64,000 nt of DNA. Source: a virus. Every line of letters starts with the position of its first letter. Positions within the stretch are counted from its first letter, which is position 1. Where the stretch lies: IMG/VR virus record IMGVR_UViG_3300030102_007788, positions 97,149-161,148 of that record, one strand, 5' to 3'. This document shows positions 1 to 64,000 of the stretch, piece by piece. The notes beneath the pieces are model-generated. The model had not been told where the DNA came from. It did not search any database and worked only from the letters and a program-made list of their open reading frames with translations. Made by a program: the position numbers and the translations under genes.

Positions 1-1
1 T

Positions 2-289
2 GGCGAGCCGATTAAAGGCAAGTGGGACTCCACAATTCAATTAGCTATTGAAATGGGAGAACTAGAAGGTGAAGCAAAAAGTCGCTTCTTTTTCCATGAT
101 AAATGTATTAGATGCTCACCAAGTAGAGCGCAACATATAATTCACTCAGAATTTGTGCCTGTCAAAGATCGTAGAGAGCAGTATAATAAGTATTTTTGGG
201 ACAAGTATGAAAGAGTTAAGTATGAGAAACTATATACTAACGCATGGGTAAGGTTACAAGAGAAGTATAATCCAACTTGGAAAAAGTAA
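2..289 (+). CDS. Hypothetical protein, 5' end cut off by window edge
   Basis: The reading frame is open from base 2, so the gene starts outside the window; an internal ATG at 53 would give only 78 residues. The visible part is rich in charged and aromatic residues and has one CIRC motif that could belong to a zinc knuckle. Its stop overlaps the next start (TAATG), so it belongs to the forward operon that follows. I do not recognise a family. Confidence 0.75.
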   Translation, partial: GEPIKGKWDSTIQLAIEMGELEGEAKSRFFFHDKCIRCSPSRAQHIIHSEFVPVKDRREQYNKYFWDKYERVKYEKLYTNAWVRLQEKYNPTWKK

Positions 290-513
290 TGAAAATGATA
301 TACGGTAAAGCATCGAACAGGTTAAACGAATTAAAAACTCACGTTCCTTCTGCTAAAAGAGAATTCGACTCTCTAATCAATAGTATAGCAAGTTGGCAAA
401 ATTGCTACACGTTAAAGATGGAGGATAAATTAGTTAAAGATTTAAGGAAGCTGAGTAAAAAGTGGGAACACAAAGCAGCAAAATCTGCTGGTTGGTTTGA
501 TAAAAAAGGTTAA
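289..513 (+). CDS. Small hypothetical protein, 74 aa
   Basis: The ATG at 289 overlaps the preceding TAA, typical of translational coupling. An in-frame TTG at 277 is possible but less likely. The protein is basic and predicted helical (starts MKMIYGKASNRLNELK, ends WFDKKG). No family is recognised; the small size and operon position suit a phage accessory protein. Confidence 0.7.
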   Translation: MKMIYGKASNRLNELKTHVPSAKREFDSLINSIASWQNCYTLKMEDKLVKDLRKLSKKWEHKAAKSAGWFDKKG

Positions 514-537
514 TCTCGATTGGTAAAAATAATTTTT

Positions 538-1371
538 ATGAGTAGCAAGAAAAAACAGACTGAGGAAAAGCCAAGACGGTCTTATACGTTAAAGATATAC
601 GTTGACAATCACGTTCCTCCTCCGAGAAATGCGAGAAAAGGTCACAAGTGGTCGATAGGTTTTGATGACCGAGGATACTATTGGACTAAAGTCGTATCGG
701 CAAACAAAAGAGAAGAAGTGGTAGAGCAAGTTCTTTTATGGTTTCGCAATAATAAATGCAGGGCGAAAAAACGCTCCCCAAATGGCGGAATGAATACCGC
801 TTTCAAAGATAAAAAAATTGATGAAGTTGCAGTAGTTTTTGATGACTATAATGAAGTGTTCTATAATGATTTTATTAAAAGTCAGTTACCAAAGTATAGA
901 TTACTTTCTCAAGAGAAGATAGATGAGCTAATTGACAAATCGAGAGGTCAGCTTGAGCAAATTGTAGATTTTGAAAATCATGTTTATGGTTGTATTCGCT
1001 GGAATAGGAAGTTTAGGAAAGCTAAACAATGGAAAGAAAGGTTTGAGAAAACTCCTACTCAATTTTTATACAAAGAAGTTAAAACTGGTGCTTATTGGGC
1101 GAAGATACAAGTTCAGCCTCAAGTTACAGAAGGAACAGAGATCAAGTATCTAGGAGCAGAAAGAAAAGGTTCATTTTGGATTAAGCCAAAATGGGAAACT
1201 AAAGCGGGTAAAAGAGTTCAAACTAGCAAACGAAAAATGTTCAAGTTGAAATCGGTTGAGTTTTTTAAGGCAGCGCAAGAGGCTAGAAAACTTGCTGATG
1301 AGTATAGGGAAAAGCTAGATAAGCAATATGGCAAAAATCGGAGAGGTCATAAAAAAGTTATAGTAAATTAA
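538..1371 (+). CDS. Hypothetical basic protein, 277 aa
   Basis: The ATG at 538 (MSSKKKQTEEK) is preferred to an upstream in-frame TTG at 520. The product is very rich in Lys and Arg throughout, with a middle segment of aromatic and acidic residues and a basic tail (YGKNRRGHKKVIVN). Such composition suggests nucleic-acid binding, but this is inference; no catalytic motif is seen. It lies in the forward operon. Confidence 0.75.
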   Translation: MSSKKKQTEEKPRRSYTLKIYVDNHVPPPRNARKGHKWSIGFDDRGYYWTKVVSANKREEVVEQVLLWFRNNKCRAKKRSPNGGMNTAFKDKKIDEVAVVFDDYNEVFYNDFIKSQLPKYRLLSQEKIDELIDKSRGQLEQIVDFENHVYGCIRWNRKFRKAKQWKERFEKTPTQFLYKEVKTGAYWAKIQVQPQVTEGTEIKYLGAERKGSFWIKPKWETKAGKRVQTSKRKMFKLKSVEFFKAAQEARKLADEYREKLDKQYGKNRRGHKKVIVN

Positions 1372-1381
1372 AATTTAAGTT

Positions 1382-1630
1382 ATGTATATTATACTATCAT
1401 TAACACCAGACAGAAGTGGCTACCAAGGTCAGGTAGCGTTGAATACCGAAAGAATCAATGGGTTCAAAGAGAACTGCTATCACGATATCGGAGGCAACGT
1501 AGAAAAGGATTTAGCAGGATATCCTCAGACTTATACAGAAGTATTGATGAAAGGTGCTATCGTTTCCGTAACAGAACCGATTCCAACTATACTTGAGAAG
1601 ATTAAAGAAGCTAAACTAAAACAGTTATGA
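1382..1630 (+). CDS. Small hypothetical protein, 82 aa
   Basis: ATG at 1382 follows the previous stop by 10 bases. The protein starts MYIILSLTPDRSGYQGQVAL and ends in a Lys-rich helix. Its stop overlaps the next start as ATGA (1627-1630), indicating coupled translation. No family recognised. Confidence 0.7.
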   Translation: MYIILSLTPDRSGYQGQVALNTERINGFKENCYHDIGGNVEKDLAGYPQTYTEVLMKGAIVSVTEPIPTILEKIKEAKLKQL

Positions 1631-1758
1631 CTATAAACGGGAAGAAAAAGACTCCAGAAGATTTATGGAAGTGGATTACTTCTGGCCCAAAAGATATAAG
1701 AAAAAAAATGTATGCAAAAGGCGAAATGGGTCTTAAAGATAACCGAGTAGAAAAATGA
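1627..1758 (+). CDS. Very small hypothetical protein, 43 aa
   Basis: An open frame of 43 codons fills the gap between two neighbours and is joined to both by ATGA overlaps (1627 and 1755), the main argument that it is real. The sequence starts MTINGKKKTPEDLWKW and is basic. No family is recognised. Confidence 0.6.
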   Translation: MTINGKKKTPEDLWKWITSGPKDIRKKMYAKGEMGLKDNRVEK

Positions 1759-2024
1759 CAGGAAAATTAAAAATTTTATCTTTATCAAAAGATATAGAGG
1801 GACTGAAAGCAAAGAGAAGTTATTCAGACGTAAACATACATTTTAGAGACTTAAACAGTCATACTCTGACACTAAAGAATAAAAAAGAATATATCTTGTG
1901 CATTACAGCAACGTCGATTGAAGCAGAATCGCTTATGATTGAAGGCGATGTATGGACAAACGGCGAAGAAGAATGGCGAGCAGGAACTATATTTGAGTTT
2001 AGATTTTATCCTACTGGTAAATGA
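1755..2024 (+). CDS. Small hypothetical protein, 89 aa
   Basis: It starts with an ATGA overlap. The predicted protein alternates polar and hydrophobic residues (KEYILCITATSIEAESLMIEG), suggesting a beta-rich fold. Its end overlaps another ATGA at 2021, but that frame does not look like a protein (see 2049-2291). Function unknown. Confidence 0.7.
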   Translation: MTGKLKILSLSKDIEGLKAKRSYSDVNIHFRDLNSHTLTLKNKKEYILCITATSIEAESLMIEGDVWTNGEEEWRAGTIFEFRFYPTGK

Positions 2025-2048
2025 TAGATGTCCTAGATAAGCATATAG

Positions 2049-2291
2049 ATGCCCAACTCGAAACGTATAAGTCTGACAGACATGAGAATAGCAGTAGCAA
2101 AGGAATGTCTCATATACGAAGATTATTCAAAAGAAACTATAACGAGAATCACCAAGGCATATTTAGCTCAAATCAAAAGAGACGGCAAAGAAGTGATAGA
2201 TTGGAGGTATGGCAATATCCCGACTCAGACACAAAACGCAACTAAAGTTCAATTTGAGATAGAAAAATTAAAAAAAGAATGGCACATTTAA
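2049..2291 (+). CDS. Small hypothetical protein, 80 aa
   Basis: Two overlapping frames compete here. This one (MPNSKRISLTDMRIAVAKEC) has a regular helical pattern and its end overlaps the next start at 2279. The alternative at 2021-2245 has the expected ATGA overlap but a low-complexity Ser/Arg/Asn composition. The true start may be the later ATG at 2082. Function unknown. Confidence 0.6.
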   Translation: MPNSKRISLTDMRIAVAKECLIYEDYSKETITRITKAYLAQIKRDGKEVIDWRYGNIPTQTQNATKVQFEIEKLKKEWHI

Positions 2292-2482
2292 TTACATTAC
2301 ATACAGCAGGAAAAGGCGAGGAAATCGTTTTTAACTTGGACACAATGGTTTCAGCGGAGCGTAGCTACGATTATACTGCGATTCAAACTCGTTGGGGATT
2401 CCAAAACGTGAGAGAAACCTTGGAGGAAATCATGGAGAAGTCTAGGAAGTCAAGTCTTGACAATATGCCCGAAAGCAAGTAG
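2279..2482 (+). CDS. Small hypothetical protein, 67 aa
   Basis: It overlaps the preceding gene by 13 bases and starts MAHLITLHTAGKGEEIVF. Its 3' end contains a complete promoter for the following gene (2457-2485). No family recognised. Confidence 0.65.
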   Translation: MAHLITLHTAGKGEEIVFNLDTMVSAERSYDYTAIQTRWGFQNVRETLEEIMEKSRKSSLDNMPESK

Positions 2483-2485
2483 ACT
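2457..2485 (+). promoter_or_regulatory. Sigma70-type promoter for gene 2496-3017
   Basis: TTGACA at 2457-2462, a 17-bp gap and TAGACT at 2480-2485 lie inside the end of the previous gene. Exactly 10 nt separate the -10 box from the ATG at 2496, and the bases before the start read GTTATGA, as in the promoter family at 6 to 20 kb. Confidence 0.6.
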
Positions 2486-2495
2486 GTTCTATGTT

Positions 2496-3017
2496 ATGAA
2501 CATCTTCGCTACTGACGAAAACCCGATAATCGCAGCTAGAAATTTGTGCGATAAGCATATCAATAAAATGATTGTGGAGTCTGCACAAATGCTGGCAAAC
2601 GGTTTCTCACTTGAACGCTTGGCTCAAGATGACGTTCCTCGCAACCAGAAGGGGCAACCTCGCACTCACGGTTATAGTAAGCATCCTTGCACGTTATGGT
2701 GCTATGAGACTACTGGCAATATGGAGTGGTTATGTTCTCATGCTTTAGAAATGGGTAATGAGCGTAGATATCGTTGGCCTGACAGAGCAAAACACTTCTC
2801 ACTAGAATTCATTTCATGGTGCAGGGATAACATATACGACTCCCTCGCACCGATTGGAGAGCTTACAGATTTCTCTGTCGCAATATCTCAAGATATGAGT
2901 TGCCGTCAAGTTGATGGATTCAATGACCTTTCATCAATCGACCAGTATAGATTTTATTACAGAATGGATAAACCTTTTGCAAAATGGACAAAAAGAGAAA
3001 AACCGAGTTGGTTCTAA
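2496..3017 (+). CDS. Conserved phage protein, 173 aa (MNIFATDENP family)
   Basis: The N-terminus MNIFATDENPIIAARNL followed by DKHINKMIVESAQML resembles a family common in large phages in which a short N-terminal signature is followed by Trp- and Cys-rich helices. I know this family as uncharacterised. The start at 2496 is chosen because the promoter at 2457-2485 would place transcription start just upstream; an in-frame TTG at 2457 is the -35 box itself. The end overlaps the next small gene. Confidence 0.75.
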   Translation: MNIFATDENPIIAARNLCDKHINKMIVESAQMLANGFSLERLAQDDVPRNQKGQPRTHGYSKHPCTLWCYETTGNMEWLCSHALEMGNERRYRWPDRAKHFSLEFISWCRDNIYDSLAPIGELTDFSVAISQDMSCRQVDGFNDLSSIDQYRFYYRMDKPFAKWTKREKPSWF

Positions 3018-3145
3018 CACCTCACGATAAACTTCTAATCAGATGTTTCAACAAAGATATTATCACAATGGGAGGACTCACAAACAACGTAGTCAATATG
3101 ATAAGTAAGCATGGAATGAAAAAACTCATCACTTTAGCTAAATGA
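2984..3145 (+). CDS. Small hypothetical protein, 53 aa
   Basis: The ATG at 2984 lies inside the previous gene in another frame; the product (MDKKRKTELVLTPHDKLLIR ... KKLITLAK) is basic and helical. Its end overlaps the next ATG at 3142 as ATGA, supporting a real coupled gene. Function unknown. Confidence 0.6.
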   Translation: MDKKRKTELVLTPHDKLLIRCFNKDIITMGGLTNNVVNMISKHGMKKLITLAK

Positions 3146-3219
3146 CAATACTAATACCAATAACAATCGCACTAATCGCAGGATACTATTTTGTTAAATG
3201 GACAAGCGAAAAAGCCTAA
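3142..3219 (+). CDS. Tiny predicted membrane protein, 25 aa
   Basis: It starts in an ATGA overlap. The sequence MTILIPITIALIAGYYFVKW is one hydrophobic helix with a short charged tail. Tiny single-helix proteins are common in phages; this one is supported only by coupling and composition. Confidence 0.45.
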   Translation: MTILIPITIALIAGYYFVKWTSEKA

Positions 3220-3263
3220 AAACTTATTTTTTTTCAAATTTTCTAAACTCAGGACGTTTTAAT

Positions 3264-3710
3264 ATGATTGTAAACAGAAAAACAGGACTACCGAGGGTTC
3301 AATGGGAGAAAAACGGTATGATTCAAAGGAATCCGACCATTTCACCAGAGGACGTATTTGATAAATGCTCGACTGACCAGTTTCCAGAGGGAGCGTCAGT
3401 CAGGATGACAAGCCAGAAGAACGGTCATGCGACTGTTTACTTTAAATCACCACTCAAAGAAAAGAGTTGGGGCAACGGTCAAAAGTATTGGTATTGTGAT
3501 TCAACTCTGAAGGTAACATTACCAATGATTTCAGCATGGCCTAAAGGCAATCCACACACACGCACTTTTTCCTATACTGGACAGTTGCCAACCGATTTTA
3601 CTCTTGATGAAATGAATGCGGTGCTAAAATACGTCAGAGGGCAAGTCCAAGAGATGACGGGAAACACTCATATTGTTATTAAAGACGACAAACAAAAATT
3701 ATTCTCATAA
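3264..3710 (+). CDS. Hypothetical protein, 148 aa
   Basis: The ATG at 3264 is preceded by AGGA about 9 nt upstream and is preferred to the in-frame ATG at 3198, which would overlap the previous gene. The protein starts MIVNRKTGLPRVQWEKNG and is rich in Thr, Lys and aromatic residues. Its stop overlaps the next ATG (TAATG). No family recognised. Confidence 0.7.
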   Translation: MIVNRKTGLPRVQWEKNGMIQRNPTISPEDVFDKCSTDQFPEGASVRMTSQKNGHATVYFKSPLKEKSWGNGQKYWYCDSTLKVTLPMISAWPKGNPHTRTFSYTGQLPTDFTLDEMNAVLKYVRGQVQEMTGNTHIVIKDDKQKLFS

Positions 3711-3850
3711 TGGCTAAATCAACAACAACGAGTAAGGTTACTTTCGGTAAAGGTCGAAAGAAGCGTAAAGGAATCCACGCTAAAACGAAGTCATCGTGGA
3801 ATCATAAAAGTAAAAATTATAGGAAGCGTTACAATGGGCAAGGCAGGTAA
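3710..3850 (+). CDS. Small very basic phage protein, 46 aa
   Basis: Coupled by TAATG to the upstream gene. The C-terminal part carries KGRKKRKGIHAKTKSSWN followed by SKNYRKRYNGQGR. I recall short basic proteins with this HAKTKS...KNYKKxYxGQGR signature from many phages and bacteria, without known function. Nucleic-acid binding is plausible from charge alone. Confidence 0.75.
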   Translation: MAKSTTTSKVTFGKGRKKRKGIHAKTKSSWNHKSKNYRKRYNGQGR

Positions 3851-4076
3851 ACATGACGGGATAACTATTTGTGGGTTTTCCGTATCAATTTACGAGTTAC
3901 CCAAGCATTACGAGGCTCAGTTTATATATAAAGAGCCAAATGATATGGATGCTAGAATCAAAAGGTCGATAGACTATTTAGGGGAGGAAGGTTTCTTCAA
4001 GCCTCATAAGAAGATAAAAGCAACTGCAATTCACCTTTCAAACAGTTATCCATCAGATAATCCAAGCGATGAATAA
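3834..4076 (+). CDS. Small hypothetical protein, 80 aa
   Basis: It overlaps the end of the small basic gene by 17 bases. It starts MGKAGKHDGITICGFSVSIY and ends in a polar tail; it is followed by an overlapping start at 4069. Function unknown. Confidence 0.65.
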   Translation: MGKAGKHDGITICGFSVSIYELPKHYEAQFIYKEPNDMDARIKRSIDYLGEEGFFKPHKKIKATAIHLSNSYPSDNPSDE

Positions 4077-4263
4077 AGAAGATATTATTAAAAAGATAAA
4101 AGAAGATACTGGATGCAATGATTATGAAGCTGAAAGTATTTTTGAAAGAGCATTAGATGACGGTATCGTCAAGAGGCACTTAAATTGGAATTTTATTATC
4201 ACTATGTTAATATATCTTTTGGTGCTAATGACTGGAGCATGGGCTTTATGGAGGCATCTATGA
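4069..4263 (+). CDS. Small membrane-anchored protein, 64 aa
   Basis: An acidic helical N-terminal part (residues 1-38) is followed by one C-terminal transmembrane helix (FIITMLIYLLVLMTGAWALW) and a short basic end, the pattern of a C-tail-anchored protein. It overlaps both neighbours by a few bases. Function unknown. Confidence 0.65.
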   Translation: MNKEDIIKKIKEDTGCNDYEAESIFERALDDGIVKRHLNWNFIITMLIYLLVLMTGAWALWRHL

Positions 4264-4487
4264 TAAAAAACATATTTCTCATTTCATATTTTTTATTTTT
4301 TTGCGGTTGCCAATCGAATCGGCACTTAAATCCTGACAATTATGTCTATTATGTGATAGATATAAACGGGACAGAACCCGATGCAGAGTTTAATGATAGG
4401 AAAGATGCCAAGGATTACGTTGAAAAGTATAAGGAATTTCATACATACAGAATAGTAAAAGCACAACATTATACAAATCAGAATTAG
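4260..4487 (+). CDS. Small lipoprotein, 75 aa
   Basis: Starting at the ATG at 4260 gives a classic lipoprotein signal: MIKNIFLISYFLFFCGC with a Cys-containing lipobox, then a polar mature part. The longer in-frame reading from 4185 would bury this signal inside the protein, so the shorter start, which overlaps the previous stop (ATGA), is chosen. Its role is unknown; membrane lipoproteins in phages often act in exclusion or lysis. Confidence 0.65.
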   Translation: MIKNIFLISYFLFFCGCQSNRHLNPDNYVYYVIDINGTEPDAEFNDRKDAKDYVEKYKEFHTYRIVKAQHYTNQN

Positions 4488-4492
4488 TTATT

Positions 4493-4846
4493 ATGGATGG
4501 ATATAATCAGTCATCAGATTTTGGATTAGGTATTTTATCAGTTCTTCACCGAGCAGACCAAGAGATTGAGAAGCTCAAAAAAGGTCGTGTTAATACTAAA
4601 TCAAGGTATTGGAAACCGATTAGGAAGCAGGAATACGAGACAAGTAAGGTTGGAGTGAGGCAAACAGCATTCTCAGGGGGTCATTCAAGAGGTATTTACG
4701 ATGAGTGGAGTAGAGCTTTTGAGTGGTTTTGTAATCAAACAGTTAATACAAAGGGGCAAAAAGTGAATAGAAACGCATTAAAGCAGTATCTTTTCAATAA
4801 GGAGAAATTTGCAGGGGGCAAAGAGGTAAAACCCAATGAAGATTAG
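4493..4846 (+). CDS. Hypothetical protein, 117 aa
   Basis: It follows the lipoprotein gene by 5 bases and starts MDGYNQSSDFGLGILSVLHR. The protein is basic with several Trp and Phe residues, and ends overlapping the next start at 4836. No family recognised. Confidence 0.65.
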   Translation: MDGYNQSSDFGLGILSVLHRADQEIEKLKKGRVNTKSRYWKPIRKQEYETSKVGVRQTAFSGGHSRGIYDEWSRAFEWFCNQTVNTKGQKVNRNALKQYLFNKEKFAGGKEVKPNED

Positions 4847-5063
4847 AAAGGCAGTAGGTTATATCATACAAGAGCAGCGAGAGTTAGAAGTAGACTTTAT
4901 ACTCGATAAGACTCAAATTTCAGAAATCGTTAATTCTTTTTTTGACAAGATGGAATATGACGAGAGAAGAAGATGGATTTTTGATAATGTGCCAGAACCT
5001 AATGCGGTTTTAGTGGACGATGAGAAGGAGGGAGAACAGCCTCCTTTTTCACCTTTGAGTTAA
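4836..5063 (+). CDS. Small hypothetical protein, 75 aa
   Basis: Overlaps its neighbour by 11 bases. It starts MKIRKAVGYIIQEQRELEVD and ends in an acidic, proline-containing tail. Function unknown. Confidence 0.65.
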   Translation: MKIRKAVGYIIQEQRELEVDFILDKTQISEIVNSFFDKMEYDERRRWIFDNVPEPNAVLVDDEKEGEQPPFSPLS

Positions 5064-5107
5064 CTTTTTTTAGAAAAATCTAATCAGTAATTTAATATAT
5101 ATACAGT

Positions 5108-5428
5108 ATGGCAGAAGATACCAATACTCAAGATGGAGCGGGGCAAGCACAACAGCAGTTGCCGCCGCTATTTAACGCTACGTTGGCAAAGTTGTCAGCC
5201 GATAGGGAAGAAGCACTAGCAGTTTTAGAAATGCTATTTAATCGTTCAGTTGGATTGGGCGACCATACTAACGTAGTCGAGGAAATCACCAAATGGTCAG
5301 AGAAGCTCGCAAATGCGACAGGGACTATCCAAGTCCTATCTCAGACATTTGGACAGCAGGGACAGCAAGCTACGGGGCAAGACGGCCCACAAGTAGTTGG
5401 CGACCCTAATGTAAGCACCGAGGGTTAA
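5108..5428 (+). CDS. Hypothetical Gln/Gly-rich protein, 106 aa
   Basis: This is the last gene of the left operon. Disordered Gln/Gly-rich ends flank a helical centre (LFNATLAKLSADREEALAVL). An AT-rich TATATATAC box ends about 5 bases before the ATG, so it may have its own promoter. A strong terminator follows at 5460. Function unknown; a virion accessory role would fit the composition. Confidence 0.65.
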   Translation: MAEDTNTQDGAGQAQQQLPPLFNATLAKLSADREEALAVLEMLFNRSVGLGDHTNVVEEITKWSEKLANATGTIQVLSQTFGQQGQQATGQDGPQVVGDPNVSTEG

Positions 5429-5459
5429 TATAATTCCCCCCGTTACAACCCACAAAATT

Positions 5460-5492
5460 CCCCCTTTTCTAGCGATTAGGGGGAGTTTTTTG
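5460..5492 (+). terminator. Rho-independent terminator
   Basis: A CCCCCT/AGGGGG stem is followed by GAGTTTTTTG and further T runs. It ends the 1-5430 operon. Confidence 0.75.
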
Positions 5493-5564
5493 TTTTTGTA
5501 GTTAGTATATATACAAAGGAATGAAAAAGTAGTCAGTTTATATATAGATTATGAGGTAGAGTAT

Positions 5565-5648
5565 ATGGAGATAGTAGTAGGATTAACAATAGGGATAGTT
5601 TGGCATATAATTGCTTGTAAAAGAAAAAAGGAGCTACAAGATAACTAG
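5565..5648 (+). CDS. Possible tiny membrane peptide, 27 aa
   Basis: A short open frame (MEIVVGLTIGIVWHIIACKR) consists of one hydrophobic helix plus a basic tail and lies between two terminators. Only composition supports it. Confidence 0.3.
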   Translation: MEIVVGLTIGIVWHIIACKRKKELQDN

Positions 5649-5701
5649 ATAGATAAAGAATAGTCAATAAAGACAGTATTAAAGTCTAGGTAAGGAAAGG
5701 T

Positions 5702-5737
5702 AAAGAACGGGTCTGAAAGGGTCTGTTCTTTTTTTAT
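5702..5737 (+). terminator. Rho-independent terminator
   Basis: AAAGAAC and GTTCTTT pair around a 16-nt loop and run into TTTTTTT. It would stop transcripts from the 5493-5700 interval. Confidence 0.6.
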
Positions 5738-5887
5738 TTCTAAAAATAAAGAATAAAACAAAGAACTATTACTCTTTCTTCTTACTTCTCCCTCTATATA
5801 TACAATACAAACAACCAAACTAAAACCAGTTTAAGTTCAGTATATGTTAAATAAAGCTCAAGCCGCGCCATAAATCTTATTTTTTTG

Positions 5888-5980
5888 AATTGTGAATCCG
5901 ATTTTTGCAAATACCGACCTAATTGTGAATGATATTCTGCGAAATACCGAAGTCAATTGTGAATCAGAAAAACTCAAATA
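5888..5980. repeat. Iteron-like direct repeats, candidate replication origin
   Basis: AATTGTGAAT occurs at 5888, 5921 and 5955, that is at 33- and 34-bp steps, about three helical turns. Between them TTTGCAAATACCGA and CTGCGAAATACCGA repeat in phase, so the unit is about 33 bp in two full copies and one partial. The next 130 bases are extremely AT-rich. Regular iterons beside an unwinding-prone stretch, in a 700-base gene-free gap, fit an origin or a partition site. No replication initiator is identified in the window. Confidence 0.5.
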
Positions 5981-6116
5981 TGCTGCCCCAGAATTTATCC
6001 TAATTTTAACAAATTTTATGCCAATTTTTTTTGTCCAATAAATAATAAATTATGCTAATTTTATCGGCCAAAAATAAATTTTTTTTGCTTTTGCGATATT
6101 TTTAATTTTTTTGGAC

Positions 6117-6145
6117 TTGACCTGAATCCCTGTCTGAAGCATACT
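6117..6145 (+). promoter_or_regulatory. Sigma70-type promoter for gene 6156-6419
   Basis: TTGACC, 17-bp gap, CATACT; 10 nt later the ATG at 6156. Same geometry as the accessory-region promoter family. Confidence 0.7.
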
Positions 6146-6155
6146 TAAAGCGGAT

Positions 6156-6419
6156 ATGAAAACCAAAGGTGGTATTACATACATCGGAGTCTCATTGGGG
6201 GAGTTGAAGAAATACTTTACTGATGATGCTGTTATTCACGTTTCAAAGAAATTCTTAAAATCTTATGAGATGATTTCTGGCGTTGAAGAAAAGCCACAAG
6301 GCATTTCAATAAACATCGTAGACAAATCTTCTGATAAAATTACTGCACCAGTAAATGAACCAGTAAAGGAAGATGCACCTGCTCCTATCTCGATAAATTC
6401 TTTCGATGGAGACTGGTAA
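6156..6419 (+). CDS. Hypothetical protein, 87 aa
   Basis: This gene has its own promoter and starts almost at the predicted transcription start. The N-terminal half is compact (MKTKGGITYIGVSLGELKKY), the C-terminal half is a flexible Pro/Glu/Lys linker ending in SINSFDGDW, a layout seen in small phage DNA-binding or partner-binding proteins with an acidic C-terminal tip. That role is a guess. Confidence 0.75.
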   Translation: MKTKGGITYIGVSLGELKKYFTDDAVIHVSKKFLKSYEMISGVEEKPQGISINIVDKSSDKITAPVNEPVKEDAPAPISINSFDGDW

Positions 6420-6446
6420 AAAAATAAAATTTATCTTTTTGGGGGC

Positions 6447-6475
6447 TTGACAACGCCCCCAGATTGATTTAATAT
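6447..6475 (+). promoter_or_regulatory. Sigma70-type promoter for the RuvB-like gene
   Basis: TTGACA, 17-bp gap, TAATAT, then 10 nt to the ATG at 6486. An in-frame ATG at 6474 overlaps the -10 box and cannot be on this transcript. Confidence 0.75.
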
Positions 6476-6485
6476 GTTCTCTGTT

Positions 6486-7448
6486 ATGACAACTACTACT
6501 ACATTATTCCCTAACGTAATCGGTCAGCACCCTGCCAAGCGCAAGTTTGAGTTCTACATCAAAGCGTTTGAAAGAACAGGGGTTGTGCCGAATATCATGC
6601 TTACTGCTCCTAAAGGTGCTGGTAAGACTATGCTGGCAAGGGCATTTGCTCGTAATCTCATCATGGAAGATACCATGAAGCCCAAGAGATATATTGAGAT
6701 AAATTGCGCTACAATAAAAAATCTCAAACAATTTGTTGAGATGATAATGGTTCCTTATATGCAGAACATGGACGCTACTTTCTTATTTGATGAGTGTCAT
6801 ATGTTGCCCAAGGACGTTACAATGGCACTTCTCACTATCACCAATCCCAATAAAAATAACTTTAATACTTTTAGTTATGAGGGAACTGATATTGATATTG
6901 ACTTCAAAAAACTCACGTTTTTGTTCGCCACTACCGAACCACAAGAGGTATTCCATGCTTTGATTGACCGCATGGAACGTATCGACTTGGACGATTATTC
7001 CTACGATGAACTGGGACAGATTCTCCAATTAAATACTGAGAATATAAAGTTCTCTGGTGATGTAGTCTCTACTTACATTGCCCCTGCTCTCCGAGGCAAT
7101 GGTCGTGCTGCTCAGAAAATGGCAACGAATATTATCAGTTATTGTGCTGCTAACAGGACAAAAACATTCAAGTTAAAAGATTGGCATAATCTTTGTGACG
7201 TATTAGATATCCTCCCATTCGGGATGAATAAGACTGAACTCAAGTATCTGAGAGCATTGGCAAAGCATGGTTGCACTCGTTTATACAACTTGGCCGCCAA
7301 ATTACAGATGACTCGTTCAGCTATTCAATCAGATGCTGAAGTCTATCTGCAAAAGCTCAATTTTATTGACGTTACCCCACATGGTAGGCAGTTGACTATT
7401 GCTGCGAAAGAAATGTTTGATAAATTTCCAGATTTATTAGATAAATAA
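6486..7448 (+). CDS. RuvB-like AAA+ ATPase
   Basis: The 320-residue protein has a Walker A motif APKGAGKT (about residues 41-48), a Walker B FLFDECH (about 99-105), a sensor-1-like FLFATTEP, and a C-terminal winged-helix part (LPFGMNKTELKYLRALAKHG ... FIDVTPHGRQLT) that parallels the end of bacterial RuvB. RuvB drives Holliday-junction branch migration as a hexameric ring with RuvA; no ruvA is seen here, so the phage protein may use the host partner or act in replication or recombination alone. The start at 6486 is set by the promoter just upstream. It directly follows the candidate origin. Confidence 0.85.
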   Translation: MTTTTTLFPNVIGQHPAKRKFEFYIKAFERTGVVPNIMLTAPKGAGKTMLARAFARNLIMEDTMKPKRYIEINCATIKNLKQFVEMIMVPYMQNMDATFLFDECHMLPKDVTMALLTITNPNKNNFNTFSYEGTDIDIDFKKLTFLFATTEPQEVFHALIDRMERIDLDDYSYDELGQILQLNTENIKFSGDVVSTYIAPALRGNGRAAQKMATNIISYCAANRTKTFKLKDWHNLCDVLDILPFGMNKTELKYLRALAKHGCTRLYNLAAKLQMTRSAIQSDAEVYLQKLNFIDVTPHGRQLTIAAKEMFDKFPDLLDK

Positions 7449-7474
7449 TAGATGACCGCATACTATATAACTGT

Positions 7475-7663
7475 ATGAGAAATACAACGTATCGTGTTAA
7501 TGTAACTCAAGAGGGCAATTCTCTCACCGTGGATTCAGTAGAGAAATTGCGTAAGTTTAACCAGCATCGCAGCGAGTGGGAGTCGGTAGCAAAGTCTACC
7601 TTCTCCGTCTCAAATAAAGATGCGACAACGCTCAAGTTTTCAAAGAAACGAAAGCGTAAGTAG
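7475..7663 (+). CDS. Small basic hypothetical protein, 62 aa
   Basis: It begins MRNTTYRVNVTQEGNSLTVD and ends in KFSKKRKRK. A CATACT box at 7459-7464 lies 10 nt before the ATG, matching the local promoter geometry, but its -35 is poor. It is followed by a very strong terminator. The positive tail suggests nucleic-acid contact; function unknown. Confidence 0.7.
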   Translation: MRNTTYRVNVTQEGNSLTVDSVEKLRKFNQHRSEWESVAKSTFSVSNKDATTLKFSKKRKRK

Positions 7664-7700
7664 AATCCCCCCTCAGTAGTAGTCCTCATAACACACTACT

Positions 7701-7733
7701 TCCCCCACTCGAAAGAGTGGGGGATTTTTTTTT
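7701..7733 (+). terminator. Rho-independent terminator
   Basis: TCCCCCACTC and GAGTGGGGGA form a 10-bp perfect stem closed by a GAAA tetraloop and followed by nine T. It ends the 6447-7663 transcript. Confidence 0.9.
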
Positions 7734-7797
7734 GCCTGTTAATGCGAAATTGCCAAATAAAGCTTGCGAAATAATACATATCTGCTATAACTATATA

Positions 7798-7921
7798 ACG
7801 TTCCATCGAGTGATGATAACGTACCCTGATATAAATCAAATTATTATTATAAGATAAAGAAATAATCGTTACCCAATAAAATTGAAATAAGGGAGGGCAT
7901 GTGCGTGCCTTCCCTTTTTTT
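7798..7921 (+). ncRNA. Candidate small RNA with own promoter and terminator
   Basis: A promoter-like pair TTGCGA (7764-7769), 16-bp gap, TATAAC (7786-7791) would start transcription near 7798. The terminator at 7891-7921 closes it, giving about 124 nt without a good gene; a 14-codon frame starts at 7813. The inside is AT-rich and not obviously folded. Support is only the promoter-terminator pair. Confidence 0.35.
7891..7921 (+). terminator. Rho-independent terminator
   Basis: GGGAGGGCA pairs with TGCCTTCCC (one G-T pair) around a 6-nt loop and runs into seven T. Confidence 0.75.
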
Positions 7922-8043
7922 ATGATTGTAAATAAGTGATTGCGAAATAATGAATGCGAAATAAATAAATAACAAATAAAGGGGGTATACAATGTATATA
8001 CAATGATGCTAAAATCTTATGAGAATAAAATTCATTTAAAAGT

Positions 8044-8125
8044 CGTAAGTCATTGACTATCAAGCACTTACGTCGGCGGCGGGGGGGCGCCGCAGCCCTA
8101 AGTCACTGGCTATCAACGACTTAGG
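8044..8125. repeat. 82-bp triple-palindrome element, copy 1
   Basis: Two near-palindromic 29-mers (CGTAAGTC...ACTTACG and CCTAAGTC...GACTTAGG) flank a 24-bp GC core with seven G and the pair GCGGCG/CGCCGC. It lies between the AT-rich block and the first accessory cassette. The outer bases differ between the two 29-mers but change together (CG..CG versus CC..GG), so pairing is kept. Confidence 0.9.
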
Positions 8126-8194
8126 TACATTTTTAAATCACAACGTGGGCACGGTGTCAAGCAAAACAAAAATTTTATTTTTATATTTTTTGGG

Positions 8195-8223
8195 TTGACG
8201 GGGAACGTTTTTTAACATAGGAT
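8195..8223 (+). promoter_or_regulatory. Sigma70-type promoter for gene 8234-8476
   Basis: TTGACG, 17-bp gap, TAGGAT, then 10 nt ending in GTT before the ATG. Confidence 0.7.
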
Positions 8224-8233
8224 TAACGGCGTT

Positions 8234-8476
8234 ATGACAAGGCATATTGACAAACTACGGTACACGGAGGCATACGGCGAACAGGGTCACACTTATACTT
8301 TTACTGGCCCATGTATAGTCACGGGGGAGGAGTACAGCGTCACGGTTAAAGGGCCGGAACTTTTTAAGATGCGGCAAAATGATAGCATGATGGAATTAAA
8401 GTCATTAGATGCAGGCGACAGGGAGTTTTTGATTTCTGGAACCAGCCCGAAAGGATGGGACAAACTTTTTTCATAA
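8234..8476 (+). CDS. Small hypothetical protein, 80 aa
   Basis: Starts MTRHIDKLRYTEAYGEQGHT directly after its own promoter. A central segment (GPCIVTGEEYSVTVKGPEL) looks beta-rich. It is the first gene of the cassette between repeat copies 1 and 2. Function unknown. Confidence 0.75.
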   Translation: MTRHIDKLRYTEAYGEQGHTYTFTGPCIVTGEEYSVTVKGPELFKMRQNDSMMELKSLDAGDREFLISGTSPKGWDKLFS

Positions 8477-8492
8477 AAATTATTTTTATGGG

Positions 8493-8521
8493 TTGACTTG
8501 AACCAGTAAACAAAGTATTAT
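8493..8521 (+). promoter_or_regulatory. Sigma70-type promoter for gene 8533-9288
   Basis: TTGACT, 17-bp gap, TATTAT, then 11 nt ending CAGTT before ATG. Confidence 0.7.
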
Positions 8522-8532
8522 TTTTCTCAGTT

Positions 8533-9288
8533 ATGGCACTACTTAAATTCACATTTGAAAACGCAAAGCTGAAAGGCATTTGGCATTACTCACTACCAAG
8601 CGGCTTCACTTGCCCCGGCGCAAAAAGTTGTTTGACTTTCGCGGATAGGGTCACGGGTAAGATCACCGACAAGCAAACGGCGGTTGATGGCCAGAAGTTT
8701 CGCTGCTACGCTGCAATGGATGAGGCTCGGCGGCCTAATGTTCGCAAGCCACGTTGGGATAACTTCGATTTGTTAAAAGGTAAGACTATTAGCCAGATTG
8801 TCAAGTTGATAGTTGAGAGCATAAAGGAAACCGGATTGAAGCGGGGCGGGACGTTGCGTGTCCACATCGGCGGCGATTACTTTTCTCAAGTTTACTTCAA
8901 CGCATGGATGAAAGCAGCAAGTTTCTTTCCTAACATTATCTTTTATTCCTATACCAAAAGCATCAAGTTTTTACTGGACTACATTAAGAAAAACGGCGGC
9001 TTGCCAAGCAATTTTGTTTTTACCTGCTCGCGTGGTGGAAAGTATGATAATTTAATTCCCTCGACAATGGTTAAAAGCGCAAAGGTGTTTTTCTCCACCG
9101 ATGAGGCGAAGGCTCTCGGTTTGGATATCGACCACACCGACGACTTGGCAATCTCTGGTTCGGATGATTTTGCTTTGGTGATTCATGGAAGCCAGCCAGC
9201 AGGGAGCGAAGCAAGCAAGGCACTTTCGGCGAATAAGAAAAAGGGCTTTACAGGCTACAATAATTCTGCAACACTTGCCACCGCATAA
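8533..9288 (+). CDS. GP88-like conserved phage protein, 251 aa
   Basis: The N-terminal signature LPSGFTCPGAKSCLTFADR with a later CYAAMDEARRPNVRK strongly resembles the phage family called gene product 88, known from actinophages and many metagenomic phages and of unknown biochemical function. The conserved Cys residues (TCPGAKSC, then RCYA) could bind metal. Gly- and Ser-rich C-terminal residues follow. It has its own promoter and is coupled by TAATG to the tiny membrane gene downstream. Confidence 0.7.
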   Translation: MALLKFTFENAKLKGIWHYSLPSGFTCPGAKSCLTFADRVTGKITDKQTAVDGQKFRCYAAMDEARRPNVRKPRWDNFDLLKGKTISQIVKLIVESIKETGLKRGGTLRVHIGGDYFSQVYFNAWMKAASFFPNIIFYSYTKSIKFLLDYIKKNGGLPSNFVFTCSRGGKYDNLIPSTMVKSAKVFFSTDEAKALGLDIDHTDDLAISGSDDFALVIHGSQPAGSEASKALSANKKKGFTGYNNSATLATA

Positions 9289-9365
9289 TGGAAAGTCTTT
9301 GGGTCGTGGCCGGTTTGGTTATAGGTTTTATACTATGGATTAACTCACAACAACCAAGAGAATGA
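9288..9365 (+). CDS. Tiny membrane protein, 25 aa
   Basis: Start and stop overlap both neighbours (TAATG at 9288, ATGA at 9362). The sequence MESLWVVAGLVIGFILWINS is a single transmembrane helix with a polar tail. Coupling on both sides makes it likely real. Confidence 0.6.
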   Translation: MESLWVVAGLVIGFILWINSQQPRE

Positions 9366-9793
9366 AAAACAAAATCGAGTATGTAATGCAACAAGAGGGA
9401 GAGAAAAACGTGATTCTCGGAATCCGTGGTAACGATAGGGATTTAATCATTCGACATTACTGGGATTTTTGGAATCACGAAGCGACATCTTCAGAGGACA
9501 TAATCTGGGCGAATGATGTAGTGAAACCCTATTTGGGATATTTTTGGACTACTAAAACAAAACTAAAAAACGCTTTGGTTAATATGACTTTTAGCTCTCT
9601 ACTAAATTGTGAGAATTTAAGTCAGTTCAAGGGGTTGAAGGGTGGCGCGATGCCTTTCGCTAGGGACTACGCCAAATTGAGATATGACGACATTAAACCC
9701 GTCAGATTTCTTATGACAAAAAACAAATATGATTTTTACAGCTTGGGAAAGATAACAGCAGAAAATTTAACTGATTACGATGCAGCAAAATAA
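9362..9793 (+). CDS. Hypothetical protein, 143 aa
   Basis: Starts MKNKIEYVMQQEGEKNVILG in an ATGA overlap. Rich in Asp, Asn and aromatic residues (RHYWDFWNHEATSSEDIIW). It overlaps the next frame by 14 bases. Function unknown. Confidence 0.7.
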   Translation: MKNKIEYVMQQEGEKNVILGIRGNDRDLIIRHYWDFWNHEATSSEDIIWANDVVKPYLGYFWTTKTKLKNALVNMTFSSLLNCENLSQFKGLKGGAMPFARDYAKLRYDDIKPVRFLMTKNKYDFYSLGKITAENLTDYDAAK

Positions 9794-10001
9794 TAATACT
9801 GACACACACCAAACGGAGGAGGCTTTCGGAGTTCCTCAGGATCAATTAAGAGGATTAATATCTTCAGTAAATCAGGGATATAAAACTTTTTGTAAAAAGA
9901 AAAAAAACGCCTTGGGTAAAAAATGTGACCGAAGGCACATGATGCCAAATAGTGAGCGTTTATATAATCAGAATTTTGCCAACCCAAATAAAACTGATTA
10001 A
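9780..10001 (+). CDS. Small hypothetical protein, 73 aa
   Basis: Polar N-terminus (MQQNNNTDTHQTEEAF), then a basic segment with two Cys (FCKKKKNALGKKCDRRH). The last gene before the tRNA. Function unknown. Confidence 0.6.
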   Translation: MQQNNNTDTHQTEEAFGVPQDQLRGLISSVNQGYKTFCKKKKNALGKKCDRRHMMPNSERLYNQNFANPNKTD

Positions 10002-10022
10002 ATAATTATTAAATAATAACGG

Positions 10023-10096
10023 CGCGGGGTAGCCAAGTGGTAAGGCAGGTCTCTGCAAAAGACCCATCGTCGGTTCGATCCCGATCCTCGCGTCCA
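10023..10096 (+). tRNA. tRNA-Cys (anticodon GCA)
   Basis: All arms fold: acceptor CGCGGGG/CCTCGCG (one G-T), D arm GCC/GGC, anticodon stem GGTCT/AGACC with loop CTGCAAA giving GCA, 4-nt variable loop, T arm GTCGG/CCGAT with loop TTCGATC. The discriminator base is T, the identity element for cysteinyl-tRNA synthetase, and CCA is encoded. It is the only tRNA I find in the window and ends 14 bases before repeat copy 2. Confidence 0.95.
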
Positions 10097-10109
10097 TCTT
10101 CAAAACATA

Positions 10110-10191
10110 CGTAAGTCATTGACTATCAACGACTTAGGCGCGCAGCGCCCCCCCTCCGCCGGCGTAACCCATTGATAATCAGTCACTTAGG
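10110..10191. repeat. 82-bp triple-palindrome element, copy 2 (inverted)
   Basis: Same 29+24+29 layout and same 82-bp length, but the core runs the other way (seven C on the plus strand). The right-hand 29-mer has lost part of its palindrome (CGTAACCC). It sits between tRNA-Cys and the reverse DUF932 gene. Confidence 0.9.
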
Positions 10192-10219
10192 GCCTTTTTT
10201 CTGTCAAGCTTTTTTAATC

Positions 10220-10251
10220 AAAAAAAATCCCCCTCCCTTGCGGGAGGGGGT
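10220..10251 (-). terminator. Rho-independent terminator of the DUF932 gene
   Basis: On the minus strand a CCCCCTCCC/GGGAGGGGG stem with a short loop is followed by seven or more T. Confidence 0.85.
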
Positions 10252-10265
10252 TGATGGTGTTCCCC

Positions 10266-11201
10266 TTAGTTCGCGGCCAGATCGACCACGGTGGCAGTCT
10301 TCTGCTTTTCAGGAACCTTGGAGGTCAGCTTCTTAAAGAAGGCTGGCTCGCGGGTTGCCTTATGCAGATTGCCAAGCACGTTCCGGTTAGAGCGTGATGA
10401 CAGCTCAAACCGATGTTCCTGAACCTCGTGGGTGAGGTGTTGCGTGACCGCGTTGTACAGGTTGTACATATTGCGATCATGTGCCACGGCGTCATGGCCC
10501 GACTCGATCCGAAAAGACTTGTTAGTCCAGATCGGCGCGATGGAATCCTTGAGGGACTCAGACAGAACTTTTTTAATGACAAGATTGTCAAGAATCAGTT
10601 CGCCTTGCTCTTTGGACAGTTCAAACTCCCTCATTTTTTTGAAGACGTTCACCGACTCGCGGTATTTGTCCATGCACTCATTCAGCGAATCCGTGATTGA
10701 GTCGAAACTCAAACGGGTGCTGTGACGTTGGCTCAGGCTGGTATCGTTAACCATTGTGACCATGCCATTGCTGCAGATCTTCCGAAGAAGACCAAGACTC
10801 CAACTCAAACCACAACTCCGGTCAAAAGAGTTGTTGAGGGTCAGGCGCATCGAAACGATGTCACCGACGGCTACCTCCTCCTGCTGGCCGGGGAAGTCGT
10901 AAACCCCATAAAACCGCGCCCCATCACGGGTAGCTAGTTTTTTGGATTTGAATTCACCGAGGTTGCTACCACGAAGGGCTTCCTCGACCTTTTCAACAAC
11001 GACTCCGTTGTTGACGATTTCGTACTGCTTAGTGCTAGTACCCAGACAGACTCCATTGTCTGTGCGAAAGTTCCCGAAGATGGGGGACTTTCCGACCACT
11101 ACCGGTCTCTGCTTGTGATCATACAAGGGGCGTTGTTCCACCTCGTAATCATACTCGCGAGAGTGTAGCGTCTCTTTTGGTATGGATTGTTTTCTGCTCA
11201 T
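10266..11201 (-). CDS. DUF932 domain protein, 311 aa
   Basis: The sequence has the features of DUF932 (phage/plasmid-like protein family): GKSPIFGNFRTDNGVCLG, STKQYEIVNN, a central GARFYGVYDFPG, MRLTLNNSFDRSCGL and LRKICSNGMV, then a long helical C-terminus. The family is widespread in phages and plasmids; its biochemical role is not established. It forms a single-gene cassette between repeat copies 2 and 3 with its own promoter and terminator. Confidence 0.8.
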   Translation of the reverse strand: MSRKQSIPKETLHSREYDYEVEQRPLYDHKQRPVVVGKSPIFGNFRTDNGVCLGTSTKQYEIVNNGVVVEKVEEALRGSNLGEFKSKKLATRDGARFYGVYDFPGQQEEVAVGDIVSMRLTLNNSFDRSCGLSWSLGLLRKICSNGMVTMVNDTSLSQRHSTRLSFDSITDSLNECMDKYRESVNVFKKMREFELSKEQGELILDNLVIKKVLSESLKDSIAPIWTNKSFRIESGHDAVAHDRNMYNLYNAVTQHLTHEVQEHRFELSSRSNRNVLGNLHKATREPAFFKKLTSKVPEKQKTATVVDLAAN

Positions 11202-11232
11202 AACATTTTTAGTGCTTCCTCAGCACGCATTT

Positions 11233-11261
11233 ATATTCTCATAATCTGGCCACCGGGTCAA
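11233..11261 (-). promoter_or_regulatory. Promoter of the DUF932 gene
   Basis: On the minus strand: TTGACC, 17-bp gap, extended TGA-GAATAT. Unlike its relatives it has a 31-nt gap to the start codon. The leader contains a GTGCT/AGCAC hairpin (11212-11226) that shows GAGGA in its loop. Confidence 0.65.
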
Positions 11262-11331
11262 CCCTTTTTTTGTAATTATTTTTCTTTTTTTTATGCTTGA
11301 CTTTTCTGAACGAAACTCCGACAAGGTCCAT

Positions 11332-11413
11332 CCTAAGTCATTGGTAATCAAGGACTTAGGGCCGCGGCGGGGGGGCGCCGCCGGCGTAACCCACTGACTA
11401 TCAATAACTTACG
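11332..11413. repeat. 82-bp triple-palindrome element, copy 3
   Basis: Left 29-mer CCTAAGTC...GGACTTAGG, core with GGCGGGGGGGCGCC, right 29-mer CGTAACCC...ACTTACG. It abuts a minus-strand terminator. Confidence 0.9.
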
Positions 11414-11446
11414 ACAAAAAAAACCCACGGCGTTGGCCGTGGGTTA
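11414..11446 (-). terminator. Rho-independent terminator
   Basis: On the minus strand CCCACGGC/GCCGTGGG with loop CAAC is followed by eight T. It ends the transcript carrying gene 11580-11822 and its structured tail. Confidence 0.85.
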
Positions 11447-11453
11447 GTGTTAT

Positions 11454-11584
11454 GAAGAGACGTATAGATGTCTCAGGAGAGTGAAGCCCTCGCCTTGGTA
11501 AAACCCGCTAGGGTAGAAAGTATAAAACCCCTAACGGTAAAACCCAAGGCAAGGGCGACTTGAAGGAAAGGAGGAACCTTCAAG
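11454..11584 (-). ncRNA. Structured RNA in the 3' tail of gene 11580-11822
   Basis: Three hairpins lie between the stop codon and the terminator. The central one has a 13-bp stem (11486-11498 with 11544-11556), an internal loop carrying GGGTTTTACC on both sides and an inner 7-bp stem (11507-11513 with 11529-11535). In both stems the imperfect pair is C-A on the plus strand but G-U on the minus strand, so the RNA is expected on the minus strand, matching gene and terminator. The hairpin at 11559-11584 has a perfect 8-bp stem and loop TTCCTCCTTT, equal to the anti-Shine-Dalgarno CCUCCUU of 16S rRNA. Function unknown. Confidence 0.6.
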
Positions 11585-11822
11585 CACCTTTAGGAAGTAA
11601 CCAGCTCCCTAAAATTCTCAGAAAATTTGGCTTTGTGAGATAGCGGTCAACTTCTTTTTGAGTAGCCAACCGAAGGTGTTCGGCGGGAATCGCTTTCTGA
11701 TTCTTTCCGTGTCTTTCGGTGACAACTCTTGATTTGCTGAAGTTGTTTGAGATTACGCGCTCAACTTTTTTTGTCTTTGTATTGTAGTACAACGAACCGT
11801 TTCTTATCTTGGTAAGTTTCAT
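11580..11822 (-). CDS. Small basic hypothetical protein, 80 aa
   Basis: The start (MKLTKIRNGSLYYNTKTK) is set by the promoter at 11833-11861, 10 nt upstream. A longer in-frame reading to 11897 would run through that promoter. The protein is basic with a hydrophobic end (FLRILGSWLLPKGA). Its stop codon lies in the first hairpin of the structured 3' tail. Function unknown. Confidence 0.7.
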   Translation of the reverse strand: MKLTKIRNGSLYYNTKTKKVERVISNNFSKSRVVTERHGKNQKAIPAEHLRLATQKEVDRYLTKPNFLRILGSWLLPKGA

Positions 11823-11832
11823 AACTGAGAAA

Positions 11833-11861
11833 AGTATGCCCCACACAGGGAGCATTGTCAA
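11833..11861 (-). promoter_or_regulatory. Sigma70-type promoter for gene 11580-11822
   Basis: Minus strand TTGACA, 17-bp gap, CATACT, then 10 nt to ATG (CAGTTATGA). Divergent from the promoter at 11886-11914. Confidence 0.7.
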
Positions 11862-11885
11862 CATGAAAAAAAACAAAAAAAGGGG

Positions 11886-11914
11886 TTGACCATTCACAAA
11901 AAGTATGATTAAAT
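11886..11914 (+). promoter_or_regulatory. Sigma70-type promoter for gene 11925-12344
   Basis: TTGACC, 17-bp gap, extended TGA-TTAAAT, then 10 nt ending CGTT before ATGAGG. Confidence 0.7.
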
Positions 11915-11924
11915 TATCTCCGTT

Positions 11925-12344
11925 ATGAGGAAGTACATTCCATGGGAAAAGGCAGAGAGCTTCGCTCCGGATCGCGTCAAGGTGTATCGCAACCTCACTT
12001 ACAAGTGTTGGACTATATGCGATGCGAAGGATGGCAAGCTATATTGTCATGCGGATAGTGTTGACTTGCGTGATTGCAAGTTTCGGGTGCAGCCAGCAGG
12101 CCGCGCAAGAGTCTTGAAGGAGCGGCAGAAGAACGTCCACGCTTACGTGGTCGGAAAGTTCCACGATGTGAACTTCGAGCAGGCGCACTATATGCCTCGC
12201 GGCTACAAATTCGCGCAGGCTTTCTACAATCCTTATAGGGTTGAAACGTTTGTGAATTATCACAATGGCACGCCGCTATATGAAGCGGCACGGGTTGTCT
12301 GCAAAAAGGCAGCAGACGGGGCAATGAACATTTATTACGCTTGA
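11925..12344 (+). CDS. Hypothetical protein, 139 aa
   Basis: Starts MRKYIPWEKAESFAPDRVKV. It is rich in aromatic and basic residues with several single Cys; the codon use is more GC-rich than that of late genes, suggesting a separate origin. No family recognised. The next promoter begins inside its last codons (12341). Confidence 0.75.
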   Translation: MRKYIPWEKAESFAPDRVKVYRNLTYKCWTICDAKDGKLYCHADSVDLRDCKFRVQPAGRARVLKERQKNVHAYVVGKFHDVNFEQAHYMPRGYKFAQAFYNPYRVETFVNYHNGTPLYEAARVVCKKAADGAMNIYYA

Positions 12345-12369
12345 CAGCGTACCCTGTCTAATATATAGT
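12341..12369 (+). promoter_or_regulatory. Sigma70-type promoter for gene 12392-12643
   Basis: TTGACA, 17-bp gap, TATAGT. Here the leader is longer (22 nt to ATG) and contains AAGGGA as a ribosome-binding site, unlike the near-leaderless family members. Confidence 0.75.
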
Positions 12370-12391
12370 TATCAGCAGTTAAGGGAACAAC

Positions 12392-12643
12392 ATGAATCAG
12401 AATCAAATGGATGATCATTGGCTGAGGCCGCGAACAAAAGCGGGAACTGAAGAGATGCGGAAAAGACTCAAAGCTATGAGGTTTATGCTGGAAGAAGCAG
12501 CGGCTCAAAGCCTAGAGGGCCGGATAGCTTCTAAGGTATTCAATGAATACTTTTCTTTCGAGTGGGAGGATGTACCATCCCTAGAAGAAAAAAAAGTAGA
12601 TTTAACGAAAAAGGTGGTTGACACCGCTGCCAGTGTGCAGTAA
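12392..12643 (+). CDS. Small hypothetical protein, 83 aa
   Basis: Starts MNQNQMDDHWLRPRTKAGTE after a proper Shine-Dalgarno. The helical middle (MRKRLKAMRFMLEEAAAQSL) could form a coiled coil. The last codons contain the promoter of a downstream RNA. Function unknown. Confidence 0.7.
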   Translation: MNQNQMDDHWLRPRTKAGTEEMRKRLKAMRFMLEEAAAQSLEGRIASKVFNEYFSFEWEDVPSLEEKKVDLTKKVVDTAASVQ

Positions 12644-12646
12644 GAT
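12618..12646 (+). promoter_or_regulatory. Promoter of structured RNA 1
   Basis: TTGACA, 17-bp gap, TAAGAT; the -10 box contains the stop codon of the upstream gene. No start codon follows; instead a folded RNA begins near 12653. Confidence 0.65.
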
Positions 12647-12652
12647 GAGTTT

Positions 12653-12813
12653 TCCCTTCGGGGACTTGTTAATATAACTTGTATATCTGTCTCCCTGTTA
12701 GTGGAGGTTAACTAACAAAGGTTATAGTAGTCGCACCTTCAATTGTATTATTGTTGTGTTTCATAGTAAAGGGAGTCAGACTGGGCTGACTTAAAACAAC
12801 CCAGACGCTTTTT
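12653..12813 (+). ncRNA. Candidate structured RNA 1
   Basis: About 160 nt between a strong promoter and a terminator-like hairpin (CTGGG 12781-12785 with CCCAG 12800-12804, then TTTTT). A long-range stem joins TCTGTCTCCC (12686-12695) and GGGAGTCAGA (12771-12780). Inside are TGTTAGT/ACTAACA with loop GGAGGTTA (12696-12717) and AAGGT/ACCTT. The GGAGG in the loop is a bare Shine-Dalgarno. There is no open frame of note. No known RNA family is recognised. Confidence 0.55.
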
Positions 12814-12840
12814 GAAAATTTGAGTTGACGGAGTTAAATA
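12812..12840 (+). promoter_or_regulatory. Possible promoter of structured RNA 2
   Basis: TTGAAA, 17-bp gap, TAAATA. An alternative -35 TTGACG at 12825 lacks a good -10. RNA 2 could also be made by read-through from RNA 1. Confidence 0.4.
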
Positions 12841-12846
12841 CCCCTG

Positions 12847-13101
12847 CGAGTTTCCGTACATTTACTCGTGCCCGTTTTACTGCTGGTGGTGCGGCAGCAA
12901 CTCATTAATTTCCCTTCTCGACGGAGAAGGGCGGTGTGACGGAATTAATCTCTCCCAAGGAGATAACGTAGCACCTGCGGAAGTACCAACGGCTAAGTGG
13001 TTGAGGGAAAACGTGGGTGAGTCCGAAGTAGGTTGATAAGAAACTTTGTTTCTCGGGAACCGAAAAGGTGTTGGTAAACAAATAATCCAACCACCATTTT
13101 T
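12847..13101 (+). ncRNA. Candidate structured RNA 2
   Basis: About 255 nt with several stems: CGAGT/ACTCG; ATTAATT (12905 region) with AATTAAT enclosing a perfect CCCTTCTC/GAGAAGGG hairpin; TCTCC/GGAGA; GAAAC/GTTTC; and a final GGTGTTGG/CCAACCACC stem before TTTTT. It has no convincing coding frame. I looked for tmRNA, RNase P and group I intron landmarks and did not find them. Confidence 0.5.
13067..13101 (+). terminator. Terminator of structured RNA 2
   Basis: GGTGTTGG pairs with CCAACCACC (one bulged base), followed by ATTTTTAATTT. Confidence 0.55.
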
Positions 13102-13112
13102 AATTTATAACA

Positions 13113-13328
13113 ATGAAAACTAAACACGCCCAAAGAAAGGCAGAGAAAAGAAAGGCAACCCGCAGCCTTAAACTTGATGCGGTCAAGACTCGCGACATAA
13201 TTGTCCGTGGCTTGAAGCAAGAAGTTAAAAGAGACTTTCGTCGCTGGAAAAAGAATCATGCTGGCAAGGTTGAGATAATTTCTCATATTAAAAAATTGGA
13301 ATCGCAGGTTAATCAAATATTCTCATAA
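13113..13328 (+). CDS. Small basic hypothetical protein, 71 aa
   Basis: Starts MKTKHAQRKAEKRKATRSLK; strongly basic and helical, so nucleic-acid binding is plausible. It lies 11 bases after the terminator of RNA 2, and is coupled by TAATG to the zinc-knuckle gene. A separate promoter is not evident. Confidence 0.65.
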   Translation: MKTKHAQRKAEKRKATRSLKLDAVKTRDIIVRGLKQEVKRDFRRWKKNHAGKVEIISHIKKLESQVNQIFS

Positions 13329-13507
13329 TGATTTGCTATGAGTGTGGCATCAAAGCCCAACGCAAAGAAACAAGATCAGCCAAGAAAGAAAGCCGCGATC
13401 CTCAAATAACTATTAGATGCGGCACATGGCGTAAAGGTTCATGCGATAAGTGTAAGAAAAAAAGAATTCATGTAACAGAAATTTCTGATTTTATTCTGAT
13501 TAAATAA
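13328..13507 (+). CDS. Small zinc-knuckle protein, 59 aa
   Basis: The ATG overlaps the previous stop. The protein has CYECG near the N-terminus and CDKCKKKR later, two CxxC-type pairs that could hold one zinc ion, with many Lys and Arg between them. Probably a nucleic-acid-binding or regulatory protein; function unknown. Confidence 0.65.
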   Translation: MICYECGIKAQRKETRSAKKESRDPQITIRCGTWRKGSCDKCKKKRIHVTEISDFILIK

Positions 13508-13602
13508 GAAGTAAATAAGGATTAAATAAATAACAAATATTGTTAAATTCTTTTAATTTCTGAGAAAAAAATTATTTTTTTGAAAAAAATTCTTAAAAAG
13601 CA

Positions 13603-13684
13603 CCTAAGTCACTGGTAATCAGTCACTTACGACTCCGGAGGGGGGGCGCCGCAGCCGTAAGTCATTGGTATTCAACGACTTAAG
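13603..13684. repeat. 82-bp triple-palindrome element, copy 4
   Basis: Left 29-mer CCTAAGTC...CACTTACG, core GGAGGGGGGGCGCCG, right 29-mer CGTAAGTC...GACTTAAG. It separates forward from reverse genes. Confidence 0.9.
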
Positions 13685-13706
13685 GTGTTTTTTTTGTCAA
13701 GGTTTT

Positions 13707-13931
13707 TTAGCCTTGATAGCGGTAGGCTCCGAGCAGGTCGCCGCCCCAACCGTGGGCAACGGTGCAGCCGTCCTCTTCCAGAATCCAAGGCCACATATTG
13801 TCATCAGCCTGCTGGGCCAACTCCAAAGCCTTGTCCATTGCCGAATGGTCAACACCGGCTTCATTGGTGAATTCCTTGCTGCTCACCCTGTTGGTGTCCT
13901 CGTTCTTCCAGTACAATGTATATGTCCTCAT
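13707..13931 (-). CDS. Small acidic hypothetical protein, 74 aa
   Basis: MRTYTLYWKNEDTNRVSSKE follows its own promoter. Acidic with a Trp-rich segment (NMWPWILEEDG). Single-gene unit in the cassette after copy 4. Function unknown. Confidence 0.75.
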   Translation of the reverse strand: MRTYTLYWKNEDTNRVSSKEFTNEAGVDHSAMDKALELAQQADDNMWPWILEEDGCTVAHGWGGDLLGAYRYQG

Positions 13932-13940
13932 AACGGAATT

Positions 13941-13968
13941 ATCTTATCACAAGTTCAGAAAAAGTCAA
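13941..13968 (-). promoter_or_regulatory. Sigma70-type promoter for gene 13707-13931
   Basis: Minus strand TTGACT, 16-bp gap with TTTTCTGA after the -35, extended TGA-TAAGAT, 9 nt, then GTTATGAG. Confidence 0.7.
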
Positions 13969-13989
13969 CAGGTTTTTTTAATTTTTTGA

Positions 13990-14018
13990 CAAAAAAAAGC
14001 CGCCCCGAAGGGCGGCCT
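13990..14018 (-). terminator. Rho-independent terminator for gene 14030-14512
   Basis: Minus strand GCCGCCC/GGGCGGC with a 4-nt loop, then eight T. Confidence 0.85.
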
Positions 14019-14029
14019 AGGTAACCCCG

Positions 14030-14512
14030 TTAGGAAAGTTCCTTGATTTGGGCCTTGACGGCGATGAGTCGCGCCGTTTGTTTCGCGATCTCGTCGCGGG
14101 TCACGGAGCGGCGTTTGTCGTAATCCTGAAGCTCTTCGAGCTTCGCGGTGATGTCGCGCAGATCACTCTGCAACTCGTCGAGCTTTTGCTGCTTGACGTT
14201 GTCCACCGGCTTGGCCTTTTCGGCTTTGGCTTTCGCCTTTTCGGCTTTGGCTTTCGCCTTGGCCTCAAGCTCATGGGTTGGAAGCTCTCTGGCGATCCTC
14301 GCGAAGTACGGATTGGTTTTCGCGCTGGATTTGCCGTTGAGCTTGGCCTCGGTTTGGTGTCCGCGTTGTTGAGCGCACTTCACCGCAAAGCCCTTGATGG
14401 CGAGGTTAATCGCGTCAAGGTTAGTTGCTTTGCCCGACAGTAGGTCGCTGATTACGTTGCTCAGCATGATTGAGTCGTCAGCCCTGTTCATTCCGTTATT
14501 GGATTTTTTCAT
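14030..14512 (-). CDS. Coiled-coil hypothetical protein, 160 aa
   Basis: The middle carries a repeated KAKAEKAKAKAEKAK segment and the last third heptad-like Leu repeats (LDELQSDLRDITAKLEELQD), so a coiled coil is expected. AGGAC stands 7 nt before the ATG. It follows the zinc-rich gene 14557-15585 on the same strand and is closed by a terminator. Function unknown. Confidence 0.75.
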   Translation of the reverse strand: MKKSNNGMNRADDSIMLSNVISDLLSGKATNLDAINLAIKGFAVKCAQQRGHQTEAKLNGKSSAKTNPYFARIARELPTHELEAKAKAKAEKAKAKAEKAKPVDNVKQQKLDELQSDLRDITAKLEELQDYDKRRSVTRDEIAKQTARLIAVKAQIKELS

Positions 14513-14535
14513 TTAGTTTTGTCCTTTCGTTTTGT

Positions 14536-14552
14536 GTTAGCGTTACGCTAAC
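14536..14552. other. Perfect 7-bp inverted repeat
   Basis: GTTAGCG-TTA-CGCTAAC between genes 14512 and 14557. No T run on either side, so it is more likely an operator or an mRNA-processing hairpin than a terminator. Confidence 0.5.
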
Positions 14553-14556
14553 GGGG

Positions 14557-15585
14557 TTAATGCCACCACCTACTATTCGCAGTCGAGCTATAACTCAAAC
14601 TCTGCATGCTGCATCCGGTGGCTTTTATGTACGCTCTCTTGAGTTTAAGAAGATTTCTGTGATCTTCTATCATCTCTTGAGAAATTTCTTTACTACTTAC
14701 TGAAAAACCTTCTTGTAAAAACTGGGCTTGTATTACAGATTTTACATAGGAGTCTTCAAGATTATCTCTGCATTTTTGACCTGCTGCTATACTCTGGTCT
14801 CGATACTTATTTTTTTGTTCTTTTGTTATCAACTCCTCCCGATAATGTTTATCAAAGCATGATTCCTTGCAATATGCGCGGGCTTGACCGCCGGGAATTA
14901 TAGGTTTCCCTTCCGCATCCCACCAACTGATAAAACTAAAATCTTTTTTGCAGCCAATACAGTTATGAGTAAACTCTCTTTTTGTTATATCTTTTGGAAT
15001 GTATGGCCAGTTCTTAATTGAGCCATATTTTTTATTCCAAACACCTTGGAACAGTCTCCAGCCGTGTTGACATTTAGCGTTTTTGCATACTTTTTGCCTG
15101 TTGCCATACCTTCGTTCAAAGGTTCCTTGGCAGTATGGGCAAGTGGCCGTGGGGTAGTTTCCGTTTTTGTCGTGAGTCAATCTTGGATTACCGTTGATGT
15201 CCAGCTTTGGTTTTTGCTGTTTAGCAACTTGATTCCGTCTTGCCGCTTCTTTTCTGCTGCATTTTACAGAGCAAAATTTGAATCGGCTCTTTTCGCTTGG
15301 CTTTGATAATTTACCCCTAGTTGTCCACTTTTTCCTTGTTATCTGGTATGTTTTTTCGCAACCTTCAGCCTCGCATACGAATGTATTAGTGACAGTCTCT
15401 TTATATTTGTCGGACTTCAGAAAATTCTGGATTTTTTCGCGTGATTTTGCACCAATTCTTTCGGCGGCGATTCTTCGCGCCATTCCCCCATTATTGTCAA
15501 AGCAAGTTTTGTTTTCATCTTCTCTGCAATACTTCGCTCCTAGTTTTGGATTTATTTTTGAGCCGCAGGCTTTGCACTTCCTCAT
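14557..15585 (-). CDS. Multi-zinc-knuckle protein, 342 aa
   Basis: The protein carries at least five Cys pairs or clusters: MRKCKACG, FVCEAEGCEKTY, KFCSVKCSRKEA, ATCPYCQG, KVCKNAKC, NCIGCKKDF and AYCKESC. This layout of treble-clef-like knuckles separated by basic helices recalls phage-borne homing endonucleases and zinc-finger regulators, but no His-Asn-His core is seen. It has its own promoter with a near-leaderless start. Function unknown. Confidence 0.75.
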   Translation of the reverse strand: MRKCKACGSKINPKLGAKYCREDENKTCFDNNGGMARRIAAERIGAKSREKIQNFLKSDKYKETVTNTFVCEAEGCEKTYQITRKKWTTRGKLSKPSEKSRFKFCSVKCSRKEAARRNQVAKQQKPKLDINGNPRLTHDKNGNYPTATCPYCQGTFERRYGNRQKVCKNAKCQHGWRLFQGVWNKKYGSIKNWPYIPKDITKREFTHNCIGCKKDFSFISWWDAEGKPIIPGGQARAYCKESCFDKHYREELITKEQKNKYRDQSIAAGQKCRDNLEDSYVKSVIQAQFLQEGFSVSSKEISQEMIEDHRNLLKLKRAYIKATGCSMQSLSYSSTANSRWWH

Positions 15586-15595
15586 AACAGAGATA

Positions 15596-15624
15596 ATCCT
15601 AATTTATTCTGGCTGGAGAGTCAA
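15596..15624 (-). promoter_or_regulatory. Sigma70-type promoter for gene 14557-15585
   Basis: Minus strand TTGACT, 17-bp gap, TAGGAT, 10 nt ending TGTT before ATGAGG. Confidence 0.7.
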
Positions 15625-15633
15625 CAATTTATT

Positions 15634-16302
15634 TTAATTATTTTTAATTAAAGACCGATACATTTTTTCACAATTAACGAATGCCATCATCAACATTTTA
15701 CTTTGGGGCGAGGTTGCGTAAGGATGCGACCAAATGCACAACCAATCTTTTTCTGAAAATTTTCTTTCAACATATGGCTCCAAATTGTGTGCATAGTTGC
15801 CGCCACCGTCTCGAATTTCCCAGTCCAAATCATGTGAGCCGCGTCCACTTGTTCTGAGGAAAGTCACGACAACAATTGAACCCTTTGCGCATTGTTCTGT
15901 TGATTCTGCCATGCGCGTTCTCGTTGCCGCTCCGCAGTAATCGCGCCAGATAAACATTGGATTATTATAATAATTAAAATCAACCACACCGTTTCGGGGC
16001 ATTTCAATATTCTGATAAGTTAAAATGTCATCATTCTGGTCAATCATCCTGCTTACTTTTGGTGAGTCGAGATTACGCCAAAATATGTCTTCCTCTTTCT
16101 CATAACAAAACAGTTTTGTATTTTCTTGCCTTGCTGTTTTCAATATTTCTTTTTCTTGAGCCCAGACAACATATGGTAACGTAGCAATGGCTTTTGCTTT
16201 TTTAGAGTGATACCTTTCAAAGTTTACCCGCAACCCATCAACTAAGTGACGAGCCTTTACCTTTTCATTCTTCTCACTTATCTCTGCCTTGTAGTTTGTC
16301 AT
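15634..16302 (-). CDS. Hypothetical protein, 222 aa
   Basis: An N-terminal basic helix region is followed by VDFNYYNNPMFIWRDYCGAA and SIVVVTFLRTSGRGSHDLDW. The combination of an aromatic DYCG motif and a following hydrophobic strand recalls phage-borne Rossmann-type methyltransferase-like proteins, but I cannot identify a cofactor motif, so the function stays open. The leader upstream contains a GCCG/CGGC hairpin. Confidence 0.7.
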   Translation of the reverse strand: MTNYKAEISEKNEKVKARHLVDGLRVNFERYHSKKAKAIATLPYVVWAQEKEILKTARQENTKLFCYEKEEDIFWRNLDSPKVSRMIDQNDDILTYQNIEMPRNGVVDFNYYNNPMFIWRDYCGAATRTRMAESTEQCAKGSIVVVTFLRTSGRGSHDLDWEIRDGGGNYAHNLEPYVERKFSEKDWLCIWSHPYATSPQSKMLMMAFVNCEKMYRSLIKNN

Positions 16303-16467
16303 TTTTGATTGGTTTTAAGCCGAGGGTGGTTAGTCCCCCGGCACAGGAATATATTGGCATAAAAAAACTTTTAAGACAAGGGAAAAAAGTATTTTTTTTG
16401 CAATAAAATTATTTTTTTAAATGGGGAAGATGGCACAGAACCTGCACCGGAGAAGGGGTCAAAAAAA

Positions 16468-16549
16468 CGTAAGTCATTGATTACCAGTGGTTTACGCCTG
16501 CGGCGGGGGGGCGCCGAGGCCGTAAGTCATTGATACTCAGTCACTTACG
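16468..16549. repeat. 82-bp triple-palindrome element, copy 5
   Basis: Left 29-mer CGTAAGTC...GTTTACG, core GCGGCGGGGGGGCGCCG, right 29-mer CGTAAGTC...CACTTACG. It is in a 406-base gene-free interval that also holds a terminator. Confidence 0.9.
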
Positions 16550-16581
16550 ACTTTTTTTATTATTTTAATTTTTTTACTTGA

Positions 16582-16621
16582 CAAAAATGCCCCGCCGAGC
16601 TCATGAGGACTCGACGGGGCT
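16582..16621 (-). terminator. Rho-independent terminator downstream of the SleB gene
   Basis: Minus strand GCCCCGTCGAG pairs with CTCGGCGGGGC and runs into TTTTT. Confidence 0.8.
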
Positions 16622-16643
16622 GCGTTATGAGATTGGGGTCTTA

Positions 16644-16704
16644 TTAAGTGCGACAGCTTCCCCCGTTGCCGTTGTCTAGGTCACTATCATGCCTCCGCAC
16701 TTAA
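16644..16704. other. Long hairpin between SleB gene and terminator
   Basis: TTAAGTGCG (16644-16652) pairs perfectly with CGCACTTAA (16696-16704), enclosing an inner GACAGC/GTTGTC stem. It would be the folded 3' tail of the SleB transcript, but the inner stem pairs slightly better on the plus strand, so the active strand is unclear. Confidence 0.4.
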
Positions 16705-16708
16705 ATTA

Positions 16709-17191
16709 TTATAATTTATAAAACACGTGTTGGCCGATTGTCTTGACGGGCTTTTGACCTTTTGCCCAGTAAGGTAATTTTTTCATCCATGTGGCATGGT
16801 AGTGATTAGCGAAGCCAACATATTCGCGGCTTAAAGTTTTGACATTCTTTGCAACGGTGATGGCGTATTTTGCCTGTGGCACTTTCAACAAATGCTCAAG
16901 GTCTTTTAGCTTTTTTCCATTCCAACAACTAAATTGCCATTTTTTAAGGCATACCTCCGTGGGAGTTTGTTTTCTTTCAAATGCTCGTTGAGCAATGACA
17001 GCACCCACCGCGTACATTCCTTTTTCCCCTTCCCCTCTGGCTTCCGCCAATATAGTAATTGCGACGACTTTTTCCTCACGGGTGAGGCTTTGGTTGCTGT
17101 GTGTGTGGGCGTAAGCATAAACAGAGTTAACAATTAAAAACAATTGAAAAACAACAGGTAATAAACAAACTGATATAATTAATTTTCTCAT
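16709..17191 (-). CDS. SleB-type cell wall hydrolase (endolysin)
   Basis: The protein (160 aa from ATG at 17191) has an N-terminal hydrophobic signal (MRKLIISVCLLPVVFQLFLI) and a domain matching the cell wall hydrolase SleB family: AITILAEARGEGEKGMYAVG with the likely catalytic Glu, a CLKKWQFSCW segment and ANHYHATWMKKLPYW. Such enzymes cut peptidoglycan. The signal suggests export by the host Sec system, as in signal-arrest or secreted endolysins. GGAG precedes the ATG, and the upstream gene ends 4 bases away. A longer reading to 17224 lacks such a site. It lies far from the holin and spanins at 59 kb. Confidence 0.85.
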   Translation of the reverse strand: MRKLIISVCLLPVVFQLFLIVNSVYAYAHTHSNQSLTREEKVVAITILAEARGEGEKGMYAVGAVIAQRAFERKQTPTEVCLKKWQFSCWNGKKLKDLEHLLKVPQAKYAITVAKNVKTLSREYVGFANHYHATWMKKLPYWAKGQKPVKTIGQHVFYKL

Positions 17192-17195
17192 TTTT

Positions 17196-17414
17196 TTATT
17201 CTCCATCCATTGAGGTTGGTTCACCGTGCAGGGCGTTAGTGATTTTGGCCCGTGATTGGGCTAGGTCGTCGGCAAGCCGTTTGCAAGTCTCGCGCATTTC
17301 CTCAACTGTTAAGTATGTGGATTTTGCGAGGTGTTCTAGGACTCCTTCAGTCTCGGCGATTGTCACTTGGGCCGTGCTGATTTTTCTTTCGTTTGCGTAG
17401 TCAATCATTCTCAT
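17196..17414 (-). CDS. Small helical hypothetical protein, 72 aa
   Basis: MRMIDYANERKISTAQVTIA, almost wholly helical and polar. It shares a transcript with the SleB gene. Function unknown. Confidence 0.7.
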   Translation of the reverse strand: MRMIDYANERKISTAQVTIAETEGVLEHLAKSTYLTVEEMRETCKRLADDLAQSRAKITNALHGEPTSMDGE

Positions 17415-17424
17415 AACAGAAAAA

Positions 17425-17453
17425 AGTATAGTTTAGTTTTCGGGTAAGGTCAA
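17425..17453 (-). promoter_or_regulatory. Sigma70-type promoter for 17196-17414 and SleB
   Basis: Minus strand TTGACC, 17-bp gap, TATACT, 10 nt ending CTGTT before ATGAG. One of the clearest members of the family. Confidence 0.8.
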
Positions 17454-17503
17454 CAGTAAAATTGCATTTAATAGCAAAAAAATTATTGTGCAGGTTAGGA
17501 CGG

Positions 17504-17770
17504 TCATTTGCTGAAATGGCCGTGATCTTCAAAACATTTGACGATCTCAACGACACGGTGAATGTCACCAGTCAACACCTTGTTTCCGTCAAGGTCTTTC
17601 TCTAGCACCACGCTGTTGTGGTATTGGTCAATCATCTCCTGCTCAGTTGTGCCAAGCGGGAAAGTGCAGCCTCCTACATTGTTAACACGGGCCATAAAGT
17701 GGTTGCCGGTGTAGGTTGGGTTCTTCTCCACTTTGAAGGTAACATTTAAGAATGGTTTCTTATCTCTCAT
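17504..17770 (-). CDS. Small hypothetical protein, 88 aa
   Basis: The start MRDKKPFLNVTFKVEKN is fixed by the promoter at 17781-17808; the frame is open further upstream to 17884, but that reading crosses the promoter and the next gene. Mixed alpha/beta composition. Function unknown. Confidence 0.75.
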   Translation of the reverse strand: MRDKKPFLNVTFKVEKNPTYTGNHFMARVNNVGGCTFPLGTTEQEMIDQYHNSVVLEKDLDGNKVLTGDIHRVVEIVKCFEDHGHFSK

Positions 17771-17780
17771 AACGGGAATT

Positions 17781-17808
17781 AGTATATCAGAATTTTTTAA
17801 AAAGTCAA
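17781..17808 (-). promoter_or_regulatory. Sigma70-type promoter for gene 17504-17770
   Basis: Minus strand TTGACT, 16-bp gap, extended TGA-TATACT, 10 nt, CGTTATGAG. Confidence 0.8.
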
Positions 17809-17828
17809 CAACTATTTTCAACTTTTTT

Positions 17829-18026
17829 TCAACCGCCGATGGCGATCTCGGCGATTGCCTCACGCCATGCGTCACAAGCCGCATCTACGTCGAGCTTGTT
17901 CTCGTAGGCCCAGCGAATGACTTCGCCCTCGTAGTCCTTGTCGATGCCACCGAAGCCCAGCTCCCAGTAGTTGCAATGTTTCGTGACCTCGTTGAAGTAG
18001 TCTTTGTAATTGTTCATATCTCTCAT
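17829..18026 (-). CDS. Small acidic hypothetical protein, 65 aa
   Basis: MRDMNNYKDYFNEVTKHCNY; acidic, Ala- and Trp-containing helical C-terminus. Single gene with its own promoter. Function unknown. Confidence 0.75.
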   Translation of the reverse strand: MRDMNNYKDYFNEVTKHCNYWELGFGGIDKDYEGEVIRWAYENKLDVDAACDAWREAIAEIAIGG

Positions 18027-18036
18027 AACGGAAAAC

Positions 18037-18064
18037 AGTATATCACAGCCTCAGAAAATTGCAA
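18037..18064 (-). promoter_or_regulatory. Promoter for gene 17829-18026 (TTGCAA type)
   Basis: Minus strand TTGCAA, 16-bp gap starting TTTTCTGA, extended TGA-TATACT, 10 nt, CGTTATGAG. Confidence 0.75.
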
Positions 18065-18164
18065 GCTTTTTTTCTCATATTTTTTTATTTTTATTAAAAA
18101 AACTTTTTTTAATAATTCGCACAGGTTGGCACGGAAACCCATCGGCAAAACACGCCTTAGAATA

Positions 18165-18246
18165 CGTAAGTCACTGATAGTCAACGACTTACGCCGCCGG
18201 CGGGGGGGCGCCGCGCTCCTAAGTGACTGATACTCAAGGACTTACG
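18165..18246. repeat. 82-bp triple-palindrome element, copy 6
   Basis: Left 29-mer CGTAAGTC...CGACTTACG, core CCGGCGGGGGGGCGCCG, right 29-mer CCTAAGTG...GACTTACG. Confidence 0.9.
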
Positions 18247-18274
18247 ACTTCAAACAGAGTTTTTTATTTAATCA

Positions 18275-18300
18275 CAAAAAAACCCCGCCTTGGCGGGGTG
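18275..18300 (-). terminator. Rho-independent terminator of gene 18319-18513
   Basis: Minus strand CCCCGCC/GGCGGGG with a two-base loop, then seven T. Confidence 0.85.
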
Positions 18301-18318
18301 ACTTGGCACGGTTCCTGA

Positions 18319-18513
18319 TTAACCGGCGGCGATCAGCAGGTCAAGGGCAGCGTCCTCGGCGAGCTGCGCGTCAGACTGGCGGCCCATCTCATCCGCGACC
18401 ATGTCCGCGTCCTGCGCGGCGATGTCCGCCTCGCGACGCTCATCACACCACGCGTTCAACTCAAACTCCTCCTCGCAGGAGAGTTCCATGAATAACGATT
18501 TCATCATTCCCAT
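18319..18513 (-). CDS. Small acidic protein, 64 aa
   Basis: From the promoter-defined ATG at 18513 the product begins MGMMKSLFMELSCEEEFELN and is very acidic with Asp/Glu/Ala-rich helices. Small acidic proteins are typical phage DNA mimics and host-enzyme inhibitors, but this is only a compositional hint. The frame is open to 18597, which would cross the promoter. Confidence 0.7.
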   Translation of the reverse strand: MGMMKSLFMELSCEEEFELNAWCDERREADIAAQDADMVADEMGRQSDAQLAEDAALDLLIAAG

Positions 18514-18523
18514 AACAGAAAAA

Positions 18524-18551
18524 AGAGTAACAGAATCAGAAAAAAAGTCAA
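18524..18551 (-). promoter_or_regulatory. Sigma70-type promoter for gene 18319-18513
   Basis: Minus strand TTGACT, 16-bp gap, extended TGT-TACTCT, 10 nt, CTGTTATGGG. Confidence 0.7.
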
Positions 18552-18560
18552 CGAAAAAAA

Positions 18561-18776
18561 TCAGTTTTTTTCGGGATCCTCCCACACGATTTCCCAATCG
18601 TATGGGGAGTTGGACAAGTCACACGGAGCGACCTTGCACTTGACAGCGGACTTGGCCTCACGGGCACAAGTGATAGCAGCCTCAAGACCCTCATGGCTCG
18701 GAGCGAACCAGCGAACAAACTCAAGCCGACCAGTGGCGGACTTGACCTCAACGAAGTATTTAGCATGAAACCTCAT
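18561..18776 (-). CDS. Small hypothetical protein, 71 aa
   Basis: MRFHAKYFVEVKSATGRLEF; a beta-alpha-beta-like pattern with two Cys. Own promoter; the next gene's promoter lies just behind its stop. Function unknown. Confidence 0.7.
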   Translation of the reverse strand: MRFHAKYFVEVKSATGRLEFVRWFAPSHEGLEAAITCAREAKSAVKCKVAPCDLSNSPYDWEIVWEDPEKN

Positions 18777-18786
18777 AACAGAAAAA

Positions 18787-18814
18787 AGAATATCAGAATC
18801 TCAGGAAAAGTCAA
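18787..18814 (-). promoter_or_regulatory. Sigma70-type promoter for gene 18561-18776
   Basis: Minus strand TTGACT, 16-bp gap with TTTCCTGA, extended TGA-TATTCT, 10 nt, CTGTTATGAGG. Confidence 0.75.
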
Positions 18815-18823
18815 CAATAAATC

Positions 18824-18958
18824 TCACTTTTTTTTTCTTTTTAATCCGCGCTTAAACTGCTCCCATGTGGGGCGTTCAGCTTCGGGGATTGCCTTCCATT
18901 CTTTCATCTGCGCTTGACGTAGCAGCGCACCACCAAAAGATTTAATATTATCACTCAT
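18824..18958 (-). CDS. Very small hypothetical protein, 44 aa
   Basis: Short open frame (MSDNIKSFGGALLRQAQMKE, tail LKRKKK) found because it starts exactly 10 nt behind a family promoter. Basic C-terminus. Function unknown. Confidence 0.65.
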   Translation of the reverse strand: MSDNIKSFGGALLRQAQMKEWKAIPEAERPTWEQFKRGLKRKKK

Positions 18959-18968
18959 AACGAAAAAA

Positions 18969-18996
18969 ATTTTATCAGAATTTCAGGAGATTGCAA
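18969..18996 (-). promoter_or_regulatory. Promoter for gene 18824-18958 (TTGCAA type)
   Basis: Minus strand TTGCAA, 16-bp gap, extended TGA-TAAAAT, 10 nt, CGTTATGAG. Confidence 0.7.
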
Positions 18997-19007
18997 CCTT
19001 TTTTTAA

Positions 19008-19169
19008 TTATTTTCCCATGTTCAGCCAAGTGCTGAATGAACGTTGCATGCGGTTGCGTCGAGCTTGGCGATTGAGCTTGCGGTATCGTGCATTCCATTT
19101 GTCGGCTGTGCTGTCCAAAACTTTTTTGATTGTTTCTTCGCTGATGTTTAATCCTTTGTTATCTTTCAT
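19008..19169 (-). CDS. Very small basic protein, 53 aa
   Basis: MKDNKGLNISEETIKKVLDS followed by WNARYRKLNRQARRNRMQRS: a helical, Arg-rich protein starting just behind a promoter. Nucleic-acid binding is plausible. Function unknown. Confidence 0.6.
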   Translation of the reverse strand: MKDNKGLNISEETIKKVLDSTADKWNARYRKLNRQARRNRMQRSFSTWLNMGK

Positions 19170-19175
19170 AGTATT

Positions 19176-19204
19176 AAAGTATCATAATTTTTTTAGGTTT
19201 GCAA
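19176..19204 (-). promoter_or_regulatory. Promoter for gene 19008-19169 (TTGCAA type)
   Basis: Minus strand TTGCAA, 17-bp gap, extended TGA-TACTTT, only 6 nt to ATG, so the transcript would be leaderless. Confidence 0.6.
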
Positions 19205-19246
19205 GAAAAACTTTTAATTATTTTTGGCATGGTTCCTGCCTAGGTG

Positions 19247-19328
19247 CGTAAGTCACTGATAGTCAATGGGTTATGGGCGCGGGAGGGGGGCGCCGCCGGC
19301 GTAAGTCCTTGGTAGTCAACGACTTACG
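19247..19328. repeat. 82-bp triple-palindrome element, copy 7
   Basis: Left 29-mer CGTAAGTC...GGGTTATG (decayed), core GCGGGAGGGGGGCGCCGCC with six G, right 29-mer CGTAAGTC...CGACTTACG. The length is again exactly 82 bp. Confidence 0.9.
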
Positions 19329-19349
19329 TACTGGCGTTGGCGTTGGGGG

Positions 19350-19511
19350 TTACCCCCCGAAACAAGAGGGGCACGACTCAAAAAATTTGCACCAGCACCG
19401 GTCATCAGCCTCGGTCTCGGCCTCGTCGAAGCCGTTGGCGACTGTGACGTTGGCGACCCAAGCGTCAGACTGCATTTCGAAAACCTCTTCGCATGTAATG
19501 TTATCTCTCAT
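19350..19511 (-). CDS. Very small acidic Cys-containing protein, 53 aa
   Basis: From the promoter-defined ATG at 19511: MRDNITCEEVFEMQSDAWVA, ending RCWCKFFESCPSCFGG. The C-terminal Cys cluster (CWC, CPSC) could bind metal. The open frame continues to 19715 but crosses the promoter. Function unknown. Confidence 0.65.
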   Translation of the reverse strand: MRDNITCEEVFEMQSDAWVANVTVANGFDEAETEADDRCWCKFFESCPSCFGG

Positions 19512-19521
19512 AACGGGGATC

Positions 19522-19549
19522 AGTATACCACAACCGCAGAAAAGTGCAA
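19522..19549 (-). promoter_or_regulatory. Promoter for gene 19350-19511 (TTGCAC type)
   Basis: Minus strand TTGCAC, 16-bp gap, extended TGG-TATACT, 10 nt, CGTTATGAG. Confidence 0.7.
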
Positions 19550-19603
19550 GCATTATTTTCATTTTTTTGAAAAAAGTTTTTCTTATTTTTTTTGATTTAG
19601 GGC

Positions 19604-19632
19604 TTGCATTATTCGGCGATTCATGCGACACT
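19604..19632 (+). promoter_or_regulatory. Promoter for gene 19642-19869 (TTGCAT type)
   Basis: TTGCAT, 17-bp gap, extended TGC-GACACT, 9 nt, CTGTTATGAGG. Confidence 0.6.
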
Positions 19633-19641
19633 ATTTCTGTT

Positions 19642-19869
19642 ATGAGGAACTTCCTTATTGAATACAGACCAGCCGTCCACGAGGGACGGGAGAACCTAAA
19701 GGGCTTGGTGTTCAACTACACCGTAGAAGTCGAGGAACAGTTTGCCAACCGGCAAAACCCATCCTGCAAAGCCGACACCGTATGCGCTGGCATTACTGCC
19801 CGATGCACCGAGACCGGCGAGTGGAAGCGATTCCGCTGGGATTGCATCCTGAGCATGGTGGCCAAGTAG
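19642..19869 (+). CDS. Small hypothetical protein, 75 aa
   Basis: MRNFLIEYRPAVHEGRENLK starts behind the promoter; the frame is open upstream to 19273 across repeat copy 7, but that part would be antisense to the neighbouring gene. Beta-rich with three Cys. Its stop codon lies in the loop of the terminator. Function unknown. Confidence 0.75.
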   Translation: MRNFLIEYRPAVHEGRENLKGLVFNYTVEVEEQFANRQNPSCKADTVCAGITARCTETGEWKRFRWDCILSMVAK

Positions 19870-19883
19870 GCCACCTTTTTTTT
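19858..19883 (+). terminator. Rho-independent terminator overlapping a stop codon
   Basis: GTGGCC-AAGTA-GGCCAC then eight T. The TAG stop of the gene is in loop and stem. Confidence 0.85.
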
Positions 19884-19893
19884 ATCTTTTTAC

Positions 19894-19922
19894 TTGCATT
19901 CAACAAAAACTTTTGATATTAT
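19894..19922 (+). promoter_or_regulatory. Promoter for genes 19933-20429 (TTGCAT type)
   Basis: TTGCAT, 17-bp gap, extended TGA-TATTAT, 10 nt, CAGTTATGAG. Confidence 0.75.
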
Positions 19923-19932
19923 TTTTCCAGTT

Positions 19933-20142
19933 ATGAGAGCTACAACAAGACAGCACCTGTGCGATGAGATTGCCGAGCTTGCCGGTGTGCGCGGCGGCCT
20001 TCAGTCATTAACCGCCACGACGTGGCAGGACGCCGATTACCTTCGGAACAAAATTAACGAAGCGAATGAGCGTTTGACCGAAATCCAAAACAAGCTGCAT
20101 GAGGCGACATGGAGCGAAGAAACCGAATGGCTAGACGAATGA
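19933..20142 (+). CDS. Small coiled-coil-like protein, 69 aa
   Basis: MRATTRQHLCDEIAELAGVR then a long polar helix (NKINEANERLTEIQNKLHEA). Coupled by ATGA to the next gene. Function unknown. Confidence 0.75.
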   Translation: MRATTRQHLCDEIAELAGVRGGLQSLTATTWQDADYLRNKINEANERLTEIQNKLHEATWSEETEWLDE

Positions 20143-20429
20143 GATTTCACGCCCTAACTGATAATACAAACAATTATTTGCCAATGCATGCGGCGAATAA
20201 TTTTCCCTATGGTGCGCCACCTGTATTAGAAAACAACGTCATGGAATATAACGAACCGACTTGGGACGATGTCCCTGACAAGTTCACCAATTACGATGAT
20301 GACGCGGCCAAGTGTTTTAGCTGCCGTGGATGGTTCCCGATAGAAGACTGCGTTATTAATCATGACGAGGAACATAAAGCTGTGCCTGTCTGTGCCACCT
20401 GTGCGGATGGGCGTATAGTATGTATATAA
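20139..20429 (+). CDS. Zinc-ribbon-like hypothetical protein, 96 aa
   Basis: The start at 20139 overlaps the previous stop (ATGA). The N-terminal half is disordered and Asn-rich; the C-terminal half has CFSC and CATCADG pairs about 30 residues apart, a likely single zinc ribbon. Function unknown. Confidence 0.7.
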   Translation: MRFHALTDNTNNYLPMHAANNFPYGAPPVLENNVMEYNEPTWDDVPDKFTNYDDDAAKCFSCRGWFPIEDCVINHDEEHKAVPVCATCADGRIVCI

Positions 20430-20585
20430 ATTATATAACCACCCCCCCTTTTCTAAAAGGAGATATCTCAGATTTACGCGAGGGCGGCGGGGGGTGGGCA
20501 ATTTCATTCTCCCCGATCCTTTTTATCTGACTTTTTCAAAAATACGCGAGACAGCGTAAGAATAGTTTTTTCAAAAATACTCAAC
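20430..20585. other. Gene-free spacer with inverted and direct repeats
   Basis: CCACCCCCCC (20439) can pair with GGGGGGTGG (20488 region), with a nested CCTTTT/AAAAGG hairpin. The stretch TTTACG followed by GGCGGCGGGGGG recalls part of the 82-bp element and may be a decayed copy. TTTTTCAAAAATAC occurs twice (20532 and 20567). Confidence 0.4.
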
Positions 20586-20996
20586 CTAAGTCTTCTTTTT
20601 AGTTCTCTTCTTTCGCTTAGGCTTTGGCCGCTTGATAGCTTTATCTTTTTTTGCTTTAGCTGTTAGGTACTTTTGCGGAATTAGAGCTTTTATAGCATCT
20701 TTGGAAGCTTTTTCGAAGTTATAACCGGGCCGCTTACTATAGAATTTATTTTTGTATTGATCTATTAAGGCATGTACGAGCATATGATGGTATTCGCACA
20801 GGGGTATAAGGTCTTCCATTGATTCCTTCCCGGGGCCTTTTCTATTTAAGTTGAGATAGGAGATGTGATGTATATGAATTTTGTCCTTGGCCCCGCAAGC
20901 GGCACATTCGCGGCCATGGTGAGCAAGAGCTTGAAGTCTCTTTCTTTGCCAAGCTTTGGATTTTAGATACTTTCTATGTTCTTCGGCTCTTCCCAT
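20586..20996 (-). CDS. HNH endonuclease, 136 aa
   Basis: A classic HNH core: CAACGAKDKIHIHHISYLN then EDLIPLCEYHHMLVHALI, with two CxxC-like positions for the structural zinc. The C-terminus is Lys-rich. HNH proteins in phages are free-standing homing endonucleases or packaging nickases; its place beside a second HNH gene, away from the terminase, favours a homing role. It overlaps the upstream gene by 34 bases. Confidence 0.85.
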   Translation of the reverse strand: MGRAEEHRKYLKSKAWQRKRLQALAHHGRECAACGAKDKIHIHHISYLNLNRKGPGKESMEDLIPLCEYHHMLVHALIDQYKNKFYSKRPGYNFEKASKDAIKALIPQKYLTAKAKKDKAIKRPKPKRKKRTKKKT

Positions 20997-21643
20997 TTAT
21001 TGCTTTTACTACAATTATCTGTTGCCCATAGAGGCCTTAAGTTTAAATAGTTAAAACACTCCCTCTGAACCTCTTCTTTTGTGAAGTCTTTATTCTTTAT
21101 GAACCAATCTATAGGTTTATGATGATCTATATGCCATTCGCCATGGTTATCCCAAGACATACCTTCTGAGAAATAGGATTCGATGTGATACTGTACTTGT
21201 TCCCAGCTTTGGGCGCCTAACAGGTTAAGTGTCTTTATACTTTTAATAGCGTTAAACCCGTATTTTTTTGCCGCTCCAAAGGCTTTTGAGGTTCTATTTC
21301 TTAGTGTTGTAGCTATTTTATATGGAGGGTTTTCCATTCTTTTTTTATGCGACGCCTTTGCTTTTTCTTTACCCTTTTCACTTCTTAAATACTTGTACTG
21401 AGCATCCCGCCAAGCCTCTGGATTTTCTTTTGCCCATTCGTGGGCTTTATATTTTTTCCAACAGGACTTACATTCTCTTCTCCTTATATGGGGCTCCTTA
21501 TTGCTTTTAGGGTAAAAGTCTTTAATATCTAATATTTCGTGACATGTTTTGCACTCCCTGCTAATTTCTCTACCATTGAGATAAATTGATTTGCCAAAAC
21601 GCGATTGAACCACTTCTTTAACAGGGATGCCTACCGTAAGCAT
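20963..21643 (-). CDS. HNH-family endonuclease, 226 aa
   Basis: N-terminal zinc-knuckle part (CKTCHEI ... CKSCWKK), then a basic helical linker, then WHIDHHKPIDWF with LNLRPLWATDNCSKSNK, the signature of phage HNH homing endonucleases. A TTGTAATAT box lies 6 nt upstream of the ATG (21650-21658). It forms an operon with the second HNH gene. Confidence 0.85.
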   Translation of the reverse strand: MLTVGIPVKEVVQSRFGKSIYLNGREISRECKTCHEILDIKDFYPKSNKEPHIRRRECKSCWKKYKAHEWAKENPEAWRDAQYKYLRSEKGKEKAKASHKKRMENPPYKIATTLRNRTSKAFGAAKKYGFNAIKSIKTLNLLGAQSWEQVQYHIESYFSEGMSWDNHGEWHIDHHKPIDWFIKNKDFTKEEVQRECFNYLNLRPLWATDNCSKSNKWEEPKNIESI

Positions 21644-21649
21644 AAAGTC

Positions 21650-21658
21650 ATATTACAA
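21650..21658 (-). promoter_or_regulatory. Late-type promoter box
   Basis: Minus strand TTGTAATAT, 6 nt before the ATG of gene 20963-21643; one base off the GTGTAATAT consensus. Confidence 0.4.
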
Positions 21659-21719
21659 CGGCCAAAATATTTTTTCTAAAATCTTTTGAATTCACAGCGG
21701 CCAAAGTTATAATACGTTT

Positions 21720-21989
21720 ATGTTGAAAGTATGTACAAAATGCAAAGAGGCTCTCCCTTTATCCGACTTTAGGAAGCAGAGTAGTACGAAGGATGGCTTG
21801 AAGTATTATTGTAAACAATGCGATAACGAACTCGCGAAAAGCTACTATAAAAAGAATAAAGAGAAGATTGTCAGTAAAGTTAAGGAATGGCAGGAAAAAA
21901 ATCCTGAAAAGGTTAAGGGATATAAAAAATCGTACTATGGCAAAAATAGAACTGTACAACCACCAACCATTTCCGAAGACAATACATAG
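21720..21989 (+). CDS. Zinc-knuckle protein, 89 aa
   Basis: MLKVCTKCKEALPLSDFRKQ with CKQCDNELAKSYYKKNKEK: a treble-clef-like N-terminal zinc knuckle of the kind found in front of phage HNH nucleases, here without a nuclease part. A TATAAT box ends about 6 nt upstream of the ATG. It may be a truncated homing endonuclease or a stand-alone DNA binder. Confidence 0.7.
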   Translation: MLKVCTKCKEALPLSDFRKQSSTKDGLKYYCKQCDNELAKSYYKKNKEKIVSKVKEWQEKNPEKVKGYKKSYYGKNRTVQPPTISEDNT

Positions 21990-22902
21990 GTGGGGTTGGA
22001 ACGGGGTTACCCGACTAATTGCCAAACATTTTCATGATCATAGCGCAGAGGTAATGCTTGACGCTATGATCGAGCATACTTTTCACGTAGGGAGAGGTAA
22101 AAAAATGGATTTTACTTGTTTTCCCCACATGAAGAAGAAATGGATTAATATGTTCCATAATCCTTGTACTTCGTTAGGGTCTACAGAAACAAGATGGGAG
22201 CAAAATATATTTTCTCTTTATGGCAACAAGCACTATAGAGCTTTTATGGAGAATTGTATTGGATTTATTACATTTAGCAAAAGCGCCGCTTTAAAAACTA
22301 GAAAATCTCTACATCATTTAGATATTAATTTACCAGTAGGTTTTGTCCATCACCCATCCGAAGAATCTAATATAAAATTCAATTTAGAACATTTTGAGCG
22401 CCAAGTAATTCATGTCGGCTGGTGGCTTAGGAATTTTGATTCATTTTTTAGGCTTAAGACTAAATATAAGAAAATTGTATTACAAGGCCCCGGAGAATAC
22501 GGAATGGATAGCTATTACAACAGTAAGGCTAAATTAAAAACACGACACGAGCAGAATTGCACGCATTTAACCAACGGTTATCTTTCTAACGAGCAATACG
22601 ATGAAATTATGTCAAAGTCAGTTGTCTTTTTGGATTTGTATGACTCTATTGCAAATAACGCTATCCTTGAATGTATATCTCGCCAAACACCCATCTTAGT
22701 TAACCCTCTAGACTCAGTTGTCGAGTACCTAGGCAAAGATTACCCGTTTTATTACTACTCGCTAGATGAAGCGGCGGAAAAGTTAGAGGATGATGATTTA
22801 CTACAAGAAACCTCTGAATATTTACAAAGCCGCCAAAGCTTGGTAGCTAAAGACAAGTTTGTGAAAGATTTAGACCATGTCTTGGAAACATTTTTAAAAT
22901 AA
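21937..22902 (+). CDS. Glycosyltransferase-like protein (GT-B), 321 aa
   Basis: The start at 21937 (MAKIELYNHQPFPKTIHRWG) overlaps the zinc-knuckle gene by 53 bases; an earlier in-frame ATG at 21868 would give an unnatural basic extension. The C-terminal half has the GT-B pattern: VIHVGWWLRNF, then NEQYDEIMSKSVVFLDLYDS and NNAILECISRQTPILVNPLD, where the conserved Glu-containing segment usually contacts the sugar nucleotide. Donor and acceptor are unknown; modification of virion protein or host surface is possible. Confidence 0.7.
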   Translation: MAKIELYNHQPFPKTIHRWGWNGVTRLIAKHFHDHSAEVMLDAMIEHTFHVGRGKKMDFTCFPHMKKKWINMFHNPCTSLGSTETRWEQNIFSLYGNKHYRAFMENCIGFITFSKSAALKTRKSLHHLDINLPVGFVHHPSEESNIKFNLEHFERQVIHVGWWLRNFDSFFRLKTKYKKIVLQGPGEYGMDSYYNSKAKLKTRHEQNCTHLTNGYLSNEQYDEIMSKSVVFLDLYDSIANNAILECISRQTPILVNPLDSVVEYLGKDYPFYYYSLDEAAEKLEDDDLLQETSEYLQSRQSLVAKDKFVKDLDHVLETFLK

Positions 22903-22935
22903 GATTTTAAAAAAAATGGATTTTATGTTTTTTCT

Positions 22936-22944
22936 GTGTAATAT
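22936..22944 (+). promoter_or_regulatory. Late-type promoter box
   Basis: GTGTAATAT, 8 nt before the ATG at 22953; no -35 hexamer. Confidence 0.55.
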
Positions 22945-22952
22945 CATTTAAC

Positions 22953-23381
22953 ATGGGACTTAATTTAAATTATACCAAGGAAGACGGTCAACAGGCTTTT
23001 TACTGGAAGGTTAGCCGAGTTGAGAATTGGTTCCAAGGCACTACTGGTCCGGATTACGGCTCCAATATCAACACCTTGGGATTCACGAATGAAACCTATC
23101 GAAACCAAGGAGCTCCCTCTGTAGCTGATAATATGTTCAACTGCCCATACTCTGGCGCAGTAGATTATTACGATTACGCAGACCTTACAGGAGTTTCTGG
23201 TGAGGTAACTGGAACTAAACGTTTAGGTCCGCCTCTCCCCTCTGATTGGGATTGGGCAGAAAATGGAGTATCCGGTTGGATGCAGCGGAGTGACGATATC
23301 AGGAGCGGAGCGTATGTTTGGTTAAAGAACTGCGTACCTTTCTTCTCAGGAGCAACAGACGCATTAACAGAAGGAGAATAA
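22953..23381 (+). CDS. Putative structural protein, 142 aa (paralogue A)
   Basis: The protein is rich in Gly, Trp and Tyr and shares the segment DLTGVSGEVTGTKRLGP and the following LPSDW and VSGWM with the next gene, so the two arose by tandem duplication. The DNA of the shared segment differs at many synonymous sites, so the duplication is old and the protein constrained. Likely a minor virion or secreted protein; no known family recognised. Confidence 0.75.
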   Translation: MGLNLNYTKEDGQQAFYWKVSRVENWFQGTTGPDYGSNINTLGFTNETYRNQGAPSVADNMFNCPYSGAVDYYDYADLTGVSGEVTGTKRLGPPLPSDWDWAENGVSGWMQRSDDIRSGAYVWLKNCVPFFSGATDALTEGE

Positions 23382-23385
23382 TACA

Positions 23386-23820
23386 ATGGGACTTTATAAA
23401 TCAATTACAACAGACGCTGGCTCAACACTTAATTACTGGGATTTCGGTATCGTTGAGGTTAATACTGCTGCATCAAAAAAAGAAGATCAAAACGCCGTTG
23501 TTAACATTTGGGGTTATCATGACGTAGATTATTATAACGCTGGCAAGCCACCTATCGAAAGATGGAACCAATATACTTGTAATATGGTTAGTGGCACCGA
23601 TCATTATTCTTACATGGATTTGACGGGTGTTAGCGGTGAAGTAACAGGTACAAAAAGACTTGGACCTGCTCTTCCATCTGACTGGAGCTGGACAGCTAAT
23701 AGTGTTTCTGGTTGGATGGCTAATAGCTCCGATATTCGTAACGGAGCTCAAGCATGGGCTCTTAACTGTGTTCCTGCTTTTTCAGGAGCTGTTGTGACCG
23801 GTCAGGTATATCCAGATTAA
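23386..23820 (+). CDS. Putative structural protein, 144 aa (paralogue B)
   Basis: Paralogue of 22953-23381 (shared core at the same relative place, similar length and end NCVPxFSGA). It follows by 4 bases. Function unknown. Confidence 0.75.
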   Translation: MGLYKSITTDAGSTLNYWDFGIVEVNTAASKKEDQNAVVNIWGYHDVDYYNAGKPPIERWNQYTCNMVSGTDHYSYMDLTGVSGEVTGTKRLGPALPSDWSWTANSVSGWMANSSDIRNGAQAWALNCVPAFSGAVVTGQVYPD

Positions 23821-23844
23821 TTCCCAAAAGAAAGTATATAAATT

Positions 23845-24114
23845 ATGAGCAATACAGAAAAAACAGGCGGTAGAGACGTTAATTATTGGAGACGCCGTAT
23901 GGGTCTCCCCGTAGAAGAAGGAAACGTAGGTGCTGGCACCGACGGAAATGTTGGTGCTGGTAGTTCAGCCCCGGCTCCCGAGCCAGCGCCAGAACCGGCG
24001 CCAGAGCCAGCGCCAGAGCCCGTTGAAGACGGTAATGTGGGCGTCGGCACTAGCGAAGGCAATGTCGGCGCAGGTGACGACGATGGTAATGTAGGTGTCG
24101 GTACGACTTCCTAA
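23845..24114 (+). CDS. Repeat protein with GNVGAGT motifs, 89 aa
   Basis: After an N-terminal SNTEKTGGRDVNYWRRRMG segment it carries GNVGAGT, GNVGAGS, an (EPAP)n linker, then GNVGVGT, GNVGAGD and GNVGVGT. The motif is close to the GNVGIGT repeat of the giant tail fibres, suggesting it binds or derives from them. A TATAAAT box stands just before the ATG. A strong terminator follows. Confidence 0.7.
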   Translation: MSNTEKTGGRDVNYWRRRMGLPVEEGNVGAGTDGNVGAGSSAPAPEPAPEPAPEPAPEPVEDGNVGVGTSEGNVGAGDDDGNVGVGTTS

Positions 24115-24140
24115 TACGTTAATTAAATTAGTTCCTCAGT

Positions 24141-24172
24141 CGCAGCCCCCCAGCGGGGCTGCGATTTTTTTT
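24141..24172 (+). terminator. Rho-independent terminator
   Basis: CGCAGCCCC/GGGGCTGCG stem followed by A and eight T. Confidence 0.9.
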
Positions 24173-24208
24173 ACTCTTATCTTTTTAGAGATCGTCGTCA
24201 ATGAGGTA

Positions 24209-24589
24209 CTAGTCGTTGACAAACATTTCCTCATCTTCAAGCAATCCGTATTCTCCTCCCTTCCACATAGATTCGATTGCCGCCGCTCCCCCCGCATAGG
24301 CATTAAAGCAAGTAAGCAGAACATTAGCTTCCCCAGCGATGTTGTTCCTTGCTGCTTCATACCCCGGAATAATCACTAAACTTTTGCCGTCTTCTGCGAC
24401 TCCTGTCCACGGGCCGCTACAATTAGTAAGCGCCCATTTTTTAATTACAATATCTTCTCCCTCATTGTTTTTACCTTTGATTTCATTTTGCTGATATGTT
24501 GCTATAGCCATCCAACTCCAGTCTTCACTAACCCATTGTGCAGTGATACCGTGATCGTGTTTTAATAATACGTGTTGATTGAATTTCAT
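24209..24589 (-). CDS. Hypothetical protein, 126 aa
   Basis: The ATG at 24589 (MKFNQHVLLKHDHGITAQWV) has AGGAAA 5-6 nt upstream and is preferred to longer readings up to 24724 that overlap the HMA gene. The protein is mixed alpha/beta with an acidic C-terminus (LLEDEEMFVND). Function unknown; last gene of a reverse operon. Confidence 0.7.
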   Translation of the reverse strand: MKFNQHVLLKHDHGITAQWVSEDWSWMAIATYQQNEIKGKNNEGEDIVIKKWALTNCSGPWTGVAEDGKSLVIIPGYEAARNNIAGEANVLLTCFNAYAGGAAAIESMWKGGEYGLLEDEEMFVND

Positions 24590-24653
24590 AATTTTCCTTT
24601 TCTTGAAGTGCCATCCTTCCCCTAATGGCTTTGTGGACTCCCCACCGGAAAAT

Positions 24654-24962
24654 TTATGGTTGATTGTACCTATTAGGCTTTTTATTCCAAAGCCTTTTAA
24701 TACTGGTGACTTCATAACCAGCATCTTTTATAATTTTTATAATTTTAGTATTCTTGATCCAATATACTCTCCCTGAATCACTTTCGGCCAAATCAATTAA
24801 AGCTACCTGTTTTTTTGTATCAAATTTTATATTTAATACATTAATCTCTTTTTTGAAACCGCGTTTAATCCCTATACCACACGAAGAACAAACTAACCCA
24901 TTGATCTTTATCTCCAAGTCAGGTTGGAAGGATAAAGCGGCAACTAGCATCAAAGAAGTCAT
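24654..24962 (-). CDS. Heavy-metal-associated (HMA) domain protein, 102 aa
   Basis: Residues about 16-95 match the HMA fold of copper chaperones and MerP: EIKINGLVCSSCGIGIKRGF with the CxxC pair at Cys25/Cys28, KKQVALIDL strand and IIKDAGYEV helix-strand. The N-terminus (MTSLMLVAALSFQPD) looks like a short signal, so a periplasmic location is possible. It probably binds a soft metal such as copper, zinc or mercury. It sits in an operon behind a membrane coiled-coil protein, with a 4-base overlap. Confidence 0.7.
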   Translation of the reverse strand: MTSLMLVAALSFQPDLEIKINGLVCSSCGIGIKRGFKKEINVLNIKFDTKKQVALIDLAESDSGRVYWIKNTKIIKIIKDAGYEVTSIKRLWNKKPNRYNQP

Positions 24963-25240
24963 TGATTTTTCTGATGTTTAGCTAACTCAATTTCTATTTC
25001 CCTCAGCCTATTATTCAAACTATTTATAGCTGCGGTATTATTTGAAGTGTCTTTTTGTAGAATAGTGATTTCAGTTATCTTTTTGTCCATTTGAATTAAA
25101 TGGTCCTCCAATTTCTCAAACTCCACTTTACTAGGAAATAAAGTTTGAAGATATGCCAATATCCCAATCCCTATAATAGGAGCAAACTTAAGGAACCCAT
25201 CTAAATCCGTAAAAGATATTTTTTTATTTTCACTTGGCAT
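24959..25240 (-). CDS. Membrane coiled-coil protein, 93 aa
   Basis: The ATG at 25240 (MPSENKKISFTDLDG) lies 8 nt behind a GTGTAATAT box; an in-frame TTG at 25246 is less likely. One transmembrane helix (FAPIIGIGILAYLQTLF) is followed by a long coiled coil (EFEKLEDHLIQMDKKITEIT). The layout resembles phage holin- or spanin-associated proteins but is not diagnostic. Confidence 0.65.
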   Translation of the reverse strand: MPSENKKISFTDLDGFLKFAPIIGIGILAYLQTLFPSKVEFEKLEDHLIQMDKKITEITILQKDTSNNTAAINSLNNRLREIEIELAKHQKNQ

Positions 25241-25248
25241 TTCCAATA

Positions 25249-25257
25249 ATATTACAC
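25249..25257 (-). promoter_or_regulatory. Late-type promoter box
   Basis: Minus strand GTGTAATAT, 8 nt before the ATG of 24959-25240. Confidence 0.55.
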
Positions 25258-25291
25258 AGAAATTTATATTTTTCTAAATGTAATACATAAT

Positions 25292-26017
25292 ATGGCACAA
25301 TTAAATGCAAATACCCCCTACATACAATGTTTCATTCGTAACCGGTATATACTGGGTCCAGAAGATAACGGATTGACCGAAGGTTATATATTCGGTGTAA
25401 AATCTATGATAAATCGTCCCATGCACTTTCATTTTCAATCGTGCTTCGGGGCGATTTTTTGGCAGATGCCAATTTCGGCGTTTTGTCATAAAGAGGACTA
25501 TGAAGTATTATCTGAGGAAGAAGAAAAACGACTATCCTTATTGCAAACATGGGATTGTCAGGATAATGATATCGCAGTTACTACATTCGGCTTTTTGCAA
25601 AACCGCAGAGTTGACGTATTTTGCCGGGACCAAGTATGGCGTTCTGGTAAGTATGTTTTTACTATTGACGACTACGAGGGAGACCTTAACGAGCTCAATA
25701 TTGGATACGCTAACGATCAAGATTCAAAATGTTACCACTTTTTGGAATTGGATGATGGGAACTATGCCATACCCCCTAATAATCTTTTACGCTGGCATAA
25801 TCCTGATTTTATTGTACCGTATCCTAAGGATAAACCCCCTAAAATAAAAATATTCAATAACCCTCTCAGCTCTGAAGATATAGACAGATCCTATGGAAAT
25901 AGCCCTTACTACTTCTATAATCATTACCCGGAAGAGGAAAAAAAAGAAATAGAACCTACCCCGTTAAGATCAAAATCTGCTTATAGAGAAGATTTACCAG
26001 AATATCCCTCAGCTTAG
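25292..26017 (+). CDS. Hypothetical protein, 241 aa
   Basis: MAQLNANTPYIQCFIRNRYI; mixed alpha/beta, rich in aromatic and acidic residues, Pro-rich tail (EEEKKEIEPTPLRSKSAY). ATGTAATAC, close to the late box, ends 5 nt before the ATG. I do not recognise the family. Confidence 0.7.
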   Translation: MAQLNANTPYIQCFIRNRYILGPEDNGLTEGYIFGVKSMINRPMHFHFQSCFGAIFWQMPISAFCHKEDYEVLSEEEEKRLSLLQTWDCQDNDIAVTTFGFLQNRRVDVFCRDQVWRSGKYVFTIDDYEGDLNELNIGYANDQDSKCYHFLELDDGNYAIPPNNLLRWHNPDFIVPYPKDKPPKIKIFNNPLSSEDIDRSYGNSPYYFYNHYPEEEKKEIEPTPLRSKSAYREDLPEYPSA

Positions 26018-26039
26018 TATTTGTAGCATAGATGTTTCT

Positions 26040-26048
26040 GTGTAATAT
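26040..26048 (+). promoter_or_regulatory. Late-type promoter box of the cyclase operon
   Basis: GTGTAATAT, 5 nt before the ATG at 26054, implying a leaderless transcript. Confidence 0.55.
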
Positions 26049-26053
26049 TTTTT

Positions 26054-27646
26054 ATGGGGGAACTGCATACCATAGCAAGCAATGGTAATTTAAATGTTAT
26101 AAAAAAAGCGCTTTCGAAAAATAAAGACGCATTTCTTGTCGTAGATGAAGAGTTAGGATGGTCTCCTTTACATTACGCCGCTAGCAAAAGCAAAACTAAA
26201 ATTGTAGAAGCTATTTTAGAGGCTGGCGTTGACCCTAATATTCCAAGTGTTCCTCGCACTAAATATAAACAAAATGCTTGGAACTTAGCTATGGAGGAAG
26301 ACAAAGAGAATGTTGACCCAATCGTTTTCCCACTGGATGTTGCAGATGGCCCTTCTCGCACAACAGTATTCAAAACGATTTTAATGTACGGTGGAATTTT
26401 TTATGGAGATGAATTAACTCTTCATCAAGCTGTACAGTTAGACGATATGGAAGAAGTCGAGGGATTACTACAAGACGAAACTCTTAAAATTAATGCTAGA
26501 GATAATAGAGGATGGATGGCGATTCATTACGCTGTAGATCTTGCTAATATGGAAATGTTAAAAATATTAATTGCAAATAAAGCTGCTATAAACGGTTCCA
26601 CTTATGCAAAAGATGCTATAATTCATTTTAATCCTTGGGAAATTGCTAACATTAAAAATGATGAAGTAATGCTTAAATTTTTAGAATCTAAAGGCGCTAA
26701 ACGTCACCCGGGTATACTGCATGATCAAAGGGCAACGTTAAAAAATAAAACTAAATTATACGACAGGTCAAAATCTGACTTAACTATGTCAGCAGTTAGA
26801 GAAAAATTAAAAGAAAAAGAAGCCTCGTTTAAAAAAGTTCCTAAAGCTCCTGAAGGATTTTTGGGCAAGCTATTTGAAAATAAACACGATAAAGAAAAAA
26901 GATTAGCTTTAGAAGCCGCTGCCGAAAAAGAGCGGGAAAAAGAAGAAGAAGCCAAAAGAATAAAGCAACAAGAGCAAGAAGAAGAAAGAAGAAAACAGCA
27001 AGTTATAAAATGGTCTGGAGGCGTAGATCCTTTTAAATTAAAGGGTGAGTCATTAACTTATGACGAACAGTGTGAGGCTCATATTTATTTTATGGATATC
27101 GTAGGGTATTCGCAGAAAAGCACAAGTGAACAAAAACAAGTTTCAGATGAGTTGGTTTCAATTGTAAAAAGCACCGAGAGCTTTCAGAAGGCAGATAAAA
27201 AAGGTAAGTTAGTTATTCTGCCTACAGGTGACGGTATGGCTTTAGTTTTCTTCGATTCCGTTCATACAGCTTTTAAATGCGCTATAGATGTCGGCATCAG
27301 GACATTTAAGCATCCTCAAATAGGATTACGTCACGGTGTTTATACCGGACCCGTAGTTCCTGTTAAAGACATAAATGATAACCCTAACGTTTCTGGTACA
27401 GGTATAAATATGGCTCAACGCTGCATGGATGCTGGAGACAGTGATCATATCTTGATCTCAGATCATGTGTATCAATACGTTAGAGAATCTATACCTGCAT
27501 TAAAATTTGAAGATTGGGGACCTGTAGTCGTCAAACACGGAGCTACAGTACATATGTGGACAGCTTTTGGCGTTAATTGTGGGAGACAAGAATTTCCTCA
27601 TTGGAGAGGGATTAAGAGATTAGAGTATAAGGAAGATGAAGAATAA
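26054..27646 (+). CDS. Ankyrin-repeat class III nucleotidyl cyclase, 530 aa
   Basis: Residues about 1-215 contain ankyrin repeats (ELGWSPLHYAASKSKTKIVE; RGWMAIHYAVDLANMEMLKI). About 215-320 is a charged coiled coil. About 335-510 is a class III adenylyl/guanylyl cyclase domain: FMDIVGYS with metal-binding Asp348, LPTGDGMALVFF with second metal Asp393, GLRHGVYTGPVV, and SGTGINMAQRCMDA with the Asn452/Arg456 transition-state pair. The Lys expected just before the second Asp in typical adenylyl cyclases is not present (LPTGD), so the base used (A, G, C or U) cannot be told. The enzyme should make a 3',5'-cyclic nucleotide. It heads an operon with a ferredoxin. Confidence 0.9.
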   Translation: MGELHTIASNGNLNVIKKALSKNKDAFLVVDEELGWSPLHYAASKSKTKIVEAILEAGVDPNIPSVPRTKYKQNAWNLAMEEDKENVDPIVFPLDVADGPSRTTVFKTILMYGGIFYGDELTLHQAVQLDDMEEVEGLLQDETLKINARDNRGWMAIHYAVDLANMEMLKILIANKAAINGSTYAKDAIIHFNPWEIANIKNDEVMLKFLESKGAKRHPGILHDQRATLKNKTKLYDRSKSDLTMSAVREKLKEKEASFKKVPKAPEGFLGKLFENKHDKEKRLALEAAAEKEREKEEEAKRIKQQEQEEERRKQQVIKWSGGVDPFKLKGESLTYDEQCEAHIYFMDIVGYSQKSTSEQKQVSDELVSIVKSTESFQKADKKGKLVILPTGDGMALVFFDSVHTAFKCAIDVGIRTFKHPQIGLRHGVYTGPVVPVKDINDNPNVSGTGINMAQRCMDAGDSDHILISDHVYQYVRESIPALKFEDWGPVVVKHGATVHMWTAFGVNCGRQEFPHWRGIKRLEYKEDEE

Positions 27647-27833
27647 AATATTAAACTGCGAAGAAGAAGATTGCCCTTCGTATTTTGAAGATCTAGCTAG
27701 CTGCGGGGAAACCCATTTAGCCACTTGTATGAGCTGTTTTAAAAGAGTTCAGTTGGTGAGTACTAAAGATATGTACGAATCAATGAATGAGCAAAATATG
27801 AAAGTCGCAATGGAGGAATGCATCAATGGCTGA
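27636..27833 (+). CDS. Small Cys-rich protein, 65 aa
   Basis: Overlaps the cyclase gene by 11 bases. MKNKILNCEEEDCPSYFEDL and CGETHLATCMSCFKRVQL provide six Cys in CxxxxC, CxxC-like spacing, which suggests metal or iron-sulfur binding. Downstream it overlaps the ferredoxin gene by 8 bases. Function unknown. Confidence 0.75.
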   Translation: MKNKILNCEEEDCPSYFEDLASCGETHLATCMSCFKRVQLVSTKDMYESMNEQNMKVAMEECING

Positions 27834-28056
27834 TTTACAAAATAAATATTCCGATAACATAGAAGGTCGTTATTTCGTCGATGAACAATGCATTGATTGT
27901 GACCTTTGTAGAGAGGTTGCCCCTGAATCTTTTGGTAGGAACAATGAAGAAGGTTACTCTTACGTTTTTAAACAGCCAGAAAACAGTGAGGAAGAAGAGC
28001 TTTGTAAAGAAGCCATGGACGGTTGCCCAGTAGAAGCTATTGGAGATTTTGGATAA
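27826..28056 (+). CDS. [4Fe-4S]-type ferredoxin, 76 aa
   Basis: CIDCDLCREVAPESF near the N-terminus (Cys22, Cys25, Cys28) and LCKEAMDGCPVEAI near the C-terminus match single-cluster ferredoxins of the Fer4 type. The protein is acidic and small, as expected for a soluble electron carrier. Phage ferredoxins are known from cyanophages, but those are [2Fe-2S]; here it is translationally coupled to the cyclase operon. The partner redox enzyme is not visible. Confidence 0.85.
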   Translation: MADLQNKYSDNIEGRYFVDEQCIDCDLCREVAPESFGRNNEEGYSYVFKQPENSEEEELCKEAMDGCPVEAIGDFG

Positions 28057-28386
28057 ATGATAAACAAAGACGTTAAAATAAAAAGAGACTTTTTTGGCAG
28101 GATTGATTTTCAGGGAGCTTTGTTATTTTTAATATATATCTTAAGCTGCATTTACTATGGATTTTTATACGTCTTAAAATGGAGTAGGAATAAATTAAAA
28201 ATAGGAGCAACAATTTTATGTTTTTTGACTATGGGATGTACTGGCAAGTGGGTTTGGCAAGAAGACTACCCTAAACATAAAACGATGTCATTTAAATGCC
28301 CAAGGTGGAATTATAATGAAGCTTACGATGAACTGCACCACATTTATACCACTAAGCAATATAAACCTATAAAAATAAAGAATTAA
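28057..28386 (+). CDS. Membrane protein, 109 aa
   Basis: Starts directly at the ferredoxin stop. Two hydrophobic segments (ALLFLIYILSCIYYGFLYVL and IGATILCFLTMGC) flank a basic loop; the second resembles a lipobox (TMGC), so a shorter secreted lipoprotein form cannot be excluded. Last gene of the cyclase operon. Function unknown. Confidence 0.65.
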   Translation: MINKDVKIKRDFFGRIDFQGALLFLIYILSCIYYGFLYVLKWSRNKLKIGATILCFLTMGCTGKWVWQEDYPKHKTMSFKCPRWNYNEAYDELHHIYTTKQYKPIKIKN

Positions 28387-28727
28387 GATTTCCAGTATTT
28401 GTGAGGATAGTCTGGAGTGTTTTCTTTTATAACAGCCTGAACCCAGCTCACGTCTAAACCTTCGTGATACAAATTGTGGTTAGTAGTGTGCGTATTCGGG
28501 TGAGGTTCCCACCTTCTAGCTAAAGCATACAGTTGATTCTGTTCGTACTGACGAACTGCTGCCAATATGCAAAAGCACCTAAGTAAAGATTTTTTTGGAG
28601 GGGGATTTATACCTCTTTCTATTTTGCGCCACATTTGATAATCTACTTTAAGAAGTCTAGATAATTTTGTAATATTATCAAACTTCCTCATTCTTAATTC
28701 TTTGAGGTATGTGTGAAACTGGTTCAC
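28383..28727 (-). CDS. XRE-type helix-turn-helix regulator, 114 aa
   Basis: Residues about 18-50 (NITKLSRLLKVDYQMWRKIE RG) have the helix-turn-helix shape of Cro/C1-type regulators. The C-terminal part (about 60-114) is unrelated and Trp-rich. It lies at the convergent end of the cyclase operon and shares a promoter with the membrane peptide 28724-28936, so it may control nearby genes; this is inference. Confidence 0.65.
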   Translation of the reverse strand: MNQFHTYLKELRMRKFDNITKLSRLLKVDYQMWRKIERGINPPPKKSLLRCFCILAAVRQYEQNQLYALARRWEPHPNTHTTNHNLYHEGLDVSWVQAVIKENTPDYPHKYWKS

Positions 28728-28936
28728 GGAAGTAGCTTATCTAAAACTTCTTCTTTTAGCTTTTCTTTAGCTTTGTCAGCGGCTTTGTCTACTACTTTCT
28801 CTACAATAGCCTCTTTTGCCGCCTCCTTTGCGTTCTCAGCGACTTTTTCCTTAATTTCCTCTCCCTGTAGCATCCATATAACAAAAACCAACAGAGCGAC
28901 TCCTAGGGCGACTATTAGGATATCCTTTTTCTTCAT
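28724..28936 (-). CDS. Membrane-anchored amphipathic protein, 70 aa
   Basis: MKKKDILIVALGVALLVFVI is one N-terminal transmembrane helix; the rest is a single Lys/Glu/Ala amphipathic helix. Its stop overlaps the regulator's start (ATGA). A GTGTAATAT box lies 6 nt upstream. Confidence 0.7.
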   Translation of the reverse strand: MKKKDILIVALGVALLVFVIWMLQGEEIKEKVAENAKEAAKEAIVEKVVDKAADKAKEKLKEEVLDKLLP

Positions 28937-28942
28937 AAAAAA

Positions 28943-28951
28943 ATATTACAC
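28943..28951 (-). promoter_or_regulatory. Late-type promoter box
   Basis: Minus strand GTGTAATAT, 6 nt before the ATG of 28724-28936; divergent with the box at 28959. Confidence 0.55.
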
Positions 28952-28958
28952 GCAAAAA

Positions 28959-28967
28959 GTGTATAGT
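28959..28967 (+). promoter_or_regulatory. Late-type promoter box
   Basis: GTGTATAGT, 11 nt before the ATG at 28979. Confidence 0.45.
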
Positions 28968-28978
28968 AAATTAGTACC

Positions 28979-29365
28979 ATGTTGGTAAAAAATATTTTCA
29001 AGTATGGACTGATGGCAATTATTGCGTCAGTGTTAACAACCGCCGAAGCCAAACCTAGTAAAGGTAAGGGAAAACCTCGTCCAGAAAAGGTAGATAAAGA
29101 AAAACTTAAAGAAAGATTTAAGGCCGCGGCAGAAAAAAGAAAAAAGCATATCGAAAGTAAAAAACGCCGACATCATTGGAAGGGGAAGAAAATAGACAAT
29201 GAAGAGCTAAATGAGCTTCGGGAAAAAATGAAAGAGCTCCATAAAGAGATGCATGAGCTAAGAAAAAAGCATCGCGAGGAGATGAAGAAAAGAATGGAGC
29301 AGATAAAAAAAGAATTCGCTAATAAGCGCGATAAAGTTATCGACGAGAATAAACCGGGAGAATAA
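28979..29365 (+). CDS. Secreted charged coiled-coil protein, 128 aa
   Basis: An N-terminal signal (YGLMAIIASVLTTAEA) is followed by a very basic linker and a coiled coil made almost only of Lys, Glu, Met, Leu and His. It probably acts in the periplasm. A bidirectional terminator follows. Function unknown. Confidence 0.7.
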   Translation: MLVKNIFKYGLMAIIASVLTTAEAKPSKGKGKPRPEKVDKEKLKERFKAAAEKRKKHIESKKRRHHWKGKKIDNEELNELREKMKELHKEMHELRKKHREEMKKRMEQIKKEFANKRDKVIDENKPGE

Positions 29366-29387
29366 AAATACACATACATAAAAAGAA

Positions 29388-29416
29388 ACCCCCGCATTGC
29401 GCGGGGGTTTTTATTT
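29388..29416. terminator. Bidirectional terminator between convergent genes
   Basis: ACCCCCGC-ATTGC-GCGGGGGT with TTTTT on one side and an A-rich run on the other. Confidence 0.8.
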
Positions 29417-29431
29417 TTCATTGAGTTAGAG

Positions 29432-29995
29432 TTAGTATAGCTCTGAATAATCAAGCGATGCATCTGCTTCGCTTACCTTAACTCCGAATTTTTTAGCTGC
29501 GGCTTTAATTTTTTTCAAGGCCGATTTTTTAGCTTCCTCACTAATTTTTGTTTGGTTTAGTCTGGCCAATGCGTTGCGTACATGAGCCGCATCATTTATA
29601 GGAAGGTGTCTTAATGATCGAGGGACAGTCTTACCCTCGTCGTCTTTTTTTCCACCGGGTTCAATGTATGCAAATTCTGAATCAGGGAGATCGTTTTTGT
29701 TTTTAGTTGACAAAACTGCGCTCTCCATTTCTTTTAGATTTTTCTTATCGTATTTCTCGTCTTTTTTAATATCATGGATTTCGACACTCTTTTTTTCTGA
29801 GGGCTTGCCCTTTTTAAGCTTTTTGATTTTACTGTCATCATCTTTTAAGGCATCTTTTTCGTGCTCTTTTTTTTCTTTCTTATCGTCACGTTTAAGCTCT
29901 TTAGTATCGATTTTTTCGTACTGTTTCTTAGTCATGGCAGCTTCTTGTTCTTCGCGCCATTTAACAATCTGTTCTGAGAAATCAATTTCTTTCAT
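29432..29995 (-). CDS. Phage protein with DUF6582-like C-terminus, 187 aa
   Basis: The first 90 residues are a Lys/Asp/Glu-rich disordered segment. The C-terminal part LPDSEFAYIEPGGKKDDEGK, PRSLRHLPIND, HVRNALARLNQT and KKIKAAAKKFGVKV matches a small conserved domain often found attached to phage head or prohead-protease proteins. Exact role unknown; a head-assembly partner is likely. Confidence 0.7.
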   Translation of the reverse strand: MKEIDFSEQIVKWREEQEAAMTKKQYEKIDTKELKRDDKKEKKEHEKDALKDDDSKIKKLKKGKPSEKKSVEIHDIKKDEKYDKKNLKEMESAVLSTKNKNDLPDSEFAYIEPGGKKDDEGKTVPRSLRHLPINDAAHVRNALARLNQTKISEEAKKSALKKIKAAAKKFGVKVSEADASLDYSELY

Positions 29996-30005
29996 GTTTC
30001 TAAAT

Positions 30006-30305
30006 TTATTTTACACTTTTTTTAGGGGTCATTTCCATTAATTTTCCAGCTGGTTCCCATAAACTTACGGGAGCGTTAGTTCTGACAGATAAATTTTCAG
30101 GCTTTAACAACACTGCTCCCGGGGCATTAGTTTTAATTATTGGTTTACCCATATTTTCTTTATCTTTGTAATAATCCATTTCCACTTGAAAAAAGGCGGG
30201 GACAGAAAATCTAACTTTTTCCAACCTACCTTTTTTGTCAACTGACATGCAGCCTTTTGCGCCTAAGCTTATAAATATTATACATAAAAATAGTGTTTTT
30301 TTCAT
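30006..30305 (-). CDS. Lipoprotein, 99 aa
   Basis: MKKTLFLCIIFISLGAKGCM is a lipoprotein signal with lipobox GAKGC. The mature part is polar and basic. It overlaps the MscS-like gene by 4 bases (ATGA), so the two are probably made together in the envelope. Function unknown. Confidence 0.75.
   Translation of the reverse strand: MKKTLFLCIIFISLGAKGCMSVDKKGRLEKVRFSVPAFFQVEMDYYKDKENMGKPIIKTNAPGAVLLKPENLSVRTNAPVSLWEPAGKLMEMTPKKSVK
30008..30016 (-). promoter_or_regulatory. Late-type promoter box
   Basis: Minus strand GTGTAAAAT, 12 nt before the ATG of 29432-29995. Confidence 0.45.
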
Positions 30306-30814
30306 TTTTTACTTCTTGTTCTTCTGGTAGGTTTTTCTACCACTTCAACCTGCATAGGCGGAGGATTTACGGGAACTTCTTCCCAGCCAACAAAACTGGG
30401 ATCACTAGCTTTTGGTAAATAAGCATCTCCGCCATTTTTAGGTAAAGTCTTTTCAATAGTAAGCTGTTTTAACTGCTCATTTGGCACCAACATCTTAGTT
30501 TTGCGGTCTGTCATGTAGAAAACCGTATTACGAATTCCGACCCGAACTATACGGGCTTGACGACCAGAAATATAAATGATATCGTCATTGTTAAAATTAT
30601 TTCCCATAAATACAAGTATACCTTGAGCAAAATTCATTATCATGTCTTTTGCCATTATGGTTATAATAGCTATCATCAATAGCCATCCATATTCCCCAAT
30701 AAGGCTTTCCAAAAAGCCTTCCACATTTTCTTTATTCATCCCTCCGTCAGACAATTGATTCAAATTTGTGCCTAAGTTGACTAACTGCGGGATTGCGTTT
30801 GTAATCTCTTCCAT
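30302..30814 (-). CDS. Mini MscS-like membrane protein, 170 aa
   Basis: One transmembrane stretch (GWLLMIAIITIMAKDMIM) runs into NFAQGILVFMGNNFNNDDII, YISGRQARIVRVGIRNTVFY and KTKMLVPNEQL. This reproduces the pore helix (TM3) and the beta domain of the small mechanosensitive channel MscS, without TM1-TM2 and the C-terminal alpha/beta domain; a Pro-rich basic tail replaces it. E. coli MscS has about 286 residues. It may make a pore or a dominant partner of the host channel. Confidence 0.7.
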   Translation of the reverse strand: MEEITNAIPQLVNLGTNLNQLSDGGMNKENVEGFLESLIGEYGWLLMIAIITIMAKDMIMNFAQGILVFMGNNFNNDDIIYISGRQARIVRVGIRNTVFYMTDRKTKMLVPNEQLKQLTIEKTLPKNGGDAYLPKASDPSFVGWEEVPVNPPPMQVEVVEKPTRRTRSKK

Positions 30815-30827
30815 GACTTTTCCTTTA

Positions 30828-30836
30828 ACATTACAC
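30828..30836 (-). promoter_or_regulatory. Late-type promoter box
   Basis: Minus strand GTGTAATGT, 13 nt before ATG with AGGAAA between; divergent from the phoH box. Confidence 0.5.
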
Positions 30837-30843
30837 TAAAACC

Positions 30844-30852
30844 GTGTATTAT
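30844..30852 (+). promoter_or_regulatory. Late-type promoter box of phoH
   Basis: GTGTATTAT, 7 nt before the ATG at 30860. Confidence 0.5.
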
Positions 30853-30859
30853 ATTACTG

Positions 30860-31621
30860 ATGTCAAAAGTAAAACGTGCAGGAGACTTTGAGTCTCTTGA
30901 AGTTAGCGACGGGAGAGTCAAGATCCATCAGAGGGATCCAATTAAACCAAAAGACAATTTTTATATAGAAGAATTGCCTTGGACAGAAAAACAAAAACGA
31001 TTTATAGACTTATCTTTAGACAAAAATACTAGGTTGATATTATGTAAAGGTCCAGCGGGTAGCTCTAAAACACTTTCTGCTGTATATTCAGCACTGCACC
31101 TTTTGAACAACTCAAAAGTTTCTGATGTTATCTACATGCGCTCAGCGGTAGAAAGTTCCGACTCTCGATTAGGTTTCCTCCCCGGAGACGCAGATGAGAA
31201 ACTTCATTATTATAATTTACCTTTTATGGATAAATTAGACGAGCTCTTGAGTGAAGAGACTGTAAAAAAACTACAAAAAGAAAAAAGGGTTTCAATACAC
31301 CCTGTCAACTTTGCGAGAGGTATGAGCTGGAACGGAAAAGCTATTCTTTTAGATGAAGCTCAAAATAGTTCTTTTCGTGAAATTGTTACAGTTTTAACAA
31401 GAATAGGTAAGTATTCCAGATGCTTTATTATGGCTGACCCTATGCAAACAGACTTAAAAAATGGAAACAGAGGAGGCTTTGAAAAATTATTCGCGGCTTT
31501 TAATGATGACGAAAGTAAGAGTATGGGAATTCATACTTTTGAATTCAATGCTGATGATATTGTTAGATCAGAGCTAACTAAGTTTATTGTGGAAAAAGTG
31601 AATACTATTGAGACTCATTAA
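30860..31621 (+). CDS. phoH: PhoH-like ATPase
   Basis: The 253-residue protein has the PhoH P-loop domain: WTEKQKRFIDL near the N-terminus, Walker A GPAGSSKT (about 64-71), VIYMRSAVE, Walker B ILLDEAQN (about 162-169) and the sensor segment FIMADPMQTDL. PhoH is widespread in marine phages; its cellular task (RNA- or DNA-related ATPase) is unresolved. No pho box was identified upstream. The 3' end overlaps the convergent gene by 17 bases. Confidence 0.9.
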   Translation: MSKVKRAGDFESLEVSDGRVKIHQRDPIKPKDNFYIEELPWTEKQKRFIDLSLDKNTRLILCKGPAGSSKTLSAVYSALHLLNNSKVSDVIYMRSAVESSDSRLGFLPGDADEKLHYYNLPFMDKLDELLSEETVKKLQKEKRVSIHPVNFARGMSWNGKAILLDEAQNSSFREIVTVLTRIGKYSRCFIMADPMQTDLKNGNRGGFEKLFAAFNDDESKSMGIHTFEFNADDIVRSELTKFIVEKVNTIETH

Positions 31622-31928
31622 CATTTTCTTCAATCAATTTAGCAGCTAAAGCTGAAAATTTTCTGACTTTATACTCGGGAATATCCCAGAAGAAAGCGTG
31701 AGTTAATTCTTCTATAAGAACGCTCATTTTCCTTCTGTCTTTTAACTTTGGGTCAATAAGGATTGTGGGGCTATCTAATTCTGGATTGCCGCACAAACCG
31801 TCAGCGTTGTATTTATAATGAGGTTTTCTCCATATTAGCTTATACTCTATACCGTCTGAATTGGTGAATTTCGAGCTTCGCATACCTAAAAGGTAATACA
31901 CTTTTTTTGAAAAAGGTTTAATTTTCAT
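31605..31928 (-). CDS. Zincin-like protein with altered active site, 107 aa
   Basis: The segment MSVLIEELTHAFFWDIPE takes the place where small phage zincins usually have VLIHELLHA followed by Asp/Glu. The first His of HExxH is Glu here (EELTH), so metal binding and catalysis are doubtful. The N-terminal half is basic. Function unknown. Confidence 0.6.
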   Translation of the reverse strand: MKIKPFSKKVYYLLGMRSSKFTNSDGIEYKLIWRKPHYKYNADGLCGNPELDSPTILIDPKLKDRRKMSVLIEELTHAFFWDIPEYKVRKFSALAAKLIEENVNESQ

Positions 31929-31939
31929 TAGTATATATA

Positions 31940-31948
31940 GTGTAATAT
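31940..31948 (+). promoter_or_regulatory. Late-type promoter box of the packaging operon
   Basis: GTGTAATAT, 6 nt before the ATG at 31955. Confidence 0.55.
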
Positions 31949-31954
31949 TTTTTT

Positions 31955-32356
31955 ATGAAAGCGTATTGTCCAGACTGTGGCTCAGCCACAGAGTACTCGT
32001 TACAGAAGCCTAAATTTTGTGCTTCTTGCGGTAGCTCTTTTTCTATTGCGTCTTCCGCGCCAAGTAAAAAGATTTTTAAAACTGCCGCTAAAGTTGTTAA
32101 ATCAAAACCTAAAGTGGAGTTTATGGAAGAGGAAGAGGAGTCTTTTAACATTCCTCAGATAGATAAGCTGGATGTAAGCTTTACATCGTCTTCATTTGCT
32201 AAATCAAATAAGCTGGGTGACATTGTAGGGTCTAACGTCGATGGTGATCGAGAAGAGTTTACTAGGGAAAAAGATACTTCTTATTCTCTGGAAAGCTTCG
32301 AGCAGGACTTCATGAGGGATGCAGGGAGTTCACGTAGACCGGATGCCGAAAGCTAA
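31955..32356 (+). CDS. Zinc-ribbon protein, 133 aa
   Basis: YCPDCGSATEYSL and KFCASCGSSFS form an N-terminal zinc ribbon (about residues 4-26); the rest is acidic and disordered. It overlaps the sigma-factor gene. First gene of the forward late operon; a regulatory partner of the sigma factor is possible. Confidence 0.75.
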   Translation: MKAYCPDCGSATEYSLQKPKFCASCGSSFSIASSAPSKKIFKTAAKVVKSKPKVEFMEEEEESFNIPQIDKLDVSFTSSSFAKSNKLGDIVGSNVDGDREEFTREKDTSYSLESFEQDFMRDAGSSRRPDAES

Positions 32357-33026
32357 AATAAAATTTGAAGATTATATTGAACAGATAGATGCAGAGATAA
32401 AAAAAAGAAGATCCAAGTGGAATTTGACAGCGCTTTCTTGGATGGACTTTGATGACGTATCTCAAATCCTGAGGATTCATATATTTAAAAAGTGGCATTT
32501 GTATGATACAAAAAAGCCCCTCAATCCTTGGATCAATAGGATTATATCTAATCAGATAAAAAATCTTATACGTAACAATTACGGTAACTATTGTCGACCT
32601 TGCTTAAAATGTGCGGCAGCAGAGGCGGGGGACTTATGTTACATATACGGTAAACAAAGTGAGGCGTGCCCTTTGTTTGCAAATTGGTCTAGAACTAAAA
32701 AACAAGCTTACAACGCTAAACTTCCTGTATCAATAAACGATCACACTTACGAAATAAATTCTACAGAGTATAGCGATATAGACATCTTAGGCGTTATGGA
32801 TAGAATTAGCGCCAAGATGAAAGAAGTTTTAAAACCCGCCGAATGGAAAATTTACCAAGCTCTCTACATAGAGCATATGTCAGAGGAAGACGCTGCTACC
32901 TTGATGGGGTACAAGACTAATGAGAAAAATAGAGTTCCCGGGTATAAGCAAATCAAGAACGTAAAAAAAGCTATAATTAAAAAAGTAAAACGGATGCTGG
33001 AAGATGGAGAGATAGAAATCTTATGA
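32343..33026 (+). CDS. Phage sigma factor-like protein, 227 aa
   Basis: The segment WMDFDDVSQILRIHIFKKWH, DTKKPLNPWINRIISNQIKN and LIRNNYGNYCRPC corresponds to sigma-70 region 2 as seen in T4 gp55-like late sigma factors; a Cys-rich insertion (CLKCAAAEAGDLCYIYGKQ) follows, then a helix-turn-helix region 4-like part (EWKIYQALYIEHMSEEDAAT). It should direct host RNA polymerase to phage late promoters. The start MPKAKIKFED at 32343 overlaps the previous gene by 14 bases; an in-frame ATG at 32319 is possible. Confidence 0.75.
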   Translation: MPKAKIKFEDYIEQIDAEIKKRRSKWNLTALSWMDFDDVSQILRIHIFKKWHLYDTKKPLNPWINRIISNQIKNLIRNNYGNYCRPCLKCAAAEAGDLCYIYGKQSEACPLFANWSRTKKQAYNAKLPVSINDHTYEINSTEYSDIDILGVMDRISAKMKEVLKPAEWKIYQALYIEHMSEEDAATLMGYKTNEKNRVPGYKQIKNVKKAIIKKVKRMLEDGEIEIL

Positions 33027-34132
33027 GCTCTAAAAATGTAAAACTTACTGAAGATCAAGAACTTGCGATCCTTGAAGAATGGAACAAAAGAAATGAACCA
33101 CCATACATCTCCGAATTAATTGAGTTAGCGTTCCCTGATATTCCTGACGAGAGAAAAAATGGAAGGTCAAAAGAGGGGAGAGCAGTAAAAGAGTTTTTAG
33201 CAAGAAAAAGCTTAGAGGCGCGGGTTACTAGTAAGCATTATCCAAAAGAGAGAACAGAGCTAACAGAAGATCAAAAAGAATTTATCTACAATAACTGCGG
33301 GGCCATGAGGCCTATGGAACTCGCTAAAGTAGTTTTTGATGATCCAAAAATTTCCTCTTTAGACCTAAGGTATAAAGTACTTATAGAATACTATAACACA
33401 ATCGATAACAAGGTCAAGTACTCAGATATAACAAATGAAGATGCCTCTGTGGAAGGTGGGTATGCCCCACCAAAATCTGAAAGTAGAGCTTTGGTTAGAG
33501 TTAACAAATATGTTCACAACGGAATCAACAAAGACAAATTAACTTCTAAGGATAAGAAAAATTTGGCGACCTTAATCGGTTATATGCACACCTACAGATT
33601 CCTTCATCAAATAGGCACCTATGGTATAGAAACAGATAGAGAGTTATTTGAGAGTAGTTTTGTTAGGTATACTTGGGACAAAGATGATTTAACCCAAGAA
33701 GAAGTAGACCAGTATATCGTACTTTCAGCCGAGGTGGTAATTGCTTCTAACATTCAACGTCGAGTAGAAAGGCTCCAAACCCTGCTGGATCAAAACGCAG
33801 AAGATACAGAAGGACGTAAGATGGCTATGAGTTTGGTCGAAGCTATTAACACTGCGCAAACTGAATACAACCAATGCGTTAACAGACAGACTAAACTCCT
33901 CAACGAACTGAAAGAAAAAAGAAGCCAGAGAATGAGTAAGATGATGCAAGACTCTGCTTCGATTTTAAATCTAGTGGAACTTTGGAAAGATGAAGAGTCT
34001 AGAAATAAAATGATTAAACTTGCCGATTTAAGGCGGCAAAATGTTTCTTCTGAGATTGAAAGGTTAAGCAGTATGGAGGAAATCAAATCTAGAATTTTAG
34101 GGATAAGTGAAGAAGAAGTTTTAAATGGCTAG
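33023..34132 (+). CDS. Putative small terminase or packaging protein, 369 aa
   Basis: The N-terminal part (SSKNVKLTEDQELAILEEWN, then PYISELIELAFPDIP) looks like a helix-turn-helix, and a long coiled coil follows in the C-terminal half (IQRRVERLQTLLDQ ... LLNELKEKRSQRM). Position upstream of the large terminase in the same operon, with overlapping ends, suggests a DNA-recognition subunit. The assignment rests on context and layout. Confidence 0.5.
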   Translation: MSSKNVKLTEDQELAILEEWNKRNEPPYISELIELAFPDIPDERKNGRSKEGRAVKEFLARKSLEARVTSKHYPKERTELTEDQKEFIYNNCGAMRPMELAKVVFDDPKISSLDLRYKVLIEYYNTIDNKVKYSDITNEDASVEGGYAPPKSESRALVRVNKYVHNGINKDKLTSKDKKNLATLIGYMHTYRFLHQIGTYGIETDRELFESSFVRYTWDKDDLTQEEVDQYIVLSAEVVIASNIQRRVERLQTLLDQNAEDTEGRKMAMSLVEAINTAQTEYNQCVNRQTKLLNELKEKRSQRMSKMMQDSASILNLVELWKDEESRNKMIKLADLRRQNVSSEIERLSSMEEIKSRILGISEEEVLNG

Positions 34133-35063
34133 CTGTAAAATATGTGGAAAAGAGTTTGAGAAAGATAAAGGCCTTCACTTGCATCTGAAGGCTCATAAAA
34201 TTTCTGTTAAAGACTATTATCAAAAGCATTATCCTCGATACGATTTACATACAAAAGATTTAATAAAATTTAAAAACAAAGAACAGTATTTCTCGGCTGA
34301 CTTCAACAATAAATCCAATTTAAAATACTGGCTTAAAAAAGCTCCAATAAAAAAAGCGCAAGAATATTGCCGAAACCTTTTGGAAAAAAGGCGTAAAGAA
34401 AAAAATATTGAGTACGCTCCCACTGAGGTTGAGTTAAGAACATTACCTTTCCCTCCCATTCCATATTATGAAGTTATATTTGGAGATTACTATAAATTGT
34501 GTGAAGATATAGGTTTAAAAAATAAATTGTCTCCATTGCCTAAGAACATGCAGTTTGAAGAGAATTATACAAAAGATCATTTAATCTATATAGACTCTCG
34601 AGAGCAGAAACCTCTAAATATCTCGGATTTTCCAACAGAAGTTAAAGGGCTAAAGTTTGGAGATTATTGCCTAAACGATAAAAGTAAAACTCATAATACT
34701 TATATAGAAAGAAAGTCTGTTCCCGATTTAATTGGTACTCTAAGCTCAGGGCTAGAAAGGTTTAAGAATGAAATAAACAGAGCAGCCGAAGAGGAGGCCT
34801 ATATGGTTATCTTGGTAGAAAGGAAGCTTGAAGAATGCTTAGCTTTTAACAGATTAGCTCACGTCTATAAAAAAAATACAAGAGTAACCCCAGACTTTAT
34901 TTTTCATAATGTTCGAGACCTTATACAGGAATTTCCCCACATTCAGTTTCTATTTGCTAATGGTAGAAAAGAGTGCGTAAGGATAGTAAAAAAACTTTTA
35001 TTGTCTGATGTTTTAAAAGATAAATTTGATTTACAGTTAGCTTATGATTTAGAATTATTATAA
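34125..35063 (+). CDS. C2H2 zinc finger-ERCC4 nuclease, 312 aa
   Basis: Residues 4-24 form a C2H2 finger (CKICGKEFEKDKGLHLHLKAH). Residues about 153-300 form an ERCC4/XPF-type nuclease: IYIDSREQKPL (Asp157, Glu160), GLKFGDYCL (Gly179-Asp180) and YIERKSVPDLIG with the GDx(n)ERKxxxD signature (Glu195, Arg196, Lys197, Asp201). Such enzymes cut branched or flap DNA. It overlaps both the putative small terminase and the large terminase (TAATG), so it is made together with the packaging motor and may trim branched concatemers before packaging. Confidence 0.85.
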   Translation: MASCKICGKEFEKDKGLHLHLKAHKISVKDYYQKHYPRYDLHTKDLIKFKNKEQYFSADFNNKSNLKYWLKKAPIKKAQEYCRNLLEKRRKEKNIEYAPTEVELRTLPFPPIPYYEVIFGDYYKLCEDIGLKNKLSPLPKNMQFEENYTKDHLIYIDSREQKPLNISDFPTEVKGLKFGDYCLNDKSKTHNTYIERKSVPDLIGTLSSGLERFKNEINRAAEEEAYMVILVERKLEECLAFNRLAHVYKKNTRVTPDFIFHNVRDLIQEFPHIQFLFANGRKECVRIVKKLLLSDVLKDKFDLQLAYDLELL

Positions 35064-36895
35064 TGTGGTTTTGTCCAGAAAAATATAATACAACTCTACC
35101 AAATTTAAATGAAGAGTTTTCAAAACTTGAAGGAGAGTTGGGAAATAGGCAAGCTAAAATCAGTTTGGCTAAATTTTTGCGTCAGAACTTGGGGTTTACA
35201 ACAGAGCTATTATCTGGGATTAAGCTGGCCCCTTTTCAGGAAATAACTCTCAAAGCATTTTTTAATAGAAACTTTAATATGTGCGTGTGGGGTCGTGGCT
35301 GTGGTAAAAGTTTCATAGCTGCTGTTTATTGCTTCCTTCAATGTATATTTGAACCACGTACTAAAATTTTGATTGCTGGCCCTACCTTTCGTACCGCAAG
35401 ATTTATCTTCAATAATATAGAAAAGATTGTAGAGACTAAAGAGGCGACGATGCTTGCTCAAGCTTTCGGCGCTAAATCTAAACGCAACGATCAGTTTGAA
35501 TGGAAGATAAACGAAGGCACAATTACAGCCATCCCCCTTAGCGGAGAAAAGATTCGTGGTTTCCGTGCTAACATTCTAGTTCTTGATGAGTTTTTGCTAC
35601 TTCCAGAAGAGACTATTAAAACTGTGCTGATGCCATTCTTGGTTGCTCCACAGGATATGGCGGAAAGAATTAAGATCAGGGAAATGGAGGATGAGTTAAT
35701 ATCTAAAGGTAAGATGGAGGAAAAAGATAGAATGGTTTTCCAGAATAACTCTAAGATGATTGCTCTGTCTTCAGCTAGTTTTAGCTTTGAAAACTTGTAC
35801 AAAACTTACAAGGACTGGATGAACAATATCTATTCTGACGACATTCTTCAATCGAACTATTTTATATCTCAAATGTCTTTTGATTCTATCCCTCCAGACA
35901 TGATAGATAGTACTGTAATTGAAGAAGCTCAATCTGGAGGATCCTCTAATTCATCTTTTCTGCGGGAATATTGCGCTCAGTTTACAGATGGAAGCGATAG
36001 TTACTTTAGCGCAAAGAAGATGCATGACTGCACAATTCCTGACGGTGAAAAGCCCAACACCTTGTTGAAAGGTGATAAAGACAAACAATACATTTTAGCA
36101 ATTGACCCTAGTTTTAGTAACAGTCCAAGCTCTGATTATTTTGCAATGTCTATTCTGGAGTTAGATGAAGAGTCGATGAATCATTCTACCTTGGTGCATT
36201 CTTACGCTGTTGCGGGTGGAGATTTAAAAGATCATATAAAATATTTATATTATGTTGTTACGCATTTTAACCTAGCGCTAATTATTATTGATAACGCGGG
36301 GTATCAGTTCATAGACAGCGCTAATGAATCAGAGCTTTTTACGAGTGCTCGTATAAACATAAAGTTTTTTGACTACAATAGTGATAAATCTGGATTGGAT
36401 TACGAAAACATGTTGCTAAAAGCCAAGCAGCAATACAACAAGAAAGAAGGGGTTATTTGTTTTAAGCAGTTGTTTTCTACAACCTTTTTGCGAGAAGCTA
36501 ACGAATACCTTCAGGCTTCTATCGACCATAAGAGAATTTGGTTTGGCTCAAGAACCGCCGCTTGCGGTAGCTATTTTGATAAATCGTCTGCTCAAGCGAT
36601 ACCTTTAAAATTTGTTCCACATGAAACAAAAGGTGATTTTATTGAGTTCCAAGACGACATGATTCACCAGACTAAAAAGCAATGCGCTTTGGTTGAGGTG
36701 AAAACAACAGCTAAAGGTACTCAGACCTTCGATTTGCCACAGCATTTACGTCGAAGCACTTCTGTAAATAGAGCCAGAAAAGATAACTATACCACACTAA
36801 TGTTGGGTAACTGGGCAGTTAAGGCCTATAATGACATTAAAAATACCAAGCAAGCGGAAATTAACTATACGTTTACTCCCAAAATGTTCGGTTAA
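35063..36895 (+). CDS. terL: Terminase large subunit, 610 aa
   Basis: ATPase domain: adenine-binding FQEITLKAFF, Walker A WGRGCGKS (about 76-83), Walker B ILVLDEFLLLPEE (about 171-183), coupling motif SSAS. Nuclease domain in the C-terminal half: YILAIDPSFS with the first catalytic Asp, LALIIIDNAG with the second, and a downstream DDMIH. It pumps DNA into the prohead and cuts concatemers. It is coupled to the ERCC4 nuclease upstream and followed by the portal gene. Confidence 0.9.
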   Translation: MWFCPEKYNTTLPNLNEEFSKLEGELGNRQAKISLAKFLRQNLGFTTELLSGIKLAPFQEITLKAFFNRNFNMCVWGRGCGKSFIAAVYCFLQCIFEPRTKILIAGPTFRTARFIFNNIEKIVETKEATMLAQAFGAKSKRNDQFEWKINEGTITAIPLSGEKIRGFRANILVLDEFLLLPEETIKTVLMPFLVAPQDMAERIKIREMEDELISKGKMEEKDRMVFQNNSKMIALSSASFSFENLYKTYKDWMNNIYSDDILQSNYFISQMSFDSIPPDMIDSTVIEEAQSGGSSNSSFLREYCAQFTDGSDSYFSAKKMHDCTIPDGEKPNTLLKGDKDKQYILAIDPSFSNSPSSDYFAMSILELDEESMNHSTLVHSYAVAGGDLKDHIKYLYYVVTHFNLALIIIDNAGYQFIDSANESELFTSARINIKFFDYNSDKSGLDYENMLLKAKQQYNKKEGVICFKQLFSTTFLREANEYLQASIDHKRIWFGSRTAACGSYFDKSSAQAIPLKFVPHETKGDFIEFQDDMIHQTKKQCALVEVKTTAKGTQTFDLPQHLRRSTSVNRARKDNYTTLMLGNWAVKAYNDIKNTKQAEINYTFTPKMFG

Positions 36896-36904
36896 GTGTA
36901 AAAT
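36896..36904 (+). promoter_or_regulatory. Late-type promoter box
   Basis: GTGTAAAAT, 11 nt before the ATG of the portal gene. Confidence 0.45.
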
Positions 36905-36915
36905 TAAAGTAAATT

Positions 36916-38793
36916 ATGGCAGTAAGGAAGAAAACGGAACAAGGCGCGGAACCCTTGATGGCTATGCATCAATCTAAAGCTAGTCAGACAAGGACTCGTA
37001 GAAACGCGGCGGCTGATATTCCGCGTACTGACAGGTTCAGGAACATTGAGAATGGGATGATACCATTCAAGTATTCTCATGGTGTCAAAAATAACTCTAA
37101 TATTGACGTAAGGGATACAATTATCCTATGTCAGAAAGCTTACTACAATTTTTCTGTTTTTAGAAATACGATAGATCTAATGACGGAGTTCTCAATTAGT
37201 GACCTTTACTATACTGGAGGTAGTCGAAAGTCTCGAGAGTTCTTTGACACTCTGTTTAGAAAGATCAATATCGATGACTTGCAGAGCCGCTTCTTTAGGG
37301 AATACTACAGGTCGGGAAATGTTTTTATTCACAGGTTCAATGCAAAAATGGACCGTTCTGACGCTATCAAAATTAATCAAACTTTTGGATTGGCTGAAGC
37401 TTCAGAAGAATTGGAAATACCTTCTAAGTATATCATTTTAAATCCCTCAGACATACAACTTCAGGGAAGCATCACATTTAGTACTGGTATCTATTACAAG
37501 GTTGTGACTGATTACGAACTACAGAGACTTAGATACCCCCAAACAGAAGAGGACAAAGAAGTCTATGACAGTCTTCCTGAGGAGACTAAAAAACTTATTC
37601 AACAGTCTAAAAATGTAGGGGCAGCGGCAATTACAATTCCCTTAGATGTAGAGAAGCTGACAGCAATCTTTTACAAGAAGCAAGATTACGAACCGTTTGC
37701 AGTTCCTATGGGTTATCCAGTGTTGGAAGATATCAACTGGAAGCAGGAAATGAAGCAGATGGACATGGCTGTAGCTAGAACTACTAATCAAGCCATTCTC
37801 TTGATCACCATGGGCGCTAAACCCGCGGATGGTGGTGTCAACCAACAGAACTTGATGGCAATGCAGAAGTTATTTGAAAACGAATCTGTAGGCCGCGTTT
37901 TGATTTCGGATTATACAACTGATGCTAAGTTTATTATTCCAGACATAGGGAATATCCTAGACCCAAGAAAGTACGATGTCGTAAATCAAGACATTCAAAT
38001 GGGGCTAAATAACATTTTGCTTAGCGATGAAAAATTTGCAAATAGTAGCATAAAAGTTCAGGTCTTTATGGAAAGACTTAAACAGGGTAGGAGAGTTTTC
38101 CTTGAGAATTTCTTAATGCCTGAAATTCGCCGTATTTCAAAAGAGATGGGTTTTAAGAACTATCCCAGAGCTCATTTTGAGGACGTAGACCTAAGAGACA
38201 CTTCAGTTTACTCTAGAATTTATAGCCGGTTAATTGAGCTTGGAGTTCTTACTCCAGAGGAAGGTATTCAGGCTATTGAGTCTGGCCGCTTCCCGACGGA
38301 AGAAGAGTCCTTGGAGTCTCAGTATAAGTTTAAGGAGTTGAGGAATGAAGGTTTATACGAACCGATTATTGGCGGCGCTAAGGGTGCTCAAATGAACGGT
38401 AGGCCTGCGGCCAGTAACAAACCCAAGGAAACGGATACTAAAACTCCAATCGGAACTAAAGCCGCGAAGACTCATTTTAGTTTATCTAGAATTCAAGAGA
38501 ACTTAAGTCTATCTGATAAGCTCAACCTAGAGGTCGAATCGTCATTGAGGCAATTACATAATCGGAAAAGGTTAAGTAAACAGCAAAAGGAAATTGCAAA
38601 AGAGATTACTAACATTGTGATCGCTAACGAAGATCCTGAAAACTGGTTAGCAAAAGCTGGCAGGTATGCCGCTGAACCCACCGACAGAAACCATGAAAGG
38701 GTTAATAAAGTTCAAGGTGTTGCTCTAGAGCATCAAGTTGATGACTTTTTAGCCGGAATACTGTATGCAAGCGTTTATGAAGGAGATAAGTAA
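36916..38793 (+). CDS. Portal protein, 625 aa
   Basis: Length, position after the large terminase and features such as YYNFSVFRNTIDLMTEFSIS, REYYRSGNVFIHRF and the SNIxVQVFMERLKQGR segment near the long C-terminal helices support a portal. Portals form the dodecameric DNA gate at one capsid vertex. A disordered basic N-terminus precedes the core, and a C-terminal extension (from about residue 500) is rich in Lys and Leu. Confidence 0.75.
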   Translation: MAVRKKTEQGAEPLMAMHQSKASQTRTRRNAAADIPRTDRFRNIENGMIPFKYSHGVKNNSNIDVRDTIILCQKAYYNFSVFRNTIDLMTEFSISDLYYTGGSRKSREFFDTLFRKINIDDLQSRFFREYYRSGNVFIHRFNAKMDRSDAIKINQTFGLAEASEELEIPSKYIILNPSDIQLQGSITFSTGIYYKVVTDYELQRLRYPQTEEDKEVYDSLPEETKKLIQQSKNVGAAAITIPLDVEKLTAIFYKKQDYEPFAVPMGYPVLEDINWKQEMKQMDMAVARTTNQAILLITMGAKPADGGVNQQNLMAMQKLFENESVGRVLISDYTTDAKFIIPDIGNILDPRKYDVVNQDIQMGLNNILLSDEKFANSSIKVQVFMERLKQGRRVFLENFLMPEIRRISKEMGFKNYPRAHFEDVDLRDTSVYSRIYSRLIELGVLTPEEGIQAIESGRFPTEEESLESQYKFKELRNEGLYEPIIGGAKGAQMNGRPAASNKPKETDTKTPIGTKAAKTHFSLSRIQENLSLSDKLNLEVESSLRQLHNRKRLSKQQKEIAKEITNIVIANEDPENWLAKAGRYAAEPTDRNHERVNKVQGVALEHQVDDFLAGILYASVYEGDK

Positions 38794-40229
38794 TGGCAAG
38801 GCCAACTGTAATTTACAACTGTCAGGCCTTATTTGTAGGACCTGCGCCTGAAAGCGATTATAATTTTTTTGATTATAATGGTGGCCCAGCCACTAATGAC
38901 CATACCCCGCTTGTTCAAAAAATAAATAGGCTAGCGCCGATAGACAGGGTGCAATCTGTTAGCTATCAGATAAATGTACCCCATACAGATATATTACAAT
39001 TAAACCAAAGAGGTATTGTAGATCGCCCAATCATTAATCACCCTACTGTAGATTTGTCTTTTGATTATTTATTGTGCGGAACGAAAAACGAAGCTAGGCT
39101 TGGGTTTAATGTAAACTATCCTTTGTATCATTTTCCCTACTCCGGTCAATCGTACTATACATCTAATAATGATGTATCTTTATTGAGTGGATTTTTTGAA
39201 GAAAGCAAACAGAAAACCAGTCAAAGAATTTGGGAAAAATTTCCTGTAAATCAATATCGGGATTGTAAAAATATATATCTTGTAGTCAATCAGGACGGTA
39301 ATGATATAAATAAATTTTATCAAAAAGAAGATTTTTTATCCCCCGACCTTTACCAATCAATTGACCCCAACGCTCCAAATTATCATGTGATATCTTTTGG
39401 AAATTGTTATATAAATAGCTATTCCACAGATGGTTCAGTGGGGCAGATTCCAAAAGCCTCCGCATCATTTTCTGCTTACAATGTTAATTTTGACATGAAT
39501 GGAAGCGGTTTTCAAGCGCCGGGAATAGAGACTAAAAGCGGAACTATATCACCTGAAAAAGATGTAGTTATACCCAGAGTTTTAGCAGATGAGGGATACG
39601 CGGCTTTAAAACCCGGAGACATAACTTTAACGACAGATTCTTTTTCGGGGCTTGGAGTTGATTTTAATAAACTTCATATACAGGGATATGACATCTCCTT
39701 AGATTTTAATAGAGAGCCATTAAATAGCTTAGGGTACAAATTTCCATTAGATAATAAAGCTACTAGTCCGATTATGGTTAATCTCTCTATAGATGGAATA
39801 GTAGAATCAGGAAATAGTGGATCTTTAGTGGATTTGATATCCATAAACAGTGGATACGATTTTACAATTAAAGTAGATCCAGATGGGTGTCCCAAAAGAA
39901 CTACAGCGCCTATTAACGCAGGAACTATACCAATTAATACTGAAGTGGAAAGTTTAAGATACACGTTTCTAGGAGCAAAACTTAATGACTTTAGTTATAA
40001 TACAAACATTGGGGATAATAAAACCTTTAATGCTTCTTTTTCAGTAGAGGCTAACCCCAACCCTAATTACTTAAACAGCGGGTTCTTTATGAGTGGGGTT
40101 TTAGGGATGGAGAAAGTGGAGGATTTCATATTGTTAGAAGGTACTGCCAATGGTACAGATCAAGACGGCTATTACCTACAGCAAGAAACAAACGATTTAT
40201 TAGTAACAAACCTAATTCCACCGTATTAA
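38793..40229 (+). CDS. Virion structural protein, 478 aa
   Basis: Coupled to the portal by TAATG. It is long, Asn/Gly/Ser-rich and beta-sheet-like throughout (VDLSFDYLLCGTKNEARLGF, SFSAYNVNFDMNGSGF, TFNASFSVEANP). Such a protein could be a tail tube, neck or baseplate part, but I recognise no family. Confidence 0.6.
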   Translation: MARPTVIYNCQALFVGPAPESDYNFFDYNGGPATNDHTPLVQKINRLAPIDRVQSVSYQINVPHTDILQLNQRGIVDRPIINHPTVDLSFDYLLCGTKNEARLGFNVNYPLYHFPYSGQSYYTSNNDVSLLSGFFEESKQKTSQRIWEKFPVNQYRDCKNIYLVVNQDGNDINKFYQKEDFLSPDLYQSIDPNAPNYHVISFGNCYINSYSTDGSVGQIPKASASFSAYNVNFDMNGSGFQAPGIETKSGTISPEKDVVIPRVLADEGYAALKPGDITLTTDSFSGLGVDFNKLHIQGYDISLDFNREPLNSLGYKFPLDNKATSPIMVNLSIDGIVESGNSGSLVDLISINSGYDFTIKVDPDGCPKRTTAPINAGTIPINTEVESLRYTFLGAKLNDFSYNTNIGDNKTFNASFSVEANPNPNYLNSGFFMSGVLGMEKVEDFILLEGTANGTDQDGYYLQQETNDLLVTNLIPPY

Positions 40230-40232
40230 ACA

Positions 40233-40241
40233 GTGTATAAT
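40233..40241 (+). promoter_or_regulatory. Late-type promoter box
   Basis: GTGTATAAT, 19 nt before the ATG at 40261, with AAAAGGA as ribosome-binding site between. Confidence 0.45.
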
Positions 40242-40260
40242 AAAGGTAAGGTAAAAGGAT

Positions 40261-41220
40261 ATGGCAAATAAAAAAATATCTCAGTTAGTAGGAATAGGAA
40301 CGAGTTCAACAGTTAGTGGCACGTTCCTTTTACCTGTTGGGGCAGGCTCCTCTTCAGGGCCGTACACAACCAACAAAATAACGACTTCAGAATTAGCTTC
40401 TTATATATTTACAGGAGACAGCGGTGGGGGAGGTTTTCCCGCAACAGCTTTATCCGGACAGAAGGATGTATATTTCAATAACCCAAACTATCAAAATACT
40501 ACCGCTGCCGCTGACGGGGTAGATTATGCATACTTAATGTTGAAAACTTCTAATGGGCTACTTACCACAGGAAGTGGTATAGCCCGCCCAGTGGGAGGTG
40601 ACAATCTAGGAAATCATACTGCAACCACAACGTTAAACATGCAGGATAATATAATTAATAACGTTGGGCAGTCAATTAATTTTCAAGACGGCGGAAATGT
40701 AGGGAGTACTGCATCTGAAATTTCTATAGCACATGGGACAAAGATAAGATTGGATGCTCCAACCGTACAGTTAGGAGACGCAGATAACGTAACGGTTAAT
40801 GGGTCGTTTAGCGCAAGGTCTGCTGATTTTGCTGGCGCAATTACAGGAGATTCCCTAGAGGTTCAAGGGGCTTCTTATCATAACGTAACTGCTCTAAGCA
40901 GTAACACTATAGATTGGAGAGATGGAAATATACAGCATAGAACTATTAATCAAAATACTTCAATGACTTTTCAGGCGAATACTCTCAAAGAGGGCCAAAC
41001 GCTTACTCTATATGTAGAAAATAGTGACACGGACCCTCACACAATTTATTTTAGATCCGGAGCAAATACTGGGAACGTTTTGTTTCCACCCATGCCCGAA
41101 AGTGTCAAACATGTAGTAAATTCTACGCCGGGTATTTCCGGAAGAAAAACTAACGTTTATACTTTTGTTAATATTCATACAGGCATATTTGCTTCATCGG
41201 TAACAGGATACGTATACTAA
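40261..41220 (+). CDS. Tail fibre-like structural protein, 319 aa
   Basis: The N-terminus MANKKISQLVGIGT is typical of phage tail fibre attachment ends. The central part is Ser/Thr/Gly-rich with repeated short strands, and the C-terminal part (TLTLYVENSDTDPHTIYFRS) a compact beta domain. It starts the fibre gene block and is coupled to the next gene (TAATG). Confidence 0.65.
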   Translation: MANKKISQLVGIGTSSTVSGTFLLPVGAGSSSGPYTTNKITTSELASYIFTGDSGGGGFPATALSGQKDVYFNNPNYQNTTAAADGVDYAYLMLKTSNGLLTTGSGIARPVGGDNLGNHTATTTLNMQDNIINNVGQSINFQDGGNVGSTASEISIAHGTKIRLDAPTVQLGDADNVTVNGSFSARSADFAGAITGDSLEVQGASYHNVTALSSNTIDWRDGNIQHRTINQNTSMTFQANTLKEGQTLTLYVENSDTDPHTIYFRSGANTGNVLFPPMPESVKHVVNSTPGISGRKTNVYTFVNIHTGIFASSVTGYVY

Positions 41221-42203
41221 TGAGTGTTAATTTCCCAACGGCATTTTGGAAAAATCAACCTGCAGAGTCAGAAACTTCTAACCCTGTAGAAAATACTATT
41301 ATTACTTGGGATAAAAAACTTTATTATGGATCTAGCTATGGAACACCTGAGGATTTAAATTCTGTAGATTTTGCTGATGCTGGATTACAAACCACGACAA
41401 CCTTTCCTTTTAATGACTATAGTGTTGATGGGGAAAACAACCCAAATGGAACGAATTTTTATCCTGAGTATATTGTTGATGTAATTCCTAGTGAGAGTAA
41501 TGCAAATGATGTTTACTTTGGTTGGTATTTAAACGAAACTGCCAACAATGTTGGTTATAACCCTGCTAATATATTAAGCAGATACCATAGAGCGGACCCT
41601 TTTATAGTGTCCGCAGATACTCAAGAAATAAATTTATTTTTTGAAACTGATTACGATACTGCTTACGAATTATATTGGGTGCAGTATGAGAACAATTATC
41701 CCAATGAAGAAGGTAAGGGTTATTTTAACCGTTTTGTACAAAGTGGTTATGCTGAAGGAACTTTTTCTTTACAGTCTAACGCTACTCTTGAAATTAAAGC
41801 ATCGGGGTTAGGGGAAGTGGACCCATCGAGTGATGACTTTGATCAATTGCAACTTTACTTAAATAATAATTTAATTTGTAAAGGTAAAGCTCCGCAAAAC
41901 AATTACAATAACAGGCAGTGGGATATGGATCATTCGAAATTTACAAATAGTGCTGGGAATCCGGACCCTTCAAGCCCCGGCAACAGGTTTGATCGCTCAA
42001 CTAATATCAATGGTGGTAATGGTGAAGAAATAGATAATGTGGTTAACCAATACGAAAGAACACTGTATGTGAAAAGTAGCGCGCAATTTTCTACTAGTGT
42101 TAACTTAACAGCGGGAAATCACACTATAAAAATATATTACAACACAAATGATGGATTGTGGAATAGTGGGGCTTTTTACGGAACTAAATTTACCTTTTCA
42201 TAA
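41220..42203 (+). CDS. Putative tail or fibre-associated protein, 327 aa
   Basis: Asn-, Tyr- and Asp-rich, beta-like protein (DKKLYYGSSYGTPEDLN; LQLYLNNNLICKGKAPQNN) ending in TAGNHTIKIYYNTNDG, a pattern seen in carbohydrate-binding and adhesin domains. It lies between two fibre genes. Family unknown. Confidence 0.6.
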   Translation: MSVNFPTAFWKNQPAESETSNPVENTIITWDKKLYYGSSYGTPEDLNSVDFADAGLQTTTTFPFNDYSVDGENNPNGTNFYPEYIVDVIPSESNANDVYFGWYLNETANNVGYNPANILSRYHRADPFIVSADTQEINLFFETDYDTAYELYWVQYENNYPNEEGKGYFNRFVQSGYAEGTFSLQSNATLEIKASGLGEVDPSSDDFDQLQLYLNNNLICKGKAPQNNYNNRQWDMDHSKFTNSAGNPDPSSPGNRFDRSTNINGGNGEEIDNVVNQYERTLYVKSSAQFSTSVNLTAGNHTIKIYYNTNDGLWNSGAFYGTKFTFS

Positions 42204-42205
42204 TT

Positions 42206-45200
42206 ATGGCAATTACGAGATACGCAGGAGATAGATTTACGACAAACAGCTCGGATACAAAACCGACAGGTGTTCTCGATGGGGCGTATCTTATTGATAC
42301 TGGGAACTTGACCCAGTGGGTGAGGAGAACGGTAGGTGGCAGCTCCCAATGGAATCAATTAGCTGGCGGCGGAGGTGGAGGAGGCACTCCCGGCGGCGCG
42401 AATACTCAGGTTCAGTTTAATAACGCAGGGGCTTTCGGCGGGAATGCCAATTTAACTTTTGACGGCAGTAAGCTTGCCGTAAACGATCTTGCTTTAAGTG
42501 GAATAATTTATGATTCCAACAACTCTATTGGTAATGGGGGTATGGTTCTTACTAACGAGGGAACAACCGGCGTTAATTGGAAAAGTATTGAATCTGTTTT
42601 ATCCGGCGTTGGAGGTTCCGGCGTTGCTAATTATGTAGCTCGTTGGTCTGATGAGGATACTATAACAACTGGAGTTTTAGTTGATGATGCGACGAATGTT
42701 GGTATAGGTACAGCTAGTCCACAACGGTTACTTGCTATAAAAGGGGACTCTAAACATTTTGGAGCTTACGCTACTGACGATAGTCTTTCTGCTTTATTAG
42801 GAACCGATGCTAATGGAGATGGTCAGCTATTGTTAGCAGACCTTAATGGAACCACAAAAATTCTTCTTGAAGCTGAGGCTGACGCTAACAGCTACATAAA
42901 TAATGGCGGTAATTTTGGTTTAGGCACAGCTGCTCCTGCTGCCCCGCTAGACGTCCAATCTGCCAATGGGTCTAGCGTTGGCATCAGGGTGACTGATGGC
43001 CATAAAATGCAGTTTTTAAATAGCTCTAATAACACTAACTCAAATATATATAATAATGGAGCGTCAGGATTAGCTCAATTAGCTTTTCAAATTGCGGGAG
43101 CGACTAAAGTAACTATAATCAATGACGGAAATGTTGGCATAGGAACTACTGCTCCTACTGGTTTATTATCTTTAGCCAAAGGAACTCGCACACTAGATTT
43201 CAAATTGGAAACTAGTCCAGCAACCGGGGACATGGGCGTGCAGATTAGAGCGGGTAGCGGAGACTATATAGGCTTGGCTGGTGGAGGTGGAACGGGAGTA
43301 GGCTTAGTTGTAGACTCAGCTAATCAAGCTGGTTTTGGTACAGGTACTTTTGGTTCTAATAATGTCCTAACAATTACAAACGTAGGTAATAATGCATCCT
43401 ATTCTGCTATCGCTCTTGGTACAGCTACAACGGGTCACGGTAATAGTGAGGGATATTGGATAGGGATGCTAGAGAATGGTCAAGCTTACCTTTGGAATTA
43501 CGAGAATCGGCATATCTTATTTGGCGCAAATAATGCCGAGAGAATGCGTATTACCTCTGTAGGTAATCTTGGCATAGGCCTAACTGTTCCCCTTAATAGA
43601 CTTCAGGTTATGCCTTCTACTTCTGGGGGGAACGCTTCTAACGCATCAGAAGATGCTGCATATTTTGGAGGAAATGAGCTTGGAGGTATAGGTGGTTATA
43701 CAGGAATACGTTTAGGAGGTTTTGGTGCAAGTGGCTACGGAACTTATATACGTTCAGTTAAAACCTCTGCTTACGGAGGTTACTGGAATGAGGCGATAAC
43801 TTTTAGTGTTACCCGAACCGGCACTTCAAGCACGGTAGATGAGGCGATGCGTATTACAGCTGACAGTAATGTTGGCATAGGAACAACTGCTCCAGCTACA
43901 AAATTTCATGTAGAAGACTCAACCGCGAATACTACTGCCACTAAAATAACAGTTCAAGGCGGAAGTCGAGGATTTACTTTAGGAAAAGCTCACACTGCTG
44001 ATAATTATCAACACTTAAAACCTATAACTGATACTGCTATGGCATTGAGGGTCATGCCAAATGGCACTACAGCTAGGGAGGCGTATGTTGAAGTCTGGAA
44101 CAAGGATTTTGAAAACGGCGCTAACTCTACCTCTTGGCATAGAGGAATGTTCTATATTGATGCGTCCAATGATGTCTATCTTCGCGCAGATGGGCTTGGA
44201 ACAGCTGGAAGAGTTTATATAGGCACAGAGAATAATACTCAAACCCTTACTGTTAAAGATGACGGTAATGTTGGTATAGGTACAACAGGTCCTGATTCGA
44301 AGTTAGAAATCTCAGGTGGAAGCTACAATTCATCACTTAAAATAAAAGGCTCGGGTGCTGAGACAGGAATACAGTTTGAAGATAGCGCGGGTAATACAGA
44401 TGGTTATATATATGCAAACGGTGGCATGGTAGGGTTTTTAGACGCAGGTACCCATTGGACAATTCAATGTAAGGATGATGATTATATCAAATTTCTCACA
44501 AATAACGGTACTGAGCATATGCGTATTACCTCTGTTGGTAATGTTGGCATAGGCACAGATAACCCCACTGGTAAATTACAAATAGGCGCTAATTATACAA
44601 TACCGGGAACTGCATATGGCGGTAATGATATTTATATCGCCAACACAGGTAGCCACAGCGACTACGATCCTTATGTTACTAATACTGATGATTTCAGAGC
44701 ATTAATTACTATTTCAGATGCAACTACGGAAGGCCCAACAAAACCCGGTTTAATATTATACAATGACTCTACTACCGCAGGCGGGTTCTCCCCGATGCTT
44801 CTTTTCGCAAAAAGGGAAACTGGATCTAGTCCTTATAAGGCGGCGACGGCAGCTATTTATGCTAGATCACCATTAGGTACGGGGAATGGCGATGGTTGGA
44901 TTGATGGTGAATTAATTTTTGCAACGGCTGGTGCTGCGACGCAAGGCATCCGGCAAAGAATGGTTATTAATAAAGAGGGCCTTGTAGGTATAGGTACAAA
45001 TAATCCGGGTCAAAATTTACAAATTCATCAGGCCGACAGTGACGTTAACTATCTTGAATTTACCAACACTACTGCAACTACAGGGACTCTTGTGGGTTTA
45101 AACGCAGCCGAGGAATTTATACTTTGGCATAGGCACGATTCGGATATGGTTTTCGCTACCAATGCTGTAGAGAAAATGCGTATCGAGAACGGTGGAGACG

Positions 45201-48200
45201 TTGGTATAGGTACAGCTTCCGCAGTGAGCCTACTTCACATTTACTCATCTGCTCCTGAGTTTACAATTCAAGACGGAGGATCATGGGGTACTAACGCAAC
45301 TGGGTACATAAGCCTAAAAGATAATTCGTCTAGCATGGCTCAAATTGGCGTTACTGGTACAGCTGGTCACTTAGATATAAAACAATTAAAAGCAGGAAGC
45401 CTCCGCTTATATACAAATAACTTAGAAAGATTTACAATTTTGTCAAGCGGCAGTGTTGGTATAGGTACAACAAGTCCTAGCGTAAAACTTCATGTGGTAG
45501 GTAGTGGAACCGACGATGGCATTAAGGTGCATTCGGGAACCAATGTTTATCTAGAACTGGACTCAACGGATTCATCTACAACGAGAGAAGTTGCAGCAAA
45601 ATACAAGAACTACAGCACGGGGACTAATTTCTGGTGGACAGGTTTAAATCAGGCATCGCGTTATGATTTTGCGTATGGAACTACTTTTATAAATGCCAAT
45701 ATAAAGTTAAGCATTCTAACTGACGGTAATGTTGGCATAGGAACAGTAACTCCCAACTTTGCTGCTGCGGCTGGAAATACTGTTAAAGGATTAAACATAC
45801 AAAATGTTGGGCAAGATACCCAAGCGAGTCTTCGCTTAACGGGACATAATGCAACTGGAAATCCGGGAGTAGCAACTTATACAGAATTACTTCATGCTGG
45901 AGCTAACCTAAGATTTGATATAAATCATAATGGAACAGTTCGGTTTTCTATTGGTTCTGGCGGAGCTATTACATTCAACAGCGCATTTACCTTTCCAACT
46001 GCAATAGGAAGTGCAGGACAAGTCCTTAAAGTTCCTAGTAGCGGAACTGTTTTGGAGTGGAGCACGGAGACAGGCCCCGTATCGGGAACCGGAACTACTA
46101 ACACTATACCGAGGTGGACGGGTACTGCTTCTCTTGGTGATTCAATTATCACAGTTCCAAGTAATACTTCAGTTCAAATGGCGGGGGAATTAACGCTAAA
46201 CTATACCTCCCCTATTTTAAATATTGGGAAATTAAATACCTCAACAGGAAACGCTAAACTTCGATTTAATAGCAAGAACGGAACGGCATCAAACGCCTTC
46301 GATATACAGTTTGTAAAAAGTGCCACTGAAGACAGGTTGGACTTTTTAGCCGGTGGCGCTACGGCAACAGTTAGTTTCCTAAACAGCGGTCAAGTTGGTA
46401 TAGGAACAACTGCTCCGGATTATCTTCTTCATGTTCAAGGTGCTGGCCCTGATCTTCTCAAACTTAAGAGTACAACCTCTGGTAGTGGCGGTGCACCCAA
46501 GATTCATTTTGAACATTCCAGCGGCGGAACCCAAACGGCTGATATAGTATTTGATCAGTCGGGGCAAAACAAGTTGAAGTTTACTACTTATTACCAGTCA
46601 GCCACAGATGGAAATTTAATACAATTTGCCCCAGCAGACACTGTAGCCATGACAATTCGTGGTGGAACAGGCTCGTCTGATGGTTTTGTTGGCATAGGAA
46701 CGGATGCGCCAGTACAGCAACTCCATGTCCTTGGAGATGCGATGAGATTTGAGCGAGCCAATAATGCAGTAGCTTTACAACTATATAATAATAACGCTTC
46801 TCCCGCTGATGATGCACCATTGGGATACCTCCAGTTCATGGGGAAAGACAACGATGGTACAGCTAGTATAGTTCACGCTGAAGTGCGAGGGGGAGTTCAG
46901 TCTAATACCAATAGTGCGGTTAGTGGGTACTTATCGTTTTTAACAACCAATAACGGAACGGCTGTTACTGAAGCGATGCGTATAAAAGCTGACGGCAGTG
47001 TTGGAATAGCAACAACCAATCCGGCAGCTAAATTAGATGTTCGCGGGAATATTTTAAGAAGTGGATTAACCTATAGTAGTTGGACAAGTAGGAGTATTAA
47101 CACTTTAACTCAAGCTAGCGCTACAATTAACTATATACTTATAGCACCAAAAACTACTATCAACGTAAGATTGAGCGGAAGATTTAAATGCGCTAGGAGT
47201 AATGGTGTTTCTGCCGTTTCAATCGCTCATGCAGATGTAGTTTTTTGTACTGATAACGATGCTAACCCTCAATCTGGAGGAATACATTCTGCTTCTAGTG
47301 ATATACCAAGTTATGGACATGCTAACTTTGAAATAGTAGAGTTAGAATACAGCTCAACAGAATACTACGCTTTAAAGATAAGTCCAAGCGCGTCTTGGAC
47401 AGCGTCTTTCGGGCAAATTGAATTTGAAGGTATTTCTAATAATGTTACTTGGACAAATATTGATTCTGGTAACGTTAGTAATGTTGGAGCTTTCGTCGGC
47501 GGCCAAGCAGTATTCACTTACAACCATGCAAATGTCGGTATAGGAACAAATTCCCCTAATGCAAAATTAGACGTTAGAGGGTCACAAGGCTATTTAAAGT
47601 TTGATACTAGTGGCTCAGATGGCACAATTAAATCAGATTATAATTTAAAACTATATGCGGATGATACCGGAAATAACAGTAGTGGTTATCAAAACATTCA
47701 GTTTTATACTGATGGAGCTAATGAGCGGATGCGAATTGCTCATGATGGCAACATTGGAATAGGAACAACTGATCCTTCTGAAAAGCTTGATGTAGAGGGC
47801 TCTTTAGTTGTAAACGTGGCAAATAGTGGCCTTGGCGAGGAAGGTATATTCTTTAGAAGGGGCTTTAGTGATTCTAATAAATATAATATTTCAATATTGG
47901 CCTATGCTCACGATGGTGCTGGAAATTTTTCTGATGGCATTTCTATAAATGGATATGATGGCGTGTCGTTCTGTACTGGTGCAAGCACTAGACAAGAAAG
48001 AATGCGTATTGTCGGAGGAACGGGTGCAACTAGTGGTTTTGTTGGTATAGGAACAGCTGGCCCCAGCGCACTTTTACATATAAGAAAAATAGATTTAGTA
48101 GATGATTCAAGGAACGCTTTATTACTGCTAGATGGAAAATTTGCTGCGGCTGGCGTTAACTCAGGGGATGAGGTTGGAATTGCATTTAGGGTTGAAAATT

Positions 48201-51200
48201 CTGGGGGCGGCGCACAGCAAACAACTTGTATAACATCGTCTTATCAACCTAACCGCAACAGTTTAAATTTACAACCAAACGGAGGAAATGTTGGAATAGG
48301 AACAAATAACGCTGTTTATAATGTTCACGCGCAGACGACTTCAGCCTCTTTCACTCATAACATAAAATTAAACAAATCCTCAAATGGCGGGGATTATGCT
48401 GAAATTGCATTTCAGTTATGGAGCGGAGCGGGGACTGGCACTAATACATTTGGTGGCTCAGGGACCTCTAGGCCTAGCGTTGTCTTAAGGGCGCTCAATG
48501 AGTCAACAAGCTCAGCTGCAGGAGCGTTAGTTGTAGGAACGTTTACTGGTGGAGCAACCAACTCAACTTTAACAGAAAAATTCAGAATAGCATCTGATGG
48601 TAATGTTGGTATAGGTACAAATGCTCCAGATTCTTTATTGATGGTTTATAAATCTGGGGCAGATTCAATAATTCACGTAAGGGGAGCGTCCAATGGCGGA
48701 GATGCCAGAGTCAGGATTAATGGATATAATAGTTCAGAACTTTATCTTGACAGGAATGGACTAGGCCGATTCGCTTTTAGACGAACAACAGGAACGGATG
48801 ATCTTTCACTTCTTAAATTAAACGATAATTATACAGATAATTCCACAATTATGTTTTGGGATTATAGCAGCGGCAATGTCGGTATAGGGACAAATAATCC
48901 GGGTGCCAGACTGCATGTCCATCTTACTGGTAGCGCGGGAAGTTTTTCTAATATAGGTTTATTTAGGGCTGGCCCAGACTCTAATTACTCAGGAGCTGAA
49001 ATTTTTGTAGGTCAACAGGGGAATAGTCGCGGCTTAGTAATTCGTGGAGGTAGAGGTACAGGTGATCAAGCTTTAGCACATTTTTATCTTAACCAGTCTG
49101 GAGGAACGATCCCTAGCACAACTCAAGATCATGTAATGACGTTCCTCCAAGGGGGAAAAGTTGGCATAGGGACAACGCAACCCGGAGTAGACTTAGATGT
49201 AAACGGTAAATTATCTATTGGATCTACAAATGCCAGCTTTGATTTATATAACAACGGAACTACATATTTAAATGGGAACGTAACAGTAGATGCAACTTTG
49301 AGCGTAACCGGGGGAGTTGCTGGAGTTAGCGTGATTAATTCCAGCACTACTGATTCTGCTGCCGCTGACTCTTATTTAAATATTTTCAAAACCGCTGGTT
49401 CCGGTGGGGGATCAAGAGCAACCTTAAGAGTTGGTTATGATGCTGCTAGTTGTTTTCAAGTTTCACGAATAAGAAACAACGCAAACATTTATATAAACTC
49501 GCGACAGAGTGGAAGCGAGATGGTCTTTCAGATTGCCGACAATGAACAAATGGCATTAAGCTCAGGTCAATTAAAGTTCCCAGACAACAAAAAAATTATA
49601 ATGGGAGCTAGTAATGACCTGCAAATTTATCATGATGGTAATAATTGGATTGATGCGAATGGTGCAGGGGATCTATATTTAAGAAATTTAAATTCAAGTG
49701 GTGATGTTATTGTACAAGCAGGTGCAAGTGGTGATGTATATATTAAAGTTCATTCTGGAGAAACTGCTCTTAAAGCTACTAATAATGGCGCAGTAGAACT
49801 TTACTATAACAACACCAAGACGTTTCAGACTACAGCTAGCGGGGTAAAATTAACACAATCTACTAGTTATTTATTCGGCGGGGATAGTGAAATATTAGCA
49901 GGGCAGGATTCTGGTGGTTATTATTTTGCCACCGGTAATGGTCAAAATGTAAACAAGCCAATTTTCATTGGGGATAATGCTTCTTATATAAAATTCAAGA
50001 CTTCAGATTCGGAGGTAGTAAGAATAGATGCTAGTGGTAATGTTGGTATAGGCACAACAAATCCGGGATCGTACAAACTATTAGTAAGCGGGAATAGTTA
50101 TCTTGACGGCACTGCTTACGTTGACGATGCATTAACTGTTGACGGTTATATCAATTTTGAATCAGTAGGTGATTATCTCACGTTTTATGGTAACTCTAAT
50201 GCCCACCATTCTATTTCCTCTCGTAATTCTTCGGGTAATCCAGATGACGATATAAGAATTAACACATACGGGGGGCTTTTCATAAATCTAGATAGTAATG
50301 GTAATGACAGTTCAGAATCACATTCAAGTTTCCAAATAGGTAGGCACGCGGGTACGGGGGCAGTCTCAGCTAGTGACTTATTTTTAAATTTATCAGGTGA
50401 AACAGGAAAGTTAAGATTATATAAATACGGCTCAGGAACTCATACAGGAACTGCTGCTTATAAATTATCTGTAGATTCATCCGGGAATGTTATAGAGACC
50501 GCAATCGGGGCCGGAGCAGTAGATGGTTCAGGTACGGCCAATAAGGTGACTAAGTGGACCGATGCTGATACCATCGGCAATTCTCAGATAACTGACAACG
50601 GAACGTCAGTAGGAATTAATGTCTCTCCAAATACCGCTAATAAGCTGGAAGTAAATGGCCAACTTAGAGCTACGACTGGAATGTTTGGTAATTCGTCATT
50701 GGGTAATACCGCCGTTAAACCAATTCACATTAAGTACGGAGGAACTGCAGAACTTCGGCTTGAAGATTCTACAAGTTCAAACTATGTCTATGACATTAGT
50801 TGTGACTTTACAAATGGATTTAGAATAACAGATGTTACTAGCAGTTTAGTTCCTTTTGCGATTGAGAAAGCTACCGGTTCTGTTGGTATAGGAACTACAA
50901 GTCCAGACTATAAGTTACATGTTGCAGCAAATGGAGGTTCTACTAATGGTATAAAAGTAATCAATAACAGCGCCAGCACATCCGCTAGAGCAGTAGTTAG
51001 TTTGTTCAACAATTCGGGTTCTGCGTCTGGCCTTATTTTGTCTGGCAGCAATTACACAGGAGTTAGTGGTTGGGCTAATCGGCTTGTGATAAACACTGAT
51101 TCAGGTATTTCAAATGGAATAATGGTTCGTCCTTCAACAGGAGGATTCAAAGTGTCAGCCAGTGGAGTCAATAATAATGATTTATTTGTATCCTCCAACG

Positions 51201-51838
51201 GTAATGTTGGAATAGGCACCGCAACACCCAGAACTAACCTTCACGTTTACGGCACGGGGGTAGATAATGGACTAGCTAAGGTTAGAATCGGCGGTAACAC
51301 CAATAATACAGCTATGCTAGAGTTAGCAGAAACTGAAAACAATTCAGGAGTCATGACTTATGGATTCTCCATAAGAGCTGATGGTGGAAGCGGTGGAGGT
51401 TCTACTAATGATTTTCAAATAAGATACCATGACAATAGTACTTCTGGCGTGACCGGTTTCCACATGGAGAGGAGTGATGGAAACATTGGTATAGGAACCA
51501 TTAGTACTGGGTATAAGTTAAGTGTTGGGGGTAACGTTTACATTTCGGGAACTTTAACTGAAGCTTCGAGTTTAGCTATAAAAGAAAACGTCGAAACATT
51601 TGAGCCGAGTTTAGATATAATAAACAAAATACGTCCAGTAAAATATGATAAGAAAACAACCGGTAAAAAAGAAATCGGTTTAATCGCGGAAGAACTCGCA
51701 GAACTCTTCCCAGAATTAGTTGAAAAGGATAAAAACGGTAACCCTTCGGGTGTAAATTACAGTCGAGCAGTAACCGTGCTGTTGGGAGGATTTAAAGAAC
51801 TCTATAAAGAAGTTCAAGAATTGAAAAAAAGGATTTAA
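42206..51838 (+). CDS. Giant tail fibre with GNVGIGT repeats and S74 chaperone, 3210 aa
   Basis: The N-terminus (MAITRYAGDRFTTNSSDTKP, then a Gly run and GANTQVQFNNAGAFGG) is typical of fibres. About 27 copies of a GNVGIGTTxPxxKLxV motif recur every 60-180 residues, each joining two beta-rich segments, often with ERMRI just before. The last about 120 residues are a peptidase S74 intramolecular chaperone (SSLAIKENVETFEPSLDIIN ... GLIAEELAELFPELV ... NYSRAVTVLL) with the Ser-x4-Lys pair needed for self-cleavage; it trimerises the fibre and then cuts itself off. At 9.6 kb it takes 15 percent of the window. Confidence 0.9.
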   Translation: MAITRYAGDRFTTNSSDTKPTGVLDGAYLIDTGNLTQWVRRTVGGSSQWNQLAGGGGGGGTPGGANTQVQFNNAGAFGGNANLTFDGSKLAVNDLALSGIIYDSNNSIGNGGMVLTNEGTTGVNWKSIESVLSGVGGSGVANYVARWSDEDTITTGVLVDDATNVGIGTASPQRLLAIKGDSKHFGAYATDDSLSALLGTDANGDGQLLLADLNGTTKILLEAEADANSYINNGGNFGLGTAAPAAPLDVQSANGSSVGIRVTDGHKMQFLNSSNNTNSNIYNNGASGLAQLAFQIAGATKVTIINDGNVGIGTTAPTGLLSLAKGTRTLDFKLETSPATGDMGVQIRAGSGDYIGLAGGGGTGVGLVVDSANQAGFGTGTFGSNNVLTITNVGNNASYSAIALGTATTGHGNSEGYWIGMLENGQAYLWNYENRHILFGANNAERMRITSVGNLGIGLTVPLNRLQVMPSTSGGNASNASEDAAYFGGNELGGIGGYTGIRLGGFGASGYGTYIRSVKTSAYGGYWNEAITFSVTRTGTSSTVDEAMRITADSNVGIGTTAPATKFHVEDSTANTTATKITVQGGSRGFTLGKAHTADNYQHLKPITDTAMALRVMPNGTTAREAYVEVWNKDFENGANSTSWHRGMFYIDASNDVYLRADGLGTAGRVYIGTENNTQTLTVKDDGNVGIGTTGPDSKLEISGGSYNSSLKIKGSGAETGIQFEDSAGNTDGYIYANGGMVGFLDAGTHWTIQCKDDDYIKFLTNNGTEHMRITSVGNVGIGTDNPTGKLQIGANYTIPGTAYGGNDIYIANTGSHSDYDPYVTNTDDFRALITISDATTEGPTKPGLILYNDSTTAGGFSPMLLFAKRETGSSPYKAATAAIYARSPLGTGNGDGWIDGELIFATAGAATQGIRQRMVINKEGLVGIGTNNPGQNLQIHQADSDVNYLEFTNTTATTGTLVGLNAAEEFILWHRHDSDMVFATNAVEKMRIENGGDVGIGTASAVSLLHIYSSAPEFTIQDGGSWGTNATGYISLKDNSSSMAQIGVTGTAGHLDIKQLKAGSLRLYTNNLERFTILSSGSVGIGTTSPSVKLHVVGSGTDDGIKVHSGTNVYLELDSTDSSTTREVAAKYKNYSTGTNFWWTGLNQASRYDFAYGTTFINANIKLSILTDGNVGIGTVTPNFAAAAGNTVKGLNIQNVGQDTQASLRLTGHNATGNPGVATYTELLHAGANLRFDINHNGTVRFSIGSGGAITFNSAFTFPTAIGSAGQVLKVPSSGTVLEWSTETGPVSGTGTTNTIPRWTGTASLGDSIITVPSNTSVQMAGELTLNYTSPILNIGKLNTSTGNAKLRFNSKNGTASNAFDIQFVKSATEDRLDFLAGGATATVSFLNSGQVGIGTTAPDYLLHVQGAGPDLLKLKSTTSGSGGAPKIHFEHSSGGTQTADIVFDQSGQNKLKFTTYYQSATDGNLIQFAPADTVAMTIRGGTGSSDGFVGIGTDAPVQQLHVLGDAMRFERANNAVALQLYNNNASPADDAPLGYLQFMGKDNDGTASIVHAEVRGGVQSNTNSAVSGYLSFLTTNNGTAVTEAMRIKADGSVGIATTNPAAKLDVRGNILRSGLTYSSWTSRSINTLTQASATINYILIAPKTTINVRLSGRFKCARSNGVSAVSIAHADVVFCTDNDANPQSGGIHSASSDIPSYGHANFEIVELEYSSTEYYALKISPSASWTASFGQIEFEGISNNVTWTNIDSGNVSNVGAFVGGQAVFTYNHANVGIGTNSPNAKLDVRGSQGYLKFDTSGSDGTIKSDYNLKLYADDTGNNSSGYQNIQFYTDGANERMRIAHDGNIGIGTTDPSEKLDVEGSLVVNVANSGLGEEGIFFRRGFSDSNKYNISILAYAHDGAGNFSDGISINGYDGVSFCTGASTRQERMRIVGGTGATSGFVGIGTAGPSALLHIRKIDLVDDSRNALLLLDGKFAAAGVNSGDEVGIAFRVENSGGGAQQTTCITSSYQPNRNSLNLQPNGGNVGIGTNNAVYNVHAQTTSASFTHNIKLNKSSNGGDYAEIAFQLWSGAGTGTNTFGGSGTSRPSVVLRALNESTSSAAGALVVGTFTGGATNSTLTEKFRIASDGNVGIGTNAPDSLLMVYKSGADSIIHVRGASNGGDARVRINGYNSSELYLDRNGLGRFAFRRTTGTDDLSLLKLNDNYTDNSTIMFWDYSSGNVGIGTNNPGARLHVHLTGSAGSFSNIGLFRAGPDSNYSGAEIFVGQQGNSRGLVIRGGRGTGDQALAHFYLNQSGGTIPSTTQDHVMTFLQGGKVGIGTTQPGVDLDVNGKLSIGSTNASFDLYNNGTTYLNGNVTVDATLSVTGGVAGVSVINSSTTDSAAADSYLNIFKTAGSGGGSRATLRVGYDAASCFQVSRIRNNANIYINSRQSGSEMVFQIADNEQMALSSGQLKFPDNKKIIMGASNDLQIYHDGNNWIDANGAGDLYLRNLNSSGDVIVQAGASGDVYIKVHSGETALKATNNGAVELYYNNTKTFQTTASGVKLTQSTSYLFGGDSEILAGQDSGGYYFATGNGQNVNKPIFIGDNASYIKFKTSDSEVVRIDASGNVGIGTTNPGSYKLLVSGNSYLDGTAYVDDALTVDGYINFESVGDYLTFYGNSNAHHSISSRNSSGNPDDDIRINTYGGLFINLDSNGNDSSESHSSFQIGRHAGTGAVSASDLFLNLSGETGKLRLYKYGSGTHTGTAAYKLSVDSSGNVIETAIGAGAVDGSGTANKVTKWTDADTIGNSQITDNGTSVGINVSPNTANKLEVNGQLRATTGMFGNSSLGNTAVKPIHIKYGGTAELRLEDSTSSNYVYDISCDFTNGFRITDVTSSLVPFAIEKATGSVGIGTTSPDYKLHVAANGGSTNGIKVINNSASTSARAVVSLFNNSGSASGLILSGSNYTGVSGWANRLVINTDSGISNGIMVRPSTGGFKVSASGVNNNDLFVSSNGNVGIGTATPRTNLHVYGTGVDNGLAKVRIGGNTNNTAMLELAETENNSGVMTYGFSIRADGGSGGGSTNDFQIRYHDNSTSGVTGFHMERSDGNIGIGTISTGYKLSVGGNVYISGTLTEASSLAIKENVETFEPSLDIINKIRPVKYDKKTTGKKEIGLIAEELAELFPELVEKDKNGNPSGVNYSRAVTVLLGGFKELYKEVQELKKRI

Positions 51839-54800
51839 ATGGCATCATTAGTAAGTACAACTGTAAATGGAGATTTAAAAGTAACAGGAAGCAGCAACCT
51901 TTTCTTTGAGGGTTCTGCTAGTTCAAACACTTTTGAGCCGGGGACTAGAATCTATGGCGCGGGGATAACTCTTACTGGCGGCGCTTATACTTCTGTTTTT
52001 GAGTATACCGTTCCCGGCGGGTTAGCTGGAAATTTCAGATTTTTTGTTAAAGGAACGACTGGTAACGTTGTTGTGCCTACCCAAGTAGATGTTGTATTAA
52101 ACCATTCTAAGGATATCACTATAAAGTCTCAGACTGGAAACTATACTCCGCTTCATGTTAAAGTGCTTACAAACAACAATGAGGACTGCTTAGTTCAATT
52201 AAAAGCTGATACTTCTGGTAATGCAAACGTTACTGTATACATTGACGTTATAGCTTTCGGCGATGGGTCTGTTAGTTTTAGCAGCTTCGGAAGCTATACA
52301 GGAACTTCCCTAGAACATAAATGTAATTTTGGTTTCTCTTTCAGTACAATTGACAATACCAATGCATCTAAATTCGTAATGGATGGCGGAAATGCTGACG
52401 GCGGCAGATTAGGTATAGGAACAAATAGCCCCGCTCAACCATTGGATGTTTTGGGTAAAGTTTCAATTAATTCTGATGGGACATTGAATTGGGGAGCGGC
52501 CCGAGACTATGGCAGATTAACTTGGGATACAACTAACTCAAGAGCTATTGTTAGAGGAGAATCTGGCAAAAATTTATCTTTAGGAGCTAACGGTACGCAA
52601 GACTACGTATTTATTAAAACTGACGGTAACGTTGGCATAGGCACCACTGGCCCCGAAGCACGACTTGATCTTCACGCTGGAAACATGCTAATAGGTGATT
52701 CATATTTAGATCATCATAGCAGTAATGATAACTATGGATTACAAATTAAATCTACAGATGCTACTCAGGTTGGGTTAGAGTTAAGGTCTAACGGCGGAAG
52801 TAACGCTGCTGGAACATGGCACGCGACACTGTATGGAGCGGGCAGTTATTATGGCTTTCTTGATGCCCCGTGGGGCGCCTGGGATGTCAGAAAAACTGTT
52901 AACGGTGCATTGCAGATAGACCAAGGTAGCGGGCTAGAGACTGTATTGACAACTGCTACGACTCCTACATGGGCAAATCTGGGGGCAGGCTATCGGACTA
53001 ATTATACTTTAGGATTTCGAGCTCCATCAAGTGCTTATGCTGGACTTTATTTTGAGGGGACGAATGGGGGTAGCGCTGGATACTTTTTAATTAGAGGTAC
53101 AAGTGATACTGGTGTTTATACAGCAGAAGGTATAACTCTAGTTGCTGATCAAGGCTGGCTGACTTTAGCGCAACGAACTACAAGCTCAAAAGGTGTCCGT
53201 ATAATGACTGGAAGCAGCACTTCTCGAGATAGGATAACTGTTTCAACTGATGGCGATATTGTGTTGGGCGTCCCGACAAATAGTTTAGCCCCAGCAACAA
53301 CCACAACACTTAAAGGATATTCTGTTCAATATGATTCAGGAGGCGCGGGAGAGCGACTAAGTAATACCGGATTTTTAACTTGGCACACCGGAGGGAGTTG
53401 GACGGGTAACGAAAGAATGTGGGCGCTTACTAACGCTAGCAATATGGCTGGGGGAGGAGGTCCAAGATTCACGCTTTTAAGAGGAACCGCTAACAACGTT
53501 GTCCCGACGCTTGGTAATAATGGAACTCTTGGAACTAATACTGTGATAACATGTTTTTGGACAAATAATGGAGATTTTCATAACGCCGGCCCTGTTAGTA
53601 TAGTAACTCAAACACTGCCAAGCTCTAACAAATTTCACGTTTCATCTAACCAAGCGGGAAGCGCAAGCAAGTCCAGTATTGCAGTAGTGTCTGTAGCTGA
53701 CAATTCTACGTTTAATAATGGTACTGCCGCACTTCACGTTATCAACAGTGGAAATAGAGGAACAGCGGGTAATTCAATTGGTTCAGATTTATTACGGCTG
53801 GAATTCAGTAATGGCATCCATACTATTTTTAATAAAGACGGGTCAGTTGGTATAGGAACAACAAATCCGGGACAAAAACTTGATGTCGTCGGAGCCGGGA
53901 ACTTTACTGGCAACCTGTACCTTGCTGGAAATAGTGCAAGTCGATTTTATTTTGGGTCAAAACGTGCATTGGAGGGACAAATTATCAATAACTTTCTGGA
54001 CGTAGGTGAGGATTTTGGTAGCACTAGAATGAGATCCTCAACGTCTGTCTACCCCACTAACAGCATAACGCTAGGCACATCGTCAAGCCGATGGTCTACC
54101 ATCTATGGTGCGGCTGGAAATTTTAGCGGGACAGTTACAGCAACTACATTCTCCGGAACTCTTTCTGGTACTGCCGACAAATCAAACATGGTTACTGGTA
54201 GCGCATTTGCGACAACAGGATCACCCAGTAGCGTTTTAGAATATCAACAAGCCGCCAGCATAACTGATACAAAATTAGCTCCTACTTCAGACTGGTATAA
54301 TACTATCAGAATGGGACATGGCAATCCATATAGTTATTATAGTAATACTATTGCAATGCAGATGACTGGTACTGGTGCTGGTCAAATTAAAACACAGCGA
54401 ATTGCTAACAATGTCGCGCAAGGTTGGAGAACAGTTTGGGACTCAGGTAACGATGGTTCTGGGTCGGGTCTGGACGCAGATAAATTAGATGGTTTAGAAT
54501 ATAATCATTTCGCTTATAGGGCTTCAGGCGGTACTGGATATTATATAGTAAGTAGCTGGTTGCAGTTTAGTGGAACTTACGGACCTTATTGGAACGCGGG
54601 TGTAGGAGCAGGCTGGCACATATATCCTGCGAGCACTGATTCGATGAGATGGCGTGCAAGTAGCAGTGCCGTTAGGTCAAACTTACGCTTGGATGTAGGC
54701 TCTAGTAACTATGGTAACTTATGCGCTTCAACGACCATGGGGTATGGTTTGAGAAAAGCGAATGTCAATCTATCAACCGACAGCGACTGGGATTTATTAA

Positions 54801-56419
54801 TAAACACTGATGGTAACGTTGGTATAGGAACAACGAACCCGAGCCAAAAACTTGACGTTAATGGAAACACGGAACTTAACGGAGCGGTGAATATAGTTGG
54901 TGGCGGATGGCTTTCTTTTGACGGAGAGCAGGGGCTCAGAAAATCTGGTAGCTGGCTTTATTTAGCTGACGGGGGATTCACAAGTGGATTGTATACTCGT
55001 ATAAAAATAAGGGTAGACGGATATGATGTTTCTCCATATCAAGATACCGCAAGTGTCACGTCAGCCACAACGCTAGGTATATCTACTAAACGATGGTATA
55101 ATGTCTACTCTCAAGCTGGGAACTTTAGTGGCACCGTGACAGCCGGTGGAATAGCCTTGGGAGCCGGTAATCTAACAACTACTGGCAACATAAGCGGAAA
55201 TGGATCAGGCTTGACCGCTTTAAATGCTTCAAACATTGGCTCAGGCACAATTAACGTCGCTAGATTAGGTAGCGGCGCAACAAGTAGTAAATTCTTAAGG
55301 GGAGATAATACTTGGCAAACTATTAGCAGTGGATCAAGCCCAAATAACTCTACCATTACTATAAGCACAGGAACTGGTATTACTGGGTCTACTAGTTTTA
55401 CCCTTAATCAAGCATCCAATCAAACTATTAGTTTGGCATGTGATTTGGGTGAGTTGCCTGATATGACTCAAAGTTGGTCTAGTAATGATGAGTTTATTGT
55501 TTTGGATAGTGGATCGCAAAAAAGAAAGCGGTCTGCAGAGATTTTTGGTTCCAACGCTTTTAATAGTACTACTATACCAACAAATAATAATCAGCTAACT
55601 AATGGCGCGGGCTACACAACGAATACAGGTACAATGTCTAGCTGGAATTGGGGTATAAACTCTGAATCCACGGGAGCTAACATAGGCAATGGAGAGTTAG
55701 TTAGAATAATAGCGGGAACAAATGTAACAGTTAGTAGAAGTGGAAATGATGTTACTGTCAGTGCTAGCGGCGGCGGGTCAACTCCAAATAACAAAACCAT
55801 AACACTGTCAGCAGGAAATGGTTTAAGTAATGGTGGTGCTTTTACTACTAACCAAAGTTTTAACGAAACGATTACTTTTAACATTACTGGTCTTAATTCA
55901 AGCGGTAACGGCTCGACGGTAATGAAGCATATATCTGTAGGCGCTGGCACCGCACAGACTTCATCTAATGGTATCAGCTTTAGTCAAAGCGGAGGCATTA
56001 GCATATCGGCAAGTGGAAGCACGGTTTCATTTAGTTCGTCTTCAGCTTCTGATTACAGGCTAAAGAAAAACGTAACCGACTTTAACTCAGAGTCTTGGAC
56101 AAAAGTTAAAAGCGTTAGCTGTCGCAAATTTGATTTCGATGCTGAAAAATTTGCTCAAGCCATGCAGGACGATTATACTATTCCTCGTCCTGCATCTTAC
56201 GGAGGAAGAATAGGATTTATTGCTCACGAGCTTGAAGCTTTAGGTATTGATGGAGCGGTAGAGGGCGAAAAAGATGGCGTAGATGAAAACGGAATACCTA
56301 TATACCAAAAGGTAAGTTATACGACTCTTGTGCCTGTTTTATGGGGTGCTCTAAACGAAGCGATAAGAAAAATAGAAATATTGGAAAGTAAAGTCCAAGC
56401 CCTTGAAGATAGTAGTTAG
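51839..56419 (+). CDS. Second long tail fibre with S74 chaperone, 1526 aa
   Basis: It starts one base after the first fibre's stop. It has four clear GIGT repeats (such as NVGIGTTGPEARLDL), SGTVTATTFSGTLSGTADK-like segments, and a YHxFAYR-like region near residue 890. It ends in a second S74 domain: SASDYRLKKNVTDFNSE with the Ser-x4-Lys pair and GFIAHELEALGIDGAV. Both fibres probably assemble on one tail; whether they are alternative or sequential receptors is not known. Confidence 0.88.
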   Translation: MASLVSTTVNGDLKVTGSSNLFFEGSASSNTFEPGTRIYGAGITLTGGAYTSVFEYTVPGGLAGNFRFFVKGTTGNVVVPTQVDVVLNHSKDITIKSQTGNYTPLHVKVLTNNNEDCLVQLKADTSGNANVTVYIDVIAFGDGSVSFSSFGSYTGTSLEHKCNFGFSFSTIDNTNASKFVMDGGNADGGRLGIGTNSPAQPLDVLGKVSINSDGTLNWGAARDYGRLTWDTTNSRAIVRGESGKNLSLGANGTQDYVFIKTDGNVGIGTTGPEARLDLHAGNMLIGDSYLDHHSSNDNYGLQIKSTDATQVGLELRSNGGSNAAGTWHATLYGAGSYYGFLDAPWGAWDVRKTVNGALQIDQGSGLETVLTTATTPTWANLGAGYRTNYTLGFRAPSSAYAGLYFEGTNGGSAGYFLIRGTSDTGVYTAEGITLVADQGWLTLAQRTTSSKGVRIMTGSSTSRDRITVSTDGDIVLGVPTNSLAPATTTTLKGYSVQYDSGGAGERLSNTGFLTWHTGGSWTGNERMWALTNASNMAGGGGPRFTLLRGTANNVVPTLGNNGTLGTNTVITCFWTNNGDFHNAGPVSIVTQTLPSSNKFHVSSNQAGSASKSSIAVVSVADNSTFNNGTAALHVINSGNRGTAGNSIGSDLLRLEFSNGIHTIFNKDGSVGIGTTNPGQKLDVVGAGNFTGNLYLAGNSASRFYFGSKRALEGQIINNFLDVGEDFGSTRMRSSTSVYPTNSITLGTSSSRWSTIYGAAGNFSGTVTATTFSGTLSGTADKSNMVTGSAFATTGSPSSVLEYQQAASITDTKLAPTSDWYNTIRMGHGNPYSYYSNTIAMQMTGTGAGQIKTQRIANNVAQGWRTVWDSGNDGSGSGLDADKLDGLEYNHFAYRASGGTGYYIVSSWLQFSGTYGPYWNAGVGAGWHIYPASTDSMRWRASSSAVRSNLRLDVGSSNYGNLCASTTMGYGLRKANVNLSTDSDWDLLINTDGNVGIGTTNPSQKLDVNGNTELNGAVNIVGGGWLSFDGEQGLRKSGSWLYLADGGFTSGLYTRIKIRVDGYDVSPYQDTASVTSATTLGISTKRWYNVYSQAGNFSGTVTAGGIALGAGNLTTTGNISGNGSGLTALNASNIGSGTINVARLGSGATSSKFLRGDNTWQTISSGSSPNNSTITISTGTGITGSTSFTLNQASNQTISLACDLGELPDMTQSWSSNDEFIVLDSGSQKRKRSAEIFGSNAFNSTTIPTNNNQLTNGAGYTTNTGTMSSWNWGINSESTGANIGNGELVRIIAGTNVTVSRSGNDVTVSASGGGSTPNNKTITLSAGNGLSNGGAFTTNQSFNETITFNITGLNSSGNGSTVMKHISVGAGTAQTSSNGISFSQSGGISISASGSTVSFSSSSASDYRLKKNVTDFNSESWTKVKSVSCRKFDFDAEKFAQAMQDDYTIPRPASYGGRIGFIAHELEALGIDGAVEGEKDGVDENGIPIYQKVSYTTLVPVLWGALNEAIRKIEILESKVQALEDSS

Positions 56420-57570
56420 TGGCATCCATTGAATTAAATTTAATAGATTACCCAAAGGTAAAAGTTGATTCTGAAAAGGAGCTGCTTGTAAAAATCCGCG
56501 AAGAATCTGGCGAATATTACATAGAACAAAAAATAAAAAAAGGCACTGTCAGCCTTAAGATGCCTATTGTTAGAGAATGGATCATCGAAGCTTTCAACGG
56601 CGATAAAAAAGTTTTTAATTACCAATACAAATTAGAAGGGCAAATAGTATTCATTAGATTTGTTAATACTGCTCTAGGTGATGCTATTGTATGGCCAGAG
56701 TACATTGAAAAATTTAGAAAGAAATATAAATGCAAAGTCTATGTAAAGGTAAGATACCCGGAGCTATTTGAAAAAAGTTATCCTAATATTACTTTTCTTA
56801 AAAAAGGTCAGAACTTAGAGAAGATTGACGTACAGGTAAACGCAAGTGTTATATTCGGCGGAGTGCCGATGCTTCAATGGCCCACTACAATACTTAATTT
56901 AAAAAAAGAAGAATTACGCCCAAAGATAGACAAGCCAAAATTTAAAAGAAATATTGAAAAGAAATATGTTTGTATTGCTACTCACGCCAGTTCATATCAT
57001 AAATACTGGCTGCGAAAGAACGGATGGAACGATGTAATAAAATATCTTAAAGATTTAGGTTATGAAGTTCTTTGTATAGATGGTGATGACGTAGCTGATT
57101 ATGGGTTAGTAAAAATGCACGTACCTGACGGTTGTATAAAAAGAACAGGAAAAAGACCTCTATCTGAAAGAATTAACGACTTACATTTCTGCGACTTTTT
57201 CATAGGTCTTGGTTCGGGTTTATCTTGGTTAGCTTGGGCTGTTGGTAAACCTGTTGTTATGATAGCGGGGTTTAGCGATGAAGAATGTGAATTTGAAAAT
57301 CCGTACAGAGTTATAAACAAAGATGTTTGTCATGGTTGCTGGGGGAAGCATGAACATGAAGAAGTAATAGATAGGTTTATAAAAAACTCAGAAGGAGTTG
57401 TTTGTAGATTTAAAAGCGGTATAGCAGATCCTTTCTATTGCCCAAAACATTACGGCACATCAAGACAGCACGAATGTTCCCGCGAGATAACTTTCGAAAT
57501 GGTTAAAGAAAAGATTACTAAGTTAGTATCCTCATTTTCTCATGGCCAACAACAACCTGTGGGTCAATAA
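56419..57570 (+). CDS. Autotransporter-type O-heptosyltransferase, 383 aa
   Basis: The GTG start overlaps the fibre's stop (TAGTG). The N-terminal about 75 residues are an extra domain. Then FVNTALGDAIVWPEYIEKFR, ELFEKSYPNITF and the GT-B C-terminal part HFCDFFIGLGSGLSWLAWAV, GKPVVMIAGFSDEECEF, NPYRVIN and CHGC...YCPKHYGTSRQHECSREIT match the autotransporter heptosyltransferase family (TibC/Aah-like), in which Cys residues bind a metal and ADP-heptose is the donor. The known targets are repetitive autotransporter adhesins. Position right behind the repetitive fibres suggests they are its substrate. Confidence 0.85.
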   Translation: MASIELNLIDYPKVKVDSEKELLVKIREESGEYYIEQKIKKGTVSLKMPIVREWIIEAFNGDKKVFNYQYKLEGQIVFIRFVNTALGDAIVWPEYIEKFRKKYKCKVYVKVRYPELFEKSYPNITFLKKGQNLEKIDVQVNASVIFGGVPMLQWPTTILNLKKEELRPKIDKPKFKRNIEKKYVCIATHASSYHKYWLRKNGWNDVIKYLKDLGYEVLCIDGDDVADYGLVKMHVPDGCIKRTGKRPLSERINDLHFCDFFIGLGSGLSWLAWAVGKPVVMIAGFSDEECEFENPYRVINKDVCHGCWGKHEHEEVIDRFIKNSEGVVCRFKSGIADPFYCPKHYGTSRQHECSREITFEMVKEKITKLVSSFSHGQQQPVGQ

Positions 57571-58204
57571 AGATTTTAAATCCTGCTTTTTTTGCAAGGT
57601 GGCAGAATGCAACATCTTCAGAACAGTAATCTTCTAAATCGCCGATTTGTTTTTTAAGCTGACAGAACCAAGGGTATTCAACTTTTTCAAATACTCCCTT
57701 TTTAATTAACATGAAACCCATGCCGTTGTAATCAACTTCCATCAAACCTTTATGGTTAGCAACGTCTTGTTGTTGCAAGAAATAAAATGAGCCGTTCTTT
57801 TTATAATACTTTTGATCCCAGTCCTTAACGCAGGCGAAGTTCTGCCCGTTCTCAGTTTTATAAATTCCAGAAACAATATCTTGATCGTAAGACATTAGCT
57901 TTTGTATTTGTTCAAAGCCAAAAACAATATCTGAATCGATCCACATTATATATTCGTAATCGATTTTACCATCAAAGGGGGCTTGGTGGATGCCTCGTCG
58001 TACATCGGCGCCAAGGCACAGGCATCTTGCGTAACTTACCATCGAAGAATACTTGTTGGAAAGCAATGGGTTGATTCCATTCTTGATACACTTAAGTAAA
58101 GTGTCTGTCCAACAATTTAAAAAGTTTCCTGAGAACTCCCTACCGGGAATTGCAAAAATGATATTCTTCATATGCAGGAAATATTCTACCGATATTTTAG
58201 ACAT
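57518..58204 (-). CDS. GT-A type glycosyltransferase-like protein, 228 aa
   Basis: MKNIIFAIPGREFSGNFLNC starts the domain, then YEYIMWIDSDIVFGFEQI carries the DxD-type metal and sugar-nucleotide site, followed by GMGFMLIKKGVFEKV and CSEDVAFCHLAKKAGFKIFI, the usual second half of small GT-A enzymes. It converges with and overlaps the heptosyltransferase gene by 53 bases. An inner ATG at 58171 is a possible start. Acceptor unknown; possibly adds to the heptose on fibres or acts on the host surface. Confidence 0.75.
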   Translation of the reverse strand: MSKISVEYFLHMKNIIFAIPGREFSGNFLNCWTDTLLKCIKNGINPLLSNKYSSMVSYARCLCLGADVRRGIHQAPFDGKIDYEYIMWIDSDIVFGFEQIQKLMSYDQDIVSGIYKTENGQNFACVKDWDQKYYKKNGSFYFLQQQDVANHKGLMEVDYNGMGFMLIKKGVFEKVEYPWFCQLKKQIGDLEDYCSEDVAFCHLAKKAGFKIFIDPQVVVGHEKMRILT

Positions 58205-58263
58205 AAGTCAAACAATAGTGTATTTTATATTAGTAGCTGCAGCTTGAGTTGTTTTAATACAAA

Positions 58264-58359
58264 GTCGGCGCTACCATATAAATACTTGGCTCATTGCGAG
58301 AAAGTATCTTCTCACCCAGCCGACGGCGGTAAACAACAAAAAAAACGCTAGGGTGAGAT
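58264..58359 (+). other. Possible pseudoknot upstream of gene 58373
   Basis: GTCGGC (58264-58269) pairs with GCCGAC (58319-58324); TCTCACCC (58310-58317) pairs with GGGTGAGA (58352-58359). The second stem starts inside the loop of the first and closes outside it, an H-type pseudoknot layout. An inner ATACTT/AAGTAT stem also exists. It ends at the AT-rich box before the ATG. Confidence 0.4.
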
Positions 58360-58372
58360 ATATACTAATGAC

Positions 58373-58879
58373 ATGCTAACAAAAGAAGATATCAAGTTTC
58401 TCGCGAGGAAGACAAAGTTACCCGCCGAAAAAGCTCAATCTTTATTTGAAGAAAAAACCGACTCTGACTTGGTCCTTGAGCAGATCAGCAATAAAAGACT
58501 TACAAAAAAAGAGCTGCTAGAATTATCCTTCCCAATTTTCATCAAAATACTTATCAACAGAGAGATGAAAGACATAGATCAAAAATATAAAAATTATGTT
58601 TCTGATTTTGTGGGTGTTTTTTATCCTCAGATAATGCTAGCTAATAGAATCAAAACTAAGGTTCCAAGAAAGCCTTCTGAAGAAAATGCTCAATACTTTT
58701 TTACTTTAGCTAGTTTTTTTGAAGAGGACATGGTGGCTCAAATGAATGTCCAGCAGGTTCATAAAATTTTAAAATACACAATGGATACATTTGCAGAAAA
58801 GAAGGGAAAAGACTATGTGGAGGCTATGTCTGTAGGTTATGAGTATTTTGGTAAGATAAGAAAAAAGTGGATGTCATAG
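58373..58879 (+). CDS. Hypothetical protein, 168 aa
   Basis: MLTKEDIKFLARKTKLPAEK; helical and basic, with QYFFTLASFFEEDMVAQMNV in the second half. A GATATATAC box precedes the start. Upstream of holin in the lysis region. Function unknown. Confidence 0.65.
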   Translation: MLTKEDIKFLARKTKLPAEKAQSLFEEKTDSDLVLEQISNKRLTKKELLELSFPIFIKILINREMKDIDQKYKNYVSDFVGVFYPQIMLANRIKTKVPRKPSEENAQYFFTLASFFEEDMVAQMNVQQVHKILKYTMDTFAEKKGKDYVEAMSVGYEYFGKIRKKWMS

Positions 58880-58887
58880 ACTATATT

Positions 58888-58896
58888 GTGTAATAT
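58888..58896 (+). promoter_or_regulatory. Late-type promoter box of the lysis genes
   Basis: GTGTAATAT, 9 nt before the ATG of the holin gene. Confidence 0.55.
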
Positions 58897-58905
58897 TAAT
58901 TTGAT

Positions 58906-59100
58906 ATGAAAGCACTTTCAGGTAAAAAAACCTACTTCACCGCTGGTGCAGCGGTACTGACGGCTCTCGGCGCTTATTTCGCTGGAGAGGTAGATCTCAC
59001 GGTAACTATTCAAAGCTGTTTTGCAGCTCTTATGGTAGTTTTTCTCAGAAAAGGAGTTACTTCCGAAGCTGCGAAAACTACTGAAAAGCCTAGCGAGTGA
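58906..59100 (+). CDS. Putative holin, 64 aa
   Basis: Two hydrophobic helices (YFTAGAAVLTALGAYFAG and TIQSCFAALMVVFLRKG) with a short loop and a polar C-terminus, typical of small class II phage holins. It overlaps the i-spanin gene (ATGA). It would set the timing of lysis by permeabilising the inner membrane. The endolysin partner here may be the SleB enzyme at 16.7 kb. Confidence 0.75.
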   Translation: MKALSGKKTYFTAGAAVLTALGAYFAGEVDLTVTIQSCFAALMVVFLRKGVTSEAAKTTEKPSE

Positions 59101-59309
59101 TGAGTTGGATCTCTTCTATCCTTGAAATTCTAAAGTCTTTGTTTGGATATTTAAATAAAAAAACATTGACAGAAGAGGAAAAAATTGCAAGAATAAAAAG
59201 AGAAGAGAAACAGCAAGTAAAGAATGACTGGAAAAGTACTCAGGATGAAATTGATCGTGCTTTTAAGTTTGCTAAGTCTCGCCAACGGGTGCAGGACGAC
59301 AAAAACTGA
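59097..59309 (+). CDS. Putative inner-membrane spanin (Rz-like), 70 aa
   Basis: A hydrophobic amphipathic N-terminus (WISSILEILKSLFGYL) and a charged coiled-coil rest (LTEEEKIARIKREEKQQVKN). The next gene, a lipoprotein, starts inside it in another frame, as in the Rz/Rz1 pair. Short for an i-spanin; identification rests on arrangement. Confidence 0.6.
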   Translation: MMSWISSILEILKSLFGYLNKKTLTEEEKIARIKREEKQQVKNDWKSTQDEIDRAFKFAKSRQRVQDDKN

Positions 59310-59475
59310 AGCTATATCAATCCCTGAAGTTCCCCAAAACATTGTTCAGAGAATGATGACCCATCCTCAAATTGACCAAGCTTGGGAACATGCTCCAGAA
59401 TTCACGCGAGATGTTTTAAAAACAATTTCAGATCAAGCTGCGCAGCTTGAGTTGAAAAACATAAATAACAACTAA
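59245..59475 (+). CDS. Putative outer-membrane spanin lipoprotein (Rz1-like), 76 aa
   Basis: From ATG 59245: MKLIVLLSLLSLANGCRTTK, a lipoprotein signal with lipobox ANGC. The gene begins 64 bases inside the preceding spanin gene. O-spanins are outer-membrane lipoproteins that reach the inner-membrane partner and fuse the membranes at lysis. Confidence 0.65.
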   Translation: MKLIVLLSLLSLANGCRTTKTEAISIPEVPQNIVQRMMTHPQIDQAWEHAPEFTRDVLKTISDQAAQLELKNINNN

Positions 59476-59477
59476 TT

Positions 59478-59780
59478 ATGAAGAATATTATTCTAATGAT
59501 TGTACTGCTTGGGCTGACTACCAGCGTCAACGCAGGAGAGAAGAAGGAAAAGTGGTTTGGTGTTGGTGTTAAGCCTGACCCAAACATCACTGTTCCATTC
59601 CTTGGAGTCAAAGCTCCACTGCCCACTGTTTGTGCTGGTAAAGATGTTTCGGCATCTTTTGACCTCAAATGCAACAAGCAAGGCGTAACCTTTAAACTAC
59701 CTTATTTTAAGTTTGATTGGGAATTTCCCGGTGTCTCTGTAGGTAGGGGGGAGAAGAAGGTTACTATCGGTAAGAAGTAA
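59478..59780 (+). CDS. Secreted small protein, 100 aa
   Basis: A clean signal peptide (MKNIILMIVLLGLTTSVNA) precedes a beta-like, Gly- and Lys-rich protein with a Cys pair (TVCAGKDV; DLKCNKQG) that could form a disulfide in the periplasm. Last gene of the lysis group, ended by a terminator. Function unknown. Confidence 0.75.
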   Translation: MKNIILMIVLLGLTTSVNAGEKKEKWFGVGVKPDPNITVPFLGVKAPLPTVCAGKDVSASFDLKCNKQGVTFKLPYFKFDWEFPGVSVGRGEKKVTIGKK

Positions 59781-59803
59781 TCTTATATAAATTACTTATG
59801 AGG

Positions 59804-59840
59804 AAGCTCTGGGCCTTACGGGTCTAGAGCTTTCTTTTTT
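59804..59840 (+). terminator. Rho-independent terminator
   Basis: AAGCTCT pairs with AGAGCTT around a 15-nt loop, followed by CTTTTTT. Confidence 0.75.
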
Positions 59841-59858
59841 CCATTTTTGGAAAAAATC

Positions 59859-59867
59859 GTGTAGAAT
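59859..59867 (+). promoter_or_regulatory. Late-type promoter box of the head genes
   Basis: GTGTAGAATATATAG, 11 nt before the ATG at 59879. Confidence 0.45.
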
Positions 59868-59878
59868 ATATAGTAACA

Positions 59879-60361
59879 ATGAGCAAAATAGACAAACTAG
59901 ATTTTGACGTTAGCTTAAACGCTTCGTTTAATAAAACCGAGTCTAGAGTTGTCGACTTTTACGAGAAAAAAGATACTGACGAAAATCGCGACAAAGAAGA
60001 TGATTTAGTTTCTTTTTCTTCTATTTTAGTAGGGTGTTTTAAAAACAAAATTAAAGCAAGCGAAAAAAGAGTTCGTGTCGATTCCGTTATCGATGTTTAT
60101 AAAAACGCTGAAGACACTTATAACCTAAAACAAAACATAACTCTTTCTGAGTGGTGCATGGCATGCGTAAATAATTACTTAAGCATATCTCAAGGAACAA
60201 GCTTCAATTTAATTCCTACCGAAGCTCATATCGAGCAAGCTAAAGAAGACTTAAAAGAATACAAGCTAGAAGAAAATTTTGCAAGTGTTGATGAATTATA
60301 CTTGGAAACTCGTAAAGAGTCGATTCAACACGCAGTAAGCGCTCATTGTAGATACTTTTAA
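59879..60361 (+). CDS. Head-region hypothetical protein, 160 aa
   Basis: MSKIDKLDFDVSLNASFNKT; helical, acidic, with several Cys. It directly precedes the prohead protease (1-base gap), so a capsid-assembly role is likely. No family recognised. Confidence 0.7.
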   Translation: MSKIDKLDFDVSLNASFNKTESRVVDFYEKKDTDENRDKEDDLVSFSSILVGCFKNKIKASEKRVRVDSVIDVYKNAEDTYNLKQNITLSEWCMACVNNYLSISQGTSFNLIPTEAHIEQAKEDLKEYKLEENFASVDELYLETRKESIQHAVSAHCRYF

Positions 60362-60362
60362 A

Positions 60363-61853
60363 ATGAAAAAGCCCAAATATACAACCACATTTAGCTCGGT
60401 AATCAAACCAGTTGTATCTGAGGAAAAAGACAAATATCTAGCTTTGGCTTCTATGGTCGAGTTGGAAAAGTTTTTACCACAAGTAGATGTAGAAAAAAAC
60501 GTTGATTTGTTACCCGTAGCTTTTAACGCATTCGTCGCCAACAGAGTAAATAAGAATGGTGATGTAGTTGATACCGATACGGCCATCGCTATGCATGACA
60601 ACTTTGTTAATAAACCAATTAACATTGAGCACAACAGAAAATCAGTAGTTGGAACTATTCTAACCGCTGGCTTTTCGCGTTTTGGTAGCGACGAGCCAGT
60701 AACTAAAGAAGAGCTTAAAGATACTAAAGAGCCATTCAATGTCACTTTAGGTGGCGTAGTTTGGAAAATAGTAGATCAAAATCTAGCTGATAAAATTGAA
60801 AGCTCAAGCGATCCTACCAGTAATGAATACATGGGTATTAGCGCAAGCTGGGAGTTAGGATTTAGTGATTATAATTTAGTCGTTCTTGAAGGTGAAGAGA
60901 AAAATATAGAAAACGGTTTGGAAATCTCTGATCCAGCAGAAGTTGAAAAATACGCTGAAAAACTAAAAGGTTTTGGCGGCCAAGGTAAGTTTGACGAAAA
61001 CTCAAGCATTTACCGAAAAGTAATCAACGAAGTAGTTCCGTTAGGTATCGGTTTAACTGAAAACCCTGCTGCCGATGTGCAAGGGGTATTAACTGAAAAA
61101 GGAACTGAAGAACATAAAGCTTTGGCGAAGGAGTCTCTTGAAGAAGAAACAATTTCCCAAAATCCAAACAATACTGTAAAAACAAAGAAAGTAGAAGCTA
61201 TGAAAATAGAAAATCTAAAAGACATATCGGATGAGTCTCTACAGACTCTGACTGCTTCTGCTATTCATGAGTTTATTCAGGAAAGCCTTAAGAAAGCGTC
61301 TGAAGAGTTTAGTGCTCAGAATGCTGAAAAAGAGGAATCCTTGAAAGATGCTCGTGAACAGCACGAGACGCTCTCCAAGGAACATGATTCCTTGAAGACG
61401 CAGTTAGAAGACATAAAGGCTCAGTTGGAAAAGCTTGAGGCCGAAAAGGCTGAAGCTGAAAAGTTGGAAATGTTTAATCAAAGAATGGCCTCTTTTGATG
61501 AGAGATATGCTTTGAATGACGAAGACCGTAAGGTTATCGCCTCTCAAATCAAAGATCTCGATGAAGAATCCTTCGCAGAATTTGATAAAACTATTTCTGT
61601 ACTTCTTTCTACCAAAACTCATTCAGCTGTTGAAGCCTCTCAGGCCGATCCAGAAGAAGAGGAAGAGACTCAGGAAGAAGAGCAGGCTGAAGAAGCATCC
61701 GCTTCTGCAGTGTCGGAGGTTGTTGAGCAAGCAGTAGATAATGCAAAGAGTGAGACAGTTAACATTCCTGCATCTGCTCCCGCTGAAGAGCCTACAATCT
61801 TTGAGAAATATGGCAAAGCTTTTGCCATGGATCAATTTGATTTTAAACCTTAA
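60363..61853 (+). CDS. Prohead protease fused to scaffold, 496 aa
   Basis: Residues about 30-250 form a prohead protease-like domain: NAFVANRVNKNGDVVDTDTA, KPINIEHNRKSVVGTI (probable catalytic His) and NEYMGISASWELGF (probable catalytic Ser), then IGLTENPAADVQGV. From about residue 275 to 400 a long coiled coil (EKEESLKDAREQHETLSKEH ... QLEDIKAQLEKLEAE) resembles a capsid scaffold. The acidic C-terminal tail ends IFEKYGKAFAMDQFDFKP. Protease-scaffold fusions cut themselves and the capsid during maturation. Cutting sites were not looked for. Confidence 0.75.
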   Translation: MKKPKYTTTFSSVIKPVVSEEKDKYLALASMVELEKFLPQVDVEKNVDLLPVAFNAFVANRVNKNGDVVDTDTAIAMHDNFVNKPINIEHNRKSVVGTILTAGFSRFGSDEPVTKEELKDTKEPFNVTLGGVVWKIVDQNLADKIESSSDPTSNEYMGISASWELGFSDYNLVVLEGEEKNIENGLEISDPAEVEKYAEKLKGFGGQGKFDENSSIYRKVINEVVPLGIGLTENPAADVQGVLTEKGTEEHKALAKESLEEETISQNPNNTVKTKKVEAMKIENLKDISDESLQTLTASAIHEFIQESLKKASEEFSAQNAEKEESLKDAREQHETLSKEHDSLKTQLEDIKAQLEKLEAEKAEAEKLEMFNQRMASFDERYALNDEDRKVIASQIKDLDEESFAEFDKTISVLLSTKTHSAVEASQADPEEEEETQEEEQAEEASASAVSEVVEQAVDNAKSETVNIPASAPAEEPTIFEKYGKAFAMDQFDFKP

Positions 61854-61882
61854 CCCAAATATAATTAGAAAGCTAAAACATT

Positions 61883-62470
61883 ATGGCAAACGAAAGATTA
61901 AAGCCCTTTAGGGATTATAGTGAGCACGATGTTATCAATCTATTTGCTTTTGGTGATCATGCTGTCACATTGGGCACAACTGACGTAGTTTACGCTGGAT
62001 CAGTTGTTAAAGTCCGTACTGGCTGGCAGAACACTGACGAGCTGTCATTTATTGGTAATGTCGGAGCTGGATACAACAATACCGTTTCTCAACGGTATGG
62101 AGTGAGCGCGGAAGTTGAGTATACTGATGGTGGAGCTGATGAAGCTGCTCTTGGTATTACTCTCTACGACGTGAGAGAATTCGACGAAAACGGTGAGAAG
62201 CTTGCCTTCAATCCACGCAAACAGGCTGAACTTCAGGCTAGCTTGACTGGTCAAGCAGTTCCGATTGCTACACGAGGACTATTCCTCATGGCTACCGGAG
62301 CATGGGCTAGTTCTCCGGGTGTTGTGTTCAACCAAGACGTTTTCGCTACTGGCGATGGTAAAATTACTACCCTCGGTAATAAAGCAGATAATAATCGAAT
62401 TGGTAGAACGTTGGGTAACCCTGACGCAGATGGTTCTGTGTTGGTTAAGTTCGACTTCACACAAGGTTAA
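61883..62470 (+). CDS. Putative head decoration or minor capsid protein, 195 aa
   Basis: MANERLKPFRDYSEHDVINL, then beta-rich Gly/Ala/Thr segments (AVTLGTTDVVYAGSVVKVRT). Its size and place directly before the major capsid gene (21-base gap) are those of head decoration proteins. No sequence family recognised. Confidence 0.65.
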   Translation: MANERLKPFRDYSEHDVINLFAFGDHAVTLGTTDVVYAGSVVKVRTGWQNTDELSFIGNVGAGYNNTVSQRYGVSAEVEYTDGGADEAALGITLYDVREFDENGEKLAFNPRKQAELQASLTGQAVPIATRGLFLMATGAWASSPGVVFNQDVFATGDGKITTLGNKADNNRIGRTLGNPDADGSVLVKFDFTQG

Positions 62471-62491
62471 TAAGAAAGGAGATTATATAAA

Positions 62492-63574
62492 ATGAAATTA
62501 AAACTTAAAAATACTCCAGAGCAAGTTGAACTGATTAAGGCTATGGGTTCTAAGAATCCTGAAGTCTCTCGCCCCGCAACTGAAGCTTTTGCAGCTTTTA
62601 TCGGGCCGGTTGTTCAACAGGTTTTGCAGCAGGCTAATACCGCTGCATATCTTTATACTGACGTAGAATACGACGAAGATGATAACCCAAGTTATCCTCT
62701 TGATTTGTTTTACGAGCAGAACGGTAAGGATAACTATATCACCATTTACTCTCAGCAAATGGCTGGTGGTCTTCCTTCTTCGCAAATTGCTGGCAATGCA
62801 GAGCTTAAGGTCTCAACCTACAAGCTGGACAGCGCAGTTAGCTTCCTCAAAAAGTATGCTCGTAAGAGCCGCTTGGACGTGGTAAGCAAAGCTATTGAGC
62901 GTATGTCTAACGAGATTGTTGTAAAACAGGATCGTAACGCTTGGGCTGTTGCTCTTAAGGGTCTTGCAGAAGGTAAGGGTAAGTTTGGTACTGGTAGTGC
63001 TGGTGACAACGTTATCAATGCTAGTGCTGGTGCTTTTGGTCTTGCTGACATCAACTCAATGATGACCAAGATGAAGAGAATTAATGCTTCTTACGCTGAC
63101 GGTACTCCTACCGCTGCTTATTCTAAGGGTCTGACTGATATCTTCACTTCTGCTGAAGTTGTTGAAGACATTAGAGCAATCGCTTACAACCCATTCAGCA
63201 ACAGTGCTGAGCAGGTTGGAGATATTGTAAAAGACGAAATGTATAAGGCGGCTGGTGCAAACTCCATCTTTGGTATTAACATCGTTGATCTCTATGAGCT
63301 CGGTAACGGTCAAAAATATAACACATTGTATACTGCAATGGGTGGTACTTTGACTGGTGTTCAGGAAATCATTGTTGGTGTTGATAGATCAGCTGAAGCT
63401 TTTGTTCGCCCTGTTGCTCGCAACTCTGAAACTGGAAGCACATTTACTGCTCTTCCAGATGATCAGTTCGTTCAACGTCAGGACAAAACTGGCTTCTATG
63501 GCGGCTTGGAAGAGGGACGTGTCCTTCTTGATGCTCGCGCCATCGTTGGTCTTCGCAAAGACGTAACTAGCTAA
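62492..63574 (+). CDS. Major capsid protein, 360 aa
   Basis: Place after protease-scaffold, length, GC-richer well-adapted codons and the predicted fold point to an HK97-type major capsid protein: an N-terminal helix, DNPSYPLDLFYEQNGKDNYI extended loop, KKYARKSRLDVVSKAIERMS spine helix, and C-terminal VGVDRSAEAFVRPVARN and FVQRQDKTGFYGGLEEGRVL. AAAGGAG precedes the ATG by about 9 nt. It is followed by a strong terminator. Confidence 0.8.
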   Translation: MKLKLKNTPEQVELIKAMGSKNPEVSRPATEAFAAFIGPVVQQVLQQANTAAYLYTDVEYDEDDNPSYPLDLFYEQNGKDNYITIYSQQMAGGLPSSQIAGNAELKVSTYKLDSAVSFLKKYARKSRLDVVSKAIERMSNEIVVKQDRNAWAVALKGLAEGKGKFGTGSAGDNVINASAGAFGLADINSMMTKMKRINASYADGTPTAAYSKGLTDIFTSAEVVEDIRAIAYNPFSNSAEQVGDIVKDEMYKAAGANSIFGINIVDLYELGNGQKYNTLYTAMGGTLTGVQEIIVGVDRSAEAFVRPVARNSETGSTFTALPDDQFVQRQDKTGFYGGLEEGRVLLDARAIVGLRKDVTS

Positions 63575-63600
63575 TAGAAAATATTAGATTATAAAATATC

Positions 63601-63630
63601 AACCCCGGTCCCGCAAGGGCCGGGGTTTTC
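63601..63630 (+). terminator. Rho-independent terminator after major capsid gene
   Basis: AACCCCGG/CCGGGGTT with inner CCC/GGG and a GCAA tetraloop, then TTTTC. Confidence 0.85.
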
Positions 63631-63679
63631 TATTTTTTAGAAAAAAAGTGTACTTTTTAGTACTATAAGGAATAAGATT

Positions 63680-64000
63680 ATGGCAGCAAAAAAAATCAGA
63701 GCGAAGAAAAGCGTGAAAAATATGTCACAAACTCACGCTAAACAGGAGTTCCAACCTACGACTTTAGACCAAATTTGGGGCGATACGGGCAGTTCTGCTT
63801 ATGGGACTATGGACGAAGAGGTTTATGCCAAAAGAGTTGATGATATGAACTTATCTGACCTGCAAGCCCATGCATCCACAGTTGGAATTATCCCAATTGA
63901 CAATAGGACAATGCTGCGAGACAGGCTCTTAAGAGAATTTAGAAAACACGTAGCCGCTTACCAGAAGCCAATTCAAGAAGTTGATGGTCCGAAGACATTA
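63680..64000 (+). CDS. Head-region protein, 3' end cut by window edge
   Basis: An open frame runs from ATG 63680 (MAAKKIRAKKSVKNMSQTHA) to the window edge, 107 codons without a stop. AAGGAA stands about 9 nt upstream, and GTGTACTTT at 63648 may be a weak late box. Basic N-terminus, then SSAYGTMDEEVYAKRVDD and LRDRLLREFRKHV. Place suggests a head-completion protein or a head-tail connector; no family recognised. Confidence 0.7.
   Translation, partial: MAAKKIRAKKSVKNMSQTHAKQEFQPTTLDQIWGDTGSSAYGTMDEEVYAKRVDDMNLSDLQAHASTVGIIPIDNRTMLRDRLLREFRKHVAAYQKPIQEVDGPKTL

Follow-up and report, generated by a model that had tools for sequence, protein, structure and literature searches.

Seven copies of an 82 bp element in a 64,000-nucleotide stretch of a virus record (the window) belong to a real and widespread family of DNA elements carried by many uncultured phages. 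They are probably four-site landing pads for a putative DNA-binding protein at the boundaries of transcription units, and the promoter downstream often lies an integral number of helical turns away. The statement in the original prediction that no phage element of this kind was known has held: as far as found, no matching record or paper exists and the family has not previously been described.

Architecture of the elements

The seven elements were found at the predicted starts (Table 1), each exactly 82 bp long and consisting of a 29-mer, a 24 nt core and a second 29-mer; the inversion of the second copy was likewise borne out when its core was read. The virus record is 170,406 bases long, and no element was present in the remaining 106 kb outside the window. 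The conserved unit is the half-site CGTAAGTCNTTGA, also written as CGTAAGTC, which is present four times per element as two inverted pairs flanking the GC core. A loose half-site pattern gave 28 matches in the window (14 palindromes read on both strands) compared with 0.78 expected in shuffles, and all 28 fell inside the seven elements. The earlier framing as triple palindromes was misleading, since it is the half-sites and not the base pairs that are conserved. The placement in gene-free gaps was correct overall, the exception being one mechanically called ORF start (19273) inside the last copy.

Table 1 Elements and neighbouring features (coordinates refer to the window)
Feature	Position	Strand	Remarks
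Element 1	8044..8125	+	29-mer, 24 nt GC core, 29-mer; gene 7475–7663 on one side, 8234/GP88 genes on the other
Promoter-like site	8195..8223	+	−35 at 69 nt past the edge of element 1
GP88 family gene	8533..9288	+	Within the element region; present in 25 of 29 element-bearing records
Element 2	10110..10191	−	Core inverted; convergent gap, tRNA-Cys/DUF932 gene
Intrinsic terminator of DUF932 gene	10229..10250	−	Separate; adjoins element 2
DUF932 family gene	10266..11201	−	Within the element region
Weak promoter-like site	11261		Upstream of DUF932 gene; about 70 nt from the element
Element 3	11332..11413	+	Gap between DUF932 gene and gene 11580–11897
Intrinsic terminator	11422..11445	−	Separate; adjoins element 3
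Element 4	13603..13684	+	Convergent gap following gene 13328–13507
Element 5	16468..16549	+	Gap 15634–16302/16709–17224 (cell wall hydrolase), both genes on the minus strand
Intrinsic terminator	16589..16620	−	Separate; adjoins element 5
Promoter-like site TTGCAA-16-TATACT	18037..18064	−	Directly before ATG; −35 at 100 nt past element 6
Element 6	18165..18246	+	Separates minus-strand transcription units
Intrinsic terminator	18282..18299	−	Separate; adjoins element 6
Promoter-like site	19177..19204	−	−35 at 42 nt past element 7
Element 7	19247..19328	+	Upstream of minus-strand promoter at 19204

Occurrence in other viruses

The pattern TAAGTCNYTGRTNNTCARYNACTTA matched at least 119 stretches in IMG/VR, and the element was not found in INPHARED when cultured relatives were sought there. 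Bacterial and archaeal genomes totalling 257 Gb yielded only 82 stretches with an exact palindrome match. Of these, 24 were inspected: some were tRNA terminators or a chromosomal repeat, and paired elements were present on two small MAG contigs only, which may be misbinned phage. A cellular origin was rejected on the basis of this inspection. A weight-matrix scan yielded 612 distinct elements, and 420 kb of shuffled sequence gave no match; presence across viruses was re-scored with this matrix because some viruses first scored as negative carry single-palindrome versions. Such one-palindrome versions are found in some relatives, and in L511 the order is always core, 29-mer, ∼40 nt, promoter.

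The general form in viruses is 29-mer, core, 29-mer, mostly with a single core length per virus (two lengths are mixed in a few viruses) and with start-to-start distances between the 29-mers of 40–62, mostly 41, 42, 50, 52, 53 or 58. The length that had been predicted never to differ is thus constant within a virus but not between viruses: core length in the relatives, though constant in each, ranges from 11 to 29 nt. The arms follow one clade-wide profile (identity 0.743 within and 0.716 between viruses), whereas the cores are virus-specific (0.775 within versus 0.501 between). Mean G+C is 85% in the core and 42% in the arms, with a core of mixed composition in one virus, and the flank consensus is ACAA. 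The 29 records that were read over roughly their full length each contained 4–17 copies, confined to one region of small genes per record except in G010, where they lie near both ends of the record.

Adjacent genes for PhoH, a sigma-like protein, a 369-aa protein and an ERCC4-type nuclease are shared by 25 of these 29 element-bearing records, and TerL stands alongside this block in 24. The viruses belong to a large clade of uncultivated phages (at least 586 matches to the 369-aa protein), for which TerL and ERCC4 comparisons showed distant cultured relatives only; many of its members are characterized by the element. A further 50 records of the clade were scanned, and 47 lacked the motif. Among these 47 are records of 178, 162 and 95 kb, in which no other repeated palindromes were present either. 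On a GP88 tree the presence of elements changes at least nine times, compared with a shuffled mean of 20.6. Related viruses have or miss the elements as a set, which fits control by one trans factor. The proposal that element-free viruses have co-directional genes was discarded, being true in three genomes but modest generally (0.44 versus 0.32 switches, p = 0.009).

Conservation of position

Presence in the same gaps of relatives had been put forward as a check. The near relatives L296, L297 and L298 (GP88 76–81% identical) also have the gaps of elements 1, 2, 3 and 4 occupied, the relatives with conserved gaps being at 53–82% protein identity. The same gaps in L296–L298 argue for selection on place. 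Every copy in these three has a 23 nt core compared with 24 nt in the window phage, which points to a core that changes in every copy at once. Among the elements classified, 84 lay in tandem, 21 in convergent and 15 in divergent gaps; convergent gaps had the relatively highest share, with 22 of 41 holding elements, and in divergent gaps the element lies upstream of both promoters.

Phasing with promoters

The distance from the element edge to the −35 box of a downstream sigma-70-like promoter is phased at ∼10.4 bp. For 179 promoters with a nearby ATG the Rayleigh R was 0.372 at 10.5 bp, and once similar spacers had been removed it was 0.334 (n = 117), with a best period of 10.2–10.4; 0 of 3,000 sets reached either R under the null used, a simple 6 nt jitter, related viruses not being fully independent. 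The same promoters gave no phasing when the upstream ORF boundary was used as a control anchor (R = 0.027, p = 0.89). Distances peaked near 18, 28, 39, 49, 58 and 67, and spacers of dissimilar sequence had lengths of 29/39/49 or 18/28/38. The elements thereby show the helix-phased −35 distance of a sigma-70 upstream regulatory site. Of the clues to function, phasing is the strongest, and it is in keeping with a bound protein that works together with RNA polymerase.

Among 392 promoter-like sites in element regions, 126 had an element within 130 nt upstream and 13 had one on the downstream side. The elements are not always beside a promoter: only 249 of 582 had a detectable promoter and an ATG within 220 nt (strict pattern), and for the two elements in convergent gaps of the window no promoter was seen. 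The density of promoter-like sites in element-free relatives equalled that in element-bearing viruses.

Proposed function

Three options had originally been offered, namely a recombination or mobility unit, a protein-binding site and a transcript-processing signal. The second is the best supported, by the independently conserved half-sites, the lack of covariation (see below) and the phasing with promoters. With confidence and doubt in about equal parts, we regard the element as a composite operator for a putative trans-acting protein that controls early-type transcription units. Each element would be a composite double-stranded DNA operator, with two dimers of one DNA-binding protein (a dimer of dimers) sitting on the two 29-mers, each 29-mer serving as an inverted pair of ∼11–13 bp half-sites, and the GC core would set the distance and contribute a virus-specific feature. 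The elements, clustered as they are, would mark the boundaries of small, separately promoted units in a gene region presumably expressed early. Where a sigma-70-type promoter lies downstream, the −35 box would share a helix face with the element, an arrangement suited to an upstream regulator in contact with RNA polymerase or to a complex that depends on rotational phase. A single trans-acting factor, phage-encoded or host-encoded, would control the 4 to 17 units jointly.

Counting against an operator are the proportion of elements with a detectable promoter, which is under half, the use of convergent gaps, the equal density of promoter-like sites in element-free relatives, the simplicity of the phasing null and the lack of an element-specific protein family: no G000 family was general in element-bearing viruses yet absent from the rest. 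The trans factor may be host-encoded or fast-evolving. An operator would provide a handle on regulation in phages that lack cultured relatives, and it predicts a specific DNA-binding protein.

It is possible, if doubtful, that each element forms a four-site complex whose core is particular to the virus, and that this complex serves a block of exchangeable single-gene units both as a domain boundary and as a phase-dependent regulator acting from upstream. If so, it would constitute a new class of regulatory DNA in viruses, by which phages could swap units while shared control persists. The combination of a conserved arm and a core specific to each virus, in an exchanging region, would offer a way into the common control of gene blocks during swaps.

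Alternative explanations

It is unlikely that the elements are instead nucleoid, supercoiling or insulator sites at unit boundaries, with a BIME-like role that involves a host or phage protein and is not promoter-specific. Tandem, convergent and divergent gaps would all be used by such sites, as is seen with convergent gaps relatively commonest, and the window elements do lie between the terminator of one unit and the promoter of the next; helical phasing with the −35 box is unnecessary for this role, however, and many transcription units of the same region have no element.

We think it distinctly unlikely that the elements are primarily cassette boundaries, that is, short shared sequences that allow cassettes to be exchanged, acquired, lost or turned around through phage homologous recombination or a putative recombinase. 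A match between cores within a genome would be required for exchange, and cores are indeed alike within a virus. Two virus pairs have element–cassette–element in one member versus a single chimeric element in the other, with the junction in the GC core (G043/G017) or in or just after it (G005/G031), and one gene was found with its element in both orientations. Breakpoint density was 5.06 per kb for elements, 3.54 for the remaining intergenic DNA and 1.72 for ORFs, so that the excess over other intergenic DNA is 1.4-fold only; a first count (22.5% versus 7.3%) was set aside as inflated by the repeats themselves. Tyrosine recombinases (PF00589) were found in 0 of 48 records and serine recombinases (PF00239) in 0 of 40, a host enzyme being possible; relatives keep the elements in the same gaps, and promoter phasing is not predicted by exchange. 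Recombination at the elements looks like ordinary recombination at shared sequences and secondary, with a site-specific role less probable. What survives of the recombination or mobility unit envisaged originally is the two chimeric junctions and a modest breakpoint enrichment, set against the lack of a recombinase or RAYT and the gaps held between relatives.

A role at the RNA level, as a bidirectional terminator, an RNase III processing site or an mRNA end stabilizer formed by three hairpins, is improbable. Predicted folding is strong (z −2.2 to −5.8) and some copies have A-rich or T-rich flanks, but the folds differ among the window copies (three hairpins or one long hairpin). Pairing had been said to be kept; this was not supported by the seven copies, in which standard pairs made up 83.9% of pair cells and 84.1% after shuffling, and covariation did not exceed expectation. 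In 279 and 399 elements of related viruses, analysed without any palindromy filter, the agreement of partner half-sites was that expected from base frequencies at nearly every position, and self-complementarity was weak and limited to the GC core. A covariation reading was therefore rejected, pairing being no better than base frequencies in relatives and window. A search of the window for curated RNA families returned tRNA-Cys as the sole match and left the elements unmatched. In 279 of 598 elements, less than half, at least one flank is T-rich within 16 nt, and a conserved terminator tail was dismissed as weak. Strong separate terminators adjoin elements 2, 3, 5 and 6, and elements are found in divergent gaps. 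A transcript-processing signal is disfavoured on these grounds.

It is highly improbable that the elements are REPIN-type or MITE-type repeats, mobile but non-autonomous, that spread within phage genomes: the palindrome doublet, constant spacing, high copy number, uniform core in each genome and patchy distribution of such repeats are matched here, but RAYT-type transposases (PF01797) were found in 0 of 40 records, many of them fragments (controls positive), the gaps are conserved between the relatives described above, the copies occupy one region per genome only and they are phased with promoters.

Comparison with described repeats

The BIMEs of enterobacteria are composite palindromic units built from REP units and situated at transcription-unit boundaries. 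The present elements are likewise composite, palindromic and at unit boundaries, with no sequence relation to BIMEs, for which no helical phasing is known.

REP doublets and REPINs consist of two palindromes at fixed spacing, extragenic and in many copies; they belong to cellular genomes, have a GTAG or CGTC tag and are associated with a RAYT transposase (PMC3116915, PMC3733652). The elements share the extragenic palindrome doublet, the fixed spacing and the many copies, but have no unpaired GTAG or CGTC end tag, no RAYT was found with them and their positions are conserved.

Stoperators of the L5 type are bound by a phage repressor that halts elongation. L5-type stoperators and operators are short protein-binding sites scattered in large numbers over promoter regions and small intergenic gaps, and form the regulon of one phage protein in temperate mycobacteriophages with a repressor; each stoperator is a single 13-mer, asymmetric and aligned with the direction of transcription (PMC9283540). 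The elements are similarly dispersed in one phage genome through promoter regions and intergenic spaces. Unlike these single sites, they are composed of four half-sites in two inverted pairs about a GC core and occupy tandem, convergent and divergent gaps, and an integrase was not found.

The class I and II intergenic repeats of HF1-group haloviruses occupy strategic positions relative to transcripts and have reported promoter activity; these repeats of archaeal viruses are AT-rich and contain the promoter within the repeat (PMC7230728). Both they and the elements are long and intergenic in viral genomes, whereas the elements are GC-cored and palindromic and stand upstream of sigma-70-type promoters.

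Variant forms of the element

A reduced form of the element, in which the GC core is joined to a single 29-mer, was found in seven uncultured-virus relatives (L510, L511, L516, L523, L535, L542 and L548), where it often lies ∼40 nt upstream of a TTGACA-17-TATAAT promoter. Record L062 carries an extended form: an additional 29-mer precedes each of three elements (3757, 4377 and 5059) by 61–62 bp, yielding an array of six half-sites. Two elements in record L268 flank a gene-free insert of 91 nt (18836–18926) that includes a tandem duplication. Where the core is 29 nt long (viruses L018, L034 and L112), its centre reads GACCCC-NNN-GGGGTC, and the triloop is found both ways round with respect to the arms (TTC/GAA, GTA/TAC). 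The Verrucomicrobiae chromosome OX638380.1 also has the 29-mer in perfect form, within a dispersed repeat that is at least 170 bp long (stretches L140, L194, L197, L206 and L210).

Promoters and other genes of the window

Several single-gene units at 13935–19573 have putative near-leaderless promoters, consisting of TTGAC or TTGCA, a 16–17 nt spacer and TATACT, with the ATG ∼10 nt further on; the context CGTTATGAG is common to their ATG starts.

Other genes encoded in the window
Product	Position	Features
530-aa protein	26054–27646	N-terminal ankyrin repeats; weak nucleotide cyclase catalytic domain match
Phage protein	30302–30814	Mechanosensitive ion channel domain (PF00924, E 8e-7)
Giant ORF, 3210 aa	42206–51838	
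Giant ORF, 1526 aa	51839–56419	

An NVGIGTT-like motif is encoded by at least 18 repeats in the two giant ORFs. The cyclase match of the 530-aa protein (E 0.0003) falls just short of the Pfam cut-off; to our knowledge, a protein combining ankyrin repeats with a putative nucleotide cyclase is unusual for a phage.

Follow-up and report, generated by a model that had tools for sequence, protein, structure and literature searches.

Downstream of a small basic protein gene, a large uncultivated phage encodes a structured RNA on its minus strand that almost certainly exists as a family in uncultivated large phages, and that can tentatively be read as the conserved structured 3′ untranslated region (UTR) of a leaderless early mRNA, accumulating as a trans-acting small RNA (sRNA) with a UCUCCU seed. 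The locus lies in a 64,000-nucleotide stretch of DNA (the window; G000:C1:97149-161148 of a 170,406-base IMG/VR record), whose minus strand bears, in order, a promoter, the ATG of an 80-residue gene within a few bases, the RNA hairpins and a terminator. The promoter (11833-11861, minus strand) is of the sigma-70 type (TTGACA, 17 nt, CATACT; 10/12 consensus matches), and its layout recurs in three relatives, L213, L214 and L212 (TTGACA or TTGACT, 17, TATACT, then GTTATG). Because the promoter adjoins the ATG, the mRNA of the small-protein gene (11580-11822, minus strand; homologues 79-84 aa) probably starts a few bases 5′ of the ATG and would thus be leaderless. Starts of this leaderless type, that at 11822 included, share TTGACN, about 17 nt, a -10-like box and an ATG about 10 nt on, often as GTTATG. 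No open reading frame (ORF) of at least 40 codons was found over the structured region, and, judging by the sequence, the small-protein gene and the RNA are probably co-transcribed.

The RNA begins with hairpin 1 (11559-11584, minus strand), in which the stop codon of the gene falls within the 8-bp stem and the 10-nt loop reads UUCCUCCUUU (11576-11567). The central stem (11486-11556, minus strand), found by folding and by covariation, consists of two helices separated by a symmetric internal loop: an outer helix of 13 bp (11556-11544 with 11498-11486), a 6x6 loop (GUUUUA/GUUUUA, 11543-11538 and 11504-11499), an inner helix of 9 bp (11537-11529 with 11513-11505) and a U-rich apical loop of 15 nt (11528-11514). 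The sequence GGGUUUUACC occurs twice in this stem, and a third copy, GGGUUUUA, extends into the apical loop. The conserved motif UCUCCUGAG (11472-11480, minus strand), in which UCUCCU is unpaired in the window fold and forms the candidate seed, sits between the central stem and hairpin 3 (11457-11474, minus strand; GAGAC, 8-nt loop, GUCUC). An intrinsic terminator (11422-11445, minus strand), a 10-bp stem followed by a U tract, gives the RNA its 3′ end.

The first-pass annotation, made from the letters of the window, had proposed a minus-strand structured RNA of three hairpins between gene 11580-11822 and its terminator, and hairpins and terminator are indeed found there. The minus strand of 11414-11600 folds with a minimum free energy of -82.2 vs -45.1 (sd 4.1) in 200 shuffles (z -9.05); with the terminator left out, the minus strand reaches z -8.7 and the plus strand z -5.4. 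Among the window's non-overlapping 140-nt tiles, the one at 11481 on the minus strand is the most stable. The annotation had also assigned the strand from G-U pairs in the stems. The two G-U pairs of the window are weak evidence when taken alone, but the relatives raise the count to eight G-U and no A-C, and because the stem departures are of this one kind, selection can be placed on the minus-strand RNA. The same count argues against a DNA-level inverted repeat or recombination site, which, together with antitermination for the downstream DUF932 gene, forms a very improbable explanation. Two 25-bp palindromes that flank a GC-rich spacer (11334-11411) do lie just past the terminator, as such an explanation would have it; against antitermination, the DUF932 gene is preceded, on the far side of the palindromes, by a promoter-like sequence and a leader of its own.

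For the TerL protein, at least 158 relatives are found among viral contigs, and the accessory region is variable. The 144-kb record G001, the same record as L213, contains a stretch that matches the RNA at the DNA level (75%, E 1e-6), upstream of a DUF932 homologue (54% identity). Profile searches from two-sequence alignments added L211, L212 and L214 (records G046 and G047 hold the L214 sequence, and L215 is identical to L214 over the stretch compared); single-sequence searches of viral contigs with the small protein and with the DUF932 and gp82-like proteins gave no matches. The order of the window (promoter, small protein, RNA, terminator, palindrome pair, DUF932) is kept in L213 and L214, and the terminator is at the same position in L213, L214 and L212. 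L212 retains the small protein and, of the RNA, only the last hairpin and the terminator, without hairpin 1 and the central stem; the full RNA is therefore dispensable. L211 has the DUF932 gene without the small protein and the RNA.

Covariation in relatives, which the first-pass annotation had named as its own test, is present among the three distinct full-length sequences that make up the conservation set (window, L213 and L214). A covariance model built from the window sequence alone (R3) matches L213 (E 1.7e-6) and L214 (E 1.5e-5) in 204 kb. In the covariance-model alignment of the three sequences, which is itself fitted to the structure, 98.9% of the structure cells are paired and 14 pairs are changed on both sides, a result reached by 0/500 shuffles, and sliding that alignment by 1-3 columns lowers the pairing to 36-60%. 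A separate hand alignment gives 72/72 cells paired, nine double-change pairs (0/5000 shuffles) and the eight G-U vs no A-C departures mentioned above, and RNAalifold returns the same helices. Scanning 35 related or unrelated records with R3 matched only G001, a scan that may miss members because its loose first look overlooked G046 and G047. A pattern search for the GGTTTTACC pair returned many unrelated loci, and none of those inspected has this structure; the exact hairpin 1 loop pattern has no match in viral contigs. No relatives of the small protein or of the DUF932 protein were found in genome contigs, and no small-protein, DUF932 or capsid-like matches among 50,697 phage records; Vibrio plasmids gave weak DUF932 matches only. 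At the Rfam 15 gathering thresholds, the window, L208, L214 and L212 yield only tRNA matches, and the best sub-threshold match (E 0.046) covers only the terminator region.

Within the conserved structure, some parts vary and others do not. The hairpin 1 stem is kept among the relatives with the full RNA, but its loop is not; hairpin 3 keeps its position and differs in sequence and register. A repeat on both sides of the central internal loop had been pointed out earlier; it is present in the window but is particular to this phage, since across the relatives the internal loop keeps its 3′ UUUUA side alone and drifts freely on the 5′ side. The U-rich apical loop is likewise conserved. The longest invariant block of the alignment is UCUCCUGAG, identical in 9/9 columns of the three sequences; it occurs as a single copy in 170 kb, and L212 has UCUCUUGAG at the corresponding place. 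These patterns bear on the doubtful view that the RNA is a plain mRNA end, in which hairpins only guard against exonucleases or aid termination and have no specific partner. Such an end would suit the intrinsic terminator that closes the RNA, the L212 version with its one hairpin and terminator, and the free drift of the hairpin 1 loop and of the 5′ internal loop. However, a protective stem needs no conserved two-part architecture with a near-symmetric internal loop, and protection does not need a 9-nt invariant motif.

The small protein itself suggests another role for the RNA. It has 80 aa and a pI of 10.7 (10-10.7 in the family), and the window protein is 50-57% identical to its homologues. 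No Pfam family is above threshold in the four homologues (best DUF3786, E 0.015). The AlphaFold model of the four homologues (mean pLDDT 81) shows a five-stranded barrel with a C-terminal helix, for which a fold search returns solved Tudor, KOW and SH3-like domains (best Z 7.6); the protein is thus predicted to be an SH3-like (Tudor/KOW-like) barrel, a common fold that is compatible with RNA binding, although a Z below 8 does not demonstrate it. The RNA may be a cis-acting 3′ UTR element without trans action, on which the small basic protein or a host RNA-binding protein would bind the U-rich loops of the central stem, internal as well as apical, and control the stability or translation of its own mRNA. 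This reading is nearly as likely as that of a trans-acting sRNA. Protein and RNA share one putative transcript and occur together in the window, L213 and L214; a basic protein with a barrel of the predicted kind, common in nucleic-acid binders, is at hand; the U-rich apical loop and the internal-loop UUUUA side are the conserved loops; and, because hairpin 1 contains the stop codon, translation would couple to folding. Conversely, the fold is so common that its score proves no function, L212 has the protein without the central stem, and the strict conservation of UCUCCUGAG, which lies outside the central stem, is left unexplained by a cis element.

The trans-acting sRNA with a UCUCCU seed remains, tentatively, the best explanation. 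From the computed structure, strand, conservation, gene order, motif conservation and complementarity, we infer promoter use, processing, stability, trans action and targets as follows. Transcription from the host-type promoter at the ATG to the intrinsic terminator would give a transcript of about 400 nt, whose 3′ part, from hairpin 1 to the terminator U tract, would build up as an sRNA of roughly 165 nt that acts in trans. The central stem would serve as a protein platform or stabiliser, and the UCUCCU seed would pair with AGGAGA Shine-Dalgarno (SD) cores; possible targets are host mRNAs and late genes of the phage itself, which would be restrained early. The RNA has the anatomy of an sRNA (an unpaired stretch flanked by stable hairpins and followed by a U-tailed terminator), and its location between a stop codon and an intrinsic terminator with a U tail is a feature of sRNAs derived from 3′ UTRs. 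This anatomy favours the sRNA reading, as does the basic protein on the same transcript.

The motif supplies the candidate partner. UCUCCU is complementary to AGGAGA, the SD core of the capsid-like gene 62492, whose leader is AAGGAGAUU and whose homologues in G001 and G045 retain AAGGAGA. The product of 62492 has no family match; from its place and length, our guess is that it is the major capsid protein. AGGAGA is in SD position at 5/278 ORFs, 62492 and 38793 among them. The sRNA reading is favoured because UCUCCUGAG is invariant, open in the window and in L213 (the predicted unpaired probability of UCUCCU is 0.82-0.97 and 0.91-1.0, respectively) and complementary to the 62492 SD. Conversely, it is weakened because AGGAGA is a generic SD core, to which any CU-rich motif of this kind would be expected to be complementary, because the motif is predicted to be mostly paired in L214, and because L212 lacks the full RNA and L211 has DUF932 without the small protein or the RNA. 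The complementarity of UCUCCU and AGGAGA is thus a lead and not a proof. An extended version, which we consider unlikely, has the barrel protein and the 3′ UTR RNA form a ribonucleoprotein that would block AGGAGA SDs early, in host genes and in capsid-type late genes of the phage, while leaderless early mRNAs would escape.

The first-pass annotation had placed the pairing site elsewhere, in the hairpin 1 loop, as a decoy that captures SD sequences of host mRNAs and spares leaderless phage genes; the conserved and mostly unpaired UCUCCUGAG, which it missed, is the better candidate. What it had seen in the window is there: a perfect 8-bp hairpin displays the core of the 16S rRNA 3′ end, with eight nucleotides (CCUCCUUU) in common with the usual 16S end, which is assumed here for the host. 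Among 112 perfect hairpins of at least 8 bp in 170 kb on both strands, hairpin 1 alone shares at least 6 nt with the 16S end, and a random genomic 10-mer shares at least 8 nt with a probability of about 3e-4, or about 3% over the 112-hairpin set. This match gives the decoy some support, as do accessory genes that look leaderless (2496, 6156, 8234, 8533, 11925 and 15585). Many promoter-proximal accessory genes fit the earlier description of leaderless genes, but 23386, 27826 and 28057 carry strong SDs. However, the UUCCUCCUUU loop is absent from every relative (L213 and L214 have another loop, L212 none), and among the late genes of the phage itself, 38793, 40261 and 62492 are preceded by strong SDs; because these and some accessory genes are SD-led, a general SD trap would strike the phage too. 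An SD decoy would, moreover, have to outnumber all SD-led mRNAs. As a function of the RNA family the decoy is rejected, and even for the window it is hardly credible; the UUCCUCCUUU loop may have a private role in this one phage. Cuckoo RNAs display anti-SD-like CCUCCUCCC loops, whereas here a CCUCC-type (CCUCCUCCC-type) loop is found in the window phage only and is not conserved.

The surroundings of the locus hold further elements. A 78-bp element occurs seven times (8046-8123, 10112-10189, 11334-11411, 13605-13682, 16470-16547, 18167-18244 and 19249-19326), confined to the 8-20 kb region and mostly between accessory genes. Each is built from two palindromes of 25 bp (TAAGTCNTTGATNATCAATGACTTA-like) at a distance of exactly 53 bp; the 28-bp spacer is GC-rich and mostly includes six or seven consecutive G or C. 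Similar palindrome elements (spacing 48-53) are present in L211, L212, L213 and L214. They are perhaps cassette boundaries or recombination sites. One palindrome pair adjoins a tRNA-Cys(GCA) gene (10023-10096), and L212, L213 and L214 have a tRNA near the same module. The DUF932 gene (10266-11201) has a leader hairpin (11201-11230, minus strand) with a GAGGA or GAGGG loop and compensatory changes in its stem (GUGCU/AGCAC in the window, GUUCU/AGAAC in L213 and L214, GUCCU/AGGAC in L212), and from its sequence it looks like a conserved translational operator. A kissing contact between the hairpin 1 loop (UUCCUC) and GAGGAA of this leader hairpin, possible by eye in the window, is not possible in the relatives and was rejected. 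Further along, 26054-27646 on the plus strand encodes an ankyrin-repeat protein, unusual for a phage, that weakly matches the guanylate cyclase catalytic domain (E 2.9e-4, short of the Pfam cut-off). A second start-proximal motif, GTGTAATAT or GTGTA(A/T)A-like, lies about 10-15 nt before the ATG of 22953, 25292, 26054, 28979, 29995 and 36916, and may represent a phage late promoter.

Several known systems resemble the locus in part. In type III toxin-antitoxin systems, the toxin gene is preceded by an RNA made of tandem repeats. The phage locus is like these systems (ToxI and relatives) in that an RNA lies beside a small basic protein gene, but its RNA is downstream of the gene, and no tandem array was found at 11200-11960. 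By layout, the nearest known arrangement is CcaF1-CcsR1-4 (the cuckoo RNAs of the CIN1 locus) of Rhodobacter and other alphaproteobacteria, in which the gene of a small RNA-binding protein shares a transcript with structured sRNAs, which RNase E excises, and with a Rho-independent terminator (PMC10253847). The phage locus likewise joins a small basic protein gene and an RNA before an intrinsic terminator, an order found with its terminator in four phages and suggestive of co-transcription. However, the analogy fails for the DUF1127 domain, which the phage protein lacks, and for the conserved loop; the phage locus also has one RNA and not four copies, lies in a phage genome and has no Rfam match. 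Host or phage mRNAs are the targets of phage-encoded small RNAs such as PreS of lambda and VpdS of VP882 (PMC12197685), and the same is proposed for the RNA described here. No relation to them is seen, and unlike them this RNA lies in the 3′ UTR of a putatively leaderless gene of a large uncultivated phage.

The locus thus adds a covariation-supported RNA family that is absent from Rfam, in a lineage without a near relative in 50,697 phage records. If UCUCCU works on SD cores, phages with leaderless early genes might restrain SD-led translation by means of an RNA, which is testable. If the ribonucleoprotein reading were true, the RNA and the barrel protein would constitute a timing switch from leaderless early translation to SD-led late translation.

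Follow-up and report, generated by a model that had tools for sequence, protein, structure and literature searches.

A covarying pseudoknot and a boxA-like box at the head of a modular phage RNA with a manA-family domain at its end: a candidate antitermination leader

GOLLD and ROOL are large, ornate noncoding RNAs, some of which occur in phages. The manA RNA has been a riboswitch candidate since 2010, and the part of its original description drawn on here places it in potential 5' UTRs (PMC2864571); in the genome of the cyanophage S-CREM1, manA and wcaG are both termed cis-regulatory in the section of that report consulted (PMC9964418). Antitermination leaders make use of boxA, for which an excerpt of PMC5725501 gives the consensus GYTCTTTAANA. 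Here we describe an untranslated phage region in which an H-type pseudoknot (module A), a boxA-like box and a further structured domain (module B) precede a manA-like domain (module C). Tentatively, and with rather less than even confidence, we read its first part from the sequence as a promoter-proximal leader that would exert Nus-type antitermination on RNA polymerase for a long, untranslated, modular phage RNA. In an open-access collection that lacks most subscription journals, searches on manA and wcaG, put-like leaders, large or structured phage RNAs and phage boxA brought up no paper with this set of modules in its title or abstract opening.

The DNA analysed (the window, 64,000 nt) is the part from 97149 to 161148 of a virus record of 170,406 bases, and its matches to a terminase (in PHROGs and Pfam) and to a clamp loader (in PHROGs) indicate a tailed phage. 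Relatives were reached through patterns and one protein, and the frequencies given below apply to what those patterns reach. With the 83-aa product of ORF 12392-12643 as bait six loci were obtained, the orthologous region being present in L002-L004; pattern scans raised the set to 21 different contigs that contain a manA-like module, the window counted and duplicates of a single contig (L001-L006, L013) excluded here and from the other counts. L051, with a B but no C, came from a scan for the loop of module B; one for the hairpin-bearing form of module A brought no new locus, and every locus that it hit had manA. Because L053, L057 and L058 are cut before upstream modules could show and L016 begins at C, 17 of the 21 contigs are informative on whether A is missing, and 12 of them carry it; L055 is also cut and so stands outside the count of downstream genes. 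Matches to the module HMMs include the sequences from which the models were built. The neighbouring 139-aa protein as bait gave no confirmed relatives, and at the DNA level the region itself had no match in phages, apart from hits at E up to 10 that were mostly chance; the Listeria record L023, from the permissive DNA search, yielded nothing by Rfam or ARAGORN. Thirteen bacterial contigs with the manA-core pattern (L038-L050) contained no module at E <= 0.01, and we therefore take their pattern as chance. At curated thresholds Rfam reported tRNA-Cys alone in the whole window; near the region it found no tmRNA, RNase P RNA or group I intron, and ARAGORN found no tmRNA in the window.

Table 1. 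Features of the untranslated region and its flanks (window coordinates)
Feature	Positions	Strand	Remarks
Sigma-70-type promoter, TTGACA-17-TAAGAT	12618..12646	+	Inside end of ORF 12392-12643; 10/12 consensus letters
5'-end hairpin, UUCCC-UUCG-GGGA	12652..12664	+	Also in L008 and L011; altered form in L018
Segment originally singled out	12653..12813	+	Between ORF 12392-12643 and ORF 13113-13328
Hairpin with loop GGAGGUUA	12693..12717	+	Loop 12703-12710; stem 12696-12702/12711-12717; CCC before; covaries in L008, L012, L018
Module A, H-type pseudoknot	12775..12804	+	Stem 1 12775-12779/12786-12790; stem 2 12781-12785/12800-12804
boxA-like box, GCUUUUUGAAAAUUU	12807..12821	+	After pseudoknot
Module B (type B2), three-way junction	12822..12903	+	Closed by GAGUUG/CAACUC; loop UGGUGGUGCG
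Module C, manA (RF01745)-like	12912..13102	+	3' end CCAACCACCAUUUUU
ORF, 71 aa, very basic (MKTKH...)	13113..13328	+	KTKH...KKAEKKK family

An earlier, sequence-only reading had placed a strong promoter within the end of the preceding gene, starting a discrete structured transcript of about 160 nt without a gene (12653-12813). The promoter is indeed there (Table 1), and no + strand ORF of at least 40 aa lies inside the segment. Promoter-like sites in 12350-13350 number 3 in a scan, as against 1.5 in shuffles, and when the 200 nt before the pseudoknot were shuffled 200 times, an equally good promoter arose in 4 cases. Within that distance 6 of the 12 pseudoknot-bearing sequences, the window counted, have a promoter of at least 10/12 letters; the other six have none, and four of these (L009, L010, L014 and L015) closely follow an ORF, as judged by eye. 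The proposed 3' end did not hold, for there is no terminator-like site near 12813, as a discrete small RNA needs, and the T-run is interrupted in several relatives. What survives of the structured RNA is thus its freedom from genes, its own promoter and a conserved GGAGG loop, whereas its boundaries are replaced by those of a longer RNA that ends in the manA-family module; on comparative sequence evidence the segment is the 5' part of an untranslated region of about 450 nt that reaches to about 13101. A hit to a trivial known family had been named as one result that would overturn the claim: the segment itself matches no Rfam family, manA included even at permissive thresholds, whereas its 3' continuation belongs to a known one.

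By alignment of 12 sequences the conserved core of the segment is the H-type pseudoknot (GUCAG-a-CUGGG-CUGAC-uuaaaa...-CCCAG), whose last loop contains an additional hairpin in eight of them. Standard pairs occupy 168 of 168 cells in both stems and the loop hairpin, compared with 90.2% in shuffles; the cells changed on both sides number 18 rather than 6.5, and the covariation score of 0.241 (0.082 when shuffled) was reached by none of 500 shuffles. When the partner strand is slid by 1-3 columns, 24-44% of the cells pair. The number of pairs with a change on both sides (4, reached by 224 of 500 shuffles) and of further pair types (7, reached by 424 of 500) are not above shuffles, and since 11 of the 16 pairs are invariant the support comes from four pairs, of which stem 1 supplies two and stem 2 and the extra hairpin one each. 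U-G pairs in L017 and L019 fit the + strand only. This pseudoknot, and not the multi-branch fold closed by a 10-nt stem (12686-12695/12771-12780) that had been drawn from the single sequence, is the main fold. The long stem is not conserved (by eye, L012 keeps four of its pairs, CCCU/AGGG, and L008 keeps none), and although it belongs to the minimum-energy fold it cannot coexist with the pseudoknot, because 12775-12780 are shared with stem 1. That single-sequence fold is unexceptional (-40.1 kcal/mol, z -1.15; 21 of 200 shuffles equal or better).

A box of the form [GC][UC]U[UC]UUUGA[AU] follows within 150 nt of the pseudoknot in 10 of the 12 sequences (it is absent in L014 and L019), against a background of 59 matches in 865,750 bases on both strands of the fetched loci, or 0.010 per 150 nt with the 10 included, the pattern having been drawn up after inspection of the sequences, which are related. 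At up to one mismatch GYTYTTTGAAAATTT has a single site in the 170-kb record, which is this one, and in the alignment of relatives the linker around the box varies in length and content, with the box persisting. The box in the window, GCTTTTTGAAAA, is two letters off the published boxA consensus, which may not be that of the host; that of several relatives, GYTCTTTGAAAA, is one letter off. The arrangement is that of a boxA leader, namely promoter-proximal structure, box and untranslated RNA, and may be compared with E. coli rrnB (L037), in which a hairpin and GCTCTTTAACAAT stand behind the second promoter.

Among 50,697 phage records, the best DNA match of the stretch from A to the box was to Kuravirus-like phages at a non-significant E of 0.1, within a stretch of about 1.95 kb without annotated genes. 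Boxes matching GCTCTTTAANAAT occur three to four times per 3-kb stretch in Kuravirus-like phages and in a Vectrevirus, E. coli phages unrelated to the one studied here, some of these boxes in the arrangement promoter, small hairpin, UUAAAA-like stretch, box; in the Vectrevirus they are scattered among annotated early genes and not gathered in one empty stretch. The strict promoter pattern precedes only two boxes, both of the Vectrevirus, and none in Kuravirus, where several boxes follow TTGACA-like sites by eye. We take these boxes as a parallel and not as homology. The annotation-free stretch, of about 1.8-1.95 kb, lies behind a small-terminase-like gene in L022 (979-2926; PQ819470), L034 (EU330206) and L036; with its three to four copies of an E. 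coli rRNA-type boxA, it has the look of a noncoding-RNA array whose leaders are of the rRNA kind.

In the mechanism that we tentatively propose, the promoter in the end of the preceding gene would start an untranslated RNA of about 450 nt consisting, in order, of 5' hairpins that are optional and include the one with the GGAGG loop, the pseudoknot, the box, module B and the manA-family module, with the gene for a small basic protein usually just behind. Pseudoknot and box would act on the transcribing RNA polymerase, as an rRNA or phage antitermination leader does, NusB-S10 would bind the box, and the long, hairpin-rich untranslated RNA would be transcribed to its end, together with the gene behind it. 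We infer this action on the polymerase, as well as transcription through B and C and service to the untranslated RNA, from the covariation of the pseudoknot, the enrichment and uniqueness of the box and its retention amid a variable linker, the order and covariation of B and C, the rrnB layout, the boxes of E. coli phages and the near-consensus boxA of relatives. Against it stand the two deviating letters of the window's box, the lack of a box in L014 and L019, the post hoc pattern and relatedness of the sequences, the 4 of 12 loci that closely follow an ORF and themselves have no promoter of at least 10/12 letters, and the lack of significance of the Kuravirus similarity.

Module C, which makes up the last 190 nt of the untranslated region, matches the manA model over its full length (1-192). 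At permissive Rfam thresholds the match in the window (12914-13101) scores 45.5 bits (E 6.7e-10), below the cut-off of 55.2 bits; it begins about 100 bases past 12813 and is the only manA match in the virus record. A scan at these thresholds of 13 of the 14 early module C contigs (all but L012) found manA in each of the 13 distinct contigs, the window counted, with L009 (58.4) and L015 (56.3) reaching the cut-off and 11 below it. The GGUG/CACC pairing is kept in 13 of 13, the 5' hairpin and the 3' stem covary, and RNAalifold itself draws the long-range GGUG/CACC.

The region could instead be a cis-regulatory leader of the MKTKH gene, a possibility that we consider unlikely. The manA module would then alternate between two states, the GGUG/CACC pairing over long range and a terminator hairpin formed locally (GGUGUUGG...CCAACCACC-AUUUUU), either as a riboswitch or in autoregulation by the basic protein, and the upstream domains would be accessory. 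Its strongest support is the close link between module C and the gene, since in 14 of the 20 contigs with readable downstream DNA (L010, of weak likeness, counted) a KTKH...KKAEKKK gene starts 3-11 nt after C. By eye, these starts lack a Shine-Dalgarno sequence; both folds can be drawn, with CACC common to both, and the published proposal of manA as a riboswitch candidate points the same way. In the other six contigs (L009, L012, L014, L015, L016 and L020), however, C is followed by another gene, by none or by module B; the local hairpin is disrupted in its outer part, by eye, in L009, L010, L014 and L015, and A, the box and B are left unexplained. The 71-aa protein itself belongs to no Pfam or PHROGs family.

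Also against a purely 5'-UTR role of the manA family is its position in the Synechococcus phage S-CREM1 (OP535465), where manA (96.6 bits; L024 1716-1930) lies exactly between tRNA-Leu, ending at 1714, and tRNA-Asn, starting at 1929/1930; the fit is such that release by tRNA processing could occur. In the same cluster wcaG (92.7 bits) precedes tRNA-Met. Ten cyanophage wcaG loci (L024-L033), namely S-CREM1 and nine chosen ones, all among 74 records, were compared: a tRNA gene lies within 50 nt behind wcaG or overlaps it in five (L024, L026, L027, L028 and L032), and a protein gene comes first in the other five, with an enzyme annotation in L029, L030, L031 and L033. Modules A and B were found in none of the ten, and the S-CREM1 manA as bait recovered only itself. 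Tandem wcaG-like matches, the first below the cut-off, are present in S-RIM4 and S-H35 (L025 1366-1697, L026 1356-1691).

The modules are self-contained and their order varies. The B2 model matches the window at E=3.5e-27, the window being among the model's own sequences, and the closing stem in seven sequences reads GAGUUG/CAACUC, AGGUUG/CAACCU or AAGUUG/CAACUU. In a structure derived by RNAalifold from the same alignment, 98.9% of 175 cells are paired, with 15 both-side changes and 10 both-side-changed pairs, values reached by none of 500 shuffles; further pair types were not outstanding (161 of 500 shuffles reach them). Type B1 (six sequences) has a different core and the same end hairpin, with the loop UGGUGGYGCG. 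All 12 loci with A also hold B and C, in the order A-B-C in 11 and A-C-B in L014, and L016, whose 5' end is cut, reads C-B. C occurs without A or B in L021, L052, L054, L055 and L056, and in L051 B2 lies between two copies of a domain E. This domain, with a core GCUAUUAAGAUGC and a variable closing stem, was seen at L051 7255-7530 and, by eye, at L012 6165-6290 and on the minus strand of L018. A domain D closed by GCUCUUGAG/CUCAAGAGC is optional between A and B, also by eye.

Independently closed modules in shuffled order, behind a promoter of their own, would suit a free-standing phage RNA that acts in trans, possibly as an RNP with the MKTKH protein or as an RNA-only assembly like GOLLD or ROOL, with the GGAGG and UGGUGGYGCG loops as contact sites; we regard this as improbable. 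The conservation of loop sequences on covarying stems and the location of manA and wcaG within tRNA clusters of some cyanophages agree with it, and the strong linkage to one type of downstream gene, the absence of the GGAGG hairpin from 9 of the 12 leaders and the failure to find a target speak against it.

That 7-bp hairpin, to which the sequence-only reading had drawn attention, is borne out: its stem covaries inside an unchanged frame (CCCUG-NNN-GUGGAGGUYAAY) in the window, L008, L012 and L018. It is found in 3 of the 12 pseudoknot-bearing leaders; that of L018 sits elsewhere, behind an ORF and before a terminator-like hairpin. A plain-sequence search of viral contigs found the GGAGG pattern also in L059-L062, in all four without the stem and in apparent coding sequence. 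From this distribution we judge the hairpin to be a real, optional element. The pairing with an anti-SD hairpin 1 kb away (11559-11584) fared worse, as five pairs at most (GGAGG/CCUCC) could form and the CCUCC loop belongs to a minus-strand transcript; no counterpart was found in the fetched DNA of relatives carrying the GGAGG hairpin, and one look-alike, in L004, lies in apparent coding sequence homologous to window ORF 10266-11201. The GGAGG loop may possibly pair with 16S rRNA. The idea of a discrete small RNA of about 160 nt exposing a Shine-Dalgarno sequence to either partner, with a real promoter and a loop conserved wherever the hairpin occurs, is very improbable given the missing terminator, the B and C modules that follow the pseudoknot in 12 of 12 loci, the rarity of the hairpin and the partner's absence from relatives that carry it.

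Two further elements lie nearby. On the minus strand of window 11391-11620 a hairpin loop UUCCUCCUUU is followed by internally repeated GGGUUUUACC units and then by a hairpin resembling a terminator; the fetched relatives match it only over 33 nt in L004/L011 (E 0.004), besides short matches to the repeats. A repeated intergenic element, AAGTCATTGGTAATCAA...CTTA with a G/C-rich core, occurs at window 11330-11410 and 13605-13690 and in L005 and L018; it is also read into ORFs as SLIVNDLR and looks like a dispersed repeat.

The anatomy of the region, its covariation, its linkages and the shuffling of its modules have been established by comparison of sequences. Beyond this it is possible, if doubtful, that marine-type phages shuffle self-contained RNA domains (A, B1/B2, D, E, C and the GGAGG hairpin) much as protein domains are shuffled, that manA belongs to these domains instead of being a riboswitch aptamer, and that an rRNA-like antitermination leader reads the assembly through. 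To view manA as an interchangeable part of a longer phage RNA, and as a unit between tRNA genes, changes which experiments are sensible, and the covarying pseudoknot with its boxA-like box offers a directly testable candidate antitermination element from uncultured phages.

Set against described systems, the region resembles several in part. GOLLD and ROOL, to which neither the window nor the scanned relatives have an Rfam match, differ, as outlined in the part of PMC12286853 used here, from the small, separable modules of variable order found in these phages. The wcaG RNA (RF01761) has a UGGUGGUGCGG loop beside a hairpin, resembling module B and the start of C; its structure is otherwise different, and the B/C stretch is not a member, the match at 12857-12945 scoring 17.6 bits (E 0.68) against a cut-off of 42 bits. 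With manA (RF01745; Weinberg 2010, PMC2864571, in the portion describing it) module C shares a 5' GACG hairpin and a long-range pairing near the ends; unlike manA it lacks the hairpin with a GUGGUG loop, a similar loop being found here in module B, and the presence of A and B beside C in 12 of 21 loci is not described in that portion. HK022 putRNA is also a structured phage leader, about 70 nt long and close to a promoter, and it acts on RNA polymerase, as is proposed for the present leader; by the description in the excerpt of PMC9378689 on which the comparison is based, however, put consists of two stem-loops and works without a dedicated protein factor. The rRNA boxA leader and the lambda nut site differ in having a plain hairpin in place of the pseudoknot, and from their box that of the window departs by two letters; they share with this locus the succession of promoter, small structured element, GYTCTTTRANA-like box and untranslated structured RNA.
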